DNA of 64,000 nucleotides from assembly GCF_003606285.1 (NCBI RefSeq), contig NZ_CP028884.1:558001-622000 (forward strand), written 5' to 3'. This document shows, one piece after another, positions 1-64,000 of this stretch (its first letter is position 1; each line of letters begins with the position of its first letter). The notes under the pieces were generated by a model. That model saw only the letters and a list, made by a program, of their open reading frames with translations, searched no databases and was not told the origin of the DNA. Both the position numbers and the translations under genes were made by a program. Source of the stretch: Borrelia turcica IST7. GTDB lineage: Bacteria; Spirochaetota; Spirochaetia; Borreliales; Borreliaceae.

Positions 1-1728
1 AGGGATTTGAGCTTAAATGTATTTTTGTTAAAAGATTTAAAATTTTTAGTTAATAATAAAGTTGAGGATAATAAATATGTATTAGATAATCTTACTTTTA
101 TTGTAAGGGGAATGAGGATAAATTTATCTAATAAAAACCCACTTATTATTCCGGATAGTGAACTCTATCTTAATCCTGTTTCTTATAAATTGCAGGATAA
201 TGGAATTTATGTTTATTTTGAAAATAATATTTTTTTACTATTTTTGTTTGATTCAGAGAATAGTTTTAGCATTAGTTCAAATCTTTCTAAGAAATTAATA
301 CTAAATTATGAAATTGAAAGTGATTATAAAATTTCTTTTGATGAAAATATTTTAATTAAGAGTAAAGATTATTATTTCGAAGTCTTTTTAGGGAAAGATA
401 CTCAAATTAATGAGAGAGAAATTTTAATTAGTCCTCAAGAAGTTTTTAAAATTGGAAATTTGATTAAAGAAAGTGAAAAGCCAAAAGAAGTTGTAGCTAA
501 GGAGGTATCTAAAAGCATTTCTTTAGATATAAATTCTCCGTCTGTTTATGCATCAATTAAGGAAGTAGAAAAAGGGGTTTTTGACTCTGCAATAGTGAGA
601 TTTAAAAATAAAGCATATAATGCATGGAGTAGTGAATCTACTTTTAGCGTTAATCAGGGTGGATGGCTTAAAGGTAATATATATTCTTTTGATGAGGATA
701 TATTTGTTTATCTTTTAGCTGAGTCTTTAACAAGACCAGATTATGAAGATATTTTTTCCAAACTTGAATTTTTAATGAATCTTAATGAACATAAGTTAAC
801 ATATTTGAGTTCAAGTTATTATGTTGATGAAGAAAAGCTAGATAAATTTTTTAGCTATTTATCTGTAAATAAGACTTTTATTAATTCTCTGGAGACGGAT
901 AAGCTTTTAGGATATTTAAAAGAAGATTCTTCTCTTTTGGAGAAGATTTTTTTATCTGAGAATGTTTCTCTTTTTAACGAGGCATTAAATATTTTAAAGA
1001 ATCCAGAAGTAATATTGAATTCTGGGTTTAATGTGGTGCAAGCGTATAATGTATTATCTAATTATATTGTATTTTTAAAATTGAATAATGATAATTTTGT
1101 TATTGAGAAATTTAAAAAAGAGCTAGCTAATTTTATATCTACTTTATTTCTTGTGTCTGGTAATGGAAAAGCTTATATACCTAGCGATAAAGATAATTTA
1201 TCTTGGGATTTTGAATATACATTAAAGGTGGCCGGATTACTTAAAAGATTGGCTTATGAGATAAGCGATGATGTAATATTGAAACTTTCTTATAACGCTA
1301 TTTATTATGCTTTAATGAGTAAGGAAGTTGATCGGGTTCCTTATGAGGCTTATTATGCAGATATTGTAGACAATGATTATCTTCCAAAATTTACCTTAGT
1401 ACCAAGTCTTGGTATTGGAAATTGGATATATGGTGCTTCAAAAATTTCAAATTATAATATATCTGATGTTAGTTATTCTCTTGATTTTAATCGTAGTTTA
1501 AATTCTCCTGGATATTTTTTCTTCAAGGGTATTTTAAATCCCACTTTGGTTAGGTTTAGGGGTATTAATTGGTATACGGATTCTCAATTTTACAGATATT
1601 CGGATGGATGGAGATATTACCCTAGTAATAAGATGTTGGTTTTAAAAATAACTCCTAAAAGGGAAGAAGATACAAATATTTTATTAAGGTTTGATGATAT
1701 TAAGATAACTAGAAATATTGATGAATAA
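1..1728 (+). CDS. hypothetical protein, 5'-partial
   Basis: The frame is open from the first base of the window and ends at a TAA overlapping the next gene. The only early initiator, a TTG at base 7, has its AGGGA one base away, too close for a ribosome site, so I read the gene as cut by the window edge. At least 573 residues remain. They are rich in Asn, Lys, Phe and Ile, with no signal peptide, membrane span or catalytic motif that I recognise. The C-terminal 90 residues are aromatic-rich (FRGINWYTDSQFYRYSDGWR) and look like a beta-rich domain. Its stop overlaps the coaX start, so the two are probably co-transcribed. From memory this is the position of BB0526 in B. burgdorferi; the function is unknown. 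Confidence 0.7.
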   Translation, partial: RDLSLNVFLLKDLKFLVNNKVEDNKYVLDNLTFIVRGMRINLSNKNPLIIPDSELYLNPVSYKLQDNGIYVYFENNIFLLFLFDSENSFSISSNLSKKLILNYEIESDYKISFDENILIKSKDYYFEVFLGKDTQINEREILISPQEVFKIGNLIKESEKPKEVVAKEVSKSISLDINSPSVYASIKEVEKGVFDSAIVRFKNKAYNAWSSESTFSVNQGGWLKGNIYSFDEDIFVYLLAESLTRPDYEDIFSKLEFLMNLNEHKLTYLSSSYYVDEEKLDKFFSYLSVNKTFINSLETDKLLGYLKEDSSLLEKIFLSENVSLFNEALNILKNPEVILNSGFNVVQAYNVLSNYIVFLKLNNDNFVIEKFKKELANFISTLFLVSGNGKAYIPSDKDNLSWDFEYTLKVAGLLKRLAYEISDDVILKLSYNAIYYALMSKEVDRVPYEAYYADIVDNDYLPKFTLVPSLGIGNWIYGASKISNYNISDVSYSLDFNRSLNSPGYFFFKGILNPTLVRFRGINWYTDSQFYRYSDGWRYYPSNKMLVLKITPKREEDTNILLRFDDIKITRNIDE

Positions 1729-2509
1729 TCTTGTTGATAAAATTCAGTTAATAATTGATGTTGGAAACACAAGCATATCTTTTGCATCATATAGGCAAGA
1801 TAAAATGCAGATATTTTGTAAGCTAGAAACAAGACATGATTTAACTTTTAATGAAATTTATGAATTTCTTAAATTGAAATTTGATTTTAGGGTTGATAAA
1901 GTATTTATAAGTAGCGTTGTTCCTATTATTGATAAAATACTCATAAGTGTTGTTGATTCTCTTTATAAGGTAATTCCCTTATTTGTCAGATTTGACTTAA
2001 ATTATGATTTAAGCTTTAGTCCTTACAAGGGTAGTCCATTTTTATTAGGTTCAGATGTTTTTGCAAATCTTGTTTGCGCCATTGAGCTTTACAAGCTTGA
2101 CAATGCTTTAGTGGTAGACCTTGGAACGGCTTGTACTGTTTTTACTGTCAGCAGGGAAGATGGGATACTTGGGGGCCTTATTAATGGGGGGCTTTTCACA
2201 AATTTTAATGCATTAATCAATAGTGCATATCTTTTAAAAGAATTTAATCTTACAACACCCAAAGAATTATTAGGAATCTCAACAATTTCTAGTGTAAATA
2301 GTGGACTGATTTATCAGTACAAGTATTTAATAGAAGGAGTTTATTATGATCTTATTAAGAAATATGGGAAGGAATTTAATTTGATAATTACGGGGGGTAA
2401 TGCTAACTTAATTTTGCCTTTAATAAGTGTAGATTTTGTCTTTAATCTGTATTTAACAGTTGAAGGAATTAAGATTTTGGGTAATTCTTTTAAAAGCGAT
2501 TATTGTTAA
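1721..2509 (+). CDS. coaX: type III pantothenate kinase (CoaX)
   Basis: It phosphorylates pantothenate, the first step of coenzyme A synthesis; coaE, the last step, lies 21 kb away. The 262-residue length is normal for the ASKHA-fold type III family. Visible motifs are the N-terminal phosphate loop IIDVGNTSISFA, the central GSDVFAN (family GADRxxN; the Asp is kept but the Arg is Val), and VVDLGTACTVF followed by GGLINGGL. I start at ATG 1721 rather than the TTG one codon upstream. The ATG overlaps the stop of the preceding gene, suggesting translational coupling, and there is no strong Shine-Dalgarno sequence. Family assignment is firm; the altered Arg makes kinetic behaviour uncertain. Confidence 0.9.
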   Translation: MNNLVDKIQLIIDVGNTSISFASYRQDKMQIFCKLETRHDLTFNEIYEFLKLKFDFRVDKVFISSVVPIIDKILISVVDSLYKVIPLFVRFDLNYDLSFSPYKGSPFLLGSDVFANLVCAIELYKLDNALVVDLGTACTVFTVSREDGILGGLINGGLFTNFNALINSAYLLKEFNLTTPKELLGISTISSVNSGLIYQYKYLIEGVYYDLIKKYGKEFNLIITGGNANLILPLISVDFVFNLYLTVEGIKILGNSFKSDYC

Positions 2510-2591
2510 AAGGTTCAATTATTTTATATCCTGTATCTTACTAAAATATGTGTTACCATTATGTTATTAATAAGTGTATGAGAGGTATTAA

Positions 2592-2744
2592 ATGAGATTA
2601 TTATTTGTTATTCTGTCCACGGTAGCTGTTGCTTTTTTTACTTCTTGTCCTTTGTGCGTTTTAGGGATTTATTTTTGTGTTTTTGATATTGTAAGCTATG
2701 GTTTAGTTAATTTTGTGTCTAAGCTTGGAAGTAAAACTAGGTAA
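2592..2744 (+). CDS. small hydrophobic lipoprotein-like ORF (50 aa)
   Basis: A 50-codon ORF starts at an ATG preceded by a good Shine-Dalgarno (GAGAGG, 6 bases upstream) and ends at TAA. The product is MRLLFVILSTVAVAFFTSCP, then a second hydrophobic stretch and a basic tail ending SKLGSKTR. The FFTSC could serve as a relaxed spirochaete lipobox with Cys19 acylated. Otherwise it is a small membrane protein with one or two spans. It occupies a gap between coaX and a convergent gene, where I recall an aldose-reductase gene in B. burgdorferi. I recognise no family. Support is the ribosome site and the signal-like N-terminus only. Confidence 0.5.
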   Translation: MRLLFVILSTVAVAFFTSCPLCVLGIYFCVFDIVSYGLVNFVSKLGSKTR

Positions 2745-2832
2745 AATAAGTGTTAATAGTGTAGCTTGATTGTGAGATTTCTTTACTTAAGTTTATGATT
2801 TTATATATTTTATCTTTTGTAAATGATGAATA

Positions 2833-3639
2833 TTAAAGCTTTAAGATGTTTATGAATAAATCTTCTTTTTTAAATTCTCTATTGATGCCAAACCGAGTTA
2901 GTGAAAAATCATATTTGACAGGATCATTTTTATTGCTATTTGAGAAATATTTTGTAACTTCTATTGCTTTCTTAAGATTTACACTTTTATTATATTTAAG
3001 ATTAAATAGTTTAAAAGATATATCTGTCATATGAGTATCCATTGGGACTATTAAGTTTGAGGGATTAAATTTATCCCATATTCCTAAATCAACTTCATCT
3101 TTTCTTATCATCCATCTTAAAAATAAAAATAATCTTTTACATGCACTTCCCTTTGAAGGTTTTGGAAGTAGTAAACCAAAGGACTCTTCATTAATGTTTT
3201 CCATGTAAGTTATTAGTTCATCTAGGCTTGATATAAAATTTCCATTCTTTTTGTATATACCATAGAAAAGATTCTCAATTGTTGAGTACTTATTTTGTAT
3301 TTCCTTAATGGTCATTATTAGTCTTACAATGTCTTCTGTTTTAAAAAATCTGTAAATAAAGTCTTTGTATATTACATTTAGGTCGTCTTTGGTAAAATAC
3401 TTAAGTTTTTCTGAAGGATTCCTACCCAATGGTTTTAAGACTCTATTAATTGCTTCTAATATTTTTTCAACTCTTCCAAGTGCTAGTGATGAGCTAAGCA
3501 GACCTACAAGTTCAACATCTTCTTTTTCTGCGTAGTTATATAAAAATTCAAGGGGATCAGGATGAACAAATTCTCTTTTGTTATATTTATTGTATATAAG
3601 CTCTAAGATGTCAAATATAGTATCTTTAGCTTTTTGCAT
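2833..3639 (-). CDS. DUF2400 / TIGR02757 family protein
   Basis: A 268-residue soluble protein. The segment RLFLFLRWMIRKDEVDLG, followed by LIVPMDTHM and a helical C-terminus, is the hallmark of the DUF2400 (TIGR02757) family found in spirochaetes and Bacteroidetes. Members resemble helix-hairpin-helix DNA glycosylases in overall plan, but no activity is established to my knowledge. The ATG overlaps the end of the upstream glucosaminidase-like gene by 14 bases, so translation is probably coupled. It is the last gene of a three-gene leftward unit. Confidence 0.8.
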   Translation of the reverse strand: MQKAKDTIFDILELIYNKYNKREFVHPDPLEFLYNYAEKEDVELVGLLSSSLALGRVEKILEAINRVLKPLGRNPSEKLKYFTKDDLNVIYKDFIYRFFKTEDIVRLIMTIKEIQNKYSTIENLFYGIYKKNGNFISSLDELITYMENINEESFGLLLPKPSKGSACKRLFLFLRWMIRKDEVDLGIWDKFNPSNLIVPMDTHMTDISFKLFNLKYNKSVNLKKAIEVTKYFSNSNKNDPVKYDFSLTRFGINREFKKEDLFINILKL

Positions 3640-4243
3640 TATTAAATTCTAATAATCTAAGCAATATTTTTTTTAATTTTTTGTCATAAAATTTGTCTTG
3701 TGCCCATTTACCTGTAAGGTCATATATAGTTGGAGCAGAGCCTCTTTTTACAAGGTAAAACCTAGGATCGACCATATTGGAATTTATATCCTGACTTGAA
3801 GCGTAAGCTTTTAAGTGTTGAATGTGTGCCCTAATTCCTTCTTTAATATTAGAAAAAGAGTTTCCCTTTGTGAAATTGTCAGTAGCTCCTATTCCTGAAA
3901 AATTATACTGTTCTTTAGAAACAACGCCATTAAATTTTAAAATGCCTGTTTCAAGTAACATTTGAGCGTAAGCAATGTCGTAATTTATCCCCTCAATTAA
4001 AGCTTCATCTATATAGGTCTGTGCAATTACTTGAACATATTCTGATTCAAGATAGGGATTCATTTTTAATGTATATTTGACAAGATCTTCTACTTGACTT
4101 ATTCCTTTGCTTAAAAGAAAAGGAATATACTTTTCTTTTTCTATTTCAGTACTTATTTCAATTATGTCATCTTCACAGTAACCCTTTACGGTTAGTAATA
4201 TTAAGATTTTTGATATTACTAAGAGTATAGATTTTTTTGACAT
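3626..4243 (-). CDS. exported glucosaminidase-domain protein (FlgJ/Bax type)
   Basis: A 205-residue protein with a hydrophobic N-terminus (ILLVISKILILLTVKGYC) that may be a signal peptide. Residues about 75-195 match the glucosaminidase fold of FlgJ C-termini and Bax: IAQTYIDEALIEGINYDIAY, then QMLLETG with the likely catalytic Glu, YNFSGIGA, and a C-terminal DLTGKWAQDKFYDKKL. Such enzymes cleave peptidoglycan glycan strands in the periplasm. A Shine-Dalgarno AGAGGA lies 8 bases upstream of the ATG, inside the intergenic spacer. Peptidoglycan hydrolysis is inferred from the fold motifs. Confidence 0.75.
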   Translation of the reverse strand: MSKKSILLVISKILILLTVKGYCEDDIIEISTEIEKEKYIPFLLSKGISQVEDLVKYTLKMNPYLESEYVQVIAQTYIDEALIEGINYDIAYAQMLLETGILKFNGVVSKEQYNFSGIGATDNFTKGNSFSNIKEGIRAHIQHLKAYASSQDINSNMVDPRFYLVKRGSAPTIYDLTGKWAQDKFYDKKLKKILLRLLEFNNAKS

Positions 4244-4245
4244 TT

Positions 4246-5538
4246 TTAAAATCCTCTTTCTTCAATAAATTTGTTGATTTCTTTAATAACAAAATTAAAT
4301 CTTGGTAGCATTAATTTTTTGTCTTTAAAGAAATTGAAACTTTTTAAATATCTTCTACTAAATATGAAATCAGAAATTTCTCCAACATTAGTCATGTTTA
4401 TAACTTTTATAGATGATGAATCTATTTGGGTTTCTTTCAATTCATTCTCATCTTGTTTTATTAATAATTGTAAAGTTTTTATTTTATTTAAAGTTTGAGG
4501 CTTCCCCCCAATGTTTATATATTTTTTTATTTCCTTGTTCTCATTAATAATTGAGTTTGCAATATTGGCTTGATTCCCAATTGTAATTAATGTTAGTTTG
4601 TTCAAATTCATTTTTAAATCCAAAAATTCTAGTTTTTGAGTCGATTTAATGAGCTCAATAATGTTTTGAATCTCAGTAACTTCAGATGTTTTGTCTGCTC
4701 TTTCATTGAAAATTTTTATAGGTTCTACTAAATACTTAATGGTTTTGTTTGAAATATCAGTTAGTAAGCTATTATCATGATTTTTAATAAAGTCATCAGT
4801 ATGGGGGAATTGATATTTTGGCGAGTATAAATAGACAATGTTTCCTTTCTTAACTAGTCTATTTACTAATGATTTAAACATTGAATCATGAGAATGAGAA
4901 GGTAATATAATAAATACACTGTTATATAGTTTTTGATTGTTGCTAATAAAAGCATCTTTATATACATTGGTGTATTTTGGTATATAATTCATTTCATTTA
5001 TGAAAAATGGATTGAATGTGTAGGAAAGAAAAGGATTTTGACTTTTAAGTCCAAGAGTTAGGCTGGTTGGATACCAAACCGATACGCTTAACTTATTTGT
5101 ATAATCTTTAATTCTAGTAAAACCTATTTTATAGCTAGAGTGTTCATCTTCTGGATAATCTGTAAAAAGGCCAAGGTATGAAAATGTCGTAGCTATTAGT
5201 AAAACCACTATCGATGGTATTACTAATATTCCTTTAAAAAATATAGAGTAAATTATTCTCCTAAATTTATTAGGCTGTTTATTTACTCTTTTTCTTCTAA
5301 ATAGTATTGTGCTTATGTTTTTAATGATGATGATTGTTAAAAAGACTAAAAATAGAGCCCCAACATACAACATGAGCGGTTTGATTTCTATTAGATATAG
5401 ATTTAGTATGAAAAATATCCCTGGAAAAATTATGAAATAATCTTCCCAAGAAAATTCTCTTTTAAAATTGAAGAAGTTTATGACTAAGAATATACTAAAA
5501 CTTAGTAAGAATATAATCTCATAAAATTGTTCATTCAT
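4246..5538 (-). CDS. membrane-anchored PAF-acetylhydrolase-like alpha/beta hydrolase, probably inactive
   Basis: A 430-residue protein with four predicted N-terminal membrane helices (about residues 6-25, 33-51, 55-75, 98-123) followed by a soluble domain. That domain begins YKIGFTRIKDYTNKLSVSVW, like the entry strands of platelet-activating-factor acetylhydrolases. It continues with FIILPSHSHDSMF in place of the oxyanion FSHG loop. The expected nucleophile elbow GHSxG reads G321-N-Q-A-N325, so the catalytic Ser is replaced by Gln323. I therefore think it lacks serine-hydrolase activity. The ATG has AAGGAAA 10 bases upstream, and it is the first gene of a three-gene leftward operon. Confidence 0.6.
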   Translation of the reverse strand: MNEQFYEIIFLLSFSIFLVINFFNFKREFSWEDYFIIFPGIFFILNLYLIEIKPLMLYVGALFLVFLTIIIIKNISTILFRRKRVNKQPNKFRRIIYSIFFKGILVIPSIVVLLIATTFSYLGLFTDYPEDEHSSYKIGFTRIKDYTNKLSVSVWYPTSLTLGLKSQNPFLSYTFNPFFINEMNYIPKYTNVYKDAFISNNQKLYNSVFIILPSHSHDSMFKSLVNRLVKKGNIVYLYSPKYQFPHTDDFIKNHDNSLLTDISNKTIKYLVEPIKIFNERADKTSEVTEIQNIIELIKSTQKLEFLDLKMNLNKLTLITIGNQANIANSIINENKEIKKYINIGGKPQTLNKIKTLQLLIKQDENELKETQIDSSSIKVINMTNVGEISDFIFSRRYLKSFNFFKDKKLMLPRFNFVIKEINKFIEERGF

Positions 5539-5720
5539 AAAAGTACTTTTTCCTTAAGTAATTATAAGCATAAAAATGTTATTTACAAAATAATTTATAA
5601 AATTCCTCCTCTCAAATAAGAATGTTTAGCTCATATAATTATTGTCTGATAAAGTAGAGATATGTTTGCAATCTGGTTATGTTATTTATTTTTTATTTTT
5701 CTGTAGAGGGTTAATTTTCT

Positions 5721-5749
5721 TTTATCCTTTTAGTTTATTGTGGTATAAT
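5721..5749 (+). promoter_or_regulatory. candidate sigma-70 promoter for the metallo-hydrolase gene
   Basis: A perfect TATAAT at 5744-5749 lies 33 bases before the GTG start, with a weak TTTATC -35 at 5721-5726 (17-base spacing). The 243-bp gap 5539-5781 separates divergent genes and must carry promoters for both. I see no clear leftward promoter in it. Confidence 0.45.
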
Positions 5750-5781
5750 GAGATACCTTTAAGAGGTGAAGGGAAATCAGT

Positions 5782-6540
5782 GTGTTGGGGATTTTTTTAG
5801 GAACAGGTGCATCGAGTGGTATTCCTATGTTAAATTGCAATTGTAGGGTATGCAGTTCAAGTTCTGCTAAAAACAAAAGGCTTAGAAGTTCGTTGCTCCT
5901 TAATGTGTCTGGAATTAACTTATTAATTGATACAGGTCCTGATATTAGAGCTCAACTTTTAAGAGAAAGTGTCTCTAGTCTTGACTTAATTTTATATACT
6001 CATGAGCATTATGATCATGTTATGGGTCTTGATGATATTAAATTTTATACAAGAAATTCTCCTTTAAATATATATGCTCGAGAGAGCACGATGAAACATA
6101 TTAAAAATGCTTTTCCTCATAACTTTACATCAAAAGTTTCTACAAGTGGAAAGGCTAATATTATTCCTAATTTAGCAATAGAATTGGAGCCAATTATTTT
6201 TGGAGGAGTAGAAATAATGCCAATTCCTTTACTGCATGGGGATATAATTAGTTTAGGATACAGAATAAACAATGTAGCATATCTTACTGATGTTAAGTCT
6301 ATTCCGGATGTTTCTTATAAATATTTAAATGAACTAGATGTATTAATAATAGATGCTTTAAGAATTAAATCTCATCCTGGTCATTTAAATTTTGATGACG
6401 CTATTAGTGAGGTTAAAAAAATAAAGCCTAAGGTTGCTTATTTTACGCACATTGCACATGATATAATGCATGAAGAATTTGATTATTTAAATAAAGATAA
6501 TATTTATTTGGCTTATGATGGGCTTCGGATACATATTTAA
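5782..6540 (+). CDS. metallo-beta-lactamase-fold hydrolase (PhnP/YycJ-like)
   Basis: A 252-residue cytosolic protein starting at GTG, with GAAGGGA upstream. The N-terminus GTGASSGIPMLNCNCRVC resembles PhnP with its Cys cluster. The zinc-binding HEHYDHVMGLDD (HxHxDH) lies near residue 75, a further His in LLHGD near 153, and the ligand Asp in TDVKS near 174. A final His is in THIAHD. The family includes cyclic phosphodiesterases and nucleases; the substrate here cannot be told. It sits 20 bases before the exonuclease III gene, so it may be part of a nucleic-acid repair or salvage unit. Confidence 0.85.
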   Translation: MLGIFLGTGASSGIPMLNCNCRVCSSSSAKNKRLRSSLLLNVSGINLLIDTGPDIRAQLLRESVSSLDLILYTHEHYDHVMGLDDIKFYTRNSPLNIYARESTMKHIKNAFPHNFTSKVSTSGKANIIPNLAIELEPIIFGGVEIMPIPLLHGDIISLGYRINNVAYLTDVKSIPDVSYKYLNELDVLIIDALRIKSHPGHLNFDDAISEVKKIKPKVAYFTHIAHDIMHEEFDYLNKDNIYLAYDGLRIHI

Positions 6541-6560
6541 TTAAAGGTTGGTAGGTCTTT

Positions 6561-7322
6561 GTGAATTTAATTTCATGGAATGTAAATGGAATAAGAGCTA
6601 TTTTAAAAAAAGGTTTTCTTGAATTTGTTGAAAAACATAAACCAGATATTTTGTGCCTTCAAGAAACTAAGGCATGCAAAGAACAATTACCAAAAGAGCT
6701 TATTAATATTAAAGGATATTATTCCTATTTTTCAAAATCCATAATAAAGGGATATAGTGGTGTTTGTGTTTATTCTAAGATTGAACCTATTAAGGTAGAG
6801 AACATGAGTAGAGAAATATTTGACAAGGAAGGAAGAATCCTTATTGTACATTATCATGATTTTATTCTTATTAATGCATATTTCCCTAATTCTCAATTGT
6901 TAAGAAAAAGACTGCAATTTAAGCTTGATTTTTTAATGCATCTCAAGTCTCTTGCACATTCATTCATAAGTTCTGGGAAAAACCTTATCATATGTGGTGA
7001 TTTTAATATTGCTCATACTGAGATTGATTTATCTAATCCTAAGACTAGTAGAGACTATGCTGGATATTATATTGAGGAAACTACTTGGATGGATAATTTT
7101 TTAAATGAGGGTTATGTTGATACCTTTAGAATATTTAATAAGAACCCAGATAACTATACTTGGTGGGATTATAGAACAAAGGCAAGAGAACGTAATATTG
7201 GGTGGAGAATTGATTATTTTGTTGTGAATGAAGTTTTTAAAACTAGAGTAAAAAATGCTCTAATTTTAAATGAAGTAATGGGTAGTGATCATTGTCCTAT
7301 TTTTTTGCAGTTAGATTGGTGA
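6561..7322 (+). CDS. exoA: exodeoxyribonuclease III / AP endonuclease (Xth/ExoA)
   Basis: A 253-residue Mg-dependent endonuclease/phosphatase-fold enzyme of base-excision repair. It cleaves 5' to abasic sites and digests 3' ends. All signature motifs are visible: MNLISWNVNGIRA, CLQETK with the metal-binding Glu, ICGDFNIAHTEIDL, NYTWWDYR, WRIDYFV, and the catalytic GSDHCPI near the C-terminus. The start is GTG 6561 with an AGG-rich leader. The next gene follows directly, suggesting one operon with the upstream metallo-hydrolase. Confidence 0.95.
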   Translation: MNLISWNVNGIRAILKKGFLEFVEKHKPDILCLQETKACKEQLPKELINIKGYYSYFSKSIIKGYSGVCVYSKIEPIKVENMSREIFDKEGRILIVHYHDFILINAYFPNSQLLRKRLQFKLDFLMHLKSLAHSFISSGKNLIICGDFNIAHTEIDLSNPKTSRDYAGYYIEETTWMDNFLNEGYVDTFRIFNKNPDNYTWWDYRTKARERNIGWRIDYFVVNEVFKTRVKNALILNEVMGSDHCPIFLQLDW

Positions 7323-7337
7323 TAAATGGGGTTGTGC

Positions 7338-8084
7338 ATGAATAAATGTTTCTTAATTATTCTTATTTTTTTTATTCACGGGTTTGTTTTTGGAATTGAT
7401 TTAGAGAATATTGATTTTTATCGTGGTCTTGATAGGAAAGAATTAGTATTTGTAATTCATTTATTTGAACGAGAAAAATATTTGAGTCAAAATAGTAAAC
7501 TTTTAACATACATTGACTTGGCTAGAGAAGCTTTAGCTGAGAAAGATATTCGAGTATTGCAAGACAAGGATAGAGTAGGTGATACAGGGCATATTGAGTC
7601 TTTAAGACGACCGGAGAATTATAGTAGTGAAAAACTTGTTTTAAGTGTATCAAAGGCTTTAAATATTTTGGTTTATTGTGATGGCAAGGATAGGTTTTTA
7701 AAAACTTTAGATGGACGAAATGTGGGTATTGAAAATGGTAATTTTGTAATTCTAGACTCTTTTCATAAAAAAAGCTATGGTGATTTACCCAGTGAGCATA
7801 CTACTATTGAGATTTACAAGGCAAGTATTTTAAATCCTGATTTTAATAAGTTTAGGTTAGATGAAACTGGCTCTTTTGTTTTTCTTAGCGAGTTTAATAA
7901 AAAGGTTTACCTTGATGATATTTCAAGTTTATCTAAGATGGAACTTTTGTTCTTATTTTATGAATTATTTCCTATTTCAAAATTAAAGGGTGTAAAGGAT
8001 TGGTATGATTTTGGATTTTTATCGATTCTTAAAGAGCTTAAAAAAGCTTATAATATAGAAATAAATTCAAGGAGAATTAAATGA
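7338..8084 (+). CDS. exported hypothetical protein
   Basis: I start at ATG 7338, which has GGGG 6 bases upstream, rather than the in-frame ATG at 7326. The 248-residue product begins MNKCFLIILIFFIHGFVFG, a classic signal peptide probably cleaved before IDLEN. The mature protein is hydrophilic with no motif I recognise. Its stop overlaps the start of the M16 protease gene (ATGA), so the two are translationally coupled, and a periplasmic role alongside the protease is plausible. Function unknown. Confidence 0.75.
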   Translation: MNKCFLIILIFFIHGFVFGIDLENIDFYRGLDRKELVFVIHLFEREKYLSQNSKLLTYIDLAREALAEKDIRVLQDKDRVGDTGHIESLRRPENYSSEKLVLSVSKALNILVYCDGKDRFLKTLDGRNVGIENGNFVILDSFHKKSYGDLPSEHTTIEIYKASILNPDFNKFRLDETGSFVFLSEFNKKVYLDDISSLSKMELLFLFYELFPISKLKGVKDWYDFGFLSILKELKKAYNIEINSRRIK

Positions 8085-10885
8085 AGTATCGCAGTATCAA
8101 TAATATAAATAGAGTTTTAATTTTAGTATTTCTTCTTTTATCTTGTGCTCCTTCTAAGTTAAAGACTGATCAGAATTTAGTAAGTGGTCAACTTGAGAAT
8201 GGACTTAAGTATTATATTTATGCTAACAAAACGCCGGAGAAGGCTGTTTATATGGGGATTTTATTTAATGTAGGTTCTTTAAATGAAGAGGAACATGAGA
8301 GAGGATTGGCTCATTACCTTGAGCATATGGCTTTTAAGGGAACAGAAGATTATCCGGGTGGTGAGGGTGTTTTAAAAGTTCTTAAAAAGTTTGGGATGGC
8401 ATTTGGAGCGGATATTAATGCTTATACTTCTTTTGATAAAACTTATTATAGTCTTGATGTGCCGGATGGTAATAATGAGGCAGAAGTTGATGAGGCTTTA
8501 AATGTTTTGAAGAACTGGGCTTCACAGATGGAATTGGATGAAGTAGAAATAGAAAAAGAGCGTAATATTATCATTGAAGAGAAGAAGCTTGGAGAGCGTT
8601 ATCCAAATAGAATTGTGGAAAAAATGTTTAAGTTTATTCTTGGTAATAGTAGATATGCGGACAGATTTCCTATTGGACTTGAAGAGAGGATTTTAGCTTT
8701 TAAATCAGAAGATTTTAAGAAATTTTATAAGAAATGGTATAGACCAGATCTTACTAGTGTCATTATTGTAGGAGACATTGAACCTGACAAGATTGAAGAA
8801 AAAGTAAAAGAAAAATTTTCATCTTTCAAGAAACCTGAGAGTGAGCTTGAAAAGATTAAAATAAATCTAGACACATCAATTAATGAAAAATTTATTAGTG
8901 TAGAGGATTTTGAGACACCATTTCCTGGTGTGATTTTTGTTAAAAAAGATAGTTACAATGTTGTACTTACACCTAGTCATATTAAGAAAAATATTGAGAG
9001 AACCTTATTGAATAGTCTTTTTGCAAATAGGTTTTCTGAGTTAAGGGCTTCTGGAATAAATGATTTTATGTCTTTTAATAAAATTGATTCTCCACTAAAG
9101 TCGGATGATAATTATATTTTAATTGATCAAATTTCTGTTGAATTAAATCCAGATCAATTAAAAGAAGGTCTTGAAGAATTTTTTTATCAAGTAGAGAGAA
9201 TAAAGAAATTTGGATTTACTCAAGGGGAAGTGGATAAGGTTAAGTCTCAACTTATAAGCTCTTATAAGCTAAGTAAAGATAACATAGATAAAAGAAATTC
9301 ATCTACTATTACTAATATTTTAGTAGATGTTGCGACAGAAGATTCTGCCATGCTTGATATGCATGAGTATTATGATATTGCTATTGATCATCTAAATAAA
9401 ATTAGTCTGGCTACAATAACAGGTTTGGCCAAGAGAGAAGCGTCTATAAATGATCATGCTATTATTTATTCTTATTCTAATAAATCTCATCGTGATTTGA
9501 CTCTTGATGAAATCCAGGGAATACAAGAGCTTGCATTAAAAAGAGAAAGTAAGCCTTATGAGGATGTATCAATTCAAGGAAAATTTTTGAAGGAGGACTT
9601 GAAAAACAAAGAGATTATTGATGAGAAAGAATTGTTTGGAGGAGTATCATCATTTACTCTTGAGAATGGAGTTGAAGTTTACTTTAAACATAATGAACAT
9701 AAGAAGAATGTAGTTACTCTTAGTGCAAGTTCTTGGGGTGGATTATTAAATGAGAATGCTGATCTTATACCTGTTTTGGATATGGCGCCGAGTGTCGTTT
9801 CAAATTCAGGTTATGGGGATTATTCTCAACTTCAAGTTGAAAAATATTTGGCAGACAAGGTTGTAAGTTTAAATACAACAGTTAATTTTCAAAAAACAAA
9901 CCTTAGTGGAAGTGCTGAGGTCAAAAACCTTGAAACTCTTTTTGAGCTTATATACTATACATTTAATGAGCCAAAGATAGATGATATTGTTTTACAAAAC
10001 ACTATTAACGATATAAAAGCGGTCATTAAAAGCAGGGAGGATGATTCTAAATATCTTTTTGGACGAGCTGTTAAGGGGTTTTTAAATAATGATGATTATC
10101 GTTACAGAGATATTAAGGAATCTGATTTGAAAAATATGACAAAGGAAATCCTTTTAGATTTTTATAAAAAGAGATTTGCCTATGCAAATAACTTCAAATT
10201 TGTGTTTGTGGGAGATGTAGATTTAAATACAATAAAAACTCTTTCAAGGAAGTATTTGGGTAACTTGAATGCTAAAAAATTGGATGAGTTTAAGGATTTA
10301 GATCATTCTTATAAGAAAGATACGGATAGAATAGTTATAAGGAAAGGTGAGGATTCAAGTAGTATTGTTTATGTTCTTTATCCTTTTGAATTCAATTATA
10401 CACCCGAGAGTACTTTAAACTATCAAGCTTTGGCTTCTCTTTTGACTGATGGTCTTATTAAAAATATTAGAAGGGATATGTCTAGTGTTTATTCAATAAA
10501 CGCATACTTTAATTATTCTGTTAGACGATATAAAAATTCAGATGGTTTTATATATGTAACTTTTACAGTTGAGCCTAAAGTTCTTGATAAAGTCTTAAAA
10601 TCTATACATGAGTATATGCTAGAGAGACAAAAGATAGATTATACAGAAGAAGATTTTGATTATGTTAAGAAAAATATCATTAAAGAAGAGGAAATTAAAT
10701 CTCAATCTAATTTGTATTGGTCTTCCTCAATATTAGATTCAGTTCTGTGGACAGGTACTTTTGAAGATACCATAAGTACTACATTTATTGAAAATAATTT
10801 AAATAAAGATGTTATAAATTCATTGTTAAAGAAAATTAATTTTAATCAGAAGACAGAAATTGTTTTGATGCCAGAAAAAGAATAA
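8081..10885 (+). CDS. M16 family zinc protease, lipoprotein
   Basis: A 934-residue pitrilysin/insulinase-type metalloprotease. The N-terminus LILVFLLLSCAPSK is a lipoprotein signal with Cys22 as the likely acylation site, placing the enzyme in the periplasm or at the cell surface. The inverted zinc motif HYLEH lies in GLAHYLEHMAFKGT, and downstream acidic residues (EVEIEKERNIIIEE) supply the third ligand. A second M16 half starts near residue 530 (FTLENGVEVYFKHNEH) and, as usual, lacks the zinc motif. The start overlaps the upstream stop by 4 bases. It ends one base before a convergent gene, with no visible terminator. Confidence 0.92.
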   Translation: MKYRSINNINRVLILVFLLLSCAPSKLKTDQNLVSGQLENGLKYYIYANKTPEKAVYMGILFNVGSLNEEEHERGLAHYLEHMAFKGTEDYPGGEGVLKVLKKFGMAFGADINAYTSFDKTYYSLDVPDGNNEAEVDEALNVLKNWASQMELDEVEIEKERNIIIEEKKLGERYPNRIVEKMFKFILGNSRYADRFPIGLEERILAFKSEDFKKFYKKWYRPDLTSVIIVGDIEPDKIEEKVKEKFSSFKKPESELEKIKINLDTSINEKFISVEDFETPFPGVIFVKKDSYNVVLTPSHIKKNIERTLLNSLFANRFSELRASGINDFMSFNKIDSPLKSDDNYILIDQISVELNPDQLKEGLEEFFYQVERIKKFGFTQGEVDKVKSQLISSYKLSKDNIDKRNSSTITNILVDVATEDSAMLDMHEYYDIAIDHLNKISLATITGLAKREASINDHAIIYSYSNKSHRDLTLDEIQGIQELALKRESKPYEDVSIQGKFLKEDLKNKEIIDEKELFGGVSSFTLENGVEVYFKHNEHKKNVVTLSASSWGGLLNENADLIPVLDMAPSVVSNSGYGDYSQLQVEKYLADKVVSLNTTVNFQKTNLSGSAEVKNLETLFELIYYTFNEPKIDDIVLQNTINDIKAVIKSREDDSKYLFGRAVKGFLNNDDYRYRDIKESDLKNMTKEILLDFYKKRFAYANNFKFVFVGDVDLNTIKTLSRKYLGNLNAKKLDEFKDLDHSYKKDTDRIVIRKGEDSSSIVYVLYPFEFNYTPESTLNYQALASLLTDGLIKNIRRDMSSVYSINAYFNYSVRRYKNSDGFIYVTFTVEPKVLDKVLKSIHEYMLERQKIDYTEEDFDYVKKNIIKEEEIKSQSNLYWSSSILDSVLWTGTFEDTISTTFIENNLNKDVINSLLKKINFNQKTEIVLMPEKE

Positions 10886-12355
10886 TTAATTTGAATTTTG
10901 GTTAAAAGGTATACTGTTGTCTTTTGCTATTTCGTCTTTGAAAAGGATTAGTAGCTCTCCAGCTATTAGTCCTTTTTCATTCCATATTAGTTCTTCTAAT
11001 TTTAATGCCCATTGTTCATAATTCTTAGTGCCAGATTTGGGAAAATATTTGGTATTGATTAAAAATTCTGCAATATCTTCTTTTGGAATTTGGGCAGTGT
11101 AAGCATAAAATTCATTTATTACTAGATTATTAGACTTAATATCGTAGTCTTTACTATCTAAAAATTTTATCCAAGCTCTTTTGTCTTTTTGAAGAACATT
11201 TTGATTCCAAAAGGTAGAGATTGATTTTCTAATATTATTGTCTGTAAAGAAATACATGTGTAAGATTTCATGCATGAATATTATCATTTGAGCTGCTCTT
11301 GACATAGTTTTATCTTCTGAATAAGTAGCAAATGCAATATTTTTTGATTTATCTTTGACTTTCAATATCTGATTTTCAATATTTGCTAGCTTATTAGTTA
11401 TAATAATGTTTCTTAATATGATCTCTTCTTTATTTAATTTGATATTTAATTTTTTAGCCATATTAAAAAATGTAATTATATCTTCAAGTCTGTAGTTATG
11501 TCCTGTCCATCCTTTTTTGTTTTCTAGTTCTTTGTTTGATAATATTTTTCCTCTAAAGTTTTTTTTCTCTGTAAAAAACGCTAATCTTTTAAGCATTAAA
11601 GATTGGTCTCTTAATTGTTTGAATTTTAGTACATATATATCAGGTTCTGCTATGAGATTAAAGAATTCAAAAGAGTCTCTTCTATAATTTTCTTTTTTAT
11701 AGTTAAAGATGAATTTTAAATCAGAATTTATTGGTTTATTGATATCATAATAGTCATTCATGTTGATATATCCAATTTCACTTATTTGAATCATTTTATT
11801 GTTTTTATTAAATTTTATTTCGTCGTTTTCATTTTCTAGTGATGTGTATTTTATGAGGTTAGATAATACTATTTTTTGAGATTCTTTTTCGGAATATAAT
11901 TCTGCAATTATAGGATTTAATATTTTTTCTTGAGCTTTAAATCCTATGACAGGAAAAATATTCCTGTCAAGATTAAATTCAATAGAATATTCATTTTGAC
12001 TAATTGATATTTTGAGCTTTTTGGGATTTGATTCTTCTGTTTCTGTACTTGGGCTTTTGTTTTCAATATTATTTAGAATAACAGACAAGATATTATTCAT
12101 TTTGATTTCTATTGTTAATTCTTTATCTGGAGTTATTATTTTTGGGATTTTGTATGAATGAGTTTCACTTTGAGTATTGATTTCTATACTTGCATTTTCA
12201 TTTGTTTGAAGGTTTAGTATAAGGGTGTTGAACTCTTCTTTTGGGTCAAAAGATATGATAGTTTGATTATTTTCGTTTATTTGTATTTCTCTTTCATGTG
12301 CATTTATTACATAAAAGCTTGTTAATGAGAATAATAATATTAAAAATTTTTTCAT
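10886..12355 (-). CDS. exported HExxH protein, candidate gluzincin metallopeptidase
   Basis: A longer frame runs into tRNA-Glu and must be wrong. I start at ATG 12355, giving 489 residues beginning MKKFLILLFSLTSFYVINAH, a signal peptide. Residues 362-366 are His-Glu-Ile-Leu-His within FMHEILHMYFF. An E415-FYAY sequence 49 residues later fits the third zinc ligand of gluzincins (Glu followed by A/Y). The N-terminal 280 residues look beta-rich and are of unknown type. No Shine-Dalgarno is visible, and the start codon lies just after a terminator hairpin for the tRNA unit. Peptidase activity is inferred from the motif alone. Confidence 0.65.
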   Translation of the reverse strand: MKKFLILLFSLTSFYVINAHEREIQINENNQTIISFDPKEEFNTLILNLQTNENASIEINTQSETHSYKIPKIITPDKELTIEIKMNNILSVILNNIENKSPSTETEESNPKKLKISISQNEYSIEFNLDRNIFPVIGFKAQEKILNPIIAELYSEKESQKIVLSNLIKYTSLENENDEIKFNKNNKMIQISEIGYINMNDYYDINKPINSDLKFIFNYKKENYRRDSFEFFNLIAEPDIYVLKFKQLRDQSLMLKRLAFFTEKKNFRGKILSNKELENKKGWTGHNYRLEDIITFFNMAKKLNIKLNKEEIILRNIIITNKLANIENQILKVKDKSKNIAFATYSEDKTMSRAAQMIIFMHEILHMYFFTDNNIRKSISTFWNQNVLQKDKRAWIKFLDSKDYDIKSNNLVINEFYAYTAQIPKEDIAEFLINTKYFPKSGTKNYEQWALKLEELIWNEKGLIAGELLILFKDEIAKDNSIPFNQNSN

Positions 12356-12363
12356 TATTGCAT

Positions 12364-12395
12364 AAAAAAAAGAGAACCTAAAAGATCCTCTCTTT
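12364..12395 (-). terminator. rho-independent terminator of the tRNA-Lys/Glu unit
   Basis: On the minus strand a 7-bp stem (AAAGAGA at 12395-12389, TCTCTTT at 12375-12369) with a 13-base loop is followed by a run of Ts. It lies 4 bases after tRNA-Glu and ends 8 bases before the next start codon. Confidence 0.65.
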
Positions 12396-12399
12396 AAAA

Positions 12400-12471
12400 C
12401 ATCCTCTAGGGGAGTCGAACCCCTCTTGCCAGGATGAAAACCTGGAGTCCTAACCGATAGACGAAGAGGAC
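12400..12471 (-). tRNA. tRNA-Glu (TTC)
   Basis: A full cloverleaf can be drawn on the minus strand. The acceptor is GTCCTCT paired with AGAGGAT, with discriminator G. The anticodon loop is TTTTCAT (anticodon TTC) and the T arm contains GGTTCGACTCC. CCA is not encoded. It lies 4 bases downstream of tRNA-Lys(TTT), so they share a transcript. Confidence 0.95.
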
Positions 12472-12475
12472 ACAA

Positions 12476-12548
12476 TGAGCTCAGTAGGACTCGAACCTAC
12501 GACAAACGCCTTAAAAGGGCGCTGCTCTACCACCTGAGCTATGAGCCC
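12476..12548 (-). tRNA. tRNA-Lys (TTT)
   Basis: Cloverleaf on the minus strand. Acceptor GGGCTCA pairs with TGAGCTC, discriminator A. The D arm is AGCTCAGGTGGTAGAGC, the anticodon loop CTTTTAA (anticodon TTT), and the T arm contains GGTTCGAGTCC. CCA is not encoded. Confidence 0.95.
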
Positions 12549-12577
12549 CAGTAAACAAATTAAGTCCACTAAATTTA

Positions 12578-12606
12578 ATGATACAATTTACTTAAAAGCA
12601 TGTCAA
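12578..12606 (-). promoter_or_regulatory. promoter of the tRNA-Lys(TTT)-Glu unit
   Basis: On the minus strand TTGACA (12606-12601) is followed after exactly 17 bases by TATCAT (12583-12578). This is 30 bases upstream of tRNA-Lys(TTT) and close to the sigma-70 consensus. Confidence 0.75.
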
Positions 12607-12640
12607 TATATACTTCTAAATAAGCAAACCTTAATCTCTT

Positions 12641-12713
12641 TGAGCTGCACAGGACTCGAACCTGTAACCGGCGGATTAAGAGTCCGACGCTCTACCACTT
12701 GAGCTAGCAGCCC
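12641..12713 (-). tRNA. tRNA-Lys (CTT)
   Basis: Cloverleaf on the minus strand. Acceptor GGGCTGC pairs with GCAGCTC, discriminator A. The D arm is AGCTCAAGTGGTAGAGC, the anticodon loop CTCTTAA (anticodon CTT), and the T arm contains GGTTCGAGTCC. CCA is not encoded. With the neighbouring TTT isoacceptor, both lysine tRNAs are clustered here. Confidence 0.95.
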
Positions 12714-12734
12714 TTTATTATCAAACTAATAAAT

Positions 12735-12763
12735 AGGATAAGTTTTTATAAGGGCAATGTCAA
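12735..12763 (-). promoter_or_regulatory. promoter of tRNA-Lys(CTT)
   Basis: On the minus strand TTGACA (12763-12758), 17 bases, then TATCCT (12740-12735), 22 bases upstream of the tRNA. The -35 hexamer overlaps the TGA stop codon of the TPR gene. Confidence 0.7.
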
Positions 12764-13395
12764 GAATTATTATTATTTTTTTCAAGATTTTCTAGCAATT
12801 TTTTTGCTTCTAAATGGCTGGGATTTAAGCTTAGTAATGTTGTTAGAGTTTCTTTTGCTAAAGTTTTGTTTTTTGCGTTAATTCTTGCTTTTGCAAGTTT
12901 TAGTAGCAAGTTTTGATTATTTGGTAGAAACCTTAAAGCGTTTTCATATGCAAAATCAGCTTCATTATATCTTTCAAGTTTATAGAAAGAATCTGCTATG
13001 AGATTGTATACTTTTATTATTCGTGCTCCATTTGGGTCAAGACCAATATATTCTTGAAAATATTTAAGTGCATTTTTATATTGCTTTTGAAAAAAATAAG
13101 ATTCTCCTAATGCTTGAATTATTCTTGAATCATATTTTTTTATTTCAAGTCCTTTCATACATTCTATTTCGGCTTTCTTATATTCTCCTGCTCCTATTAG
13201 ACTCCATATAAGTATTACTCTTGCATCTAGGTTATTTGGGTTTTGACTGAGTTCTTCTTGAGTATTTGTAATGGCTTCTTGAAATCTGCCTTCTCTGTAT
13301 AAGAGAAGTGAATCTTCTTTTTCTTGTGCAATTAAAAAATTTGAGCATGATAAGATAAGTAAGATTATCTTTGAAGAAAATCTTTTATATGTCAT
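12760..13395 (-). CDS. exported TPR-repeat protein
   Basis: I start at ATG 13395, which overlaps the bactofilin stop (ATGA) and has GGAGG 5 bases upstream. The 211-residue product begins with a signal peptide or lipoprotein-like leader (IILLILSCSNFLIAQ). It then carries about four tetratricopeptide repeats, for example AIQALGESYFFQKQYKNALK-type helices and YNEADFAYENALRFLPNNQ. TPR proteins act as protein-binding scaffolds. Coupling to a bactofilin suggests an envelope or cytoskeletal partner role. The specific partner is unknown. Confidence 0.85.
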   Translation of the reverse strand: MTYKRFSSKIILLILSCSNFLIAQEKEDSLLLYREGRFQEAITNTQEELSQNPNNLDARVILIWSLIGAGEYKKAEIECMKGLEIKKYDSRIIQALGESYFFQKQYKNALKYFQEYIGLDPNGARIIKVYNLIADSFYKLERYNEADFAYENALRFLPNNQNLLLKLAKARINAKNKTLAKETLTTLLSLNPSHLEAKKLLENLEKNNNNS

Positions 13396-13742
13396 TTTTC
13401 CTCCATTACACAATTTCCTTTAAATATTGCTCCTGAATCTATGAAGAGTTCTTTTGTTTTAATGTTTCCAATTAATTTTCCGGTTTTGTAGATTTTTATT
13501 GTTTCTAAAGCTTCAATATTGCCTTTCATTGTTCCGTGATTTAGAAAATGATTACATTTAATGTCTGCCTCTACATTAGCTTTTTCTCTTAAATATATTG
13601 AACTTGTAGAGTTTATGAGCCCTTTAAGTAAACCCTCAATGATTATTGGCTTATTGCTTTCTATGTATCCTTCAAATTCAAAATTACCCTTTATGACATT
13701 TTGAGTGTTACTTTCTTCAAATTCTAGACTATCTATACTCAT
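13392..13742 (-). CDS. bactofilin family cytoskeletal protein
   Basis: From ATG 13742 (TAGGAG 6 bases upstream) the product has 116 residues. The core is a beta-helix repeat pattern typical of bactofilins (DUF583): VIKGNFEFEGYIESNKPIII, then repeated turns such as EGLLKGLI, ADIKCNHFLNHGTMKGNIEA and GKLIGNIKTKELFI. Flanking tails are short. Bactofilins form membrane-associated filaments that position envelope-growth enzymes. The stop overlaps the following TPR gene, so the two products are probably made together. Confidence 0.85.
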   Translation of the reverse strand: MSIDSLEFEESNTQNVIKGNFEFEGYIESNKPIIIEGLLKGLINSTSSIYLREKANVEADIKCNHFLNHGTMKGNIEALETIKIYKTGKLIGNIKTKELFIDSGAIFKGNCVMEEK

Positions 13743-13813
13743 TATAGCTCCTAAAAATGAATGCTTAAAATGCATTCATTTTTGATTTAAAGTATTTGAA
13801 ACCACATTTACTT

Positions 13814-14509
13814 TTAATCTCTTCTTTGTCCTAAAAATCTTAGTAGATATAGGAATAAATTTATGAAATCTAAGTAAAGTTTTAAAGAAGCCACAACTAC
13901 CATTCTATTTTTAAGTTCCGTTCCATCTTCTAACATTCTGTTCATTTTAGAAATATTTTGAACATCATAAGCTGTTAAACCTGTGAATAATATTACTCCC
14001 AGTAGTGAGATTAAAAAGTTAAGCCCTGAACTTCTGAAGAATATATTGAAAATAGAGGCAATAATAATACCCCATAAACCCATAATAAAATAGCTTCCCA
14101 TTTTTGTAAGGTCTGTGCTTGTTGTGTATCCATAAAAAGACATTGCAAGGAAGGTTAGAGAAGTAATTCCAAATGTGTAAAATATTGAACCTTGGGTATA
14201 TATTAAAAATACAGAAGATAGCGTTACCCCTGTTAATGCTGAGTACCCTAAGAAAAGAGCAGTTGCTGTGCTACTTGATATTTTCTCAATAGCACCACTG
14301 ATTGCATAAACAAGCCCAAATTGTACAAGTATTATAGCCATGAATGACATTGGGTTTGAGAAGATTATGGCTCTCATTATTGCATTTTCGGACGTTGTGT
14401 ATGCAAATACTGCAGATATTAAAAGACCAATTGCCATTAGGCCAAAAACTTGAGCTAAGAATTTATTTTTTATTCTTATCTCTTGTTTATCTTGAGTTAG
14501 TTCAAACAT
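13814..14509 (-). CDS. Bax inhibitor-1 (BI-1/YccA) family membrane protein
   Basis: A 231-residue integral membrane protein with seven hydrophobic segments. The family signature FLGLTAYDVQNI-like sequence is present as ILFTGLTAYDVQNISKM near residue 175-190, with LYLDFINLFLYLLRFLG at the C-terminus. Bacterial BI-1 proteins are proposed pH-sensitive calcium leak channels or FtsH-associated proteins. The ATG has a strong AAGGAGGA site. It follows fusA by 15 bases and is likely in the same operon. Confidence 0.9.
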   Translation of the reverse strand: MFELTQDKQEIRIKNKFLAQVFGLMAIGLLISAVFAYTTSENAIMRAIIFSNPMSFMAIILVQFGLVYAISGAIEKISSSTATALFLGYSALTGVTLSSVFLIYTQGSIFYTFGITSLTFLAMSFYGYTTSTDLTKMGSYFIMGLWGIIIASIFNIFFRSSGLNFLISLLGVILFTGLTAYDVQNISKMNRMLEDGTELKNRMVVVASLKLYLDFINLFLYLLRFLGQRRD

Positions 14510-14524
14510 AATAATTCCTCCTTT

Positions 14525-16603
14525 TTATTTGTTTTTTTCGTTAAATTTTTTACATAATTCATCAAATATAGTGCTTGGAACTTTACCATATCTTAAAAAT
14601 TCCATTGAAAATTCAGCTTTTCCTTGTGTAGAGGATCTTAAAACGGTTGAGAATCCAAACATTTCACTTAAAGGTACTTCAGCTTCAACTTTTGAAAAGC
14701 TTCCCTCTTCAAGAGATCCTAAAATTATACCTCTTCTTTGGTTTAAAAGACCAAACATGTTTCCTTGAAATTCTGTTGGTCCCTCAAGAGTTACTCTCAT
14801 TATTGGTTCAAGTATAGTAGGTTTTGCCTTATTGTAAGCCTCTCTGAATGCTCCAATCGCTGCAAGTTGGAATGCAATGTCGGATGAGTCAACAATGTGA
14901 TATTGCCCATCATTAATTGTAACCTTAATACCGACAATTGGGAATCCAATTAGAGTTCCCTTTTCCATAGCTTTTTGGAATCCCTTATCACATGATGGAA
15001 TATATTCTGTTGGGATTACTCCACCCTTTATGAGGTTTACAAATTCATAAGTTTGCCCTTCTGTGTCAAGTGGTTCCATAAATCCGGCAACTCTTCCAAA
15101 TTGACCTGCTCCACCTGACTGCTTTTTATGTGTGTAGTTGAATTCTGCTTTTCCTGTTATAGTTTCTCTGTATGCCACCTGTGGCATACCTGTATCAACT
15201 TCTGCTTTAAATTCTCTTTTCATTCTCTCAATGTAAACTTCTAAGTGTAACTCTCCCATACCTTGTATTATTGTTTCGTTTGATTCGGGATCTACATAAG
15301 TTTTAAAAGTAGGGTCTTCCTTAGTAAACCTACCAAGAGCCTTGGCCATGTTATCCGCTGATTTTTTATCCTTAGGTTTAACAGATAAAGATATTACTGG
15401 GTCTGGAATATACATTGATGTCATTGAATAATTAATTGAAGGATCACAGAAAGTATCTCCGGATGCACATTCTATTCCAAATAATGCAACAATGTCTCCA
15501 CTACTTCCAGATTCAATATCTTCAGTATTATTGGCGTGCATTCTAATAAGTCTTCCAACTTTGAACTTTTTAGAAGTCCTTGAGTTTATAAGTTCTTGTC
15601 CTTTCTTCAAGATTCCTTGGTATATTCTGACATAAGTTAATTGTCCATATTGGCCATCTTCTAATTTAAATGCAAGTGCCACAGTAGGTAAGGTATCATC
15701 AGTCACAAGGTTAATTTCTTTTTCATTGTCGTTTAAGTCGAGTGCCACATTTTTAATGTCATGAGGAGATGGCAAAAATCTAGTTACAGCGTCGAGTAGA
15801 AGTTGAACTCCCTTGTTTTTGTAAGCAGAGCCCATAAATACAGGACAAAGCTTTAAAGCTAAAGTTCCGGTTCTAATAGCGTCATATATCACGTCCGAAC
15901 TAACATCTTTCCCTTCCATATGAAGTTCCATGAGTTCGTCGTTAAAGTCAGATAAAGCATCAAGCATTATTTCTCGTTTTTCTTTTGCTTCATTTAGTAG
16001 TTCAGCAGGAATTTCTTTTTCTATAATTTCTGTACCGTCTTTTCCTTCAAAGTAATAAGCTTTCATTAAAATGAGGTCTACAACTCCAAGGTGTTTATCT
16101 TCAAGTCCAATTGGAATTTGCATTAAAACGGAGTTTAAGTCAAGCTTTTCTTTAAGTTGTTCTTTTACATTATTAGGATTTGCCCCAGTTTTATCACATT
16201 TATTTACAAATGCAAGACGTGGTACATTATATCTTTTTAGCTGTCTGTCAACTGTAATTGATTGAGATTGAACACCTGCAACAGAATCAAGAACAAGTAT
16301 TGCTCCATCTAGAACCCTAAGTGAACGTTCAACTTCAATAGTAAAGTCAACGTGACCCGGAGTATCAATGATGTTTATAGGATAATCTTTCCATTCAACA
16401 TGAGTTGCAGCTGATGCTATTGTAATTCCCCTTTCTCGCTCAAGTTCCATTGAATCCATTGTTGCCCCAACTCCATCTTTTCCTTTAACTTCATGAATGG
16501 CGTGGATTTTGTTACAATAAAAAAGAATACGTTCTGTAAGTGTAGTTTTTCCTGAATCAATGTGAGCACTGATACCTATGTTTCGCAGTTTTTTATAGTC
16601 CAT
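14525..16603 (-). CDS. fusA: translation elongation factor G (spirochaete EF-G1 type)
   Basis: A 692-residue GTPase that catalyses ribosomal translocation. Visible are the P-loop [10 protein letters not shown], switch [22 protein letters not shown], and domain IV with the tip region ahead of [20 protein letters not shown]. The [18 protein letters not shown] segment after the P-loop is characteristic of the mitochondrial EF-G1/spirochaete branch rather than ordinary bacterial EF-G. Borrelia has two EF-Gs, one for translocation and one for recycling; from memory this locus encodes the translocase. The ATG has AGGAGG upstream. Confidence 0.95.
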
Positions 16604-16962
16604 GGGACATTTTTCCTCCTAAGTTTGTATAATAGAAAACTAATTACCTTAGTTATTTTACATGATTTTTTTCAAAAAAGCTATTTTAACTGTGTTGAGT
16701 AGGTTTGACTTAAGATTAAAGTATTCATGCTTATAAATAAGTATCATATGAAATTGTAGGTGAAAAGGGCATGATTATAATAATCAATTTGCTTTTAATT
16801 TCTCTTGACTAAATTTTATTTAATATATACAATTTGTCATAAGGAATATATCATTTAGTAAATTTTGATTTTATTGATTAAAAATTCTTATATTTAATGA
16901 ATTTACTCTTTCTTTACTTTATATTTTATACTCCTAAGAATAACCATTTGGAGGGTATAAGT
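16604..16962. other. divergent intergenic region, fusA / KTSC gene
   Basis: This 359-bp gap contains no coding ORF I trust. It holds the AGGAGG of fusA near its left end and a minus-strand TATTAT about 30 bases upstream of fusA. A perfect 7-bp dyad, TGATTAT-A-ATAATCA, lies at 16772-16786. The rightward promoter is listed separately. The dyad lies 18 bp before that promoter's -35, where an activator or repressor could bind. Confidence 0.5.
16805..16833 (+). promoter_or_regulatory. sigma-70-type promoter for the KTSC gene
   Basis: TTGACT (16805-16810), 17 bases, TACAAT (16828-16833). The predicted leader to TTG 16963 is about 120 bases, unusually long for this window. Confidence 0.6.
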
Positions 16963-17190
16963 TTGAATACTTTAACAATATCTCATGAGTTGAGCAAAAT
17001 ATGTCAAGTTGATTATGACTCTGCTTTGTCTGAGCTTTCTGTGTTTTTTAAGGACGGAAGAGCTTATAAGTATTTTAAGATTGAACCAAGACATTTTAAT
17101 ATAATATCTAAGCTTGTTCAAGAGAGAAAATCAGTTGGTAAATATTTAACTGAGCATATATTTAACAAATATGACCAAGAAAAGCTTTAA
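16963..17190 (+). CDS. KTSC-domain small protein
   Basis: I start at TTG 16963, because GGAGGG lies 8 bases upstream; an ATG at 16897 has no ribosome site. The 75-residue product fits the KTSC domain pattern. It has CQVDYDSALSELSVFFKDGR, AYKYFKIEPRHFNII and, near the end, KSVGKYLTEHIFNKY. The domain occurs alone or fused to lysyl-tRNA synthetase and nucleases, and its function is unknown. It is a single-gene unit with its own promoter and a strong terminator. Confidence 0.7.
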   Translation: MNTLTISHELSKICQVDYDSALSELSVFFKDGRAYKYFKIEPRHFNIISKLVQERKSVGKYLTEHIFNKYDQEKL

Positions 17191-17205
17191 TTTTAGTTAG
17201 TAGGG

Positions 17206-17238
17206 AAGGGTTCCTAGTATACTGGGAACCCTTTTTTT
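17206..17238 (+). terminator. strong rho-independent terminator
   Basis: A 9-bp stem, AAGGGTTCC (17206-17214) with GGAACCCTT (17225-17233), a 10-base loop and a run of Ts. This is the clearest terminator in the window. Confidence 0.92.
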
Positions 17239-17305
17239 ATTTACTTACTGTTTAAATTGAGTGTTAGTTTAAATATTTAAAAGGAAAAAGTTTAAAAATA
17301 TTGAA

Positions 17306-17334
17306 TTGAGCTTTATTGACATAAGATATATTAT
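17306..17334 (+). promoter_or_regulatory. candidate promoter of the exported barrel gene
   Basis: TTGAGC (17306-17311), 17 bases, TATTAT (17329-17334), about 45 bases upstream of the ATG at 17380. A TTGACA at 17316 has no suitably spaced -10. Confidence 0.5.
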
Positions 17335-17379
17335 TATAAGTAGTTAAACTTTGTGGTTTATATGGTAAAGGTGGAAGAT

Positions 17380-18465
17380 ATGAAAAAGGTTTTAATTATC
17401 ATAAGTTTGTTTCTGTGTATGCAGACATCTTTTGCTAAGGTTTTTTACTTCTCGGCAGGTGTTAATTTGCAGATGAGTCTTGAATCGCTTTTTTTATTTA
17501 ATAGAGATACTGGAACAGTATTAGATAATTGGCTAAGCATGCGGTTATTCTCTATCTTGAAAGATTTTAAAAATAGAGCTATGCCTCGTTTTAATGTACT
17601 TGTTAAAAGTGCAACTACTATTTATAAATCTTATCTAGAAAATTATGATGCTATTGTTAATATGCCCCATAGATTAAAAGCTCTACAAATAGCAGATATT
17701 TTTGAAATAAACTTATCTTATTTAAAAGATGTGAGGTCTATTTTAGCTAATGCCCATGAACTTAGGGAAACTTTTCTTAAATTAAGTAAGTTAGATGTGG
17801 GTACTTTGATTGAGAGATTAGATGGAACTAGTGGAATTGGCATTAAAAAGTTTTTAGCACAATTAGGAGAGACATCCAAGCATGCTGTTGAGTTGAAGGA
17901 GATGGTATTTGATCAATTGGATGAATTTGGTGTTGGTAGTACAGATGATTTTTTTAAATTATTAGATGAAATTTCTAATCCAAGAAGTGTTTTAAATAAT
18001 GCTTTTAGAAAGAAGTTGTCACCTTTGTTTAGTACTGGTGTTCAAGGGTATTTTCAAGTTGGTATGCCTATTGTAAGTAGTGATTTTTATTTTGGATTTG
18101 AACTTGGCTTTGGTATGAATTTGGGAAGAATGATTGCACCTAATATCGGATTTTTAAGAGATTCTTCATCTGCTACTTTTGGTTTTGGAGTAATGCCAAG
18201 ACTTTTTTTAAAGTATGATATTTATTACTTAGCTACTACCCTTTTCGCGGGATTTGGTGATAAATCTTTAGTATTAGATCCTGTTTATGTGGGGAATTTG
18301 ATTGGTGAGGATAAAATAACTAATCCTTTTAATGTTATTGAGACCGGATTTAGATTAAGATTGGCATTTCTTAATTTAGAAACATCAGTATTGTTTTCTG
18401 TTAGTGATTTTAAATATAGAGACTTAAGATTTGGACTTGGGTTTGAGATTCCAGTAATTATTTAA
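17380..18465 (+). CDS. exported envelope protein, probable outer-membrane barrel with helical insert
   Basis: I start at ATG 17380 (GGTGGA upstream) rather than 17353. The 361-residue product has a signal peptide (VLIIISLFLCMQTSFA). A first beta strand follows (VFYFSAGVNLQM), then about 180 mainly helical residues and a C-terminal half of alternating strands. That half includes YFQVGMPIVSSDFYFGFELG and ends LRFGLGFEIPVII. A terminal amphipathic strand with an aromatic/hydrophobic end fits outer-membrane insertion. The gene at 19166 has the same plan and is probably a paralogue. No known family is recognised. Confidence 0.65.
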   Translation: MKKVLIIISLFLCMQTSFAKVFYFSAGVNLQMSLESLFLFNRDTGTVLDNWLSMRLFSILKDFKNRAMPRFNVLVKSATTIYKSYLENYDAIVNMPHRLKALQIADIFEINLSYLKDVRSILANAHELRETFLKLSKLDVGTLIERLDGTSGIGIKKFLAQLGETSKHAVELKEMVFDQLDEFGVGSTDDFFKLLDEISNPRSVLNNAFRKKLSPLFSTGVQGYFQVGMPIVSSDFYFGFELGFGMNLGRMIAPNIGFLRDSSSATFGFGVMPRLFLKYDIYYLATTLFAGFGDKSLVLDPVYVGNLIGEDKITNPFNVIETGFRLRLAFLNLETSVLFSVSDFKYRDLRFGLGFEIPVII

Positions 18466-18475
18466 ATTTTTGAGT

Positions 18476-18524
18476 TTGTTTAGTCTTTAATTTTAATTTA
18501 TAATGATTATCCTAAGTGGATAAT
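18476..18524 (+). promoter_or_regulatory. promoter with start-site dyad, TPR lipoprotein gene
   Basis: TTGTTT (18476-18481), 17 bases, TATAAT (18499-18504). A perfect dyad ATTATCC-TAAGT-GGATAAT (18506-18524) follows directly and spans the expected transcription start. It could be an operator or form a small 5' hairpin. Confidence 0.5.
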
Positions 18525-18536
18525 GTTTATATTTTT

Positions 18537-19070
18537 ATGTATAAAGTGCTCTTTCTTTTGCTCTTTTATTTATTGTTATCTTGTAATACCCTTTCTAGGG
18601 AATATCAGGATATCTCAGATGAGTATTATAAACTTGCTAAATTGAATGAAGATCTTGGAAATAATCAAGCTTCTGTATCACTTTATGAAAAGTCTATCAA
18701 ATTTAATTCTAACGTAAATAATGCATCTAGTTATAATTTTGTTTTAGCTTACATAAATTTAAAAAAATATGATGAAGCTGAACTTAGAATTGAGTCTTTA
18801 TTGGAGAGTGATCCTAGCAATATTTTATTGATTAATTTAAAAGCTTATTTGTTTTTTAAAAAGGAGAATTTGGAAGAGGCTTTAAAACTATATTTAAAGA
18901 CTTTAGAAGTTGCTCCTGCTAATAAGGAAGCATTGTTTAATGTTTTCTACATTTATCATGTAAAAAATGATAAGGAAAATGCAAAAAAATATATATTGAA
19001 GTATAGGGAATTAAATTATTCGATACCCTCTAATGCAAATGACATAGTTTCTTCTATCTTAGAGAATTGA
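18537..19070 (+). CDS. TPR-repeat lipoprotein
   Basis: From ATG 18537 the product has 177 residues. An in-frame GTG 21 bases upstream lies inside the dyad, so I prefer the ATG, although its Shine-Dalgarno is weak. The leader VLFLLLFYLLLSCNTLS is a lipoprotein signal with LLSC as lipobox. Three tetratricopeptide repeats follow, such as LNEDLGNNQASVSLYEKSI and ENLEEALKLYLKTLEVAP. It is probably anchored in a membrane facing the periplasm. It lies between two related barrel proteins, so an assembly or tethering role for them is conceivable but unproven. Confidence 0.8.
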   Translation: MYKVLFLLLFYLLLSCNTLSREYQDISDEYYKLAKLNEDLGNNQASVSLYEKSIKFNSNVNNASSYNFVLAYINLKKYDEAELRIESLLESDPSNILLINLKAYLFFKKENLEEALKLYLKTLEVAPANKEALFNVFYIYHVKNDKENAKKYILKYRELNYSIPSNANDIVSSILEN

Positions 19071-19091
19071 GTTTAAAAATGATTTTTGTGA

Positions 19092-19138
19092 TATAATGAG
19101 CCATTATTTATTGTATCAAACTTGATACAATAAATAAT
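19092..19138 (+). promoter_or_regulatory. promoter -10 with 17-bp start-site inverted repeat
   Basis: TATAAT at 19092-19097 is followed five bases later by a perfect 17-bp inverted repeat. The left arm is ATTATTTATTGTATCAA (19103-19119), the spacer AC, the right arm 19122-19138. The expected transcription start is near 19104, so the mRNA would begin with this hairpin. GGAGGG of the downstream gene is 12 bases after it. It may be an operator, a 5' stabilising stem, or both. Confidence 0.7.
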
Positions 19139-19165
19139 TTAAATCTTTTTGGAGGGTCAACTAAC

Positions 19166-19798
19166 ATGAGAGTAAAGATTTTATTTATAAGTCTGCTTAT
19201 GTTTATTTCAGTTAATGCTTTTTCAGCCACTACTTTTGAACTTAATCTTGGAATTGGAGTAGACATACCGGTTAGCATTATTTCGAACTTTTATAATACA
19301 GCTGTAGATTTGGGAGATAAATTGAAGAATGATATAGGTTCAGTTGAAAGGGAACAAATAGTACAAGATTTTTCAGATATGGTTAACGTTGCTAAGACTG
19401 GTTTAAATTATGGAGGTCATGCGCAAATGGGAGCGAGATTTGATGATCTTTTCTCACTTGGGTTTGAACTTGGATTTGATCTGAGTGTATTTCAGGCAAT
19501 AAATCGTTCTGGACAACTAAATGATAGTGTTTCATTTATTGGATCATTAGAGCCTCGATTTTATACAAGATTAGATTTTTTTATTGGTGCTGTTGCGCTT
19601 TTTACTGGGCCTAGATTAAATATGGCTACTGGGGTTAAGAATTCTATTTTGGATGAATTTGGTGTTTTTTCATGGGATTTAGGGGGAAGAGTTGTATTTT
19701 CTTTCTTAATGCTTGAGGCGTTTTATAGTTGGAATATTAAGAATAATGTGTTTTCTGACTTAAAGGTTGGGTTAGGATTTGAATTTGGAGTTATATAG
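19166..19798 (+). CDS. exported envelope protein, probable small outer-membrane barrel
   Basis: A 210-residue protein with a clear signal peptide (ILFISLLMFISVNAFSA) and GGAGGG upstream of the ATG. A first strand (TTFELNLGIGVDIPVS) is followed by a 50-residue helical insert and then beta strands. These include LFSLGFELGFDLSVF, and the protein ends LKVGLGFEFGVI. The plan and C-terminus match the protein encoded at 17380, so I read the two as diverged paralogues. No catalytic motif is visible. Its promoter carries the strongest start-site hairpin of the window. Confidence 0.7.
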   Translation: MRVKILFISLLMFISVNAFSATTFELNLGIGVDIPVSIISNFYNTAVDLGDKLKNDIGSVEREQIVQDFSDMVNVAKTGLNYGGHAQMGARFDDLFSLGFELGFDLSVFQAINRSGQLNDSVSFIGSLEPRFYTRLDFFIGAVALFTGPRLNMATGVKNSILDEFGVFSWDLGGRVVFSFLMLEAFYSWNIKNNVFSDLKVGLGFEFGVI

Positions 19799-19871
19799 AG
19801 CATTATCGGGTACTTAAATAAATTTTAATATTGATTTAGGACAATTGCATTGATTAATGTAATTTATTAAT

Positions 19872-19909
19872 AAGAAGGCTTTTATTGTCTTGACTTTAAG
19901 AGTCTTCTT
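19872..19909 (+). terminator. hairpin between barrel gene and prs
   Basis: A 13-bp stem with two G-U pairs (19872-19884 with 19897-19909) and a 12-base loop. It lacks a long U run, so termination is uncertain. It ends 26 bases before the prs -10 box. Confidence 0.4.
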
Positions 19910-19934
19910 TAGTCTTGTGTAAATTTTGCTTAAG

Positions 19935-19940
19935 TATAAT
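19935..19940 (+). promoter_or_regulatory. -10 box of prs
   Basis: A perfect TATAAT lies 46 bases before the chosen TTG start. It sits inside the longer upstream-extended frame, which argues that the protein starts at 19986 and not 19926. No good -35 is visible. Confidence 0.45.
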
Positions 19941-19985
19941 ATAGAATTAAAGAAGGATTTTTATTTACGTAGGGAGTTTGTAAAG

Positions 19986-21206
19986 TTGAGTTTGCTTATT
20001 AAAAAATCAATAGGAATTATTGCTTGTCCTGGTGGAAAAGTATTTGCTAGTAAAATAATTGAAGAACTTAAAAAAATATTTCTATGTGCTGAAAGTCAGG
20101 TTATTGAAAAAATCTCTCAGACTTCTAGTTGTTTGAAAGAAGATATTTTAAAACTTGAAGGAATTTTACCTCCCTTTTTGGAAGGACTTGAGTTTTCTAG
20201 TGTACGGGTTGATGAGGATATGGTAATTCCTGTAAAGTTTGTTAAATTTGCTAATGGTGAATTTAAGTCGGAAATTTTAAAGACCATAAGAGATAAAGAT
20301 ATTTTTATTGTTCAAGATGTTTCTAATACTTCTCCAGTTGATGTAAATGGTAATGAAAAAGTAGTAATGACGATTAATGATCATATGATGAATTTAATGA
20401 CTACAGTGGATGCATGTATTCAAGCTAAGGCTAACTCTGTAAGTGTAATTGTTCCTTCTTATCCTTATTCAAGACAGGATAAAAAACATTCAAGAGAAGG
20501 GTTAACGGCAAGTCTTTTTGGTAGATTTTTAGAAGAATTGGGAGTTAAACATATTTTAACATTAGATATTCATTCAAAAGCTATTGAAAATGTTTTTAGA
20601 AGGGCATATTTTGAAAATTTAAATGTATCTTATGAAATTTTTGAAGCCTTAGCCGAGCTGATAGACATTAAGGATTTAAATTTAGTTGTTGTTTCTCCTG
20701 ATACAGGGGCTGTTAATAGGAACAAGTTTTTTGCATCTAATCTTAAGAGACCTTTAGCTTTGCTTTATAAAGAGAGAGATTACTCAAGGGTAGTTCATAG
20801 TGTTAGTGATTCTAATATATCTGTAACTAAGCTTTTAGGAGATGTTGAGGGTAAGAATGTTTTTATGAGTGATGACATGCTAGCTACTGGTGGAACTTTT
20901 ATTAAGGCTATGAAATTACTCAAGAGCATGGGAGCTAAAAAGATTATATGTGCAATAAGTTTACCATTTTTCAATGGAGATGCAATTAGATATTTTGATA
21001 AAGCTTATGAAGAGGGATATTTTTACAAAATCATTGGAACAAATGCGGTTTACCATGATGCTGAACTTATAAATAAACCTTGGTATTACGAAGCTAATGT
21101 TGCACATATTTTTGCGGGTGCAATTTTTGCAATTCACAATAGAATTAGTTTACAAAAAATTCTTGATAGAAGTGATGATATTCAAAATTTAATTTCGAAG
21201 AGATAA
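19986..21206 (+). CDS. prs: ribose-phosphate pyrophosphokinase (PRPP synthetase)
   Basis: It makes PRPP from ribose 5-phosphate and ATP, feeding nucleotide salvage. The start is TTG 19986, with AGGGAG 9 bases upstream, giving 406 residues, longer than the usual 310-320. Motifs are diverged but present: VPSYPYSRQDKKHSREGLTA (flexible loop), LTLDIHSKAI, and the PRPP-binding FMSDDMLATGGTF. A 60-residue N-terminal extension precedes the usual fold. The sugar kinase gene follows after 4 bases, so they are one operon. Confidence 0.9.
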   Translation: MSLLIKKSIGIIACPGGKVFASKIIEELKKIFLCAESQVIEKISQTSSCLKEDILKLEGILPPFLEGLEFSSVRVDEDMVIPVKFVKFANGEFKSEILKTIRDKDIFIVQDVSNTSPVDVNGNEKVVMTINDHMMNLMTTVDACIQAKANSVSVIVPSYPYSRQDKKHSREGLTASLFGRFLEELGVKHILTLDIHSKAIENVFRRAYFENLNVSYEIFEALAELIDIKDLNLVVVSPDTGAVNRNKFFASNLKRPLALLYKERDYSRVVHSVSDSNISVTKLLGDVEGKNVFMSDDMLATGGTFIKAMKLLKSMGAKKIICAISLPFFNGDAIRYFDKAYEEGYFYKIIGTNAVYHDAELINKPWYYEANVAHIFAGAIFAIHNRISLQKILDRSDDIQNLISKR

Positions 21207-21210
21207 TTTT

Positions 21211-22575
21211 ATGAATGTGCTAAGTATTGATATTGGCACGAGTACTTTAAAATCTGCTTTACTTAATTCTCACTATGGAGTTTTAGAAAGTTTTGATGTA
21301 AATTACTTTGATTATTTTGTTGTTGATTTTGAAAATTTTGATTACAAAATATGGGTTTTTGCTTTAAAAAGGGTAATTTCTAATTTTAGAGATAAAAATA
21401 TAGATTGTATTTCTATTAGTGGCATCTCTCCATGTTTAATAGCTCTTGATTCAAATCTTGTTCCTTTGGAGGTTTTACACTGGAATTCTTCTAAGGTGGT
21501 TGGTGGGTTTAGGGGTAAATCAGCTTTTTTACCCTTTGTTCTTAGCACATTTGAAAGAGGAATTTATGACAAGGTGAGGTATTTTGTATCTTGTTTTGAA
21601 TATTTTATTTATTTACTTACAGATAATCTTATCACAAGCTATCCAAGTTCAGCTTATATCCCTTTTATCTGGAGTGATATTGAGATAAGAGAATATAATC
21701 TTGATAAAAATAAATTTCCTCCCTTTTTAAGGATGGGAGAGAGTGCTGGCAGGGTTACTAATAGTGCTAGTATTGAATTTGGTATTAAGAGTGGAATAGA
21801 AGTAGTTAATGCTGGAATGGATTATTTAAGTGTTCTTGTTGGGAGTGGTGCGTTTTTTTCTGGCATTTTATCAAATAGAACAGGAACAAGTGAAGGTTTT
21901 AATTTAGTCTCAGATGACTACTTAGCAGGACTTTCTTTACAGTATCCTTATTTTTTAGATGATTTGTTTGTTATTGGAAGAATAGTTCCTTCTGGATATT
22001 TATTGCAGTTACTTAAGGATAGATTTTTTGAGAAGAAAAAATCTTTTGAAGAGTTTTTTGAAGAAGTATCTAGGGTAAATTCTATAGGTGATATTTATTT
22101 TTATAGAAGCAAAGGGGAGATTTTTTCTGATCATATTTTAGTAGATTCTCAAATAAAGAAGGATTTAAGTAAAGGTATTTTTGGAAAATTAGATAATCCT
22201 TTACAAATAGGAATTGCAATACTTGAGTCTTCTTATTTTGCTTTTTATAATAGACTGTTACAGTTTAAATCTTTTGGAAAGGAAGTGTTAGATATTTTTG
22301 TGAGTGGTTCTAATTCGGATAATTCATTCTTAAATGAGCTAAAAGCTAATATTATTGGTAGGGATTTAAAGATTTTTGAATTTAAGCATTCAGAGATTAT
22401 CGGTAATTCAATTTTAGCTTTTTGTTGTTTAAAAGAGTTTGAAACCCTAGAAAAGGCGTTTGACAAGATTGCTAAATTTAAGAAGGTTATACCATTCAAT
22501 GCTAGCGTTCATGATATTTACGTAGAGAAGTATCAAAAGTATGTTTCGAATTTTGATTTATTTATTGATAGTTAA
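21211..22575 (+). CDS. xylB: FGGY-family carbohydrate kinase (xylulokinase-like)
   Basis: A 454-residue ASKHA-fold sugar kinase. The N-terminus VLSIDIGTSTLKSALL is the first phosphate loop. NAGMDYLSVLVGSGAF near residue 205 is the equivalent of the family GGxD motif with the catalytic Asp. RTGTSEGFN is the second phosphate loop, and VSGSNSDNSFLNEL the adenosine motif. The substrate cannot be fixed; xylulose is the usual annotation. It follows prs by 4 bases and could supply pentose phosphate. Its 3' end overlaps the convergent SPOR gene by 18 bases. Confidence 0.8.
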   Translation: MNVLSIDIGTSTLKSALLNSHYGVLESFDVNYFDYFVVDFENFDYKIWVFALKRVISNFRDKNIDCISISGISPCLIALDSNLVPLEVLHWNSSKVVGGFRGKSAFLPFVLSTFERGIYDKVRYFVSCFEYFIYLLTDNLITSYPSSAYIPFIWSDIEIREYNLDKNKFPPFLRMGESAGRVTNSASIEFGIKSGIEVVNAGMDYLSVLVGSGAFFSGILSNRTGTSEGFNLVSDDYLAGLSLQYPYFLDDLFVIGRIVPSGYLLQLLKDRFFEKKKSFEEFFEEVSRVNSIGDIYFYRSKGEIFSDHILVDSQIKKDLSKGIFGKLDNPLQIGIAILESSYFAFYNRLLQFKSFGKEVLDIFVSGSNSDNSFLNELKANIIGRDLKIFEFKHSEIIGNSILAFCCLKEFETLEKAFDKIAKFKKVIPFNASVHDIYVEKYQKYVSNFDLFIDS

Positions 22576-23250
22576 GATGTATGCATCTTTAAATACATTT
22601 GATGTTGATATTTTCCTTAGATCAGATTTTGCGTCGGATATAGTTTTATAAGGTCCAGATCTAACTCTGTAGATATCTTTTTCATTTACTGTTGCTGAAT
22701 AGATTTTTGCATTTATTTTATATTTCATTAATTCTTGAATATTATTATCAGCGGAAATTGGATCTGATAGTGACACAAATTGTATGTAATATTCTTTGTT
22801 AGAGTCATATTTATTTTCAAGTTTATTGTAAGCTTGCTCTTTTATGCTCTTTTTTTTCTTTGCAATAGTTTTTGGTTTTTGAGATGTTTCCTTTTTATGT
22901 TTTTTTGTTGTTTCGCGTTGTTTTATGACTTGTAATTCTTTTTTACTAGTAGATTTTTTATTATCGATGCTACTACTTAAATTTTTATTTTTTTTAAGAT
23001 CTTTTGTAAGGTCAATTATAATTTCATTTGCATTGTCAGTTATTTTTAATGTTTCTTCAGTATTCTCATTGTCTGTAGCTTTTTTTTCTTCTGTTTCTTG
23101 TAAAACAATATTTTTACTTGCAATATCAGAGGCTAGATTTTTGTTTGGGAAGAAAATAATTATTCCAAGAAATATTATTGTACAAACGGCTATAATTGAA
23201 GTAAGTGCTACTAAAAAGCCTTTGTTATTATTTTCATTCAAATCTTTCAT
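22558..23250 (-). CDS. SPOR-domain membrane protein
   Basis: A 230-residue protein with a short cytoplasmic N-terminus, one membrane helix (FLVALTSIIAVCTIIFLGII), a Lys/Glu-rich linker and a C-terminal SPOR domain. That domain runs YYIQFVSLSDPISADNNIQE through YRVRSGPYKTISDAKSDL. SPOR domains bind denuded peptidoglycan at division sites, so a septal role in the periplasm is likely. It is the last gene of the cheY1-to-coaE leftward operon. It overlaps coaE at its start (AGAGG site) and the end of the sugar kinase gene on the other strand. Confidence 0.85.
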   Translation of the reverse strand: MKDLNENNNKGFLVALTSIIAVCTIIFLGIIIFFPNKNLASDIASKNIVLQETEEKKATDNENTEETLKITDNANEIIIDLTKDLKKNKNLSSSIDNKKSTSKKELQVIKQRETTKKHKKETSQKPKTIAKKKKSIKEQAYNKLENKYDSNKEYYIQFVSLSDPISADNNIQELMKYKINAKIYSATVNEKDIYRVRSGPYKTISDAKSDLRKISTSNVFKDAYILTINK

Positions 23251-23845
23251 CTATTACCTCTTTCATTTTTGTATTAATCTTTTTTTTTAGATAATCATAA
23301 CTCTTATTGTTAATTATATTTATTATTTTTAAATTTAGAGTATTTTTATTAAAAAAAATACATTTTTGCCACTTAAGGATGTTCATAATTAAATTATCGT
23401 CAAGGTTGCGATTTAATTTTAGTCTTGTCTTTATTACAGTATCACTTGCTTTTATTACAAATATGTACCTACAGAATTGTTCAAGGTTTAACTTAAAAAG
23501 TAATGCAGCATTTATGATTATTTTATCAAATGTGTTTTTTAGTATTTTTCTTTCTACTTCTTTCTGTATAAAGGGATGTGTTATCGCTTCTAGCTTTTCT
23601 AGCTTTTCTTTATCATTGAAAACAATTTTTCTAAGTTTCAATCTTTCTATTTCATTTTGATTATTGAGTATTTGCGTACCAAATACCTTGACTATTTGGT
23701 CTTGTTTTTTATGTAGTGCTACATGTCCAATTTTATCTACATTTATTTCATGATATCCATATTCACTTATAATTATTTTTGAAACAGTATCTTTTCCAGT
23801 TGCTATTCTGCCTGTTATGCCAATTATGGATGTATTTCTCCCCAT
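23234..23845 (-). CDS. coaE: dephospho-CoA kinase
   Basis: A 203-residue P-loop kinase that adds the 3'-phosphate to dephospho-CoA. The Walker A is GITGRIATGKDT, the substrate-binding motif is HEINVDKIGHVAL, and ITHPFIQKEV is the family HP motif. Its ATG lies inside the end of polA (22-base overlap), the same pairing of polA and coaE seen in many bacteria. The C-terminal third is diverged. Confidence 0.88.
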   Translation of the reverse strand: MGRNTSIIGITGRIATGKDTVSKIIISEYGYHEINVDKIGHVALHKKQDQIVKVFGTQILNNQNEIERLKLRKIVFNDKEKLEKLEAITHPFIQKEVERKILKNTFDKIIINAALLFKLNLEQFCRYIFVIKASDTVIKTRLKLNRNLDDNLIMNILKWQKCIFFNKNTLNLKIINIINNKSYDYLKKKINTKMKEVIDERFE

Positions 23846-26592
23846 GAATTTCCAGTCTCAATATTTGCGTTTAAAGGAAGTCTTAAAGGATAAGCGTTTT
23901 CCATCATTTCTTTGATTATTTTCTTTGCTTCTTCACATTCTTGCTCGGGAGATTCAATTAGCATCTCATCATGTACTTGTAAGAGTATCTTTGATTTAAG
24001 CTTTCTAAGCTTAAATTCATCATAAACTTTAATCATTGCAATTTTCATTATATCAGCTGCACTTCCTTGAATTGTGCTGTTTATAGCAATCCGCTCAGCA
24101 CTTGACCTTTCTGTATAATTTTGACTATTAATTTCTTTAATATATCGTCTTCTCTTTAAAAGAGTTTCACTATACCCATTTTGTCTTACAAAATTTATTT
24201 GGTTTGTCATAAAAGTTTCTATTTTAGAATAAAGAGCGAAATAAGAATTAATAAATTTTTTGGCCTCTTCTCGTGAAATTGATAAATCTTTTGCAAGTCT
24301 AAAATCTGACATTTTATAAATTATTCCAAAATTAATTGATTTTGCCATTCTTCTCATAATAGGTGTTACTTTATCCTTCTCTACTTTAAAAAGCTGTGAT
24401 GCTGTTTCTGTGTGTATGTCTTTTTTGCTTTTAAAGGCTGTAATTAAATTTTCATCTTCCGAAAGATGTGCTAAGATTACAAGTTCAATTTGTGAGTAGT
24501 CACCTGAAATGAAAATATTTCCTTTGTCTGGTTTGAATGCTGCTCTTATCTTACGCCCTTTTTCATCTTTAATTGGAATATTTTGTAAGTTAGGTGATGT
24601 GCTTGAAATTCTTCCTGTTGCCGTTCTTATTTGTAAAAAATTTGTGTGTATTTTATTTGTTTTTTTATTAACAGAATCTATTAAAATGTCTGTGTATGTG
24701 TTTTTTAACTTTGCAAGTTGCCTGTGTTGTATAATCTTTTCTATAACATCATGTTGAGGTTTTATTGCCTCTAGTAGCCTACTTTCTGTTGAGTTTTGCT
24801 TAGCATCTTCTGGTATACTCAGATTTAATTTTTCAAATAAGACTTCATGTAGTTGTTGCGTTGAATTTAGGTTAAATTCAATACCTATGCTTTTGATTAT
24901 TTCATTTTCAATTAAGTTTAATTCTTTATCAAGTTCATGACTATATTGTCTTAAATAATCTCTGTCAATGTAAATGCCATTTTCTTCCATGTCTGTAATG
25001 ACATTACTAAATGGCATTTCTACTTCCATCATCAATTTTTCAAGATTATCTTCTTTAAGCTTTTTTATAAAGATTTTAAATAGTCTAAAAGTGATATCGG
25101 CATCCTCAGCAGAATAATTGGATGCTACTTCAAGTGGTACATCTTTTAAGGTGCCATTTTTTGTAACTATTTCTTCGTATGTTATGTTCTTATGCATTAA
25201 ATACTTTTCTGCTAAAAAATCAAGAGATACTTTTGTGTTTGAGTCGATAATATAAGCTGCTAACATTGTATCAAAATAAGGAGGAATTACATTAAATCCA
25301 TTATGTTTAAGTATTTTATAATCGAACTTATAATTTTGCCCAATTAGTTTGGGTTCTGTTTTAAAAAATTCATTGAATTTTTGTATTATATATTCTTTTT
25401 CAATAAATTTTTTTTCTTTATTGTCTACTGGAATGTAATAACCTTCAAATTCTTTAAATGAAACAGAAATCCCAATTATTTTAGCTTCATAAGCATTAAA
25501 AGAAGTTGCTTCTGTATCTATTGCTACATAATCTGCTGTTTTTAAGTTTTCTATTAGTGAGTCAAGCTGTTCCTTTGTTAATATTGTTTCATATTTAGTA
25601 TTTTCTTCTTGTATTGTTTTTAAAGTGCTTGAATATGGCATTATTGTTTTTAAAATATCTTTGTCTGCTTGATTGATAGTAGGAATCTTCTCTTGGAATA
25701 TTGACTTTTGTGCTTGATTTATAGGAGTCTTCTTTAAGATATCTTTTTTATAAGACTTAATTAATTTTGTTGCAGAGTGTTCTTCAAACAGTTCAATAAT
25801 ATCTTCTTTGAAATTGCCCAATTTAAATTCTTCAAGATCAGGTAATTCTAGATCTTCTATAAGACTAACAAGTTCATAACTTAAGAAAGCATTTTCTTTT
25901 TCTTTTATTAAAATTTCTTTGTATTTCTTATTAATAGAATCTATATTCTCATAAATTTCATTTAATGTTTTAAATTCACTTAAGAGCTTAGCAGCTCCTT
26001 TTTCTCCAATCCCTTTAACACCCGGTATATTGTCGGATCTATCTCCGACAATGGACAGGTAATCTTTTATTTGAGAACTATTTATTTCAAATTTTTTCCT
26101 TACATAATCATTATTCATCTCGACAAAGTTGCCGTTCTCTAGTTTAAGTATTTTGGTTTGAGCAGACATCATTTGTAATAAATCTTTGTCTGGAGAGATG
26201 ATATAAGTTAAATAATTATTTGCCTCTGCTTTTCTTACAAAACTAGCAATAAGATCATCAGCTTCATATCCTTGTATCTCAAACATCGGAATATTTGCTT
26301 TTATTAATCCTTCTTTTATCCAGTATATTTGAGGTATTAAATCATCAGGAGGCACATCTCTTGTTGATTTGTAGCTTGGATAATTTTCTTTCCTAAAAGT
26401 TTGCGTTTCTGAATCAAAAGTTACAATTAAGCTTTCTGGATTTTTCTCTTTCATTATGAAAAAAAGAGTTTTAAAAAATCCAATGAATGCGTTAACGTTT
26501 TCTCCTTTTCTGTTGAATAGAGGTTTATTTTTCATTACGTGGTAACTTCTAAATATTATATTTAGGGCATCGATGAGATAAATTGTTTTCAT
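23824..26592 (-). CDS. polA: DNA polymerase I
   Basis: A 922-residue repair and Okazaki-fragment polymerase with all three domains. The N-terminal 5' nuclease (ALNIIFRSYH, EADDLIASF, GDRSDNIPGVKGIGEKGA) spans about 1-280. The 3'-5' exonuclease domain (AIDTEATSF with DxE; SAEDAD) is at about 330-510. The family A polymerase follows, with motif A DYSQIELVILAHLSED, motif B RRMAKSINFGIIY and motif C QVHDEMLIE. The exonuclease acidic residues look conserved, so proofreading may be intact. The ATG overlaps the stop of the FliT-like gene. Confidence 0.96.
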   Translation of the reverse strand: MKTIYLIDALNIIFRSYHVMKNKPLFNRKGENVNAFIGFFKTLFFIMKEKNPESLIVTFDSETQTFRKENYPSYKSTRDVPPDDLIPQIYWIKEGLIKANIPMFEIQGYEADDLIASFVRKAEANNYLTYIISPDKDLLQMMSAQTKILKLENGNFVEMNNDYVRKKFEINSSQIKDYLSIVGDRSDNIPGVKGIGEKGAAKLLSEFKTLNEIYENIDSINKKYKEILIKEKENAFLSYELVSLIEDLELPDLEEFKLGNFKEDIIELFEEHSATKLIKSYKKDILKKTPINQAQKSIFQEKIPTINQADKDILKTIMPYSSTLKTIQEENTKYETILTKEQLDSLIENLKTADYVAIDTEATSFNAYEAKIIGISVSFKEFEGYYIPVDNKEKKFIEKEYIIQKFNEFFKTEPKLIGQNYKFDYKILKHNGFNVIPPYFDTMLAAYIIDSNTKVSLDFLAEKYLMHKNITYEEIVTKNGTLKDVPLEVASNYSAEDADITFRLFKIFIKKLKEDNLEKLMMEVEMPFSNVITDMEENGIYIDRDYLRQYSHELDKELNLIENEIIKSIGIEFNLNSTQQLHEVLFEKLNLSIPEDAKQNSTESRLLEAIKPQHDVIEKIIQHRQLAKLKNTYTDILIDSVNKKTNKIHTNFLQIRTATGRISSTSPNLQNIPIKDEKGRKIRAAFKPDKGNIFISGDYSQIELVILAHLSEDENLITAFKSKKDIHTETASQLFKVEKDKVTPIMRRMAKSINFGIIYKMSDFRLAKDLSISREEAKKFINSYFALYSKIETFMTNQINFVRQNGYSETLLKRRRYIKEINSQNYTERSSAERIAINSTIQGSAADIMKIAMIKVYDEFKLRKLKSKILLQVHDEMLIESPEQECEEAKKIIKEMMENAYPLRLPLNANIETGNSWGEIHP

Positions 26593-26987
26593 ATTTTAAC
26601 ATCTACTAAAATTGGATTATTGTACTTAAAAAGATATTTAGAAAATCTTACCTTTGGTATTGTTGATTTTTCTTCATAAAGTTCTTTCATAGTTTTGCAT
26701 GAATTTTGATACATTATACATATTTCTTCTTTTAGTGAATTAATATTCTCGATTAATACTTCAACTTCTGTCTTCGTTTGATCTTGTATCTCTAGCCATG
26801 AATTTATGGTGATGTAATAATTATTGATGGAGTTTAAGATTAAATCTTTTCTAGGGTTTGTAAAATTTAATATATCTATTATTCCTTTATTGACGGTTTC
26901 ATTTTCAAATTCTAAAATCGCTTTTAATTTTTTAAGTTCAAGTATTAAATATTGTAAATATTTTTTTAATATTTGGTTAACTGACAA
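26589..26987 (-). CDS. small helical protein downstream of fliS, FliT-like
   Basis: A 132-residue, all-helical, soluble protein starting at TTG 26987 with AGGA 7 bases upstream. It overlaps the fliS end by 11 bases and the polA start by 4. I see no defining motif. Position next to fliS, size and helical content suggest a flagellar chaperone of the FliT kind, but this is inference from context only. Confidence 0.6.
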   Translation of the reverse strand: MSVNQILKKYLQYLILELKKLKAILEFENETVNKGIIDILNFTNPRKDLILNSINNYYITINSWLEIQDQTKTEVEVLIENINSLKEEICIMYQNSCKTMKELYEEKSTIPKVRFSKYLFKYNNPILVDVKI

Positions 26988-27396
26988 TATTAATTCCTAA
27001 TTTCTTGTTGTTAGTAGTATGATTGTTTTTAAGTATTTCTTTCCAAGCTATGTGCAGATTTTTAAGATGCTTTAATACTTCTTGAATATTTTCTCTATTT
27101 TTTTCTAATATAACTCTTTCTAATTCTTTATTTAAAAATGAGTATATTGAAAATAGATTTTTAGAAATATCCCCACCATCTTCAAAATTTAGTGTAGACA
27201 TCAATTCGATAATTATATCTTGTGCATGGTAAATTTTTTCATCAGCTTTTACTGTACTCTCTAAATCTTCTTTTTTGTAAAATTCTTTAGCAATTTCTAA
27301 ATCTTGTATTGCCCTCTCATAAAGCATTACCAATATTGAGAGAGGGCTTGATGTATTGATTTGTGTTTTCTTATATATATCTTCTTTTGCTATCAA
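26977..27396 (-). CDS. fliS: flagellar export chaperone FliS
   Basis: A 139-residue four-helix protein that caps flagellin C-termini before export. The N-terminus YKKTQINTSSPLSILVMLYE matches FliS, and the rest continues AIQDLEIAKEFYKKEDLE and ELMSTLNFEDGGDISKNLF, all typical. It starts at TTG 27396 with AGGAG 7 bases upstream. It lies 10 bases after cheY1 in a leftward operon. In Borrelia the periplasmic flagella also set cell shape. Confidence 0.92.
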   Translation of the reverse strand: MIAKEDIYKKTQINTSSPLSILVMLYERAIQDLEIAKEFYKKEDLESTVKADEKIYHAQDIIIELMSTLNFEDGGDISKNLFSIYSFLNKELERVILEKNRENIQEVLKHLKNLHIAWKEILKNNHTTNNKKLGINIVS

Positions 27397-27406
27397 GAAT
27401 TTTCTC

Positions 27407-27787
27407 CTATTCCAATGCCTTTATTTGATCTGCTATTTGATCTTCTCTGAAGGGTTTTATAATGTATCCTTTAGCACCAAGTTCCAAAGCTTTTTTAATG
27501 AGTTCTTGCTTTCCAAGTGCTGTAACCATCAATACATTAATTTTTTTAGAAGATTTATTGTTAATTTCATTCATTCTTTCAAGAGCTGTAATACCATCCA
27601 TTCCCATCATTGTTATATCAAGAGTTATTAGGTCAATTTCTTCTTGTTGTTCAAATTCCTTAACCGCTTGAATTCCATCTTCTGCTTCAAAAAATTCACT
27701 AAAGCCTAATTTTGTTAATATTTTGATTAGATTTTTTCTCATAAAAATAGAATCATCAACAACTAAGGCCTTCCTATTTTCTTTCAA
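27407..27787 (-). CDS. cheY1: chemotaxis response regulator CheY1
   Basis: A 126-residue single receiver domain. Acidic pocket D11-D12, phosphoacceptor D57 in TLDITMMGMDG, T89 and K111 (IIKPF) are all present, so phosphotransfer should work. The start is TTG 27787 with AAGGAG 6 bases upstream. It heads the operon that continues with fliS and polA. From memory this is BB0551 (CheY1) of B. burgdorferi. Confidence 0.92.
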   Translation of the reverse strand: MKENRKALVVDDSIFMRKNLIKILTKLGFSEFFEAEDGIQAVKEFEQQEEIDLITLDITMMGMDGITALERMNEINNKSSKKINVLMVTALGKQELIKKALELGAKGYIIKPFREDQIADQIKALE

Positions 27788-28134
27788 GTTTTACTCCTTG
27801 TTTAATTTTAGCATAATAAGAGCATTAAAAGTGATTTTAGTATCAATTAAAGATATAATCCATAATTGTCGATTTTGTTCATTTTTGTTTATTTTTTTAA
27901 AATTAATTTATTTATTACTTAAGGTATTTAGCTTTAAAATATGTTTTAGTTATTGAAATAAATACTTGAAGCTATTCAATTCTCAACTTTTAAAATATTT
28001 AAAAGATTGATTGCTTTTGTGTTTGAAATAAAATTGCTTGTATTTTTATTTCACTCTTTGAAGATAACATACATTATTTGCATTATTTTGTTAAAATATA
28101 TTTTGAATTTTTGAGTAATTTTGATGCTGAATGT
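27788..28134. other. divergent intergenic region, cheY1 / ligA
   Basis: The 347-bp gap has no credible coding ORF. It contains the cheY1 ribosome site and a rightward promoter candidate TTGATT (28007-28012), 16 bases, TAAAAT (28029-28034). A perfect 10-bp inverted repeat TGAAATAAAA (28024-28033) with TTTTATTTCA (28044-28053) overlaps that -10. An operator covering the ligA promoter is possible. Confidence 0.45.
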
Positions 28135-30150
28135 ATGAACAAAAAAATAGAAGATGAAATTTTATATTTAAAAAATTTAATCAAGAAATGGAATAAAGAG
28201 TATTATATCGATTCTTCACCAAGTGTAGATGACTTACATTATGATAAATCTCTTTTGCGACTGCAAGATTTGGAGAATAAGTATCCTGAATATAAGACTT
28301 TAGATTCTCCCACTCTTAAATTTGGGAGTGATCTTTTAAATGATTTTAAAGAAATTGAACATTCTTTTCCTATATTGAGTTTAGATAAGGCTTATGATGA
28401 ACAGGAATTGTTGTTGTGGATTTATAAAGTAGGATTAGGGGACTCTAGTTCTAGTTTGGGAGTTTTAAATGGTATTTCGGTTGAGCCAAAAATTGACGGG
28501 TGTTCAATTGTTCTTTATTATAAGGATGGCATACTTGAGAGAGCGCTAACTAGAGGGGATGGAAGGGTTGGTAATGATGTTACTGAGAATGTTAGAACAA
28601 TCAAAAATGTTCCTTTATGTATTGATAAAAGGGTTGATTTAGTATTACGGGGTGAGATTTATATAGGTAAGGAAAATTTTTTTAAAATAAATCAAACATT
28701 AGAAAACTCTTATATTAATGCTAGGAATTTAGCTTCAGGTATACTTAGAAGAATAAATAGTCGGGAAGTTGCTAATTTTCCTTTAGATATTTTTGTTTAT
28801 GATGTTTTGTATTCTAGTTTAGGTTTTAACACAAATCATGATACTTTGGATGAACTTGAAAAGTTAGGATTTAAAGTTAATCCTTTTTTTAAGCTTTTTG
28901 ATGATAAAAATTTAGAAGAAGATATTATTGGTTATGTTAGAGAAATAGAGAATAAAAGAAATACTCTTGAATATGAAATTGATGGGGTTGTTCTTAAAGT
29001 TGATAGTTTTAGTTTAAGAGAAGCTTTAGGACATACTTCTCATCATCCGAAGTGGTCTATAGCTTATAAATTTGAATCTCTTACGAGTGTTAGCAAGGTG
29101 ATTGATATCTTTGTTCAGGTTGGGCGTAGTGGTAAAATTACTCCTGTTGCGCATATTGAAAGAGTTCTTGTTTCTGGAGCTTTTATTGAAAATGCAACTT
29201 TGCATAATCAAGATTATATAGATTCTATTGATTTAAATATTGGAGATATTGTTTCAATTTCAAGGCGTGGAGATGTAATTCCGGCTGTTGAGTCAGTTAT
29301 TGAAAAGCTTTCAGTTGGTAGTTTTAAAATTCCAGGTAGTTGTCCTTCATGTGGAATCTCTTTAATAAGGGAGGGTGCTCACCTTTTTTGTGAAAATAAA
29401 AGTTGTCCTTTTAGGATAATTGAGCAGATAAAGTATTTTTGTAGTAAGAAATGTATGGATATTGTAGGACTTTCAAATAAAACAATTGAGTTTCTTTTTA
29501 AAATGAATTTTATATATTCAGAAATTGATCTTTATACTTTTAATTTTGATAAGCTTATTAACGTGAAGGGGTTTAAGTTAAAGAAAATAGATAAATTTAA
29601 AAATTCAATCGAAAACAGCAAAAACAGGCCATTCAGAAAGCTATTTCTTAGTATGAGCATTAGAGAAGTAGGGGAGAATACAATAGAATTGCTAATTGCT
29701 AATAATTTAAATTCATTTGATGTGATTAGTACTCTTTGTAAAGATAAAGAGAATGCCCTTGTAGAGCTTTTAAAGATTAAGGGTATAGGGGAAAGAATAG
29801 CTTTAAATATTATTGAATCGTTTAATGATGAGAATATTTTGAGCAAATTCAACTTTTTTAAAGAATTAGGATTTAAGATGGAAGAGGACAATACAAATTA
29901 TGATTTAAATACTGCGTCTTTACTTGGGAAAAAGTTTTGTATTACAGGTTCTTTTGAAGGATATTCAAGACATATTCTTATTGAAAAAATAAATAAGAAA
30001 GGTGCCATTTTTAACAATTCAGTTACTAAGAATTTAGATTTTTTACTTGTTGGAGAGAGGCCTGGCTTGAAAGTGAGAAAAGCTATGGATTTGGGTATTA
30101 AAATAATTAGTTTTTCTGATATTAGAAGTTTAATAGAATTAAATGATTAG
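28135..30150 (+). CDS. ligA: NAD-dependent DNA ligase
   Basis: A 671-residue ligase sealing nicks in replication and repair, using NAD. I start at ATG 28135; a longer frame from 28078 adds non-family residues. Domain Ia (YYIDSSPSVDDLHYDKSLL) is followed by the adenylation motif EPKIDG with the reactive Lys. After the OB fold comes a Cys4 zinc finger (CPSCGISL and FCENKSCPF). Helix-hairpin-helix repeats (LLKIKGIGERIALNII) and a C-terminal BRCT domain (GKKFCITGSFEGYSRHILIE) complete it. No strong Shine-Dalgarno is visible. It ends 2 bases from a convergent gene. Confidence 0.95.
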   Translation: MNKKIEDEILYLKNLIKKWNKEYYIDSSPSVDDLHYDKSLLRLQDLENKYPEYKTLDSPTLKFGSDLLNDFKEIEHSFPILSLDKAYDEQELLLWIYKVGLGDSSSSLGVLNGISVEPKIDGCSIVLYYKDGILERALTRGDGRVGNDVTENVRTIKNVPLCIDKRVDLVLRGEIYIGKENFFKINQTLENSYINARNLASGILRRINSREVANFPLDIFVYDVLYSSLGFNTNHDTLDELEKLGFKVNPFFKLFDDKNLEEDIIGYVREIENKRNTLEYEIDGVVLKVDSFSLREALGHTSHHPKWSIAYKFESLTSVSKVIDIFVQVGRSGKITPVAHIERVLVSGAFIENATLHNQDYIDSIDLNIGDIVSISRRGDVIPAVESVIEKLSVGSFKIPGSCPSCGISLIREGAHLFCENKSCPFRIIEQIKYFCSKKCMDIVGLSNKTIEFLFKMNFIYSEIDLYTFNFDKLINVKGFKLKKIDKFKNSIENSKNRPFRKLFLSMSIREVGENTIELLIANNLNSFDVISTLCKDKENALVELLKIKGIGERIALNIIESFNDENILSKFNFFKELGFKMEEDNTNYDLNTASLLGKKFCITGSFEGYSRHILIEKINKKGAIFNNSVTKNLDFLLVGERPGLKVRKAMDLGIKIISFSDIRSLIELND

Positions 30151-30152
30151 AT

Positions 30153-32108
30153 TTATTTTATTATTCTTATATCTTTAAATTCAGATTCTAGATTTTTATA
30201 TAAAGAATCTATTTCATTTGTATTTTCTATTTCTATTAGGTTTCTAAAGAAAGTCTCTTTATGCTTTAATGATGGGTTAATGAAGCAATTCTTGATATGA
30301 TGTTTTGAAATTAATTTATAAATTTCTTCGGCTCTATATAGATTTTTTGTTGGTTCTATTTCAACATAATATTTATCGGGTTTTCTGAAAGCAAATTTAT
30401 CTCCTTTTTCTTTAAAATTATAGTTATTTGAATATGTATCTGGATATATTTGAAAAGATGCAGGTTTTATTCCTGTTATTTTTTTGGTATTTTTATGAGG
30501 TATGTCTTTAACTGTTATTTCTTCTTTAGGAAGTGGTTCTATTTTTGTTATTGTATTTTCTTTGCTTTGTTCTGGGAGCTTGTTGGCATAGTGTATTTCT
30601 GGACTTTCATCTTCTTGTTGATTTTTTATTTCTTTATGCTCTTTTGTTAAAAGGTCTCTCTTTTGAGACTCGGACAATTCTTTTTGAAGTGTTGAGATAG
30701 CATTTTCATTCTCTTCTAATCTTTTCTCTAATGCATTTATTTTATCTTGTTTGTTGTTAATTTTATCTTCATTTTCCTTGTATGAGTTTTCAGTTTGTTC
30801 AATCTTTTCTTTCAGTTCATTTATTATTTTTTCTATAGAAGATAAATTAAGTTCAATCTCTTCTAAACTGTTATTTTCATTGTTATTTTTTTGTAAATTT
30901 ATTAAGTCTTTTTGAAGAGCTAAAATAGTATCTTCATTGTGAGTAATTTTGTCGTCAAGTTCTTTAATCATGTGAGAATTATTGTTAATAGCATCTTCGC
31001 TATTGATAATCCTGTCGTCAAGTTCTTTAATCATGTGAGAATTATTGTTAATAGCATCTTCGCTATTGATAATCCTGTCGTCAAGTTCTTTAATCATGTG
31101 AGAATTGTTGTTAATAGTATCTTCGTTATTGATAATCCTGTCGTCAAGTTCTTTAATCATGTGAGAATTGTTGTTAATAGTATCTTCGTTATTGATAATC
31201 CTGTCGTCAAGTTCCTTAATCATGTGAGAATTGTTGTTAATAGTATTTGCGTTATGAGTAATTTTGTTGTCAAGTTCCTTAATCATGTGAGAATTGTTGT
31301 TAATAGCATCTTCGTTATTGATAATCCTGTCGTCAAGTTCCTTTATTACTTGTGCTTCTGAATGAAAATGTTGCGGCTCTCTGTTATAATATTCATCCTC
31401 TTCTGTTTGATAATTATAATTTGTGTTTGGTATGTAATTGTCTTGATTGTAATCATATGTTTCTTCATTCTTGTGACCATATTCTTGTTCATTTTCTTCA
31501 TAAGTATCTTTTTGTGGCTTGGAGTTATTGCTTAGTAAATGTTCTTTTTTATTGATTAAATTTTTTATCTCTTCAATTTCTCGTTTTAAGCTTTTTGCTA
31601 GAGCTTCATATTCTTCATCCTTTCTTTGAATAGTTTCTGTATTTTTGTTGTTTAAAAGCCTTTCTATGTTGTCTATTTTATTCTCATAGCTTTCAATTCT
31701 AAGTTTTAATTCATCTACATTTGTTTTCGGTCTTGAATCATTCATATTTGGGTGTTCAAAGGAAGATTTTTTTGATTTTAAGTATTGTGGAAGTTGTAAT
31801 TCTTTACCATATAGACTATTATCTGTTGAACTACTTTTATCTAATCTTTGAAGTTGTTCCAAATCTCTAAATTCAAGTTTATTTGATTTTTCACTATGAA
31901 GATTAGGTTTATTTGAGACATCATCTTCCAAAGTTTCTGAATTTTCATTTTGGAAATCTTCGCTTAAGTCTTCTTTGGGAATGTAAACTTCAGAAGGATT
32001 TATTATAGTATCACTTACCTCAGGTTCATCTTCACCAAAGAGTAATGGGCATGAAAATAGCACAAAAATTGTAAGAAGGATGAAAAATTTCTTGTTACCT
32101 TTACTCAT
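30153..32108 (-). CDS. exported coiled-coil protein with tandem 21-residue repeats
   Basis: A 651-residue protein. The N-terminus FFILLTIFVLFSCPLLFGED is a signal peptide. FSC could be a lipobox, otherwise cleavage falls after LFG. Residues about 130-500 are predicted coiled coil, containing seven tandem copies of a 21-residue unit (IKELDDRIINNEDTINNNSHM), exactly three heptads, encoded by a 63-bp repeat. The C-terminal 110 residues form a separate domain (FAFRKPDKYYVEIEPTKNLY) that looks globular and conserved. Repeat number probably varies between strains. A periplasmic or surface spacer function is inferred. Confidence 0.75.
   Translation of the reverse strand: MSKGNKKFFILLTIFVLFSCPLLFGEDEPEVSDTIINPSEVYIPKEDLSEDFQNENSETLEDDVSNKPNLHSEKSNKLEFRDLEQLQRLDKSSSTDNSLYGKELQLPQYLKSKKSSFEHPNMNDSRPKTNVDELKLRIESYENKIDNIERLLNNKNTETIQRKDEEYEALAKSLKREIEEIKNLINKKEHLLSNNSKPQKDTYEENEQEYGHKNEETYDYNQDNYIPNTNYNYQTEEDEYYNREPQHFHSEAQVIKELDDRIINNEDAINNNSHMIKELDNKITHNANTINNNSHMIKELDDRIINNEDTINNNSHMIKELDDRIINNEDTINNNSHMIKELDDRIINSEDAINNNSHMIKELDDRIINSEDAINNNSHMIKELDDKITHNEDTILALQKDLINLQKNNNENNSLEEIELNLSSIEKIINELKEKIEQTENSYKENEDKINNKQDKINALEKRLEENENAISTLQKELSESQKRDLLTKEHKEIKNQQEDESPEIHYANKLPEQSKENTITKIEPLPKEEITVKDIPHKNTKKITGIKPASFQIYPDTYSNNYNFKEKGDKFAFRKPDKYYVEIEPTKNLYRAEEIYKLISKHHIKNCFINPSLKHKETFFRNLIEIENTNEIDSLYKNLESEFKDIRIIK
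30924..31349 (-). repeat. 63-bp in-frame tandem repeat array
   Basis: Six complete 63-bp units begin at 30951, 31014, 31077, 31140, 31203 and 31266, with a partial unit on each side. The units starting at 30951 and 31014 are identical, and so are those at 31077 and 31140; the others differ by point changes. This pattern indicates recent pairwise duplication inside the gene. Confidence 0.95.
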
Positions 32109-32333
32109 AAAATACCCTATTAAAAGCCTTTGATGTCCATTTTATAACTTGATATTACCATAATTTTTTAAATTTATCAAAAAAGTGTTCTAGCTTATGT
32201 AGGAGTAATTTTAGGATAAAGTAGGCTAAGCTTATGGTATTAGTATGTTTTTATTTACATAGTAATTTTGTTGGTATTATGACATAATAATTTAGTTAAA
32301 AGATAATTGTGTATTTTTATTTCTTAGGTTTTC

Positions 32334-34193
32334 TTGGTGTATATTAATTTAGAAAATATGGACGAAATTTGGGGTTTGCCAGTTTGTTGTAAGAGTAAGA
32401 ATTCTATCATTGAAAATTTTACGCTTTCAGATAAATATAAAGATCAGATTTCCAGTATTAGTTATAAGGATAATATTGTTCTAAAACTTAATGATATTGT
32501 TGGTTCTGATGATTTTAATTTAAAACTTTTTGATAACAAAATAGACTTTGAAGGTCAAGTTCCTTTAGTTTTATATTCTAGTAACTTAGATTCTTTATTG
32601 GAAGCAGAGGAAAGTATTGCTTTTGAACTCAAGACTATTGAACAGAATGAAAGTTATTCTGAACCAATATTGAAGGAGTTTGATGAATTAAAAACATACA
32701 AGTCTTATTATGAATTTTCAGATTATGTGAATTATTGTAATGAATCTCTTATGGTTAGAGTTTCCTTTAAAGATGATAGCTTAGTTATTGATGCAGATGT
32801 TGATAAAATTGCTCTTTTAAAGAAGATTATTAGTGATAATTTTTGTATTAGTAAAGATAAGATAATTATTAATTCTTTTAATGATTATTGTATTGCCTCC
32901 CTTTTTCCAATTTCTTTTAATGCAGTTTTGCAAGGTGTATTAATTGCTACTAGACTTAAGAGAAGAGTTAATATTGTTTATTATAAAAGACATTTTTTAA
33001 TGTCACAGGATTTGAGGTTAAAATTTTCAGCTGTTAATTGTTTGTCAGCAGAAAATAAACTTTCAAAGATTATTTTAGATGTTGAAATCAACAGGCCGTT
33101 GAATTTTTTGTATAAATTTTATTTTAACTATCTCAAACATATTTTTAATAATTTGTTTTTTGATTTAAGTGTGCATATTAATTTTATAGAATCCAAAAGT
33201 GATGTTGTATTTTTTTATGATAATCATTTTTTATTTGAGACATCTGTTTATAACTTTATTTATTCAAATCTTTATAATCTTGCGGTTAATTTTTCAGTTG
33301 AACCTATTAATTATTTGCTATCTCATGTTAAAGAGGAATACGATGTGTTTTTAAAGTTTTTTGAACAGATGAATTTTAAAAATTCTATCATGAGAAAATC
33401 ATCTTCTATAAGTTTAAATAATACCTATGGCATTTTGGATGTAAGGAGAAAAGGAATAGGATTTAGTTTTCTGGATCTAGACTCTATTTTTGTGGGAAGT
33501 AGGCAAACTATTTCTATGAGTTTGCATAAGAATAAGTTAGATGTATTTATTCCTTATAAAGTGTTGGATGACAACTTAATAAATTATTTAAGGAATACTT
33601 TAGCTAGGGATTTTGGACTGTCGTATGATAGTGTATGTTTTGTTGTTAGTGATGCTTTTACAGATGATATTGATTATGGTGCATTGATTAAAGAATCTTA
33701 TTTTATTGAAAGAGAAGTTTTAACTGTTAAGGATAATCTTTCTTTAATGATTGGTGAAAATTTTAAAGGTGAATATCCTGTTGTAATTGAACAAGATTTT
33801 AGTCTAAACACAGATACTAAGTTTAAAGTTGCATGCTCTCTTGAAATTGATATAGAAATGTATTCTTTTAAAGTTACATTTAGTAATGTAACTTTTTTTG
33901 TTGAATATGGTAATTTTGATAAGATTAGGCTAAATAATAAGCGGGCATTTTCGGTTTTTAGTTTGGCAGTCAACTATGTTTTTGGAAAAATTAATTATGG
34001 CATTGATGATTCTTTAACATTTGAGTTTATTGAGGATGGAGAGCATTTTTTTTCTTGGAGAGCATTGTTTATTGCATCTGTTTCTGCAATAAGGACAGCT
34101 TTAATTCAAGCCTTTGATTTCAATTTGTCTAGGATTCCTATTGAGATTGAAGATGTTTTAAATAGCTGGAGTGTGAGAATTGATACTAATTAG
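32334..34193 (+). CDS. degenerate molybdopterin-hydroxylase large subunit homologue (XDH/CoxL-like)
   Basis: A 619-residue soluble protein. Early residues DFEGQVPLVLYSSNLDSLLE resemble the hydroxylase a/b hammerhead domain, where substrates enter. A middle part (ATRLKRRVNIVYYKRHFLMS) aligns in order with the molybdopterin domain. The C-terminus DGEHFFSWRALFIASVSAIR resembles the family GEPP segment that carries the catalytic Glu. The Gly-rich GGGFG cofactor loop and the molybdopterin-binding Gln motifs are missing. The start is uncertain: TTG 32334, GTG 32337 or ATG 32358. It is coupled to two genes resembling the other subunits, which strengthens the call. It is almost certainly not an active molybdoenzyme. 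Confidence 0.6.
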   Translation: MVYINLENMDEIWGLPVCCKSKNSIIENFTLSDKYKDQISSISYKDNIVLKLNDIVGSDDFNLKLFDNKIDFEGQVPLVLYSSNLDSLLEAEESIAFELKTIEQNESYSEPILKEFDELKTYKSYYEFSDYVNYCNESLMVRVSFKDDSLVIDADVDKIALLKKIISDNFCISKDKIIINSFNDYCIASLFPISFNAVLQGVLIATRLKRRVNIVYYKRHFLMSQDLRLKFSAVNCLSAENKLSKIILDVEINRPLNFLYKFYFNYLKHIFNNLFFDLSVHINFIESKSDVVFFYDNHFLFETSVYNFIYSNLYNLAVNFSVEPINYLLSHVKEEYDVFLKFFEQMNFKNSIMRKSSSISLNNTYGILDVRRKGIGFSFLDLDSIFVGSRQTISMSLHKNKLDVFIPYKVLDDNLINYLRNTLARDFGLSYDSVCFVVSDAFTDDIDYGALIKESYFIEREVLTVKDNLSLMIGENFKGEYPVVIEQDFSLNTDTKFKVACSLEIDIEMYSFKVTFSNVTFFVEYGNFDKIRLNNKRAFSVFSLAVNYVFGKINYGIDDSLTFEFIEDGEHFFSWRALFIASVSAIRTALIQAFDFNLSRIPIEIEDVLNSWSVRIDTN

Positions 34194-34641
34194 TTTTAAT
34201 TTGAATGGAGAAAATCTTTCAAAAAGTGTTGATCTTTCTTTGAGTGCTAGGGATCTTTTGGTAGATGTTTTTTATTCGGGTGAAAAAAATTTAATTAAGA
34301 ATATTAATAATAACTTTTCATTAGTGCTTTTAAATTTGAAACCAGTATATGCATCTTTAGTTCCAGCTTTTATGTTAAATGGAAGTAGTGTTATGACTAT
34401 TGAAGGTTTAAAGAATACATCTTTTTATAATAATTTAGTTAAGGTTTTATTAGAAAATGATTTTGGGTTTTGTGAAAACTGTTTTTCATCCAATGCACTA
34501 TTATTTTATTATTTTTTGAAGAGTAAAATAATAATTAGGACAGATATTTTAGGGTATTATAATACTTTAAGGTGTTATTGCATTGATGTTAATACTTTTT
34601 TAGATATTTATTTGCAGTTGGAAGAACTAGAGAGAAAATGA
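34180..34641 (+). CDS. degenerate [2Fe-2S] small-subunit homologue (CoxS/XdhC-like)
   Basis: A 153-residue protein from TTG 34180 (GGAG 8 bases upstream), overlapping the large-subunit gene by 14 bases. ISFNLNGENLSKSVDLSLSA matches the ferredoxin-like N-terminus of CO-dehydrogenase small subunits. TIEGL is kept, and C98-ENC101 and C132-Y-C134 match the CGFC and CRC pairs of the second cluster. The four Cys of the first, ferredoxin-type cluster are absent. These are the only four cysteines in the protein. The last codon region overlaps the next gene by ATGA. Confidence 0.72.
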   Translation: MILISFNLNGENLSKSVDLSLSARDLLVDVFYSGEKNLIKNINNNFSLVLLNLKPVYASLVPAFMLNGSSVMTIEGLKNTSFYNNLVKVLLENDFGFCENCFSSNALLFYYFLKSKIIIRTDILGYYNTLRCYCIDVNTFLDIYLQLEELERK

Positions 34642-35501
34642 GTGGAGCAAAAGTATATTATCCAGAAAATTTTAATGCACTTGTTAGTTTGTTTAATAAA
34701 GAATTAAATAATTATATCGTGTATAACGAAATTGATTTTCATAAAAATATTGAAATTTTTAAGGAAAGGGATAATGTTAATAATTTCTTTTTAATTAATA
34801 ATTTTGAAAGATTTAAAAAAGTATCACTTAAAAGTAATTTTTTAGAAATAGGACCATGTGTTACTTATAATGAAATATTGCAATTTGGAGAGAGAAATAT
34901 TCCAAGGTTGTTTTATGAGTTTATTTCAAAATTAAGTGATAAAATATATCTAAATAGTATTAACATTTCTAATGGATTTTATTATAAAAATACCGTTTTT
35001 GATTTGTATCCTTTGTTTTTAAGTCTGGATGCTCAGCTTGAATTTAAGAATGTTTTAACTAAAAAGACTTATACTTATAATGCTTATAATATTAACAGGG
35101 ATGATTACATACAGAATCGCAATACTTTGTTTTTGACTAAATTAAAATTTCCAATTACAAATCTGTGGAACAAGAGCTTTTATGGTAAAGTATTTGTTGA
35201 TACTTTTTCATTTGAAATGCTAGCCGATGCAAATATTATTTTTATTTGTGTGCTTTTAAATGTTAAAAGAGACATTATAACTGATTTTTTGATGAAAATA
35301 TTTTACGATGATAAGGTTATTACTTTAAGAGACTCTCAAGTTTTGCTTCTTAATAAATCTTTGCCTTTGTCTATCTTTGAAATTGAAGATTCTCTTAAAA
35401 TGCTGGATAAGAATATTCGAGATGTGAAAAATTTTAGCTTTGGGGAGAGAAACTTGAAGCTTATAAAAAATTTTTATTTTGATACATTAGTTAATTTTTG
35501 A
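34638..35501 (+). CDS. degenerate FAD-domain medium-subunit homologue (CoxM-like)
   Basis: A 287-residue protein whose ATG overlaps the upstream stop. The order of segments follows the hydroxylase FAD domain: FFLINNFERFKKVSLK, LEIGPCVTYNEI (family IGA-x-vT), a helix, FDLYPLFLSLDAQLEF (family SD..P.LLALDA) and TKLKFP. The Gly-rich FAD pyrophosphate loops (AGGTD and GTxGGN) are replaced by YNEIDF and SINISNG. FAD binding is therefore doubtful. Its position as third gene after the large and small subunits supports descent from a heterotrimeric hydroxylase. Confidence 0.68.
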   Translation: MSGAKVYYPENFNALVSLFNKELNNYIVYNEIDFHKNIEIFKERDNVNNFFLINNFERFKKVSLKSNFLEIGPCVTYNEILQFGERNIPRLFYEFISKLSDKIYLNSINISNGFYYKNTVFDLYPLFLSLDAQLEFKNVLTKKTYTYNAYNINRDDYIQNRNTLFLTKLKFPITNLWNKSFYGKVFVDTFSFEMLADANIIFICVLLNVKRDIITDFLMKIFYDDKVITLRDSQVLLLNKSLPLSIFEIEDSLKMLDKNIRDVKNFSFGERNLKLIKNFYFDTLVNF

Positions 35502-35595
35502 TCTTAAAAAATTAGAAATATTAAATAATCATTAATTTTTGGTGTAGTTTTATATAAAACCAATAGAATTAATTTATCAAATCGCTTTTATGTAT

Positions 35596-35601
35596 TATAA
35601 T
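35596..35601 (+). promoter_or_regulatory. -10 box of the ptsH-ptsI-crr operon
   Basis: A perfect TATAAT lies 58 bases before the ptsH ATG, with a weak TTTATC 17 bases upstream. The 157-bp gap after the hydroxylase-like operon shows no terminator. Confidence 0.5.
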
Positions 35602-35658
35602 GTTAATTTATTAATGTTTTATAAAAAATAATTATTAAAAAAAGGGGTTCTTAAGTTT

Positions 35659-35919
35659 ATGGTAAAAAAAGAAGCTACTATTAAAGCTATTAATGGCTTA
35701 CATGTAAGACCAGCATCAACATTTGTAAAGAAGGCTAAGGAATATGCTAGCGATATAACTGTGGAAGCTGATGGAAAATCTGTTAGTGGGAAGAGCTTAT
35801 TTCGTTTGCAAACCTTAGAATTATCTTCTGGTAAGAAAATTTTGGTTTGTGCTGATGGCGATGATGAGGAGAGAGCTGCTACTGAGCTTGCTGAACTCAT
35901 TGAATCTTTTAAAGAATAG
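35659..35919 (+). CDS. ptsH: phosphocarrier protein HPr
   Basis: An 86-residue PTS carrier passing phosphate from enzyme I to sugar-specific IIA domains. His15 lies in LHVRPAST and Ser46 in GKSLF, so both the catalytic and the regulatory-type sites are present. AAGGGG precedes the ATG. It is followed by ptsI after 16 bases. Confidence 0.96.
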   Translation: MVKKEATIKAINGLHVRPASTFVKKAKEYASDITVEADGKSVSGKSLFRLQTLELSSGKKILVCADGDDEERAATELAELIESFKE

Positions 35920-35935
35920 GCTTGGAAGGTTTTGT

Positions 35936-37657
35936 ATGACTTTATCGGGAAAAAGAATATCTAAGGGGATAGGAATAGGCGAAGCTCTTTTTATTAGAAA
36001 AGACTTTGATAATTTGATTGATAAATCAAAAATTAATTCTTCCCAAATTAATGATGAGATAAAAAAGTTTAATGACGCTAAGGTTAGGGCTATTTCTGTT
36101 CTTGAAAATCTTACAAAGAAGGCGGTAGATCAATTTGGTGCTGATAAAGAAGGTATTTTTGAAGGACAGATGTTGATTATTGAAGATGATGAGCTTGCAG
36201 ATTCTGTTTTAAATTTTATTAAGTATGAAAATTGTGGTGCTGCTTGGGCTGTTTATTTATCTTTTGAGGAATTGATTAAGGGTATGGAAGAGTACACGGA
36301 TGTTTACTTAAAGGAGAGGGCTTCTGATTTTAGAGACATTAGGAATAGGCTTATTTCAAATATTTTAGGGCAAGTAACAGATTTTTCTGAGATTAAGCGA
36401 GATGTAATTTTGATTACTGAGGAATTGACTCCTTCTGATACAATGCAAGTTGACTTAAGTTATGTTAAAGGATTTTTGACTACAGTTGGTGGTGAAACTT
36501 CTCATGCTGCTATTTTGGCAAGGACAATGGGGCTTCCAGCTCTTGTTATGTCTTCCTTAGATATTAATAATATTAAGGATGGTGATAAGTTAATAATTGA
36601 TGGGCTTTCTTCTATGGTTATTAATAATCCATCATCTAGTGAACTTAACAAGTATATGAATAAAATATTGAAGCATAATGAAGTTGAAAAAGAGCTTTTT
36701 TCTTTGAAAAATAAGCAAGCAGAGACAAAAGATGGTGTTACAATAGCTTTAAAGGCTAACATTGGAACTCCTTCGGATATTTCTTATGTTAATAAATATG
36801 GACTTGAGGGGATAGGGCTTTTTAGGACAGAGTTTTTATATATGGAATCTGTAAAACCACCTACGGAGGATGAACAGTTTGAAGCTTATAGGAAAGTTGT
36901 AGAGACTATTGAGAAGAAGGGTGTTGTTACTATTCGTACTCTTGATATTGGGGGAGATAAGGAGATACCTTATCTGCATTTTCCAAAAGAAGATAATCCT
37001 TTTCTGGGATATCGTGCTCTTAGGATGTATATGGACTATGAAGATTTAGTGCAAATTCAATTCAATGCAATTTTTAGGGCTAGTCATTATGGAAAGGTAA
37101 GAATAATGGTGCCTATGCTTACTAGGTATGAGGACATTGATATCATTGAGCATTTTGTCGGTAGGGCTAAGGAAAATTTAAAATCTAGGAATTTGCCTTT
37201 TGATGAGAATTTGGAAATAGGTTGCATGATAGAAATACCTTCTGCAGCTTTAATTGCTACTGAACTTTCTAGTAAATTAAAGTTCTTTAGTATTGGAACT
37301 AATGATTTGACTCAATATACTTTAGCTGTAGATCGTGGTAATCAGAAAATATCAAATTTATATGATAAATATAATCCTGCTGTTTTAAGACTAATTAAGA
37401 ATGTCCTTGATGCTGGGAATAGTTCTGGAATTGATGTGTCTGTTTGTGGTGAACTTGGGGGAGATGAAGCTGGAGCTTTAGTTCTTGTTGGTCTTGGGTT
37501 TAGATCTTTGAGTATGGTTCCTAGTGCTTCACTTAGGATTAAGTATTTACTAAAGAAATATACAATATCTGAGTTAAGTAAGTTAGCTAACAAGGTATTG
37601 AATAGTAAATTAGAGTCAGAGACTTTAAAATATTTAGATAAATTTATAGGAGATTAG
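35936..37657 (+). CDS. ptsI: PTS enzyme I (PEP-protein phosphotransferase)
   Basis: A 573-residue enzyme that takes phosphate from PEP and gives it to HPr. I start at ATG 35936 with GGAAGG upstream; a longer frame overlapping ptsH is spurious. The active-site His lies in GGETSHAAILAR, and the PEP-binding GLFRTEFLYM, RTLDIGGDKE and GTNDLTQYTLAVDR motifs follow. The C-terminal VCGELGGDE matches the family Cys loop. It precedes crr by 2 bases in one operon. Confidence 0.96.
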   Translation: MTLSGKRISKGIGIGEALFIRKDFDNLIDKSKINSSQINDEIKKFNDAKVRAISVLENLTKKAVDQFGADKEGIFEGQMLIIEDDELADSVLNFIKYENCGAAWAVYLSFEELIKGMEEYTDVYLKERASDFRDIRNRLISNILGQVTDFSEIKRDVILITEELTPSDTMQVDLSYVKGFLTTVGGETSHAAILARTMGLPALVMSSLDINNIKDGDKLIIDGLSSMVINNPSSSELNKYMNKILKHNEVEKELFSLKNKQAETKDGVTIALKANIGTPSDISYVNKYGLEGIGLFRTEFLYMESVKPPTEDEQFEAYRKVVETIEKKGVVTIRTLDIGGDKEIPYLHFPKEDNPFLGYRALRMYMDYEDLVQIQFNAIFRASHYGKVRIMVPMLTRYEDIDIIEHFVGRAKENLKSRNLPFDENLEIGCMIEIPSAALIATELSSKLKFFSIGTNDLTQYTLAVDRGNQKISNLYDKYNPAVLRLIKNVLDAGNSSGIDVSVCGELGGDEAGALVLVGLGFRSLSMVPSASLRIKYLLKKYTISELSKLANKVLNSKLESETLKYLDKFIGD

Positions 37658-37659
37658 TT

Positions 37660-38229
37660 ATGGGGTTTTTAGATTTTTTTAAAAAGGTTGCTACTTTGGA
37701 TTTAATAGCACCTGTTAGTGGAAAGGTTGTTTCAATTGATAAGGTACCGGATGAGGCATTTGCGGAGAAGATAGTTGGTGATGGAGTTGCTATTGTTCCT
37801 ACGGGTAGTGAGTTAGTTGCACCTTGTGATGGAACTATTGGTAAGATTTTTAAGACAAATCATGCTTTTAGTCTTGAAACTAAAGAAGGTGTTGAAATTT
37901 TTGTTCACTTTGGTATTAATACTCTTAATTTAAATGGAAAGGGTTTTACAAGGGTTGCTGAGGAAGGTGTTAGTGTAAAGCAGGGAGATGTTGTTATTAG
38001 ACTTGATCTTGACTACTTAAAGGCACATGCGGAATCCGTGGTTACTCCCGTTGTTATTGCAAATTCTGATGAAGTTTCAAGTATTGAGTATGTATTTGGA
38101 AAGTTTGATGATGGGTCTGAATATATTTTGCCTTCTTCTACTTCTTTAACAGAAGACATTAGAAATAAGATATCTCAAACTAAGCCTGTTGAAGCTGGCA
38201 AGGATTTAGTTCTTAGAGTTAAAAAATAG
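37660..38229 (+). CDS. crr: glucose-type PTS IIA component
   Basis: A 189-residue cytosolic IIA(Glc). The core has APVSGKVVSIDKVPDEAF, the phosphoacceptor His in VHFGINTL and the supporting His in TNHAF. A 25-residue C-terminal tail (NKISQTKPVEAGKDLVLRVK) follows. AGGAG precedes the ATG. Borrelia IIC/IIB permeases without their own IIA would depend on this protein. Confidence 0.95.
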   Translation: MGFLDFFKKVATLDLIAPVSGKVVSIDKVPDEAFAEKIVGDGVAIVPTGSELVAPCDGTIGKIFKTNHAFSLETKEGVEIFVHFGINTLNLNGKGFTRVAEEGVSVKQGDVVIRLDLDYLKAHAESVVTPVVIANSDEVSSIEYVFGKFDDGSEYILPSSTSLTEDIRNKISQTKPVEAGKDLVLRVKK

Positions 38230-38259
38230 GATAGGGGTTTTTATATCCCGATCCTATTT
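38224..38259. terminator. bidirectional hairpin between crr and htpG
   Basis: An imperfect stem pairs AATAGGAT-A-GGG with CCC-G-ATCCTATT around a loop of about 10 bases. It overlaps the crr stop and ends 4 bases from the htpG stop. The flanks are A/T-rich on both sides but there is no long U run, so it probably serves both convergent operons. Confidence 0.55.
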
Positions 38260-38262
38260 ATA

Positions 38263-40110
38263 TTATATATTTTTCTCTAAAATTTCATTTAGAATATTGA
38301 TAAATTGACTTGGATTTTTGCTAGGTAAGCCTGAAGTTATCATTGCCTCTTCAAGAAGTATAATACTTATCTTTTCTAAATTTTCGCTATCTAAATTTTT
38401 TAAATTTTGAATGATTTTGTTGTTTGGATTGAGTTCAAGAATAGGTTTTGTTTCCTTTACTTCTTGTCCCATTGATAGCATAATTCTTTGCATTTGATAT
38501 GTAGGGTCAGTACTGTCAATAATGATTGCGGATGGTTCTTTTATTAGTGTTGCTGATAGCAAAACATCTTTGACATGATTTTTAAGTATTTCTTTTACTT
38601 TTAATAAGATGTCTTTGAATTCTTCTTCGGTTTTTTTGAAGTTTTCATCTTTCAATTCGTCACTTGTTTCGTTTTTATTTATTGCTTTTAGCTTTATTCC
38701 GTCATATTCTGTAATGAAATTTAAAATAGCCTCATCAAGTTCATCATCCATAATAAGAGTTTCATATCCTCTTTCTTTATAGGCATTTACAATCGGATTG
38801 GCTTTTAGTATATTTTCTTTTCCCCCAGTTATGTAATATATGCTTTTTTGGCCCTCAATCATTCTGTTTCTATATTCTTTTAAGGACACAAGTCCATCTA
38901 CATGAGAAGATTTAAATCTAATTAAAGATATAAGTTTTTCTCTGTTATCAAAATCAGAATAAACTCCCTCTTTCAAGCATCTTCCGAATTCTTTTGAAAA
39001 TTCAGTAAACTTGGAAGAATCTGTTTCACTTAGTTTCTCAAGTTCGCTTAGTATTTTTTTCACAGAAGATGATTTTATTTTGGATAATATTTTATTTTGT
39101 TGTAAAATCTCTCTGCTTACATTGAGCGGTAAGTCTTGACAATCTATTATTCCTTTTATAAATCTTAAGTAATTTGGAAGTAAACTACCTTCAGAATCTG
39201 TGATGAAAACTCTGTTTATAAATAACTTTACACCGGATTTAGGATTTGGATAATATAGATCATAAGGAGCTTTGCTTGGAACATAGAAAAGATTAATATA
39301 TTCAATGCTTCCCTCAGCTTTTGTATGAATATAGGTAAGTGGGTTCTCATAGTCAAAACTTATATTTTTATAAAATTCATTGTACTCTTCATCGGTAATT
39401 TCGTTTTTGTTTTTTACCCAAATTGCCGTAGTTTCATTTACTTTATCTTCTCTGTCTTCAAACCCCTCTTGCTTTCCATCTTTCATTAAAGGTTCTCTAT
39501 ATTTAATGAAGATAGGATAGTTGATATGATTTGAATATTTTTTTATTATTTCTTGAATTTTCCATTTGTTGGCGTATTCAGTACCTTCTTCATTAAGATA
39601 AAGAGTTATTTCGGTACCCATATCATCTTTTTCTGTCTTCTCTATTTCATACCCTGTTTTTCCATCACTAGACCAAATATAGGCATTCTCTTCTAGGGCT
39701 TTTTTTGTTCTAACTTCAATTTTTTCCGATACAATAAAAGCACTGTAAAATCCAACTCCAAATTGCCCAATTAAACTTGAGGCGTTTTTTTCATCTTTTT
39801 TTAAGTTATTTATAAATTCTTTTGTTCCTGATTTTGCAATTACTCCAAGATGATTAATGAGATCTTCTTCATTCATTCCAATACCGTTGTCTTTAATCTT
39901 AATGATTTTATCATCGAAGCTTATTTCTATCCTTGGGTCTAAGTTAATACTCTTAAATTTTTCATTTGTTAAATTTAAAAATTTAAGTTTGTCAATTGCA
40001 TCAGAAGCGTTTGATATTAATTCTCGTAAAAATATTTCTTTATGGGAATAAAGCGAGTGTATGATTAAATAAAGTAAATCATTAACTTCTGTGTCAAATT
40101 GTTTTTTCAT
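38263..40110 (-). CDS. htpG: chaperone HtpG (Hsp90)
   Basis: A 615-residue ATP-dependent chaperone. I start at ATG 40110 (GGAGAG upstream). The N-terminal ATPase has FLRELISNASDAIDKLKFL, DNGIGM, SGTKEF and QFGVGFYSAF, all Bergerat-fold motifs. The middle domain contains GVKLFINRVFI and LPLNVSREILQQN. The C-terminal dimerisation domain is complete. No CIRCE-type operator is visible upstream. Confidence 0.96.
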   Translation of the reverse strand: MKKQFDTEVNDLLYLIIHSLYSHKEIFLRELISNASDAIDKLKFLNLTNEKFKSINLDPRIEISFDDKIIKIKDNGIGMNEEDLINHLGVIAKSGTKEFINNLKKDEKNASSLIGQFGVGFYSAFIVSEKIEVRTKKALEENAYIWSSDGKTGYEIEKTEKDDMGTEITLYLNEEGTEYANKWKIQEIIKKYSNHINYPIFIKYREPLMKDGKQEGFEDREDKVNETTAIWVKNKNEITDEEYNEFYKNISFDYENPLTYIHTKAEGSIEYINLFYVPSKAPYDLYYPNPKSGVKLFINRVFITDSEGSLLPNYLRFIKGIIDCQDLPLNVSREILQQNKILSKIKSSSVKKILSELEKLSETDSSKFTEFSKEFGRCLKEGVYSDFDNREKLISLIRFKSSHVDGLVSLKEYRNRMIEGQKSIYYITGGKENILKANPIVNAYKERGYETLIMDDELDEAILNFITEYDGIKLKAINKNETSDELKDENFKKTEEEFKDILLKVKEILKNHVKDVLLSATLIKEPSAIIIDSTDPTYQMQRIMLSMGQEVKETKPILELNPNNKIIQNLKNLDSENLEKISIILLEEAMITSGLPSKNPSQFINILNEILEKNI

Positions 40111-40227
40111 GAAATTCTCTCCTCTTTCGTATGGTTTATCTTTACTTTTTTTATAATATAACATAATCTAAAAATAATGAATAAAGTAGCTTTGTTTTGA
40201 ATGAAAGTTAAAATAGGGGATAATGCG

Positions 40228-41622
40228 ATGGATGTTGGCATTTATGGATTAGGTATTATGGGTAGTAGCTTGGCTTTAAATATAGCTGATAGTGGGTTTA
40301 ATGTTTCTGTTTATAATAGAGATAATGAGAGGACTGAAGTTTTTCTTGTAAACAATGCTCATAAAAAGATTAATGGATTTAAAGATATTGAGAGTTTTAT
40401 TAAAAGTTTAAAAAAACCTAGAAAAATTATTTTAATGATAGCAAGCTCAGCTGTGGATAAAGTAATTGAACAAATGCTACCTTTAGTTGAAAAATTTGAT
40501 ATTATTGTTGATGGTGGAAATTCTCATTATAAGAATACAATGAGAAGGGAGAGAGAGTTATTTTCTAAGGATATTTATTTTGTTGGACTTGGAATTTCAG
40601 GAGGTGAAGAGGGAGCTCGGTCTGGACCTTCGTTGATGTATGGTGGTAGCAAAAAGGCTTATGAGTTAGTTGAACCTATTTTAAATAAGATAGCAGCCAA
40701 GACACGAGCGGGAGATATTTGTTCTGCTTATATTGGTGATAATGGAGCTGGACATTATGTGAAGATGATTCATAATGGAATTGAATATGCGGATATGCAA
40801 CTTATTAGCGAGGCATATTTTTTTATGAAGAAAGCTTTTAATTTGGATAATTTAAGGATTGCAGAAGTATTTGAGAAATGGAGTGAGGGGGAGCTTTCTA
40901 GTTATTTAGTGGAAATAACATCTAGCATTTTAAAATATAAGGAGAATAATGAATATTTACTTGATAAGATTTTAGATGTTGCAAGTCAAAAGGGGACTGG
41001 AAAGTGGGCTTCAATTGAGGCTTTTGAGATGGGTGTGCCAGCAAATTTGATTTTTGAGTCTGTGTTTGCACGGGTTTTATCCACACTAAAACATGAGAGA
41101 GTAATTGCTAGTGATATCCTTAAAATGGATGTGGGTTCTTTTGAATTTGACCTTAGTGATTGGATTTTAGATCTTTATTATGCTCTTTTGGTTTCAAAGA
41201 TATTAGCTTATGCTCAGGGCTTTATGATGCTTAAGATGGCATCTATTAATTATGGTTGGGATTTAAACTTGGGAAAAATTTCTTTGGTTTGGAGAGAGGG
41301 TTGTATAATTAGGAGTGTTTTCTTAGAAAAGATTAAATTAGCTTATGATAAAAACCCCCATCTTATCAATTTGCTTTTTGATGAGTACTTCTTGGAAATA
41401 ATTAAGAAGCATCATAAATCTTTAAGACGAATAGTATCAAAGGCTAGCGAAATTGGAATACCTTTACCAGTATTTTATGCAAGTCTTTCATTCCTAGATT
41501 CTTATTCTACTAATTACCTGCCAGCCAATTTAATTCAAGCTCAGCGAGATTTTTTTGGTGCGCATAAATTTGAAAGACTGGATTCAAAGCTAGGTGAGTT
41601 TTTTCATAGTACTTGGCAATAA
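40228..41622 (+). CDS. gnd: 6-phosphogluconate dehydrogenase, decarboxylating
   Basis: A 464-residue enzyme of the oxidative pentose phosphate pathway, giving ribulose 5-phosphate and NADPH. I start at ATG 40228, which has GGGG 8-9 bases upstream; the ATG at 40201 has none. The nucleotide loop is GLGIMG, DGGNSHYKNT and GISGGEEGARSGPSLMYGG are the substrate motifs, and the catalytic Lys is in GHYVKMIHNGIEY. It links with prs and the sugar kinase in pentose supply. It ends 15 bases from a convergent barrel gene. Confidence 0.95.
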   Translation: MDVGIYGLGIMGSSLALNIADSGFNVSVYNRDNERTEVFLVNNAHKKINGFKDIESFIKSLKKPRKIILMIASSAVDKVIEQMLPLVEKFDIIVDGGNSHYKNTMRRERELFSKDIYFVGLGISGGEEGARSGPSLMYGGSKKAYELVEPILNKIAAKTRAGDICSAYIGDNGAGHYVKMIHNGIEYADMQLISEAYFFMKKAFNLDNLRIAEVFEKWSEGELSSYLVEITSSILKYKENNEYLLDKILDVASQKGTGKWASIEAFEMGVPANLIFESVFARVLSTLKHERVIASDILKMDVGSFEFDLSDWILDLYYALLVSKILAYAQGFMMLKMASINYGWDLNLGKISLVWREGCIIRSVFLEKIKLAYDKNPHLINLLFDEYFLEIIKKHHKSLRRIVSKASEIGIPLPVFYASLSFLDSYSTNYLPANLIQAQRDFFGAHKFERLDSKLGEFFHSTWQ

Positions 41623-41637
41623 TTTAAGTTGGATATT

Positions 41638-42177
41638 TTAAATATAATATTTGGCAAATATTCCTCCCATTATGTTTGCTTTAAGTCCTGCGTAAAGATG
41701 ATGATATGCAAGAGATCTTGTATTTGATATAAATTCTATTGAAGGTGCTATTTTAAATCCTATTTCTACTTGTTCTGTTAAATCATAAAAAATGGCCAGT
41801 GGTGTTCTAAACCCAAATCCTAATTGTATGTTTATTAAATCTGACTTGTGAGATGCTATGTGTAGACTCCCCCCAATACCCAATCCGATAGATAACCTTT
41901 CTATTAAGGGTATTGTGAATATTAAATCTAGAGCTGCGAGTGCAAATAGGTTTAAATCGTATTTTTTTGAGTTAATTTTGCGTCCTGATAAATTTATTCC
42001 GTTACTACCCCCATATCCTATTTCAATATCAATGAATGGTAAGGACATAACATAATTTAAGATAGGATTTCCAACACTTCCTCCAAATCCTATTCCTCTA
42101 TTTAAGAATGAACTTCTTCCAAGTGCACTAGTCCATGTAATTAATAATAGAAATATTATTAGTATTGATTTTTGCAT
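41638..42177 (-). CDS. small exported beta-barrel paralogue 1
   Basis: A 179-residue protein with signal peptide (ILIIFLLLITWTSALG) and GGAGG before the ATG. The mature part is made of alternating strands rich in Gly (NRGIGFGGSVGNPILN, LSIGLGIGGSLHIA, IQLGFGFRT). It has the size and plan of the three barrel genes upstream, though it is the most diverged of the four. An outer-membrane location is inferred. A 6-bp A/T dyad lies next to its -10 candidates at about 42204-42214. Confidence 0.65.
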   Translation of the reverse strand: MQKSILIIFLLLITWTSALGRSSFLNRGIGFGGSVGNPILNYVMSLPFIDIEIGYGGSNGINLSGRKINSKKYDLNLFALAALDLIFTIPLIERLSIGLGIGGSLHIASHKSDLINIQLGFGFRTPLAIFYDLTEQVEIGFKIAPSIEFISNTRSLAYHHLYAGLKANIMGGIFAKYYI

Positions 42178-42358
42178 TAAACCTCCAATAGTTAATAATT
42201 GTTATTATATTATATTAGTTTTAAAAATTAAATAAAGTTTTTGTAAAGTATGCTAAGGTTGTTATTCAGGTTTAAGTTAAAAATTAAATGAAATATTTTA
42301 AAAATTTTAATGTTGTGATTATATAATACTAGGTTTGTTGGGGTGTTGTTATAAGATT

Positions 42359-42877
42359 TTATATAATCCAAAACCTAAACCCTAGCGTTGCAAATATTTC
42401 CCATTTTTGAGTTGAATTGCCTCCTCCTCCCCAAATATTGATGCCAGGTCCTGCTTTTAAAAAGATATCAAATAGTCTTTTACTAGCTGAGATATTTAGT
42501 ATAAAAGACAATCGTCCTCCAATATTTAAAGAATTATAAATTGTTTGAGTATTCTTCCATTCTGATATCCACCATAGCCCATAAACACCAATTCCTAGTG
42601 CAATATCTATGATGTTAGAATCCTCTAATAAATTATATGTGGGAGTAATAAATTCCAAAGAAGAAAATATTATATCAATATTTTTAAATAAATTTTTCAG
42701 TCCATTGTAAATTCCAATCTCTATTTCAATGTTTGGCCCCAAAGTGAGCTGAAATGTGCTCGGTAAAGGGCCCACAACTCCAAAACCAAAAGAACCTCGA
42801 TTTGTATATAAATCGTTAGCTGAAGCATTAAGAACAAATACTAATAATAAGATTAAAATTAACATTGTTTTTTTCAT
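42359..42877 (-). CDS. small exported beta-barrel paralogue 2
   Basis: A 172-residue protein with signal peptide (MLILILLLVFVLNASA). Strand-rich mature sequence with GSFGFGVVGPLPSTFQLTLG near the start and FATLGFRFWII at the end. It aligns along its length with the protein encoded at 43021 (shared FGxGxxxPxP start, NNLFK, GIGVYG, LFLKxxPG and GFRFWI end). The terminal Phe/Trp-rich strand fits outer-membrane insertion. Function unknown. Confidence 0.7.
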   Translation of the reverse strand: MKKTMLILILLLVFVLNASANDLYTNRGSFGFGVVGPLPSTFQLTLGPNIEIEIGIYNGLKNLFKNIDIIFSSLEFITPTYNLLEDSNIIDIALGIGVYGLWWISEWKNTQTIYNSLNIGGRLSFILNISASKRLFDIFLKAGPGINIWGGGGNSTQKWEIFATLGFRFWII

Positions 42878-42964
42878 ACTTCTCTTTATCCTTATAACCT
42901 CTAATTGTTAAGTATATACTTTAAACACTTTAAAACGAAAATAAGTAGTTTTATTTGATATTTT

Positions 42965-43014
42965 GGATATGTACTAAGAGAAATAGCAAGAATATCTTTT
43001 CTTAGTACATATCC
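42965..43014 (-). other. long intergenic hairpin without U-tract
   Basis: A perfect 15-bp inverted repeat (GGATATGTACTAAGA at 42965-42979 and its complement at 43000-43014), extendable by 3 pairs, has a loop of about 14 bases. It begins 6 bases after the stop of paralogue 3 and lies 87 bases before the start of paralogue 2. Neither strand continues into a U run. Confidence 0.75.
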
Positions 43015-43020
43015 GTGATT

Positions 43021-43536
43021 TTATACGATCCAGAATCTAAATCCAATCCCTGCAAATACTTCCCATCTAAATCCCACTCCTTGGCTCCAAATGTTTAATC
43101 CAAGGCCAGGTGCTACTTTTAAAAATAAATCGAATCTTTGCCTAGACACTGCGAGGTTTAAAAGTAAAGGTAATCTTGCTCCTATACTCATTGGCCCACT
43201 GTTTGCTTGATTATCACTCCATCTTGAGAACCATATAGTACCATAAGCCCCACCTCCAACAGCAAAATCTAGAATGTTAGCTGCTCCTGGGAAGGTATAT
43301 GTGTAGAAAATGTAATCTACTGCAAGAAATAAAGTTTTCCAATCCTTAAATAAATTGTTTGCGCCACTATAAAGACCAAAATCTATATCGACATTTCCAA
43401 TGTTTAATTCTAATACAATAGGAAACGGTAATAAAAAACCTACCCCAAATTTACTTCTTGCTGTTGATGTTGAATTTGCAAAAATAGAATTTAAACACAA
43501 CATTAGCATTAAAATGACTATAATCTTTTTTTTCAT
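43021..43536 (-). CDS. small exported beta-barrel paralogue 3
   Basis: A 171-residue protein with signal peptide (IIVILMLMLCLNSIFA) and a strong AAAGGAGGA site. The mature sequence alternates hydrophobic and polar residues in strands: KFGVGFLLPFPIVLELNIG, VDIDFGLYSGANNLF, GGGAYGTIWF, VFAGIGFRFWIV. It is closest to paralogue 2. Both may belong to the Borrelia small OmpA-like barrel group, but I cannot name the family. Confidence 0.72.
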   Translation of the reverse strand: MKKKIIVILMLMLCLNSIFANSTSTARSKFGVGFLLPFPIVLELNIGNVDIDFGLYSGANNLFKDWKTLFLAVDYIFYTYTFPGAANILDFAVGGGAYGTIWFSRWSDNQANSGPMSIGARLPLLLNLAVSRQRFDLFLKVAPGLGLNIWSQGVGFRWEVFAGIGFRFWIV

Positions 43537-43617
43537 AGTTGTTCCTCCTTTATAGAATATGTAATCCTAGATTAGAGAAATTCAACAGATTTGTGTTAGT
43601 GTGACCGTTTTAATAAT

Positions 43618-44196
43618 TTAATTTTTAATCCATCCTTTTATTCCTACAGATAGATCTCCTCTTATTGGAAAAATAAATTGTTTATTAGGAGTTTGGCCGA
43701 TAAAAAGCGAGGGCGCGGTTTTTATATTAATTTCAAAGTTATCACTTAATATTTTATATTTTAGTCCAAAAGGAATAGATAATCCAATTTTATAGCTAAT
43801 TCCTGAATAAGATCTTTGTTCATATATTTCTGTTATTTTGCCAATTTCTAAAAATAAACCAACACCCATAAAGAAAAAGAAAGTATTTACAATGTGTAAG
43901 TCTGAGAATATGTAATGAGCATGTGTATAAAACATAAATTCTTTTGAGAAAAGATTTGTAATACTTGTATGTATTATTCCTATACCAATGTCAAAAGTTT
44001 TTACGCTAAATTCTATACCTGTTGGAAAGGGGAAGAAAAATCCAAAACCAAACTTTTCTCTTGAATTAAGACTAAAAGGAGCTTCTATTGTAGTTTTGGT
44101 AGAATTATTTTCTAAAATTTCTTTTGAAAATATGTGTTCATAATAAACAAGTACTTCTAAGAAAAACAATATGAATAGTAATTTTTTATTCAACAT
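43618..44196 (-). CDS. small exported beta-barrel paralogue 4
   Basis: A 192-residue protein with a hydrophobic leader (LLFILFFLEVLVYYEHIFS) and then the paralogue pattern: FGFGFFFPFPTGIEFSVKTF, ITNLFSKE, FFMGVGLFLEIG, GDLSVGIKGWIKN. A 20-residue insert follows the signal peptide. Unlike paralogues 1 and 3 it has no Shine-Dalgarno: the ATG is preceded by an A run, right after an inverted repeat at the expected transcript start. It diverges from the chemotaxis operon. Confidence 0.68.
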   Translation of the reverse strand: MLNKKLLFILFFLEVLVYYEHIFSKEILENNSTKTTIEAPFSLNSREKFGFGFFFPFPTGIEFSVKTFDIGIGIIHTSITNLFSKEFMFYTHAHYIFSDLHIVNTFFFFMGVGLFLEIGKITEIYEQRSYSGISYKIGLSIPFGLKYKILSDNFEINIKTAPSLFIGQTPNKQFIFPIRGDLSVGIKGWIKN

Positions 44197-44208
44197 TTTT
44201 TTTATTGA

Positions 44209-44245
44209 ATAAGCTAATTAAATATTAGCTTATATGCTTATTATA
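44209..44245 (-). promoter_or_regulatory. promoter -10 with start-site inverted repeat, barrel paralogue 4
   Basis: On the minus strand TATAAT (44245-44240) is followed 6 bases later by a perfect 10-bp dyad ATAAGCTAAT-ATTTA-ATTAGCTTAT (44233-44209). The transcript would begin at the dyad and reach the ATG 12 bases after it. Confidence 0.55.
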
Positions 44246-44257
44246 AATAATGTTTTA

Positions 44258-44330
44258 ACATTATTTCACATTTATTTAGTATTTAAATTTTTGATTTATA
44301 ATTGGTAATTAGCAGTGTGTGAAATAATGT
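44258..44330. promoter_or_regulatory. 13-bp inverted sites flanking the chemotaxis operon promoter
   Basis: ACATTATTTCACA (44258-44270) and its exact complement TGTGAAATAATGT (44318-44330) enclose 47 bp. Between them lies a rightward TATAAT (44297-44302) with TTTAGT 16 bases upstream. The arrangement suggests paired binding sites for one regulator around the cheW promoter, or a very long-loop stem. Confidence 0.6.
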
Positions 44331-44395
44331 GAGATTACAGTAATTAGCATTATGACATTCTACTTATTTATTAGTTCTATCATTAAGAGGCACTT

Positions 44396-44935
44396 ATGGA
44401 ATTAGAAACAGATTTGCAAAGTATGTTAAGTCAGTATCTTTTGTTTAGTTTGGATGAACTTTATGCTATTGAGATTAAATATGTTGTTGAAGTACTAGAG
44501 TATACTAAAATATCAAAAATACCAAGAACTCCTGATTATATGGCAGGAATAATTAATAATCGGGGAAAAATAGTACCAATAATCGACATTAGAAAGCAAT
44601 TTGGAATGGAAGAGCGTAAGATTAGTGAGGAGGAGATTAAGAAAAATAAAGAGGCTGATGTTTCAAATATCATTATATTAACCTTAACATATGAGGGAGA
44701 TGAATTTAATCTTGGGATTTTGGTAGATTATGTTAATGAAGTTCTTGAATTAGATCCGGCTAATATTGATGATACTCCGAAGGTTGGTACGGGGTTTAAT
44801 GCAAGGTTTATTTCAGGGATTGGCAAGAGTAAAAATAGATTTATCATTATTCTTGATATAGAAAATTTATTCGATGTTAAGGAACTTTCCAAGTTTAAAA
44901 ATACTACAATATATGATCCTAATAATGAGAGATAG
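44396..44935 (+). CDS. cheW: chemotaxis coupling protein CheW
   Basis: A 179-residue CheW-fold adaptor linking receptors to CheA. Motifs: YLLFSLDELYAIEIKYVVEV, KIPRTPDYMAGIINNRGKIV, PIIDIRKQFG, and GILVDYVNEVLEL near the end. AAGAGG precedes the ATG. It opens an operon whose order (cheW, STAS, cheA, cheB, MCP-like, cheY) equals the cheW2-cheA1-cheB2-cheY2 operon of B. burgdorferi. From literature that operon is linked to infection in ticks or mammals more than to swimming in culture. Confidence 0.93.
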   Translation: MELETDLQSMLSQYLLFSLDELYAIEIKYVVEVLEYTKISKIPRTPDYMAGIINNRGKIVPIIDIRKQFGMEERKISEEEIKKNKEADVSNIIILTLTYEGDEFNLGILVDYVNEVLELDPANIDDTPKVGTGFNARFISGIGKSKNRFIIILDIENLFDVKELSKFKNTTIYDPNNER

Positions 44936-44949
44936 GAGTTTTAAACATT

Positions 44950-45261
44950 ATGCTTTATAAGCCAGAGGGAGAACTTGTAATCAATAGCATTTTTAAAGTT
45001 AAAGAGGATCTTTTAAATATTTTTAAAGAGATGCAAGAAGGGGATACTCTTACTATCAATCTTTCAAATGTAGAAAAAATTGATATTACTTTTATACAAA
45101 TTTTGTATGCTTCCAATAAATATGCTAAGAATAGAAATTTATTTGTAAAGATAGAATATCCATCTGATGAAGTTTTAAGTTCATTATTGTATGGTGGGTT
45201 TTTAAATGATATTGAAGATGTTGATAATTTGGATTTAGGACTTAGTTTGATTGAATTTTAG
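44950..45261 (+). CDS. STAS-domain (anti-anti-sigma-like) protein
   Basis: A 103-residue single STAS domain. The core LTINLSNVEKIDITFIQILY corresponds to the family VDSSGLG loop, but the phosphorylatable Ser pair reads Ile-Thr and the Gly is missing. Phospho-switching of the SpoIIAA kind is thus doubtful. Similar lone STAS proteins occur in chemotaxis operons of other bacteria. It lies 14 bases after cheW and 24 before cheA. Confidence 0.8.
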   Translation: MLYKPEGELVINSIFKVKEDLLNIFKEMQEGDTLTINLSNVEKIDITFIQILYASNKYAKNRNLFVKIEYPSDEVLSSLLYGGFLNDIEDVDNLDLGLSLIEF

Positions 45262-45285
45262 TTTTATGTATTTAAAGGGAAACTT

Positions 45286-47457
45286 ATGAATAGTAGAGAT
45301 ATGATTGATAAATTTAAAGATTCTTTTAAAGAAGAGTCTATAGAGAACATCTCAGATATTGAACAAGCACTTCTTAATATTGAGTTTGAATCAGGGCAAG
45401 AAGTTATTAATTCTATTTTTAGGAATTTTCATACAATAAAGGGTAGTGCTGGAATGTTCGGGTTTAATTTTACTGCTTCTCTTGTTCATGAGATAGAGAC
45501 TGTACTTGATCCTATTAAGGAAGGATCTGATGAATTTAGTCAAGTTACTGTTGATTCTACTTTAATGGCAGTTGATTTTATTCGCGAGTTGATTGAAGGC
45601 GATGAGGATATTGATGAGGTTGAATTTAAGACTCGAGAAAAGGAATTAATAGAGACAATTAAGAAGGGAATGGGGCTTTCTGTTGATTTTGAACTTAGTA
45701 ATGGATTGGAATCTAATTCTAATGGAGAAGCTCGAATAGATTCATCTAGTAGTTTAGAGCTGGGTGAGGCTGTGTCTGATTCATCTTTAGAAGATGGATT
45801 TGAAGATGAAGCTTTAAATATTGCAACTAAGATTTATAAAATTCTTTTCTTGCCTGCAAGGGGAGTTTTGTTTCATGGACACAAGCCAATCAATTTACTA
45901 AAAAAGATATTGGATTTGGGTAATGGACAAATTAAGGCTAGAGTAAGGGATATTCCTGATTTAGAGTTAATATCTCCTGATAATGTTTATGTTAAATGGG
46001 AAATAAAATTAGAGACAGAAGAGAGTAAAAGTGCTATAGAAGATGTTTTTGTTTTTTTAAATGAGCAATCAAAGGTTATTGTTGAGGAAGTTGATGAATT
46101 TTATGAAATACCTGAAGATGAACTTGATTTATTGTTAGATAATACAGATGAAATTAAAGAAGAAAAGATGCTCAATGAAATATCTTCTGTAAAGCAAAAG
46201 GTGGTATCAAAACCAAGAGGAATTGAGCATAAAACAGCACCTAGGGGGGATGGAGGCAGTTTTAATTTTAATGATGCTACTGCTAAGAGTAAGGTAAATA
46301 TTGCAAGTATTAAGGTTGATTCAAAAAAATTAGATCATTTAGTAAATCTTGTTGGTGAACTTGTGACAATTCAATCTAAGCTTGCAAAGGAATCTGAGAA
46401 TAGAAATAGTAATGTTTTAAATTCAATTTCAGCTGAATTTTCTTTGCTTATTAATGAGCTTAGAGATTATACTACAGGGCTTAGAACAGTTCCTATTGAA
46501 ATTTTATTTGTAAAATTTCAAAGAATAGTTAAAGATTTATCTGCTCAGCTTGGAAAATCAATTCTTTATCAAACTCAGGGCGGTGATACTGTTCTTGATA
46601 AAAGTATTATTGAAAAGTTGAATGAGCCTTTGGTGCATTTAATAAGAAACTCAATTGACCATGGAATTGAGTCAACTAATGAGAGAGTAGAGGCTGGTAA
46701 GGACCCTAAAGGTGTAATTAAGCTTTCTGCACATCAATCGGGAGATTCTGTTATTGTGGTTATTGAGGATGATGGTAGGGGCCTTGATAGGCGTAAAATA
46801 ATTAAAAAAGCTATAGAAAAAAATATAATATCTGAAGCTGTTTCAAAAACTTTATCGGAAATTGATGTTTATAATTTAATTTTTGAACCTGGATTTTCAA
46901 CTGCTAGTGTTGTGACAAGTATATCTGGACGTGGTGTTGGGATGGATGTTGTTAGGAAGCAGGTGGAGTCTTTAAGAGGCAATGTTATTCTTGAAAGTGA
47001 GCTTGGAAAATATACTAGGACGAAATTGGTCTTTCCTTTAACCTTGGCAATTATTGAGGGTTGGTTGGTGAGAGTAAAAGAAGAGCATTTTATTGTTCCT
47101 CTTTCTAGTGTTGAATCTTGTCTTGAAGCTGATAAATTGATGTCTAAGAAATGTGGCCTTGAGAGTAATAATAATGTTATGAATTATAGAGGCAGTATGA
47201 TTAGCTATATACGTCTGAGAGAGTTTTTTGAGATATCTAATGAAAAAAGTTATAGTGAACATGTTGTTGTTGTTAATACTAATAGTGGCAAGATAGGAAT
47301 TGTAGTTGATCAAGTGTTGGGTCAACATCAGACTGTTATAAAAGCTTTAGGTAAAGTTTATTCTAGGGTAGAAGGAGTTTCTGGAGCTACAATACTTGGA
47401 GACGGTAGTTTAGCGTTGGTAATAGATATTGATACGATAACTAAAATTATAAAATAG
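45286..47457 (+). CDS. cheA: chemotaxis histidine kinase CheA1
   Basis: A 723-residue receptor-coupled kinase. Domain order: Hpt with phospho-His in FHTIKGSAGMFGF (about residue 48), an acidic linker and P2-like region, P3 dimerisation (DHLVNLVGELVTIQSKL). The P4 ATPase has LIRNSIDHGIES, EDDGRGLD and SGRGVGMDVV; the CheW-like P5 ends GDGSLALVIDID. All catalytic motifs look intact. It probably phosphorylates the CheY2 encoded at the end of the operon. Confidence 0.95.
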   Translation: MNSRDMIDKFKDSFKEESIENISDIEQALLNIEFESGQEVINSIFRNFHTIKGSAGMFGFNFTASLVHEIETVLDPIKEGSDEFSQVTVDSTLMAVDFIRELIEGDEDIDEVEFKTREKELIETIKKGMGLSVDFELSNGLESNSNGEARIDSSSSLELGEAVSDSSLEDGFEDEALNIATKIYKILFLPARGVLFHGHKPINLLKKILDLGNGQIKARVRDIPDLELISPDNVYVKWEIKLETEESKSAIEDVFVFLNEQSKVIVEEVDEFYEIPEDELDLLLDNTDEIKEEKMLNEISSVKQKVVSKPRGIEHKTAPRGDGGSFNFNDATAKSKVNIASIKVDSKKLDHLVNLVGELVTIQSKLAKESENRNSNVLNSISAEFSLLINELRDYTTGLRTVPIEILFVKFQRIVKDLSAQLGKSILYQTQGGDTVLDKSIIEKLNEPLVHLIRNSIDHGIESTNERVEAGKDPKGVIKLSAHQSGDSVIVVIEDDGRGLDRRKIIKKAIEKNIISEAVSKTLSEIDVYNLIFEPGFSTASVVTSISGRGVGMDVVRKQVESLRGNVILESELGKYTRTKLVFPLTLAIIEGWLVRVKEEHFIVPLSSVESCLEADKLMSKKCGLESNNNVMNYRGSMISYIRLREFFEISNEKSYSEHVVVVNTNSGKIGIVVDQVLGQHQTVIKALGKVYSRVEGVSGATILGDGSLALVIDIDTITKIIK

Positions 47458-47512
47458 TATGCTTATTGTGTATTTTGGGTTTTGTGAATGTAGAGTATAC
47501 TAAGAGATAATA

Positions 47513-48664
47513 ATGAAAATATTGATAGTTGATAATCAGGGTCTAATAAGACAAGTTTTTGTTAGAGCTTTTAATAAAGATTTGGATGTTGAAGTATTAA
47601 ATCCGGGTTCTAATTCTTTAAACCTTATTAATGTTTTTTTACAAAAATTTCCCGATTTAGTTATTATTGATGAGAATAGTGCTAGGTCTAATTTTGGAAG
47701 TGCTCTTAATAATGTGCTTAATAATATTTCACTTCCTGTTGTATTTATAGCAGAAGATGAAGTTTGCCCAAAATTTGGATTGCTTGAGACTAAGAAAGAT
47801 AAAGTCAAGTTAATAATAAATAAACTTAATTTTAAGCTTACCGTCAACTTATTTAGAAGTAATTATTTAGATTTAGTAAAATCTGAGGTTAAAAAGCTTG
47901 GAAATAAAAAACTTATTACTTCTTTTGATGTTAAGAGGATTAAAGCTCCTGATTTTTCTATTAAGCCTGAGATTAAAAAATCTAATACAGATATTTCTAG
48001 TGTAACAAAGAGTTATAAAGTTTCGGATGTTATTAATGTTTCTCCCAAGAATGATCCAGATGTTATTTTAAAGTATCAAGGTGTTATTAATAGACAAAGA
48101 ACGGGAAAAGTGATTTTTGTTGGATCTTCAACAGGAGGCACTGAAGCTTTGAGAGTGTTTTTAAAGTCTTTTAGAAAAGATTCTCCTCCTATTGTTGTTG
48201 TTCAACATATGCCAGGAGGATTTACAACATCTTTTGCAAGAAGCTTGAATAATGAATTTGAAGTTGAGGTAAAAGAGGCTGAGGATGGAGATATTTTAAA
48301 GCCGGGTCTTGTAATAATTGCAAATGGTAATTATCATTTAATTGTAAAATATGGTAATGGGAACTATTTTGTTAATTTATTGGATGGTCCTTTAGTTAGT
48401 AGACACAAGCCGTCTGTTAATGTATTGTTTCGTTCTGCTGCTATGTATGTTGGAGAGAATGCTATTGGGGTTATGCTTACGGGAATGGGAGATGATGGAG
48501 CTAGTTGTATGCTTGAGATGAAGAATAGTGGTGCATATAATATTGCTCAAGATCAAACAACATCTGTGGTATTTGGAATGCCTATGGAGGCAATAAAAAT
48601 AGGTGCTGTAGACAAGATTCTTCCTTTAAATAAAATATCAGAATATATTTTGAGGAGATCTTAA
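47513..48664 (+). CDS. cheB: chemotaxis methylesterase CheB with degenerate receiver
   Basis: A 383-residue protein. The C-terminal esterase is intact: catalytic Ser in VGSSTGGTEAL, His in VVQHMPGGFT, Asp in GVMLTGMGDDGAS. It demethylates receptor glutamates. The N-terminal receiver keeps a likely phospho-Asp (VIIDEN), but the acidic pair is D-N (IVDNQG). The conserved Thr and Lys pocket residues are not recognisable, so control by CheA may be weak. Its last base is shared with the next ATG. Confidence 0.92.
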   Translation: MKILIVDNQGLIRQVFVRAFNKDLDVEVLNPGSNSLNLINVFLQKFPDLVIIDENSARSNFGSALNNVLNNISLPVVFIAEDEVCPKFGLLETKKDKVKLIINKLNFKLTVNLFRSNYLDLVKSEVKKLGNKKLITSFDVKRIKAPDFSIKPEIKKSNTDISSVTKSYKVSDVINVSPKNDPDVILKYQGVINRQRTGKVIFVGSSTGGTEALRVFLKSFRKDSPPIVVVQHMPGGFTTSFARSLNNEFEVEVKEAEDGDILKPGLVIIANGNYHLIVKYGNGNYFVNLLDGPLVSRHKPSVNVLFRSAAMYVGENAIGVMLTGMGDDGASCMLEMKNSGAYNIAQDQTTSVVFGMPMEAIKIGAVDKILPLNKISEYILRRS

Positions 48665-50433
48665 TGAGTGAAGATAAGCGTTTGGATGTTGACCTTTACA
48701 TTAGTAAATTATTTTCTGAACTTGAAAGTTTTGATGCTAGGTCAAGGCAAGTTTATTCAAATTTAAGTAAATCAATTCCTAAATTAATAGAGAAGCTTTC
48801 AAAAGATATTAAAGATTTATCTTTTAATGTTGGTTTTATTTCCGATCTTGATATTGACAATGATTATTCTTTAAATAATTTTATTTATAAAGTAATAAGA
48901 GTGTTGAATGATTTTGTGTCTTATTTTAATTCTTCAACTGATTCACTTGAAACTCAGTTTAGCGTTATAAAAGATAAGGTTAAGGACATAGAAATACTTG
49001 AAGATGTTATTGAAAAGATGAAAAAAAGTTCTCTTGATATGGAGATAATGTCTATTAATACATTAACGGTTGCATTGAGAGCTGGGAGAGCAGGGGGGGC
49101 TTTTTCTTACATTACAAATGAAATTAAAATTTTGACTCAGTCTATGATCAAGCAAGCAGACCAGCTTACTAGTAGAGGGCGGGATATTAAGGTTGGACTT
49201 GATCGTGCTAAGGAGCAGGTACGTGAAAATAATATGGCTGAGAATAAGATTCTTGAAGAATTTAAAGATAATTTGATGAAGAATATAGATGAATTTTCAG
49301 GACAGATTGGAGAGGTTATTGCTTTTTATGACAGCATATTGGATATACTTAATGAGTTTAAATTCAAATTTGTAAATGCTGTCTCTTATCTTCAGTTTCA
49401 AGATAGACTTACTCAATCTTTGTATCATTTAAATATTATGTATTCGAATATTGATGTTTTTAAATTTAGAGATATTAGTGAACTTCAGAAATTGAAATTT
49501 TTGTCTATTTTTACAGATACATCCAAGATGATAGTTAGGGATGTTATTAGTAAGTTAGATGAAAATTTGGTTGTCTTTGAGGAATTTGTAGATGCATCTA
49601 TTTCGTCTATTCAGACTATTAATGATTTGAAATCAGAGAACTCTTTGCATATTGACATAGCAAGAACAGTAGAATCTTTTTCAGTTATTTTGTTGAATTT
49701 ACTTAAAAGAATAGATGATGTTGAAAAAAATAATTCCAATTTTTTAAGTCTTTATTATGAACAGATTAAGTTTGTTAAGTCTTTAGAGTTTATGTTTTCA
49801 AATATTGCAGCTATTTCTGCTAGATTTCAAAATATCAATATAGCTTCTAAAATAGAGGTTGTAAAGAGAATTGAACTTGAAGATATGGAAGGTAATATTT
49901 CTGAGATGTCAAAGATTATAGGCAATATTGATTTAAATATTAATAAAGGACGAGAATTTTTAGATCAAATAATATTTTTCTTTGAAAAAGTTGTAAAGGA
50001 TTATGACAATAGATTTTATCTTGAAAAGAATTATTTTAATAAATTTAAAAAGTTATTTATGGAGATAAAGAGTAATATTATTGAGATAAAAAATATTGCT
50101 ATTGATAATATTTTATCTTATGAAATATTTTCGGTTGATTTTTTAGAAATATTTGAAGAAATAAAAACAGAAGTTTACAATATTAAAAATTTGAAAAGTG
50201 GCCTTTTAGATATTGAAGAGCTCATAATTAATATGGAGAAAGATATTAATTATGAGCTTAACTTAGAGTTGGCTAAGAGTGGTGTTGACTCTGTTGAGAT
50301 TGATGATAAGGAATTTGTTCGAAGAATTGCTAATAGATTTACTTTATTTATACACAAAAAGCATTTATTATCTCTTATTGAGGATGAAAAAGATGTTCAA
50401 TCATTGGATGAAGGTAGTGTAATTTTATTTTAA
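48664..50433 (+). CDS. soluble MCP-related coiled-coil protein
   Basis: A 589-residue, largely helical protein with no membrane segment. Residues 125-160 (DMEIMSINTLTVALRAGRAG, then GAFSYITNEIKILTQS) follow the pattern of the receptor hairpin tip (LNAAIEAARAGE..GFAVVADEVR). LQFQDRLTQSLYHL near 240 is a motif often found beside such domains. Around 377-425 a second, weaker tip-like stretch (SNIAAISARFQNINIASKIE) occurs. Position between cheB and cheY2 suggests a cytosolic scaffold or sensor; from memory this is the BB0569 position. Annotation by pattern only. Confidence 0.65.
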   Translation: MSEDKRLDVDLYISKLFSELESFDARSRQVYSNLSKSIPKLIEKLSKDIKDLSFNVGFISDLDIDNDYSLNNFIYKVIRVLNDFVSYFNSSTDSLETQFSVIKDKVKDIEILEDVIEKMKKSSLDMEIMSINTLTVALRAGRAGGAFSYITNEIKILTQSMIKQADQLTSRGRDIKVGLDRAKEQVRENNMAENKILEEFKDNLMKNIDEFSGQIGEVIAFYDSILDILNEFKFKFVNAVSYLQFQDRLTQSLYHLNIMYSNIDVFKFRDISELQKLKFLSIFTDTSKMIVRDVISKLDENLVVFEEFVDASISSIQTINDLKSENSLHIDIARTVESFSVILLNLLKRIDDVEKNNSNFLSLYYEQIKFVKSLEFMFSNIAAISARFQNINIASKIEVVKRIELEDMEGNISEMSKIIGNIDLNINKGREFLDQIIFFFEKVVKDYDNRFYLEKNYFNKFKKLFMEIKSNIIEIKNIAIDNILSYEIFSVDFLEIFEEIKTEVYNIKNLKSGLLDIEELIINMEKDINYELNLELAKSGVDSVEIDDKEFVRRIANRFTLFIHKKHLLSLIEDEKDVQSLDEGSVILF

Positions 50434-50470
50434 TTTTTATATACTTATGGAGAGGTTTTAGGAGTGTCAC

Positions 50471-50845
50471 ATGAAAAAAAGAATTTTAGTCATAGATGAC
50501 AATAGGGCTATTAGACAAAGTGTTGCTTATATTTTAGAACAGAATGGTTTTGGAGTTTCTGAGGCAGAAGATGGTTTGGATGGTGTAACTAAGTTTAAGG
50601 AAGCTGTTGGGCAGAGTGACAAGGACTTTGATCTTATTATTACGGATATAAATATGCCTAATTTGGATGGAATAGGGGTAATTAAACAGATAAGAGAATT
50701 TGGAAGTTTTGTTCCAATACTTGTTCTTACAACTGAGTCTGAGCAATCAAAAGTTGATGAGGGTCGTAAGGCGGGGGCTACTGGTTGGCTTGTTAAACCT
50801 TTTAATCCGGATACTCTTATGCAAACGATATCAAAAATATTCTAG
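50471..50845 (+). CDS. cheY2: response regulator CheY2
   Basis: A 124-residue receiver domain with D9-D10, phosphoacceptor D59 (ITDINMPNLDG), a Thr in VLTTES and Lys in LVKPF. AGGAGTG precedes the ATG. It closes the chemotaxis operon. In B. burgdorferi the equivalent CheY2 is reported to matter for infection rather than swimming (from memory). Confidence 0.93.
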   Translation: MKKRILVIDDNRAIRQSVAYILEQNGFGVSEAEDGLDGVTKFKEAVGQSDKDFDLIITDINMPNLDGIGVIKQIREFGSFVPILVLTTESEQSKVDEGRKAGATGWLVKPFNPDTLMQTISKIF

Positions 50846-50890
50846 ATTTTGTTTCTAAAATTACATTTAAGATTTTGGTTTTGCTTTACG

Positions 50891-50936
50891 TATAATTGGT
50901 TGTTTATATTTTATATTTTTGAAATATAAAATATAA
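50891..50936 (+). promoter_or_regulatory. promoter -10 with 15-bp start-site hairpin, dipeptidase gene
   Basis: TATAAT (50891-50896) is followed 7 bases later by a perfect 15-bp inverted repeat, TTATATTTTATATTT with a TTG loop (50904-50936). The predicted transcript starts at the hairpin. An AGGAG site for the ATG at 50963 follows. Confidence 0.6.
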
Positions 50937-50962
50937 GGATTTAATTTTATAGGAGTGCTCTT

Positions 50963-52306
50963 ATGAATTTTAAGTTAAAGGAACAATTTTATTTTGACTT
51001 AGGAGAATTAATTAAGTTTAATAGTGTAACAGGTTCTCCTTTAGAAAATAAGCCTTTTGGTGAACAAATTGATTTATGTTTAGATAAGGTATTAGAAATG
51101 GCTCGAGGTATTGGTTTTGAGGTTCACAAAGCTAAGGATGGATATTATGGGTTTGCTGAGATAGGGAAGGGAGATGAACTTATAGGTATTTTAGGTCACA
51201 TTGATATTGTTGATGTTGGAAATGTATCTCAGTGGCAGTCAGATCCTTTTACCTTGAATTTTAGAGATGGGAATGTATATGCTAGAGGTATTTTAGATGA
51301 TAAGGGTCCTTTGGTGGCTGTTCTTTATGCTTTTAAATTGTTAGCTATGGAGGGATTTTCTTTTAAGAAAAGATTTAGGATGATTTTTGGGACAGATGAG
51401 GAAACTTTATGGCGTTGTATTGAGCAGTATAAGAAGAGGGAAGTACTGCCTGATTTTTCTTTTACTCCTGATGCGGATTTTCCAGTTGTTAATGCAGAGA
51501 AGGGGTTATTACAGTTTGATATTATTAGTAATGAAAAGTTTTTTATGGATTTTAATCTTGGCACTGGATATAATGTGATTCCTGAAGAATGCTCTTTTGA
51601 ACTTGGGGATTCTAATAGAGATGACTTTAGAATTTTACTTGATAGTTTTGGAGATAAGATTAGGTATAAATTTTCTGAACATAATGTTGTGATTCATGGT
51701 GTTTCGGCGCATGCTTCATTGCCAGAGCTTGGCGTTAATGTTGCTCCTTATGCATTAAGCATCATTAAAACTTTAGGGGTAGAGGCTAATTTTATTAAAT
51801 TCTTTGAAGATAAAATTGGGTTTACTATTAATGGTGAAAAATTGTTTGGTAAAGTCTTAGAAGATATAAAATCCGGAAAGCTTACTCTTTGTTTGACAAA
51901 AATTAGTTTATCTAAAACTTCTAATCAAGTTTTGTCTTTTGATATGAGATATCCTGTGGATTTTAGAAGAGAAGATTTAGTAAGCTTAATAAAGGATGCT
52001 TTAAAGCCATATTCTTTAAATTATAATGAAGTCTCTTATCTTGACCCTATTTATGTTGATTCTGATTCCAATTTTGTTAGGACTTTGATTGAAGTTTATA
52101 AGGACTTTACAGGAGAAAGTGATGCTAAGCCTATTGCTATTGGTGGTGCAACTTATGCTAGGGCTTTAAAGAATTGTGTTGCATTTGGTCCTTTGTTTAA
52201 GGGAGCAGAAAGCACAGCTCATCAAACTAATGAATATATGAAAGAAAGTGATCTTTTAAGGCTTGTTTCAATTTATAAAGAAGCTATTAAAAAGCTTAAT
52301 GGTTAG
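50963..52306 (+). CDS. pepV: M20 family dipeptidase (PepV / Xaa-His dipeptidase type)
   Basis: A 447-residue di-zinc peptidase that splits dipeptides in the cytosol, useful to an auxotroph living on host peptides. All zinc ligands are visible: His in GHIDIVDVG, bridging Asp in ARGILDDKGP, the catalytic Glu pair in GTDEET, Asp in TPDADFPV and the terminal His in STAHQTNEYM. The lid domain (HGVSAHASLPELGVN) is typical of PepV. It is a one-gene unit with its own promoter. From memory Lyme Borrelia have no gene at this point, so it may mark the relapsing-fever lineage. Confidence 0.9.
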   Translation: MNFKLKEQFYFDLGELIKFNSVTGSPLENKPFGEQIDLCLDKVLEMARGIGFEVHKAKDGYYGFAEIGKGDELIGILGHIDIVDVGNVSQWQSDPFTLNFRDGNVYARGILDDKGPLVAVLYAFKLLAMEGFSFKKRFRMIFGTDEETLWRCIEQYKKREVLPDFSFTPDADFPVVNAEKGLLQFDIISNEKFFMDFNLGTGYNVIPEECSFELGDSNRDDFRILLDSFGDKIRYKFSEHNVVIHGVSAHASLPELGVNVAPYALSIIKTLGVEANFIKFFEDKIGFTINGEKLFGKVLEDIKSGKLTLCLTKISLSKTSNQVLSFDMRYPVDFRREDLVSLIKDALKPYSLNYNEVSYLDPIYVDSDSNFVRTLIEVYKDFTGESDAKPIAIGGATYARALKNCVAFGPLFKGAESTAHQTNEYMKESDLLRLVSIYKEAIKKLNG

Positions 52307-52441
52307 AGATCTAGGTTTTCATGTTTTGAGAATTTAGATACTTACTTTTTGTATTTTAATTAGTTGATATTTCTAAATAGCATCTTATTTAGAGTATTAC
52401 TTAAGAAATTATTTGTATTTAACATGTGTATTACTTATAAA

Positions 52442-52525
52442 TACCGGTAGTCGGAGTCGAACCGACACGAAGTTGCCCTCATCAGATTTTGAGTCTGACG
52501 CGTCTACCAATTCCGCCATACCGGC
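52442..52525 (-). tRNA. tRNA-Leu (CAA)
   Basis: An 84-base class II tRNA on the minus strand. Acceptor GCCGGTA pairs with TACCGGT, discriminator A. The anticodon loop is CTCAAAA (anticodon CAA). A long variable arm (TGAGGGCAACTTCGT) and T arm GGTTCGACTCC follow. It starts 8 bases after the pyrH stop and probably matures from the pyrH transcript. CCA is not encoded. Confidence 0.95.
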
Positions 52526-52533
52526 AATAAATT

Positions 52534-53223
52534 TTATTTTACTATAATAGTACCTAAAAAATCATCATTTTTATTAAAAACTTTTTCTAAGTTTTTAATA
52601 TCAAGACCATTTAGAACATAAGCCTTAAGATCAAGTTTTAAAGCTAATTTGGTTGCTATTGGGTCAAATGGTAAATTTGAGCCAGGTTCCCAATTTTTTC
52701 CAACAATATCTTGTAGTTTCTTCCAAGTAATATTGCTCAACCCTTTTGCATCATTAAATTTTTTTGGATCTTTGTCATAAATTTGATTTACGTTTGTTAA
52801 ATTAATTATTTCATTTGATTTAAACTTCTCAGCAAACTTTACCGTAATGTAATCTGTTGAAAAACCTGGTTTCCATCCCGATGCAACTAGTATATTTCCT
52901 TTAAAATTAAAGTCTTGAGAGGGATCACTAACAACCTCATCAATGCAGAGTGGCTTCATTGATTTGCTAATAAGCTGGGCATTTAATTTGGTTGCCTCAA
53001 TTCCAATTTCATCAAGGTCATCATTTTCAAATGCAGGGTTGATTTGTTTGTAAGAATCTTGATATTCTCTTGCTGTTTTGCCTCCACCTGTGATTAATAT
53101 TATTTTTCTTCTATTATCTTCTTTAATCCATTTAAAAATGAGATTTCTGAAATTTTTAATGTATTCTATATTGATTTTATCAGGATTAATCACACCGCCA
53201 CCAAGGCTAATTATTTTAAGCAC
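52534..53223 (-). CDS. pyrH: UMP kinase
   Basis: A 229-residue amino-acid-kinase-fold enzyme making UDP from UMP. I start at GTG 53223, with AAGGAG 5 bases upstream; the longer frame lacks a site. The ISLGGGVI loop, ILITGGGKTAREYQ, and NVNQIYDKDPKKF (nucleotide-binding) are diagnostic, with PFDPIATKLALKLDLKAYVL at the C-terminus. It is a diverged UMP kinase, closer to archaeal or spirochaete types. tRNA-Leu follows at once. Confidence 0.9.
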   Translation of the reverse strand: MLKIISLGGGVINPDKINIEYIKNFRNLIFKWIKEDNRRKIILITGGGKTAREYQDSYKQINPAFENDDLDEIGIEATKLNAQLISKSMKPLCIDEVVSDPSQDFNFKGNILVASGWKPGFSTDYITVKFAEKFKSNEIINLTNVNQIYDKDPKKFNDAKGLSNITWKKLQDIVGKNWEPGSNLPFDPIATKLALKLDLKAYVLNGLDIKNLEKVFNKNDDFLGTIIVK

Positions 53224-53442
53224 AGAAACTCCTTGTTCTTTAATAAAGATTACACTTTTCAATTTTAACTTGTATTATATATTATAATTGGAGTTTATTT
53301 GAAAATAGGTTTAAAATAATGTAAATTCATTAACTAATACTGTACAATATTTGCTTGGATGTTATGATATGAGATGTTATTTAATAATGGTAAATTATTC
53401 TGTGCAGACTTTTGTAGGGTAGTATTTATTTGGGAGGATGTT

Positions 53443-54510
53443 ATGCATAAATACAAAGTCTCTGTGATTATTTGCTTTTTTAATTCAGATAAGACTCTTG
53501 AATTGATAATCAAGGATGCCGTTAATCAAACATTAAGAGATAAAGAAATTATATTGGTGAATGATGGTTCTTACGATAATAGTTTACAAATAGCTCAAAA
53601 GTATGCAGATAAGTATGACTTTATAAAAATTGTTAATCAGAAAAATATGGGAATAGCTGCTTCTAGGAATAATGGGCTTGAGGAGGCTCAAGGGGAATAT
53701 ATAATTTATTGGGATAGTGATGATACGGTTGAGAGTACTATGCTTGAGGTATTGTATAATAGGGCGAAGGCGGATAATTCAGATGTTGTTTGTTCTCAGT
53801 TTTATATTTATTTTCTTGCAAGAAATGTTAAAAGAAAATCTTTACTTCCTTTTCCCAATTATCCAATAACTGGAAAAGAAGCTTTTGAAAATTTATTATC
53901 AACTGTTTTTGCTAGTTTTTCTAAGAAAAATTTTGTTGTAGGCATGCTTTGGGATAAGCTTATTAGGAGAGATTTAATTTTAAATCATAATATTAGTCTA
54001 CATAATGTAATATTAGAAGATATAGGTTTTTTAGTTCATGTTTTTTTGAAAGCGGGTAGAGTTTCTTTTGTTAATAATTATTTTTATACTAATTTTCAGC
54101 GAATAGGAAGTGCCAGTTCTTCAATTAGTGTAATAAGTAGAACTAGTGAGACTCTTAAAGTAATAGAAAATTTACTGAGAGATGAGAGAATTTTTGAAAA
54201 ATATTTTGAACTTTATAAGAAATTTTATTTACAGCTTTATTATTTTATTTCTTTTAAGCAGATTTATATTGTAGGTTGGAGCATTAAAGATCGCCTTGTT
54301 TATAAGGCTTATAAAGCAAAGCTTATTTCTGTTCTTAATGAAATTAAAGGTTGTGAAAAGTTTAGGGAGTATTATACAAGTCTTCAGGATTCTTCCGGAT
54401 TTAACCAGATTCAAATCTTGCCAAGAGTTATGTTAAAGGTGTGGAATGTTAGTTCAGCATTCTATGTTAATTTTTCTATATTTATTTATAGAGTTTTTTT
54501 AAAGAATTAA
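53443..54510 (+). CDS. GT2-family glycosyltransferase
   Basis: A 355-residue family 2 glycosyltransferase. I start at ATG 53443 with GGGAGG upstream. The GT-A fold is clear: KVSVIICFFNSDKTLE, EIILVNDGSYDNS, NMGIAASRNNGLEEAQGEYI and the metal-binding WDSDD near residue 92. A basic C-terminal helix region may touch the membrane. The sugar and acceptor are unknown; Borrelia glycolipids are one possible target. It stands alone, upstream of an ABC transporter. Confidence 0.88.
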   Translation: MHKYKVSVIICFFNSDKTLELIIKDAVNQTLRDKEIILVNDGSYDNSLQIAQKYADKYDFIKIVNQKNMGIAASRNNGLEEAQGEYIIYWDSDDTVESTMLEVLYNRAKADNSDVVCSQFYIYFLARNVKRKSLLPFPNYPITGKEAFENLLSTVFASFSKKNFVVGMLWDKLIRRDLILNHNISLHNVILEDIGFLVHVFLKAGRVSFVNNYFYTNFQRIGSASSSISVISRTSETLKVIENLLRDERIFEKYFELYKKFYLQLYYFISFKQIYIVGWSIKDRLVYKAYKAKLISVLNEIKGCEKFREYYTSLQDSSGFNQIQILPRVMLKVWNVSSAFYVNFSIFIYRVFLKN

Positions 54511-54569
54511 TGATTTTTGTAATTAGTATTGACTTGTTTGATAGTTATTATATATCAGGGAGAGTATAG

Positions 54570-55388
54570 GTGAGCATAGAGTGTTTAGATGTGTCCTTTT
54601 CTTATGGTGGGCATGAAATTTACTCAGATTTAAATTTAGTTTTTTCAAGGCCACAGACCTACTTAATTCTTGGCAAAAATGGAGTGGGGAAGACTACTCT
54701 GTTGAAGCTTATTAGTGGACTTTTAAGTTCATCAGATGGAAAAATTTTATTTAATTCTTTAAGTGTTTTCCCAAGAAATCCTTTAAATTTAGAGAAGTTA
54801 TTTTTTGTTCCTGAAGAATTTAAGTTACCTAACCTTTCTTTAAATGATTATTATAAGTCTTTGTCTATATTTTATCCAAATTTTCAAGAAGAAAATTTTA
54901 AGGAATACTTATTTAAATTTGAGCTAGATATTAGTCTCAAATTTGCATCTTCTTCATATGGACAGAAAAAAAAGAGTATTATTGCTGTAGCTATCGCTAC
55001 AAATACTCCTGTTTTAATATTTGATGAACCTACAAATGGTCTTGACATTGCTTCAAAGAATGTTTTTAGAAGTGTCATAAGTAGCTTAAAAAACAGGATG
55101 GTTTTTGTTACAGGACATAATGTTAGAGATTTAGTAGATATCGTAGATCATTTAACTATTATTGATAATAAAAATGTTCTTTTTTCAAATTCAATTTCTT
55201 ATATTAATGAGAACTATAAAGTTAAAATCGTAGATAAGTTGACTGGAGAAGAACTTTATTATGAGGAAGTAAGAGATGGGTTTAGGGCGCTTTATTTGGA
55301 AAGTGGGTTTAGTGATAACGATGTTGACCTTGAGTTTTTCTTTTTGTATGTGACTAGTGGTAAAGTAAGGGATTTTGCAGATGTTTAG
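54570..55388 (+). CDS. ABC transporter ATP-binding protein
   Basis: A 272-residue ATPase from GTG 54570 (AGGGAGAG upstream). The Walker A is LGKNGVGKTT, Walker B is VLIFDEPTNGLD and the H-loop is VTGHN. The signature motif is altered to SSYGQKKK in place of LSGGQ. It overlaps the following permease gene by 8 bases; the pair resembles two-gene exporters of the bacitracin or drug type. The substrate is unknown. Confidence 0.92.
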   Translation: MSIECLDVSFSYGGHEIYSDLNLVFSRPQTYLILGKNGVGKTTLLKLISGLLSSSDGKILFNSLSVFPRNPLNLEKLFFVPEEFKLPNLSLNDYYKSLSIFYPNFQEENFKEYLFKFELDISLKFASSSYGQKKKSIIAVAIATNTPVLIFDEPTNGLDIASKNVFRSVISSLKNRMVFVTGHNVRDLVDIVDHLTIIDNKNVLFSNSISYINENYKVKIVDKLTGEELYYEEVRDGFRALYLESGFSDNDVDLEFFFLYVTSGKVRDFADV

Positions 55389-56226
55389 TTTGAAAAGGTT
55401 TTATAGGCTTTTAAATATGGATTTTATTTATAATAAGAGGTTATATCTTTATTGTTTTGTTTCAATCTTTGGTGTTATGAATTTAATGCATCTTTTTTTA
55501 AGGTTTTATTATGATTTTAGTTTAATTGATATTCCTGTTATTGATGGAATTATGTTTTTATTTTTTACTTCGTCTTATATTGTATCAATATATATGATGT
55601 TTGAACATTATAAGTCGATTCATGATTCACTCACAAGTGTGTTTTATTTATCTCTTCCTGTGTCGACATTAGAGAGATATTTTTTTGTTTTGTTTAAATT
55701 TTTATTTAGTCTACCTTTGTTTTTAATTCTTTGTTACTATCTAAGCCTAAATTTTACTGTGTTATTAGATAGTATTTTTTTAAAAGAAAATATGACGGAT
55801 TATTTTTCTGTAGGGCTTCTTTTTAAATTTTTTAAAATGACTTATATCAATTATTTAATGGCCTTTCCTATCTTTTTAATATCTAGGCTTTTATTTAAAA
55901 GTTATCCTTTTTTAAAGGCTGTGATTATAAGTGTCTTGTTTTATATCTTGTTGGAAGCTTTTTTTAGTTTTGTTATATTTTTTACGGATAATAATTTATT
56001 TAAAGTTATATATAATTTTAGCGTTAAAGATAAAGGCCATTATTTGTTTTTGTTTCATGCTAGTTCTATGTGTTTTTCATTTTTGTTGTATTTTTTTGCA
56101 TATTTCGTTCTTAGAAACTTGGGAAACTTAAACAGCAGAACTAATTTAGTAATTTTATTAGGATTAATTTCTTTCTTCTCTGTGCTATTCTTTTTATTAG
56201 TAGTATCTTTAGCTTTACTATATTAA
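55381..56226 (+). CDS. ABC transporter permease, six-span
   Basis: A 281-residue hydrophobic protein with six predicted membrane helices, starting at ATG 55381 (AGGGA 9 bases upstream) inside the end of the ATPase gene. Helices cluster as two, two and two, with the last ending FSVLFFLLVVSLALLY. There is no periplasmic domain. Overlap with the ATPase gene supports a heteromeric exporter. No substrate can be inferred. Confidence 0.85.
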   Translation: MFSLKRFYRLLNMDFIYNKRLYLYCFVSIFGVMNLMHLFLRFYYDFSLIDIPVIDGIMFLFFTSSYIVSIYMMFEHYKSIHDSLTSVFYLSLPVSTLERYFFVLFKFLFSLPLFLILCYYLSLNFTVLLDSIFLKENMTDYFSVGLLFKFFKMTYINYLMAFPIFLISRLLFKSYPFLKAVIISVLFYILLEAFFSFVIFFTDNNLFKVIYNFSVKDKGHYLFLFHASSMCFSFLLYFFAYFVLRNLGNLNSRTNLVILLGLISFFSVLFFLLVVSLALLY

Positions 56227-56456
56227 TGCTTTTTAATGTTATTTTTAATATTTAGTTCTTTTTATTTAAATAAATATTTAAGACAATTTTTGCTACACTT
56301 AAAGTGTGTAAACCATATTCCTTGATTCTATTAAAATAAAGAATGTAATTCTTGAAGATATATAATCTTTAGTCATTATATATATCATATAAAAATGTAG
56401 AGTATTGAAGTATTTTATGAAAATTTAGTATTGTATTTTGTTTTTAGGGGGTGTTA

Positions 56457-58055
56457 ATGAAAAATAATCTAAAGATTTTAGTAGTAACAGGAGGCGTAAT
56501 CTCTGGGATAGGGAAAGGAGTTACATCGGCAAGTATTGCAAGGTTATTTAAGGATAATTTAAAGATAACGCCAATTAAATGTGATGGGTATTTAAATACA
56601 GATCCTGGCACTATTAATCCTGTTGAGCATGGGGAAGTTTTTGTTCTTGATGATGGTGGAGAAGTTGACATGGATTTTGGTCATTATGAGAGATTTTTGA
56701 ATTTAAATGCTAAGTCTAGTTGGAACATTACTATGGGGAGAATATATAAAAATATTATTGATAATGAGAGACATGGCAAATATTTGGGACGAACTGTACA
56801 GCTTATCCCTCATGTTACTGATGAGATAAAGGAGACAATTTTTAAAATTGCTAAAGAGGAGTGTAGTGAACTTTTAGTGATTGAAATAGGTGGTACTGTA
56901 GGAGATATGGAAAATATTTTGTTTATTGAGGCTATGAGACAAATAAGATATGAGCTTGGGAGTGATAATATTGCTTTTATTCATTTAACTTATGTACCAA
57001 GTCCTGTAGGAATCAATGAGCAAAAATCTAAACCTACTCAACAGAGTGTCAAGACTCTAAATAAAGCTGGAATTTTTCCAGATTTAATTATTGCAAGAAG
57101 TTCTCAGCTTTTGACAAAACAAATAAGACAAAAAATAGCGATGTTTTGTAATGTTGATGCTACCTCTATTATTGATAATATAGATGTTGCAACTATTTAT
57201 GAAATTCCTATATCTTTTTATAAACAGGGATTACATGAAATTTTAGGTTTAAAGTTGAAAATCAATATTAAACCCAAAATAGAAGAGCTTGATAGATTGG
57301 TAGGTGTAATAAAGGGAAATCTTATATCTCCTAAGAGGATAATAAATATTGCTATTTGTGGTAAATATGCCGAACTTAGTGATTCTTATGCATCAATATT
57401 TGAGTCTTTAACTCATGTATCTGCTAATTTAGATATTTTGATTAAGACAACTATAATTGATAGTACCAATTTTGATGAAGAAGTTTTAAAAAGGGTAGAT
57501 GGTCTTGTGATTCCTGGTGGATTTGGTGGTAGAGGGTATGAGGGTAAAATTCTTGCAATTAAATATGCAAGAGAACATAATATTCCTTTTCTTGGTATTT
57601 GTCTTGGCATGCAACTTGCAGTGATTGAATTTGCTCGGAATGTTTGTGGAATACTTGATGCTGATACTGAAGAAAATATTCAGGGTAATTTTACAGGTAG
57701 TTCTGTTATTCACTTATTGCCGGAACAGAAGGAATTAAAAAACAAGGGCGCTACAATGCGACTTGGAGGTTATCCTGTGGTTTTGGAAAAGGATACAATG
57801 GTTTTTAAGCTTTATGGAAAAGATAAAATTGTTGAAAGATTTAGACATAGATATGAAGTTAATAATGATTATCTTGATTTGTTTAAAAAAAATGGCCTTG
57901 TTGTCTCTGGATTTTCTGAGGATTTTAAAATAGTAAAAATAATAGAAATCCCAAAGAATAAATTTTTTGTGGCCTGTCAATTTCATCCTGAGCTTATTAC
58001 AAGACTAGAGAACCCGTCAAAACTCTTTTTAGGATTAGTCAAAGCTTGTCTTTAA
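56457..58055 (+). CDS. pyrG: CTP synthase
   Basis: A 532-residue enzyme converting UTP to CTP with glutamine. I start at ATG 56457, as AGGGGG overlaps the upstream GTG. The synthetase domain begins [20 protein letters not shown], with [11 protein letters not shown] and [13 protein letters not shown] following. The glutaminase has Cys in [11 protein letters not shown] and His-x-Glu in FHPELI, so both active sites are complete. It works downstream of pyrH in pyrimidine supply. The 230-bp gap before it holds only weak A/T dyads. Confidence 0.96.
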
Positions 58056-58179
58056 TGATTGTGATTAAAATTTATTATAAAATTCTTGCATTTTAGGATA
58101 AAGGATTAATTTTATTTGTTTCTTTAATATATTGCAGAGATTATAATATAATCTATAGGATATGTTTTTAGGGGGGAAT

Positions 58180-58767
58180 ATGAAAGAAGAAGATATTAAG
58201 AAGGCAATAGCAATGAAAAGATTAGTTAAATACTTCTTTGATGAGCTTAAATATAGAATGAAAATACCCTGCTTGAGGCCAAGTAATAAAGATATGAGTA
58301 CAAAGTATATACTTCTTAATCTTTTTAGAAAGATAGCAAATCTTCCTTTTAATAAGAAATATGAAATTGAAGAGCAATTTCCTCTTGATATTTCAGGAAA
58401 AGTAGTACAGACGGATGCAGTTCTTATTAAGAGATTAGATTATGAGAGATGTGTTATTATTGGTGTTATTGAAGCAAAAACGGATCAGAGTGATCTTGAT
58501 TATGAACTTGAGAGATTTTTTCTTCAAGGTAATAAAGTTAATGTTCTTTTTTGGCAGCCAAAGAGAGTTCTCTTGAAGCAAAATGAAGAATTAATTACAT
58601 TAGAATCAGATGATATTTTTAGATTTGATAATGATTTTTATTTACCAGAAGTGAAATCGAAACTAGAAGATTTTATTAACGTATTTATGCAGTTTTTTTC
58701 TTATGAAGATGTTTTATTTGAGTTTAATAAAGTAAAGGGTAAATATTCTTTAATTAAGAACAATTAA
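58180..58767 (+). CDS. candidate PD-(D/E)XK-fold protein
   Basis: A 195-residue protein from ATG 58180 (GGGGGG site). Residues 61-100 show EIEEQFPLDISG, then D79 in TDAVLI and E98-A-K100 in GVIEAK. This is the D..ExK spacing of PD-(D/E)XK nucleases and of HsdR N-terminal domains. No helicase, methylase or DNA-binding partner is adjacent. Conserved position in Borrelia (from memory near BB0576-BB0577) argues for a housekeeping role rather than restriction. Nuclease activity is an inference from the motif. Confidence 0.6.
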   Translation: MKEEDIKKAIAMKRLVKYFFDELKYRMKIPCLRPSNKDMSTKYILLNLFRKIANLPFNKKYEIEEQFPLDISGKVVQTDAVLIKRLDYERCVIIGVIEAKTDQSDLDYELERFFLQGNKVNVLFWQPKRVLLKQNEELITLESDDIFRFDNDFYLPEVKSKLEDFINVFMQFFSYEDVLFEFNKVKGKYSLIKNN

Positions 58768-58935
58768 GATATTTATCCTTAATTAGGATTAAGTTTTATG
58801 GAAAATTGGAGACATATGATTCAACTATTTTAGATGAAATGAGATTTCATAAGTTAATTGGGAGTACTGTATAAGTGATTGCTTGTGGGTTCTCTGTATT
58901 TTAAAAAATCATTGAATTAAGTTGTATTAGCACTT

Positions 58936-58964
58936 TTAGGAAAAAATTTTTTTTGTGGTAAAAT
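58936..58964 (+). promoter_or_regulatory. promoter of the soluble chemoreceptor gene
   Basis: TTAGGA (58936-58941), 17 bases, TAAAAT (58959-58964). The expected start of transcription coincides with the ATG at 58972, and no Shine-Dalgarno is present, implying a leaderless mRNA. The rest of the gap 58768-58935 shows a 7-bp dyad at 58834-58850 and no ORF. Confidence 0.5.
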
Positions 58965-58971
58965 TCCTTTT

Positions 58972-60147
58972 ATGCAAAAATTTTCATTTTTTAATAAAAC
59001 AAAAACTAATTTAGTTAAAGAATCTGAGTCTTTAGAGAATATTGAAGATAAAAAGAAAGATTTACATGTATATGAGTACAAAGCTCCGGTTAAAGAGTTG
59101 GTAAAGGGATTTTATCATACTAAGACTTCTGTTAGCAATTTGGTACTTGGTATTGAATTTTTATATAAAAATCTCTTTTCTAATTTTGATAATCTTGACA
59201 AAATACTTGAGATGCTTATTAAGATGACTAATGAAGCACGCAGTCAGGTGAGTTTTATTTTTGATACCATTGAGAATAACAACGAGGAGAAATTGAAAAA
59301 AATTACTGATGTTATTGTTGGTGTTCAGGGAAGTTTGGAGACAATCAATAGCTTTTTAGGTGCAACTAATATGATTTCTCTTAATGCTAAACTTGAAGCA
59401 GCTAGAGCGAAAGAGTATGGAAAGGGCTTTTCTGTTGTTGCTGATGAGATTAAGCGTCTCTCCGATCAGGCAAAGAGTGTTATGAATATGATTTCTGTTA
59501 AGGAAATTGAGGAAGTTTCTAAAGATTTAATTTCTAAGAATATTAGGGATTTGCAGTTAGATATCGATAAATTTTTTTCAAGTTTTCTTGAGGAACTTGA
59601 TTCTCTTGAGGGTTTATTTAAACATTTTATTGAACAGAAAGATGAATTTTCAATGTTAATTAATAATCTTGAAAGCATTGAAGCTAGTGTTTGTTATTTA
59701 ACAAGAAGTTGTGATTCTTTATCTTGTTCTGAAACTTTTATGTATTCTAATGATGAATTTTTAAAGGAATTGGAATTTATTATTTCCGAACAGATGTCTT
59801 GGATTAATATTTTAAGGTTAATTGTAGAAAATCAAAAGTGTATGGCTGTTCAAACGGAGCCTATGAAGCATGGGTTTGGGTTATTTTATAAAGGTCTTGT
59901 ACCAAAGCATACTGAAATCAAGGTGATATGGGAAGAGATTTATTCTTATTACTTAAGCATACATAAACTTGCTATTGATATATTGAAGGTATTTACAAAA
60001 GATGATTTTGATGATGCGGATATAAAGAGGGCAAATGATTTTTTAGCTCAAGCTGAGGGTATTTCAGAGGAAATTATTAAAAAGCTTGAGTATATTAAGA
60101 ATAAAGTATGTGAATTAGAGAACCAAGGTATTAATATTTTTGCATAA
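58972..60147 (+). CDS. mcp1: soluble methyl-accepting chemotaxis protein (MCP1 type)
   Basis: A 391-residue cytosolic receptor with no membrane helix. The signalling tip lies near residues 129-165: NMISLNAKLEAARAKEYGKG then FSVVADEIKRLSDQ, a good match to the CheA/CheW-binding hairpin. The C-terminal 100 residues resemble a CZB zinc-sensing domain (HGFGLFYKG, later SIHK), but the expected Cys ligand reads His. From memory this is MCP1, BB0578. It probably reports on an intracellular cue to the CheA complexes. Confidence 0.88.
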   Translation: MQKFSFFNKTKTNLVKESESLENIEDKKKDLHVYEYKAPVKELVKGFYHTKTSVSNLVLGIEFLYKNLFSNFDNLDKILEMLIKMTNEARSQVSFIFDTIENNNEEKLKKITDVIVGVQGSLETINSFLGATNMISLNAKLEAARAKEYGKGFSVVADEIKRLSDQAKSVMNMISVKEIEEVSKDLISKNIRDLQLDIDKFFSSFLEELDSLEGLFKHFIEQKDEFSMLINNLESIEASVCYLTRSCDSLSCSETFMYSNDEFLKELEFIISEQMSWINILRLIVENQKCMAVQTEPMKHGFGLFYKGLVPKHTEIKVIWEEIYSYYLSIHKLAIDILKVFTKDDFDDADIKRANDFLAQAEGISEEIIKKLEYIKNKVCELENQGINIFA

Positions 60148-60206
60148 ATTTCATTTTCTTAATGCTTTTATGCTAACATTTTGAGTAATTTAGTTAATGT
60201 TTACTA

Positions 60207-60235
60207 TTGACATTTGGTTAAGTTAGAGTATATAT
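60207..60235 (+). promoter_or_regulatory. promoter of dnaE
   Basis: TTGACA (60207-60212) followed by overlapping TATATA/TATATC candidates (60229-60236) at 16-18 bases. The leader is about 36 bases, with AAGTGAAG before the ATG. Confidence 0.6.
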
Positions 60236-60276
60236 CTATTAAAAATCAGATTTTATTTTGATAAAATAAGTGAAGT

Positions 60277-63200
60277 ATGAATTTAAAAGTTAAATTTATT
60301 CATTTGCATGTTCATTCAGATTATTCTCTGCTAGACGGTGCCGCCAAGATTACAGATATTGTTGCAAAGGCAAAAGAACATAATATGTCCCATATTGCAT
60401 TAACAGATCATGGGAATCTTTTTGGTGCTATTAGGTTTTATAAAGAAGCAAGAAGGGTTGGGATAAAACCTATAATTGGTATTGAGGCTTATATGTCAAG
60501 TACATCAAAGCACATAAAGAAGAATGATGATTTAGGAAAGCCTTCTTATCATTTAATTCTTCTTGCTAAGAATGAAATGGGCTATAAGAATTTATTAAAA
60601 CTTACAAGCATTTCTTACCTTGAGGGATTTTATTATCGTCCGAGAATAGATAAGAGTGATATTGAAAAGTATTCTGAAGGTCTTATTTGTACGTCTGCGT
60701 GTATTGGTGGGATTATTCCTCAGTTAATTATGGCCAATAGGTTTGATGATGCAAAGAATGAAATTCTTTGGTTTAAAAGTATTTTTGGAGATGATTTTTA
60801 TCTTGAACTTCAACGACATGGAATTAGGCAACAAGATATTGTTAATGAGAAATTAATTGCTTTTTCTAGGGAACTTAATGTCGCGTTAACTGTATCTAAT
60901 GATTCTCATTATGTTAATAAAGAGGAAGCAACAGCTCAGGATATTATTGTCTGTATTGGAACAAATGCTAAGAGAAGCGATTCTAATAGGCTTAGGATGG
61001 AGACCAATGAGTTTTACCTTAAATCTCAAGAAGAAATGTGTGAACTTTTTAAAGATTTGCCAGAAGCTTTAGAGAATACTGTCAAAATTGCTGAGAAATG
61101 TAATGATTTTAAGATAACATTTCCAGGGCCTATTTTCCCTGAGTATAGGGTTCCTAGTGAATTTAATACTCTTGGTCAATATCTAGAGCACTTAACAATT
61201 GAGGGCTTAGAATTTAGGTATGGCAATATAACTAAGAGCATTAAAGAGCGTGCTTTGTATGAACTATCAACAATAATTAAGATGGGATTTGAGGCTTATT
61301 TTTTAATTGTTTGGGATTTTATTAAATTTGCTCATGATAATGATATTCCCGTTGGTCCTGGCCGTGGTTCTGGGGCAGGTTCAATTGTTGCATATGCTTT
61401 AAGAATTACGGATATTGATCCTTTAAAATATAATCTTCTCTTTGAGAGATTCTTAAATCCTGAGCGTGTATCTATGCCTGATTTTGACATTGACTTTTGC
61501 TTTGAGCGTAGAGACGAGGTCATAAAGTATGTTACAAGAAAATATGGTGAGGATAGAGTTGCTCAGATAATTACATTTGGAACCTTAAAGCCTAAGGCTG
61601 TATTTAAGGATGTTGGAAGAGTGTTAGATATTCCTTTTGCGGAGTCCAATGAGCTTACCAAGCTTATACCCGATGGTCCAAAGGTTTCTTTAAAAGAAGT
61701 CTTGGCAGATGAGACTTTAAAAGGATATTTTAATAAAGGTCCTGTATATAAGGAGATGATAGATGCGGCTCTTGTGCTTGAGGGTATGAATAGACATGCT
61801 TCAACTCATGCGGCAGGTATTGTTATTTCTAGAGCACCTTTAACGGAGTATGTACCACTTTACAAGGACTATAAACAAAATACTATTTCTACGCAGTATA
61901 CAATGGACTTGTTGGAAGATTGTGGACTTGTGAAGATGGACTTTCTTGGTCTTAAAACATTAACTTTGATAAAAAATGCAGAAAATTTAATTAGAATTGT
62001 TAATCCTGATTTTAGAATAGATACTATTTCTGATAATGATGATAAAACTTTTAAGATGCTGTCTGAAGGGCGTAGTACTTCTGTTTTTCAATTTGAATCG
62101 GAGGGTATGCAACAGGTTTTACGGGAAGCAAAACCAGATAGTATTGAGGATTTAATTGCTTTAAATGCGCTTTATCGTCCAGGGCCTATGCAATTTATAC
62201 CTCAATTTATTGCGGCTAAGACAGGAACTAAAAAAATTAAATATCCTCATCCAGACTTAAAGGAAGTTTTAAGGCCAACTTATGGGGTTATTGTATATCA
62301 AGAGCAGGTAATGGAGGTTGCAAGAATTATTGGGGGTTTTTCTCTTGGAAAAGCGGATATCTTAAGACGTGCAATGGGAAAGAAGAAAGAAGATGAAATG
62401 AATAAAATGAAAGTTGACTTTTTAAAAGGGGCACTTCTTAAGGGTTATGACGAGGATCTTGCTAGTGATATATTTGAACTTTTAAAACCTTTTGCGGGGT
62501 ATGGTTTCAATAAGTCTCATGCAGCTGCATATTCTTTAATAGCTTATCAAACAGCATATCTTAAGGCTAATTATCCTGAAAACTTTATGGCCGCCAACTT
62601 AACAAATGAGATTAATAATAGTGAAAAGCTTTCTTATTATATTGAAGAAGCAAAGTCAATGGGGATAAATGTTTTAAAACCTGATGTAAATCAATCTTTT
62701 AGAGAGTTTCGTGTAATGGAGTCAAGTATCTCTTACGGGCTTAATGGAATTAAGAATATTGGGGGGAGTATAGTTGACCTTGTTATTGCTGAGAGAGAAG
62801 CGAATGGGAAGTATAAATCTTTTGAAGATTTTATTAGAAGAGTAGATGATAGAGTTATAAATAGGAAATTTCTTGAGTCTGGAATAAAGTCTGGACTTTT
62901 TGATAGTCTTGACCAAAACAGGAAAACACTTGTTGAAAATCTTGATAGATTGATAGAAGTTGTATCTAAAGATAAGAGCGATAAGAAACTTGGTCAGAAT
63001 AGTTTATTTGGATCTTTTGGAGTTCATGATGCTGTCGAGGAGAGTTTTCATTATGATTTATTTGAGGAATATTCTTATTCTGAGCTTTTAAGATTTGAAA
63101 AGGAACTTTTAGGTTTTTATGTATCTGGACATCCTCTTGACCCATATAAAGTAGCAATAGAAAGCTTTGCAACCTTAAATGTATTAGAAGAGCTTGCTAG

Positions 63201-63720
63201 TAAAAAGAATAGTATCGTTCAATTTGCCGGTGCTTTAAATTCAATAAAGATTATACATACCAAGAGAAATAATTCTAGAATGGCTTTTGGAGTTATTGAA
63301 GATTTTAAAGGTGTAATGGAAATTGTGATTTTTACTGAAAATTATGAAAAATCTAAGCATTTACTTATTGAAGATAGTGTAATTGGGGTTATAGGTAAAC
63401 TTACTTTTGGTAGAGATAAATTTTCAATAGTTGTTGAGAAAGTGTTAAGTATTGAAGAACTGTCTGTTAATAAGATTAATAATCTTCATATTAAATTTTT
63501 TAATGAAAGATTAAGTAATTCTAATCTTCTTTATTCTCTAAAGGATAGAATCTTTAAGTTTGAAGATAATACTGGATTTTCACAGGTTTATCTTTATTTA
63601 GGCAATAATGATAAAGATTTGAAGCTCAAAATGGGTTCAGTCTTAAATTTTAAGCCGGATGAATTCAAGATTAATGAGTTGAAGCGTCATGAGATAGTAG
63701 AGGATGTTTGGTTTGATTAG
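60277..63720 (+). CDS. dnaE: DNA polymerase III alpha subunit
   Basis: A 1147-residue replicative polymerase. The PHP domain begins FIHLHVHSDYSLLDGAAKI. The palm contains GPGRGSGAGSIVAYAL and the catalytic acidic cluster PDFDIDFCFERRDEV. Then HASTHAAGIVIS, NALYRPGPMQFIP, and YQEQVM..GGFSLGKADILRRAMG. The helix-hairpin-helix, OB fold and short tau-binding tail follow. Length is normal for DnaE1. The next gene follows after 11 bases. Confidence 0.96.
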   Translation: MNLKVKFIHLHVHSDYSLLDGAAKITDIVAKAKEHNMSHIALTDHGNLFGAIRFYKEARRVGIKPIIGIEAYMSSTSKHIKKNDDLGKPSYHLILLAKNEMGYKNLLKLTSISYLEGFYYRPRIDKSDIEKYSEGLICTSACIGGIIPQLIMANRFDDAKNEILWFKSIFGDDFYLELQRHGIRQQDIVNEKLIAFSRELNVALTVSNDSHYVNKEEATAQDIIVCIGTNAKRSDSNRLRMETNEFYLKSQEEMCELFKDLPEALENTVKIAEKCNDFKITFPGPIFPEYRVPSEFNTLGQYLEHLTIEGLEFRYGNITKSIKERALYELSTIIKMGFEAYFLIVWDFIKFAHDNDIPVGPGRGSGAGSIVAYALRITDIDPLKYNLLFERFLNPERVSMPDFDIDFCFERRDEVIKYVTRKYGEDRVAQIITFGTLKPKAVFKDVGRVLDIPFAESNELTKLIPDGPKVSLKEVLADETLKGYFNKGPVYKEMIDAALVLEGMNRHASTHAAGIVISRAPLTEYVPLYKDYKQNTISTQYTMDLLEDCGLVKMDFLGLKTLTLIKNAENLIRIVNPDFRIDTISDNDDKTFKMLSEGRSTSVFQFESEGMQQVLREAKPDSIEDLIALNALYRPGPMQFIPQFIAAKTGTKKIKYPHPDLKEVLRPTYGVIVYQEQVMEVARIIGGFSLGKADILRRAMGKKKEDEMNKMKVDFLKGALLKGYDEDLASDIFELLKPFAGYGFNKSHAAAYSLIAYQTAYLKANYPENFMAANLTNEINNSEKLSYYIEEAKSMGINVLKPDVNQSFREFRVMESSISYGLNGIKNIGGSIVDLVIAEREANGKYKSFEDFIRRVDDRVINRKFLESGIKSGLFDSLDQNRKTLVENLDRLIEVVSKDKSDKKLGQNSLFGSFGVHDAVEESFHYDLFEEYSYSELLRFEKELLGFYVSGHPLDPYKVAIESFATLNVLEELASKKNSIVQFAGALNSIKIIHTKRNNSRMAFGVIEDFKGVMEIVIFTENYEKSKHLLIEDSVIGVIGKLTFGRDKFSIVVEKVLSIEELSVNKINNLHIKFFNERLSNSNLLYSLKDRIFKFEDNTGFSQVYLYLGNNDKDLKLKMGSVLNFKPDEFKINELKRHEIVEDVWFD

Positions 63721-63731
63721 GAGGATTGATT

Positions 63732-64000
63732 TTGATAGTAGAAACTTTGATTATCTTTTTGAGCATTTATAGAATTTTAATTTTAATTAGAATTATTCTT
63801 AGTTGGCTTGTATCTTCAGGAATTAATACTAATGCATTTTTTAGGTTTATATATAATGCCACAGAACCGTTTTTATCTATCTTTAGAAGGGTTAGATTTT
63901 TCAGGCTTGGTATGCATGATTTTTCACCAATTGCGGCTCTGATTACTCTTACAATAATTGAGAGAATGTTATCTTATGGTGATTATAAACTTTCTACATT
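63732..64000 (+). CDS. YggT-family membrane protein, 3'-partial
   Basis: The frame starts at TTG 63732, with AGGAGG 7 bases upstream, and is cut by the window end after 89 codons. The visible part has a first hydrophobic helix (TLIIFLSIYRILILIRIILS) followed by FIYNATEPFLSIFRRVRFFR, the YggT signature, then PIAALITLTIIERML. YggT proteins are small two- or four-span membrane proteins linked to cell division and osmotic tolerance. Co-transcription with dnaE is likely. Confidence 0.85.
   Translation, partial: MIVETLIIFLSIYRILILIRIILSWLVSSGINTNAFFRFIYNATEPFLSIFRRVRFFRLGMHDFSPIAALITLTIIERMLSYGDYKLST

Follow-up and report, generated by a model that had tools for sequence, protein, structure and literature searches.

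Three adjoining genes in a 64,000-nucleotide stretch of the Borrelia turcica IST7 genome (contig NZ_CP028884.1, positions 558,001 to 622,000 of the forward strand; hereafter the window) encode homologues of the large, small and medium subunits of a xanthine dehydrogenase (XDH)-type molybdenum hydroxylase, stripped of most of the motifs that bind its cofactors. Sequence comparison shows that the trio descends from these three subunits and places it in a Spirochaetia-wide clade whose sister group is formed by XDHs that carry the molybdenum motifs. We lean towards the view that an ancestor of the Spirochaetia turned an XDH into a complex that works without molybdenum and took on a new, conserved task, which is near-universal in the class and was kept by minimal pathogens such as Borrelia and, presumably, Treponema pallidum. 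Stepwise shedding of first the molybdenum site, then the N-terminal iron-sulfur site and then the FAD sites would leave the Borrelia frame a nearly cofactor-free machine.

The genes lie in the order large, small, medium (Table 1), the large and small open reading frames overlapping by 14 bases and the small and medium ones by 4, as a preliminary description of this DNA had stated. The motifs quoted there (TIEGL, CENC, CYC, IGPCVTYNEI and DLYPLFLSLDA) are all found in the encoded proteins. Alternative starts of the large frame are GTG 32337 and ATG 32358, and a promoter scan gave results at chance level. By position the trio is orthologous to bb0554-bb0556 of Borrelia burgdorferi, in agreement with the earlier suggestion of counterparts at this site, which lies between ligA/bb0553 and ptsH. 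The large gene was found in 36 of the 36 Borreliaceae genomes searched, and all three genes are intact in each of the 30 Borreliaceae loci inspected. Purifying selection acts on all three genes (dN/dS 0.07-0.30), which bears out the earlier view that they are retained under selection, for which a dN/dS comparison had been proposed.

Table 1. Features of the three-gene locus, with positions counted from the first letter of the window
Feature	Position	Strand	Remarks
Large subunit, bb0554-type, XDH/CODH large-subunit homologue	32334..34193	+	619 aa, TTG start; without molybdopterin motifs
KIIINSFNDYCI, which aligns with the GGxFGGK molybdopterin loop of canonical XDH	32859..32894	+	From the large-subunit alignment
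Small subunit, bb0555-type, iron-sulfur subunit homologue	34180..34641	+	153 aa; N-terminal [2Fe-2S] Cys gone, C-terminal Cys4 retained
Cys98 and Cys101 codons (C-x2-C), C-terminal [2Fe-2S]-type site	34471..34482	+	Invariant in 22 Borreliaceae; aligns with the XDH C-terminal cluster
Cys132 and Cys134 codons (C-x-C), same C-terminal site of the small subunit	34573..34581	+	Invariant in 22 Borreliaceae
Medium subunit, bb0556-type, FAD subunit homologue	34638..35501	+	287 aa; both FAD loops replaced
YNEIDF, replacing the first FAD loop (AGGTxL)	34722..34739	+	Y29, N30, E31, D33 and F34 invariant in Borreliaceae
NISNGFYYK, replacing the second FAD loop (TIGGN)	34962..34988	+	N109, N112 and G113-K117 invariant in Borreliaceae

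Descent from a three-subunit molybdenum hydroxylase, as the preliminary description had proposed, is supported by profile-profile matches for all three proteins, with null results for shuffled controls. On its own, the medium protein of the window matches TIGR02963 (E = 2.8e-6) and PF00941 (E = 1e-3), and the small protein matches NF041020 (E = 6e-5). Alignment with Spirochaetia relatives by hhalign gave probabilities of 99.5 for the medium (E = 4.3e-23), 99.3 for the small (E = 6.6e-21) and 95.7 for the large subunit (E = 9.5e-9 over 566 columns); in the large-subunit controls, none of the 15 column-shuffled targets exceeded 0.5%, nor did a reversed target or an unrelated family. The class-wide medium-subunit profile matches the Borrelia medium protein with E = 6e-27, and the class lineage gives full-length profile matches to subunits of the xanthine oxidase/dehydrogenase family. 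In Borrelia the large subunit has diverged very strongly, with a branch of 4.1 in the tree. PDB searches returned no match for this subunit alone and no relative for its family profile, and its homology is based on the class intermediates, the hhalign comparison with shuffles, and Foldseek. In the Foldseek searches, run with the large and medium models, XDH/AOX/CODH structures dominate the best matches rather than unrelated folds, aldehyde/xanthine oxidases ranking first, which leaves the proposed descent standing, with TM-scores of about 0.3 that are supportive at most; the AlphaFold models, built from 14 Borreliaceae sequences, are of low confidence (mean pLDDT 48.6 and 41.5).

Large-small-medium trios occur across the Spirochaetia, and the Borrelia trio shares with this lineage the gene order, the overlapping genes and the absence of molybdenum motifs. 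The hhalign probability of the Borrelia large subunit is 95.7% against the molybdenum-less class lineage versus 18.6% against canonical and sister XDHs, and in the tree the lineage and Borrelia form a clade of 42 rows (36 lineage and 6 Borrelia) with an SH-aLRT support of 100. We are unsure of the exact place of Borrelia inside the lineage, given its long branch. One candidate lineage member, L139, has intact molybdenum motifs and was placed with the sister group; a 602-aa open reading frame of genome G049 with a 14-bit MoCoBD match was likewise rejected as a member.

The molybdopterin loop GGxFGGK and the active-site arginine motif AFRGFG are each absent from all five Borrelia and all 36 class-lineage sequences and present in 13 of 13 canonical and both sister XDHs; GGAFGGK is also kept by sister XDHs elsewhere in the phylum. 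The catalytic glutamate motif GxGE, situated close to the C-terminus, is absent in Borrelia, where a GE occurs at DGE[HF] instead, and is present in nine of the 36 lineage members. Among the large-subunit stretches tested, the strongest conservation falls at residues 254-277 and 212-232 and not at the old molybdopterin loop. Searches for MoaE, MoaA and MoeA found no match in Borreliaceae genomes and were positive in control genomes. Similarly, a family of 22 genomes (f24) has no MoaA or MoeA match, yet a large-subunit homologue in all 22; its 1.14-Mb member carrying the trio is the one that we take to be T. pallidum. However, some class genomes with the molybdenum-less locus carry molybdenum cofactor (Moco) genes and active-looking XDHs. 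The preliminary description had treated the loss as a Borrelia event owed to absent molybdopterin, and this did not hold: the motifs are gone in 36 of 36 Spirochaetia loci, those in Moco-bearing genomes included, and are kept by the canonical XDHs of Spirochaetota. It follows that the molybdopterin loops were lost in the common ancestor of the Spirochaetia-wide lineage and not through a lack of the cofactor in Borrelia.

The other cofactor sites have a different history. The N-terminal plant-type [2Fe-2S] cysteines are found in 31 of the 36 class-lineage members and in none of the five Borrelia sequences; from this pattern, the site was lost later than the molybdenum site, in several lines. 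The FAD loops AGGT and TIGGN, absent from the same five sequences, are kept in 32 and 34 of the 36, and the loss of both looks specific to Borreliaceae. The three absences that had been reported for the window proteins, namely the GGGFG loop (there is no GGxFG), the first [2Fe-2S] cysteine set and both glycine-rich FAD loops, were all confirmed. The accompanying statement that the hydroxylase had lost its cofactors is right for most of the sites and wrong for one, as the C-terminal [2Fe-2S]-type Cys4 is invariant in Borreliaceae. This pattern is complete in just 28 of 36 other lineage members, so the site is not indispensable class-wide. NifS-like and NifU-like genes adjoin each other in the genome. 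Cofactor loss is read here from motifs, and an unusual binding mode may exist.

The usual gene order in the class is UDP-sugar dehydratase, DegT aminotransferase, large, small, medium and dnaE, with both sugar genes directly upstream in 28 of the 36 class loci. No close homologue of either was found in Borreliaceae, where a distant epimerase-like gene is retained (31 bits), and G049 has the sugar pair with no trio between it and dnaE. The PLP lysine of DegT is kept in 29 of 29 sequences, so the protein does not look like a reductase-dependent dehydrase of the ColD/E1 type; the idea of a PMP-dependent 3-dehydrase taking electrons from the complex was rejected for this reason.

The homology of the trio and its mutant phenotypes were known before. 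The Borrelia literature names the trio xdhACB or putative xanthine dehydrogenase and describes mutant phenotypes (PMC10566445, and the title of Phelan 2023); bb0554-bb0556 are among the genes from B. burgdorferi peroxide Tn-seq screens (PMC5333916), and bb0554 and bb0555 appear in a B. burgdorferi tick screen (PMC6516651). It is these published transposon screens that link the trio to oxidative stress. We found neither the loss of cofactors across the class nor the linkage to sugar genes described in print, and a literature search by T. pallidum gene number found nothing on the trio.

As to biochemical function, we infer, with rather more confidence than doubt, that the Borrelia trio forms a complex of XDH shape but without molybdenum, which has been retained for a different role, redox or structural and linked to oxidative stress, and that it is not a xanthine dehydrogenase. 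The three chains would still assemble as an XDH-like large-small-medium complex, in which the Cys4 of the small subunit would hold one [2Fe-2S] cluster (or Zn) beside the emptied active-site domain. Such a complex would no longer be a hydroxylase, and would be required on exposure to peroxides as a partner that responds to redox state or plays a structural part. Across most of the remaining Spirochaetia, the complex is likely to have kept its FAD and [2Fe-2S] clusters, and was probably recruited beside the UDP-sugar dehydratase/aminotransferase pair. Borreliaceae have in addition been stripped of the first [2Fe-2S] site, at the N-terminus, and of the two FAD loops, but the Cys4 and purifying selection remain. 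They kept the complex after losing the sugar pair, which suggests that its role in Borrelia needs no such sugar pathway.

A working xanthine dehydrogenase using host-derived molybdenum cofactor would agree with the published name and mutant phenotypes and with the three-subunit homology, but is very unlikely: the Borrelia proteins have none of the three molybdopterin motifs, no FAD loops and no first [2Fe-2S] site, Borreliaceae have no MoaA, MoaE or MoeA, and the molybdenum motifs are lost class-wide, even in genomes with Moco genes. The successive loss of cofactor sites and the long branch might instead mark a decaying relic, expressed yet functionless. This reading, hardly credible, is largely refuted by the presence of the large gene in every Borreliaceae genome searched, the intact loci, the low dN/dS and the phenotypes of transposon mutants under peroxide and in ticks.

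Two further explanations give the complex a catalytic or biosynthetic task. The emptied frame may bind another cofactor or substrate at remodelled sites, a possibility that we hold to be unlikely. The replaced FAD loops form new conserved motifs, with 8 of 11 invariant positions in the YNE[IL]DF region and 10 of 15 in the N-x2-NGFYYK region, and among the large-subunit stretches tested conservation peaks away from the old molybdopterin loop; however, the old FAD loops are weakly enriched in invariant positions (p ~0.03), and Pfam and NCBIfam recognised no known binding motif. Participation in amino-sugar or glycan synthesis also in Borrelia, with a different set of sugar genes, is quite improbable. 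The upstream sugar genes of the class and the distant epimerase-like gene of Borrelia speak for it, but Borreliaceae lack close dehydratase and DegT homologues, G049 has the pair without the trio, and the DegT does not have the appearance of a ColD/E1-type dehydrase.

Across the class, a single enzyme frame can be followed through a natural series of cofactor losses, which includes purifiable complexes of free-living relatives that may have retained FAD and iron-sulfur clusters. Borreliaceae (trio without sugar genes) and G049 (sugar genes without trio) provide matched natural experiments, and the trio makes it testable how Borrelia, with so few of the classical genes, withstands oxidative stress.

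The B. burgdorferi genes annotated as xdhACB, or as CO dehydrogenase subunit-like, are the same three genes at the same locus; the literature treats them as XDH, whereas we find no molybdopterin or FAD signature in the trio and relatives without molybdenum motifs class-wide. Large, small and medium subunits are common to the xanthine oxidase/dehydrogenase family (1jro, 1fo4, 3hrd, 1t3q, 4zoh), unlike which the trio lineage has no GGxFGGK, no FRGFG arginine and usually no GxGE; in Borreliaceae the N-terminal [2Fe-2S] site is missing as well, and so are the FAD loops. The closest relatives in the tree, XDHs of 711-717 aa from other Spirochaetota (L062, L139, L154-L157), share the gene order of the trio at L154, L155 and L157, but differ in keeping the molybdenum motifs. 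Hydrogenophaga CO dehydrogenase 1ffu, according to its PDB title, is an enzyme of the XDH family without Mo-pyranopterin, crystallised with its subunits; there, however, a normal enzyme had been prepared poor in cofactor, whereas the trio would represent evolved loss. In respiratory complex I, NuoG/NDUFS1 belongs to the DMSO reductase type superfamily and is not homologous to the large subunit of the trio, but as a molybdoenzyme-derived subunit kept without molybdenum it is a functional precedent.

The three genes of the trio, encoding large, small and medium subunits (L-S-M; 619, 153 and 287 aa), are overlapping ORFs of the Borrelia chromosome, situated where the preliminary description had placed them. 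Upstream lie ligA and, adjoining it, a repeat-rich coiled-coil ORF; ptsH and the PTS enzyme I gene lie 3' of the trio. This neighbourhood is that of bb0552-bb0558 in B. burgdorferi. Within the coiled-coil ORF, a 63-bp tandem repeat with NNSHMIKELDDRIINNED-type units is present in 6.7 copies. In Spirochaetia the gene that usually follows the trio is dnaE; in the window it is found 25 kb downstream of the trio on the same strand.

Features of the trio locus and its surroundings in the window
Feature	Position	Strand	Remarks
ligA	28078-30150		upstream of trio
Coiled-coil ORF	30153-32108	-	upstream of trio
63-bp tandem repeat	30924-31345		within coiled-coil ORF
Large-subunit ORF	32334-34193	+	619 aa
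Small-subunit ORF	34180-34641	+	14-base overlap with large
Medium-subunit ORF	34638-35501	+	4-base overlap with small
dnaE	60274-63717	+	

As single proteins, the medium subunit matches the XDH FAD-subunit model TIGR02963 (E 2.8e-6) and PF00941 (E 1e-3), the small subunit gives XDH gamma-type matches (E 6e-5), and the large subunit has no match. A profile of the Borreliaceae medium subunit recovers relatives in many Spirochaetia, which themselves sit within L-S-M gene trios. Profile-profile comparison of Borrelia with these relatives yields 99.5% (E 4.3e-23) for the medium, 99.3% (E 6.6e-21) for the small and 95.7% (E 9.5e-9, 566 columns) for the large subunit, the last scoring 76.9 against at most 22.4 for the controls (15 shuffled targets, a reversed one and an unrelated one). 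The relatives in turn match solved structures of XDH, aldehyde oxidase and CO dehydrogenase; the best E value is 8e-65 for the large, 4e-41 for the small and 6e-32 for the medium subunit. In Foldseek searches with AlphaFold models that were built from Borreliaceae sequences only and are poor, all 50 matches listed with the large subunit as query were XDH-family structures (best E 6e-10), and such a structure also headed the list obtained with the medium subunit (best E 1.6e-4). The proposed descent from a molybdenum hydroxylase is right, and the homology of the Borrelia trio to XDH-family subunits is established.

A non-Borrelia large-subunit profile has matches in 215 of the 248 genomes of Spirochaetia, spread over 96 of the 101 genera, a count that includes canonical XDHs in some genomes. 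We inspected 36 loci closely. In the tree, these 36 lineage members and the Borreliaceae form one clade (SH-aLRT 100), whose neighbours are XDHs of 711-717 aa with Mo motifs retained; the long branch of Borrelia leaves its exact position inside the clade uncertain.

Motifs were counted from alignments and simple expressions. Every canonical XDH taken from Spirochaetia genomes (13/13) and both sister XDHs (2/2) carry the GGxFGGK molybdopterin loop and the FRGFG motif. Both motifs are absent from Borrelia and from all 36 lineage members, so the loss is not explained, as had been suggested, by Borrelia lacking molybdopterin; Mo binding disappeared in the Spirochaetia ancestor from which the lineage descends. 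GxGE is kept in 9/36 members. A clean control exists for the Mo counts alone, because several canonical small and medium controls are cut by contig or locus ends; with this reservation, the N-terminal [2Fe-2S] cysteines are kept in 31/36 (gone from L074, L082, L083, L121, L132 and Borrelia), the two FAD loops in 32/36 and 34/36 (neither in Borrelia), and a complete C-terminal Cys4 in 28/36 and every Borrelia tested. The four cysteines of the small subunit (C98, C101, C132, C134) are invariant in 22 Borreliaceae. Mo motifs were lost class-wide, with further cofactor-site losses in Borrelia and an invariant Cys4 site.

The lineage is INDEPENDENCE from Moco: all 22 sampled genomes of the family that includes G108 (f24) have a large-subunit homologue, and a search of 248 Spirochaetia genomes found no MoaA or MoeA in these 22 or in Borreliaceae. 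MoaE was found in none of the Borreliaceae searched. Among Spirochaetia genomes rich in canonical XDHs, G059 and G060 are without MoaE and G056 has a weak MoaE match only. Each has a short ORF (~270-280 aa) near moeA with a partial MoaA C-terminal match only (G059:C1:1744439-1746287, G060:C1:99981-101832, G056:C67:8863-10744), which looks like a variant molybdenum-cofactor pathway.

In 28 of the 36 loci, genes for a protein like UDP-GlcNAc 4,6-dehydratase (Polysacc_synt_2) and for a DegT aminotransferase both lie directly upstream of the trio, and dnaE follows downstream in many. G108, a 1.14 Mb genome taken for Treponema pallidum, carries the trio together with this sugar pair at 84-91 kb; at its locus (L074, 2249-8589) the FAD loops and C-terminal Cys4 are present and the N-terminal [2Fe-2S] cysteines are all replaced. 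In Borreliaceae the two sugar families find no more than distant matches (~30 bits), namely an aminotransferase of NifS-like type and an epimerase-like protein by their B. burgdorferi names, and the trio is nonetheless present. Conversely, at L161 (G049:C6:16000-31000, 3372-9501) dehydratase, DegT and dnaE are consecutive, with ~95 bases from DegT to dnaE and the usual trio slot empty. Each half is therefore viable alone, which shows that the trio is separable from the sugar genes.

Pairwise dN/dS of 0.07-0.30 in all three trio genes agrees with the selection postulated in the preliminary description. In B. burgdorferi, bb0554, bb0555 and bb0556, whose products are described as limited-homology relatives of CO dehydrogenase subunits, were recovered in both peroxide Tn-seq screens (PMC5333916), and bb0554 and bb0555 in a larval-tick screen (PMC6516651). 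A review that cites Phelan 2023 (10.1099/mic.0.001286) gives the cluster the name xdhACB and describes it as a xanthine dehydrogenase involved in resistance to ROS (PMC10566445).

We propose that the three chains would assemble as an L-S-M complex devoid of hydroxylase activity, whose Cys4 site would hold one [2Fe-2S] cluster or Zn and whose role, redox-responsive or structural, would matter under peroxide stress. In the B. turcica genome, a NifS-like aminotransferase gene adjoins a short NifU-like gene (G000:C1:81475-81912 and 82576-82791), possibly a minimal iron-sulfur assembly pair; with such a pair an iron-sulfur cluster is possible despite the organism being iron-poor. The homology of the trio and its virulence phenotype were already known; the class-wide stepwise loss of cofactors and the linkage to sugar genes are new relative to the literature reached. 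The entry title of PDB 1ffu suggests that assembly of an XDH-family enzyme does not require its pterin.
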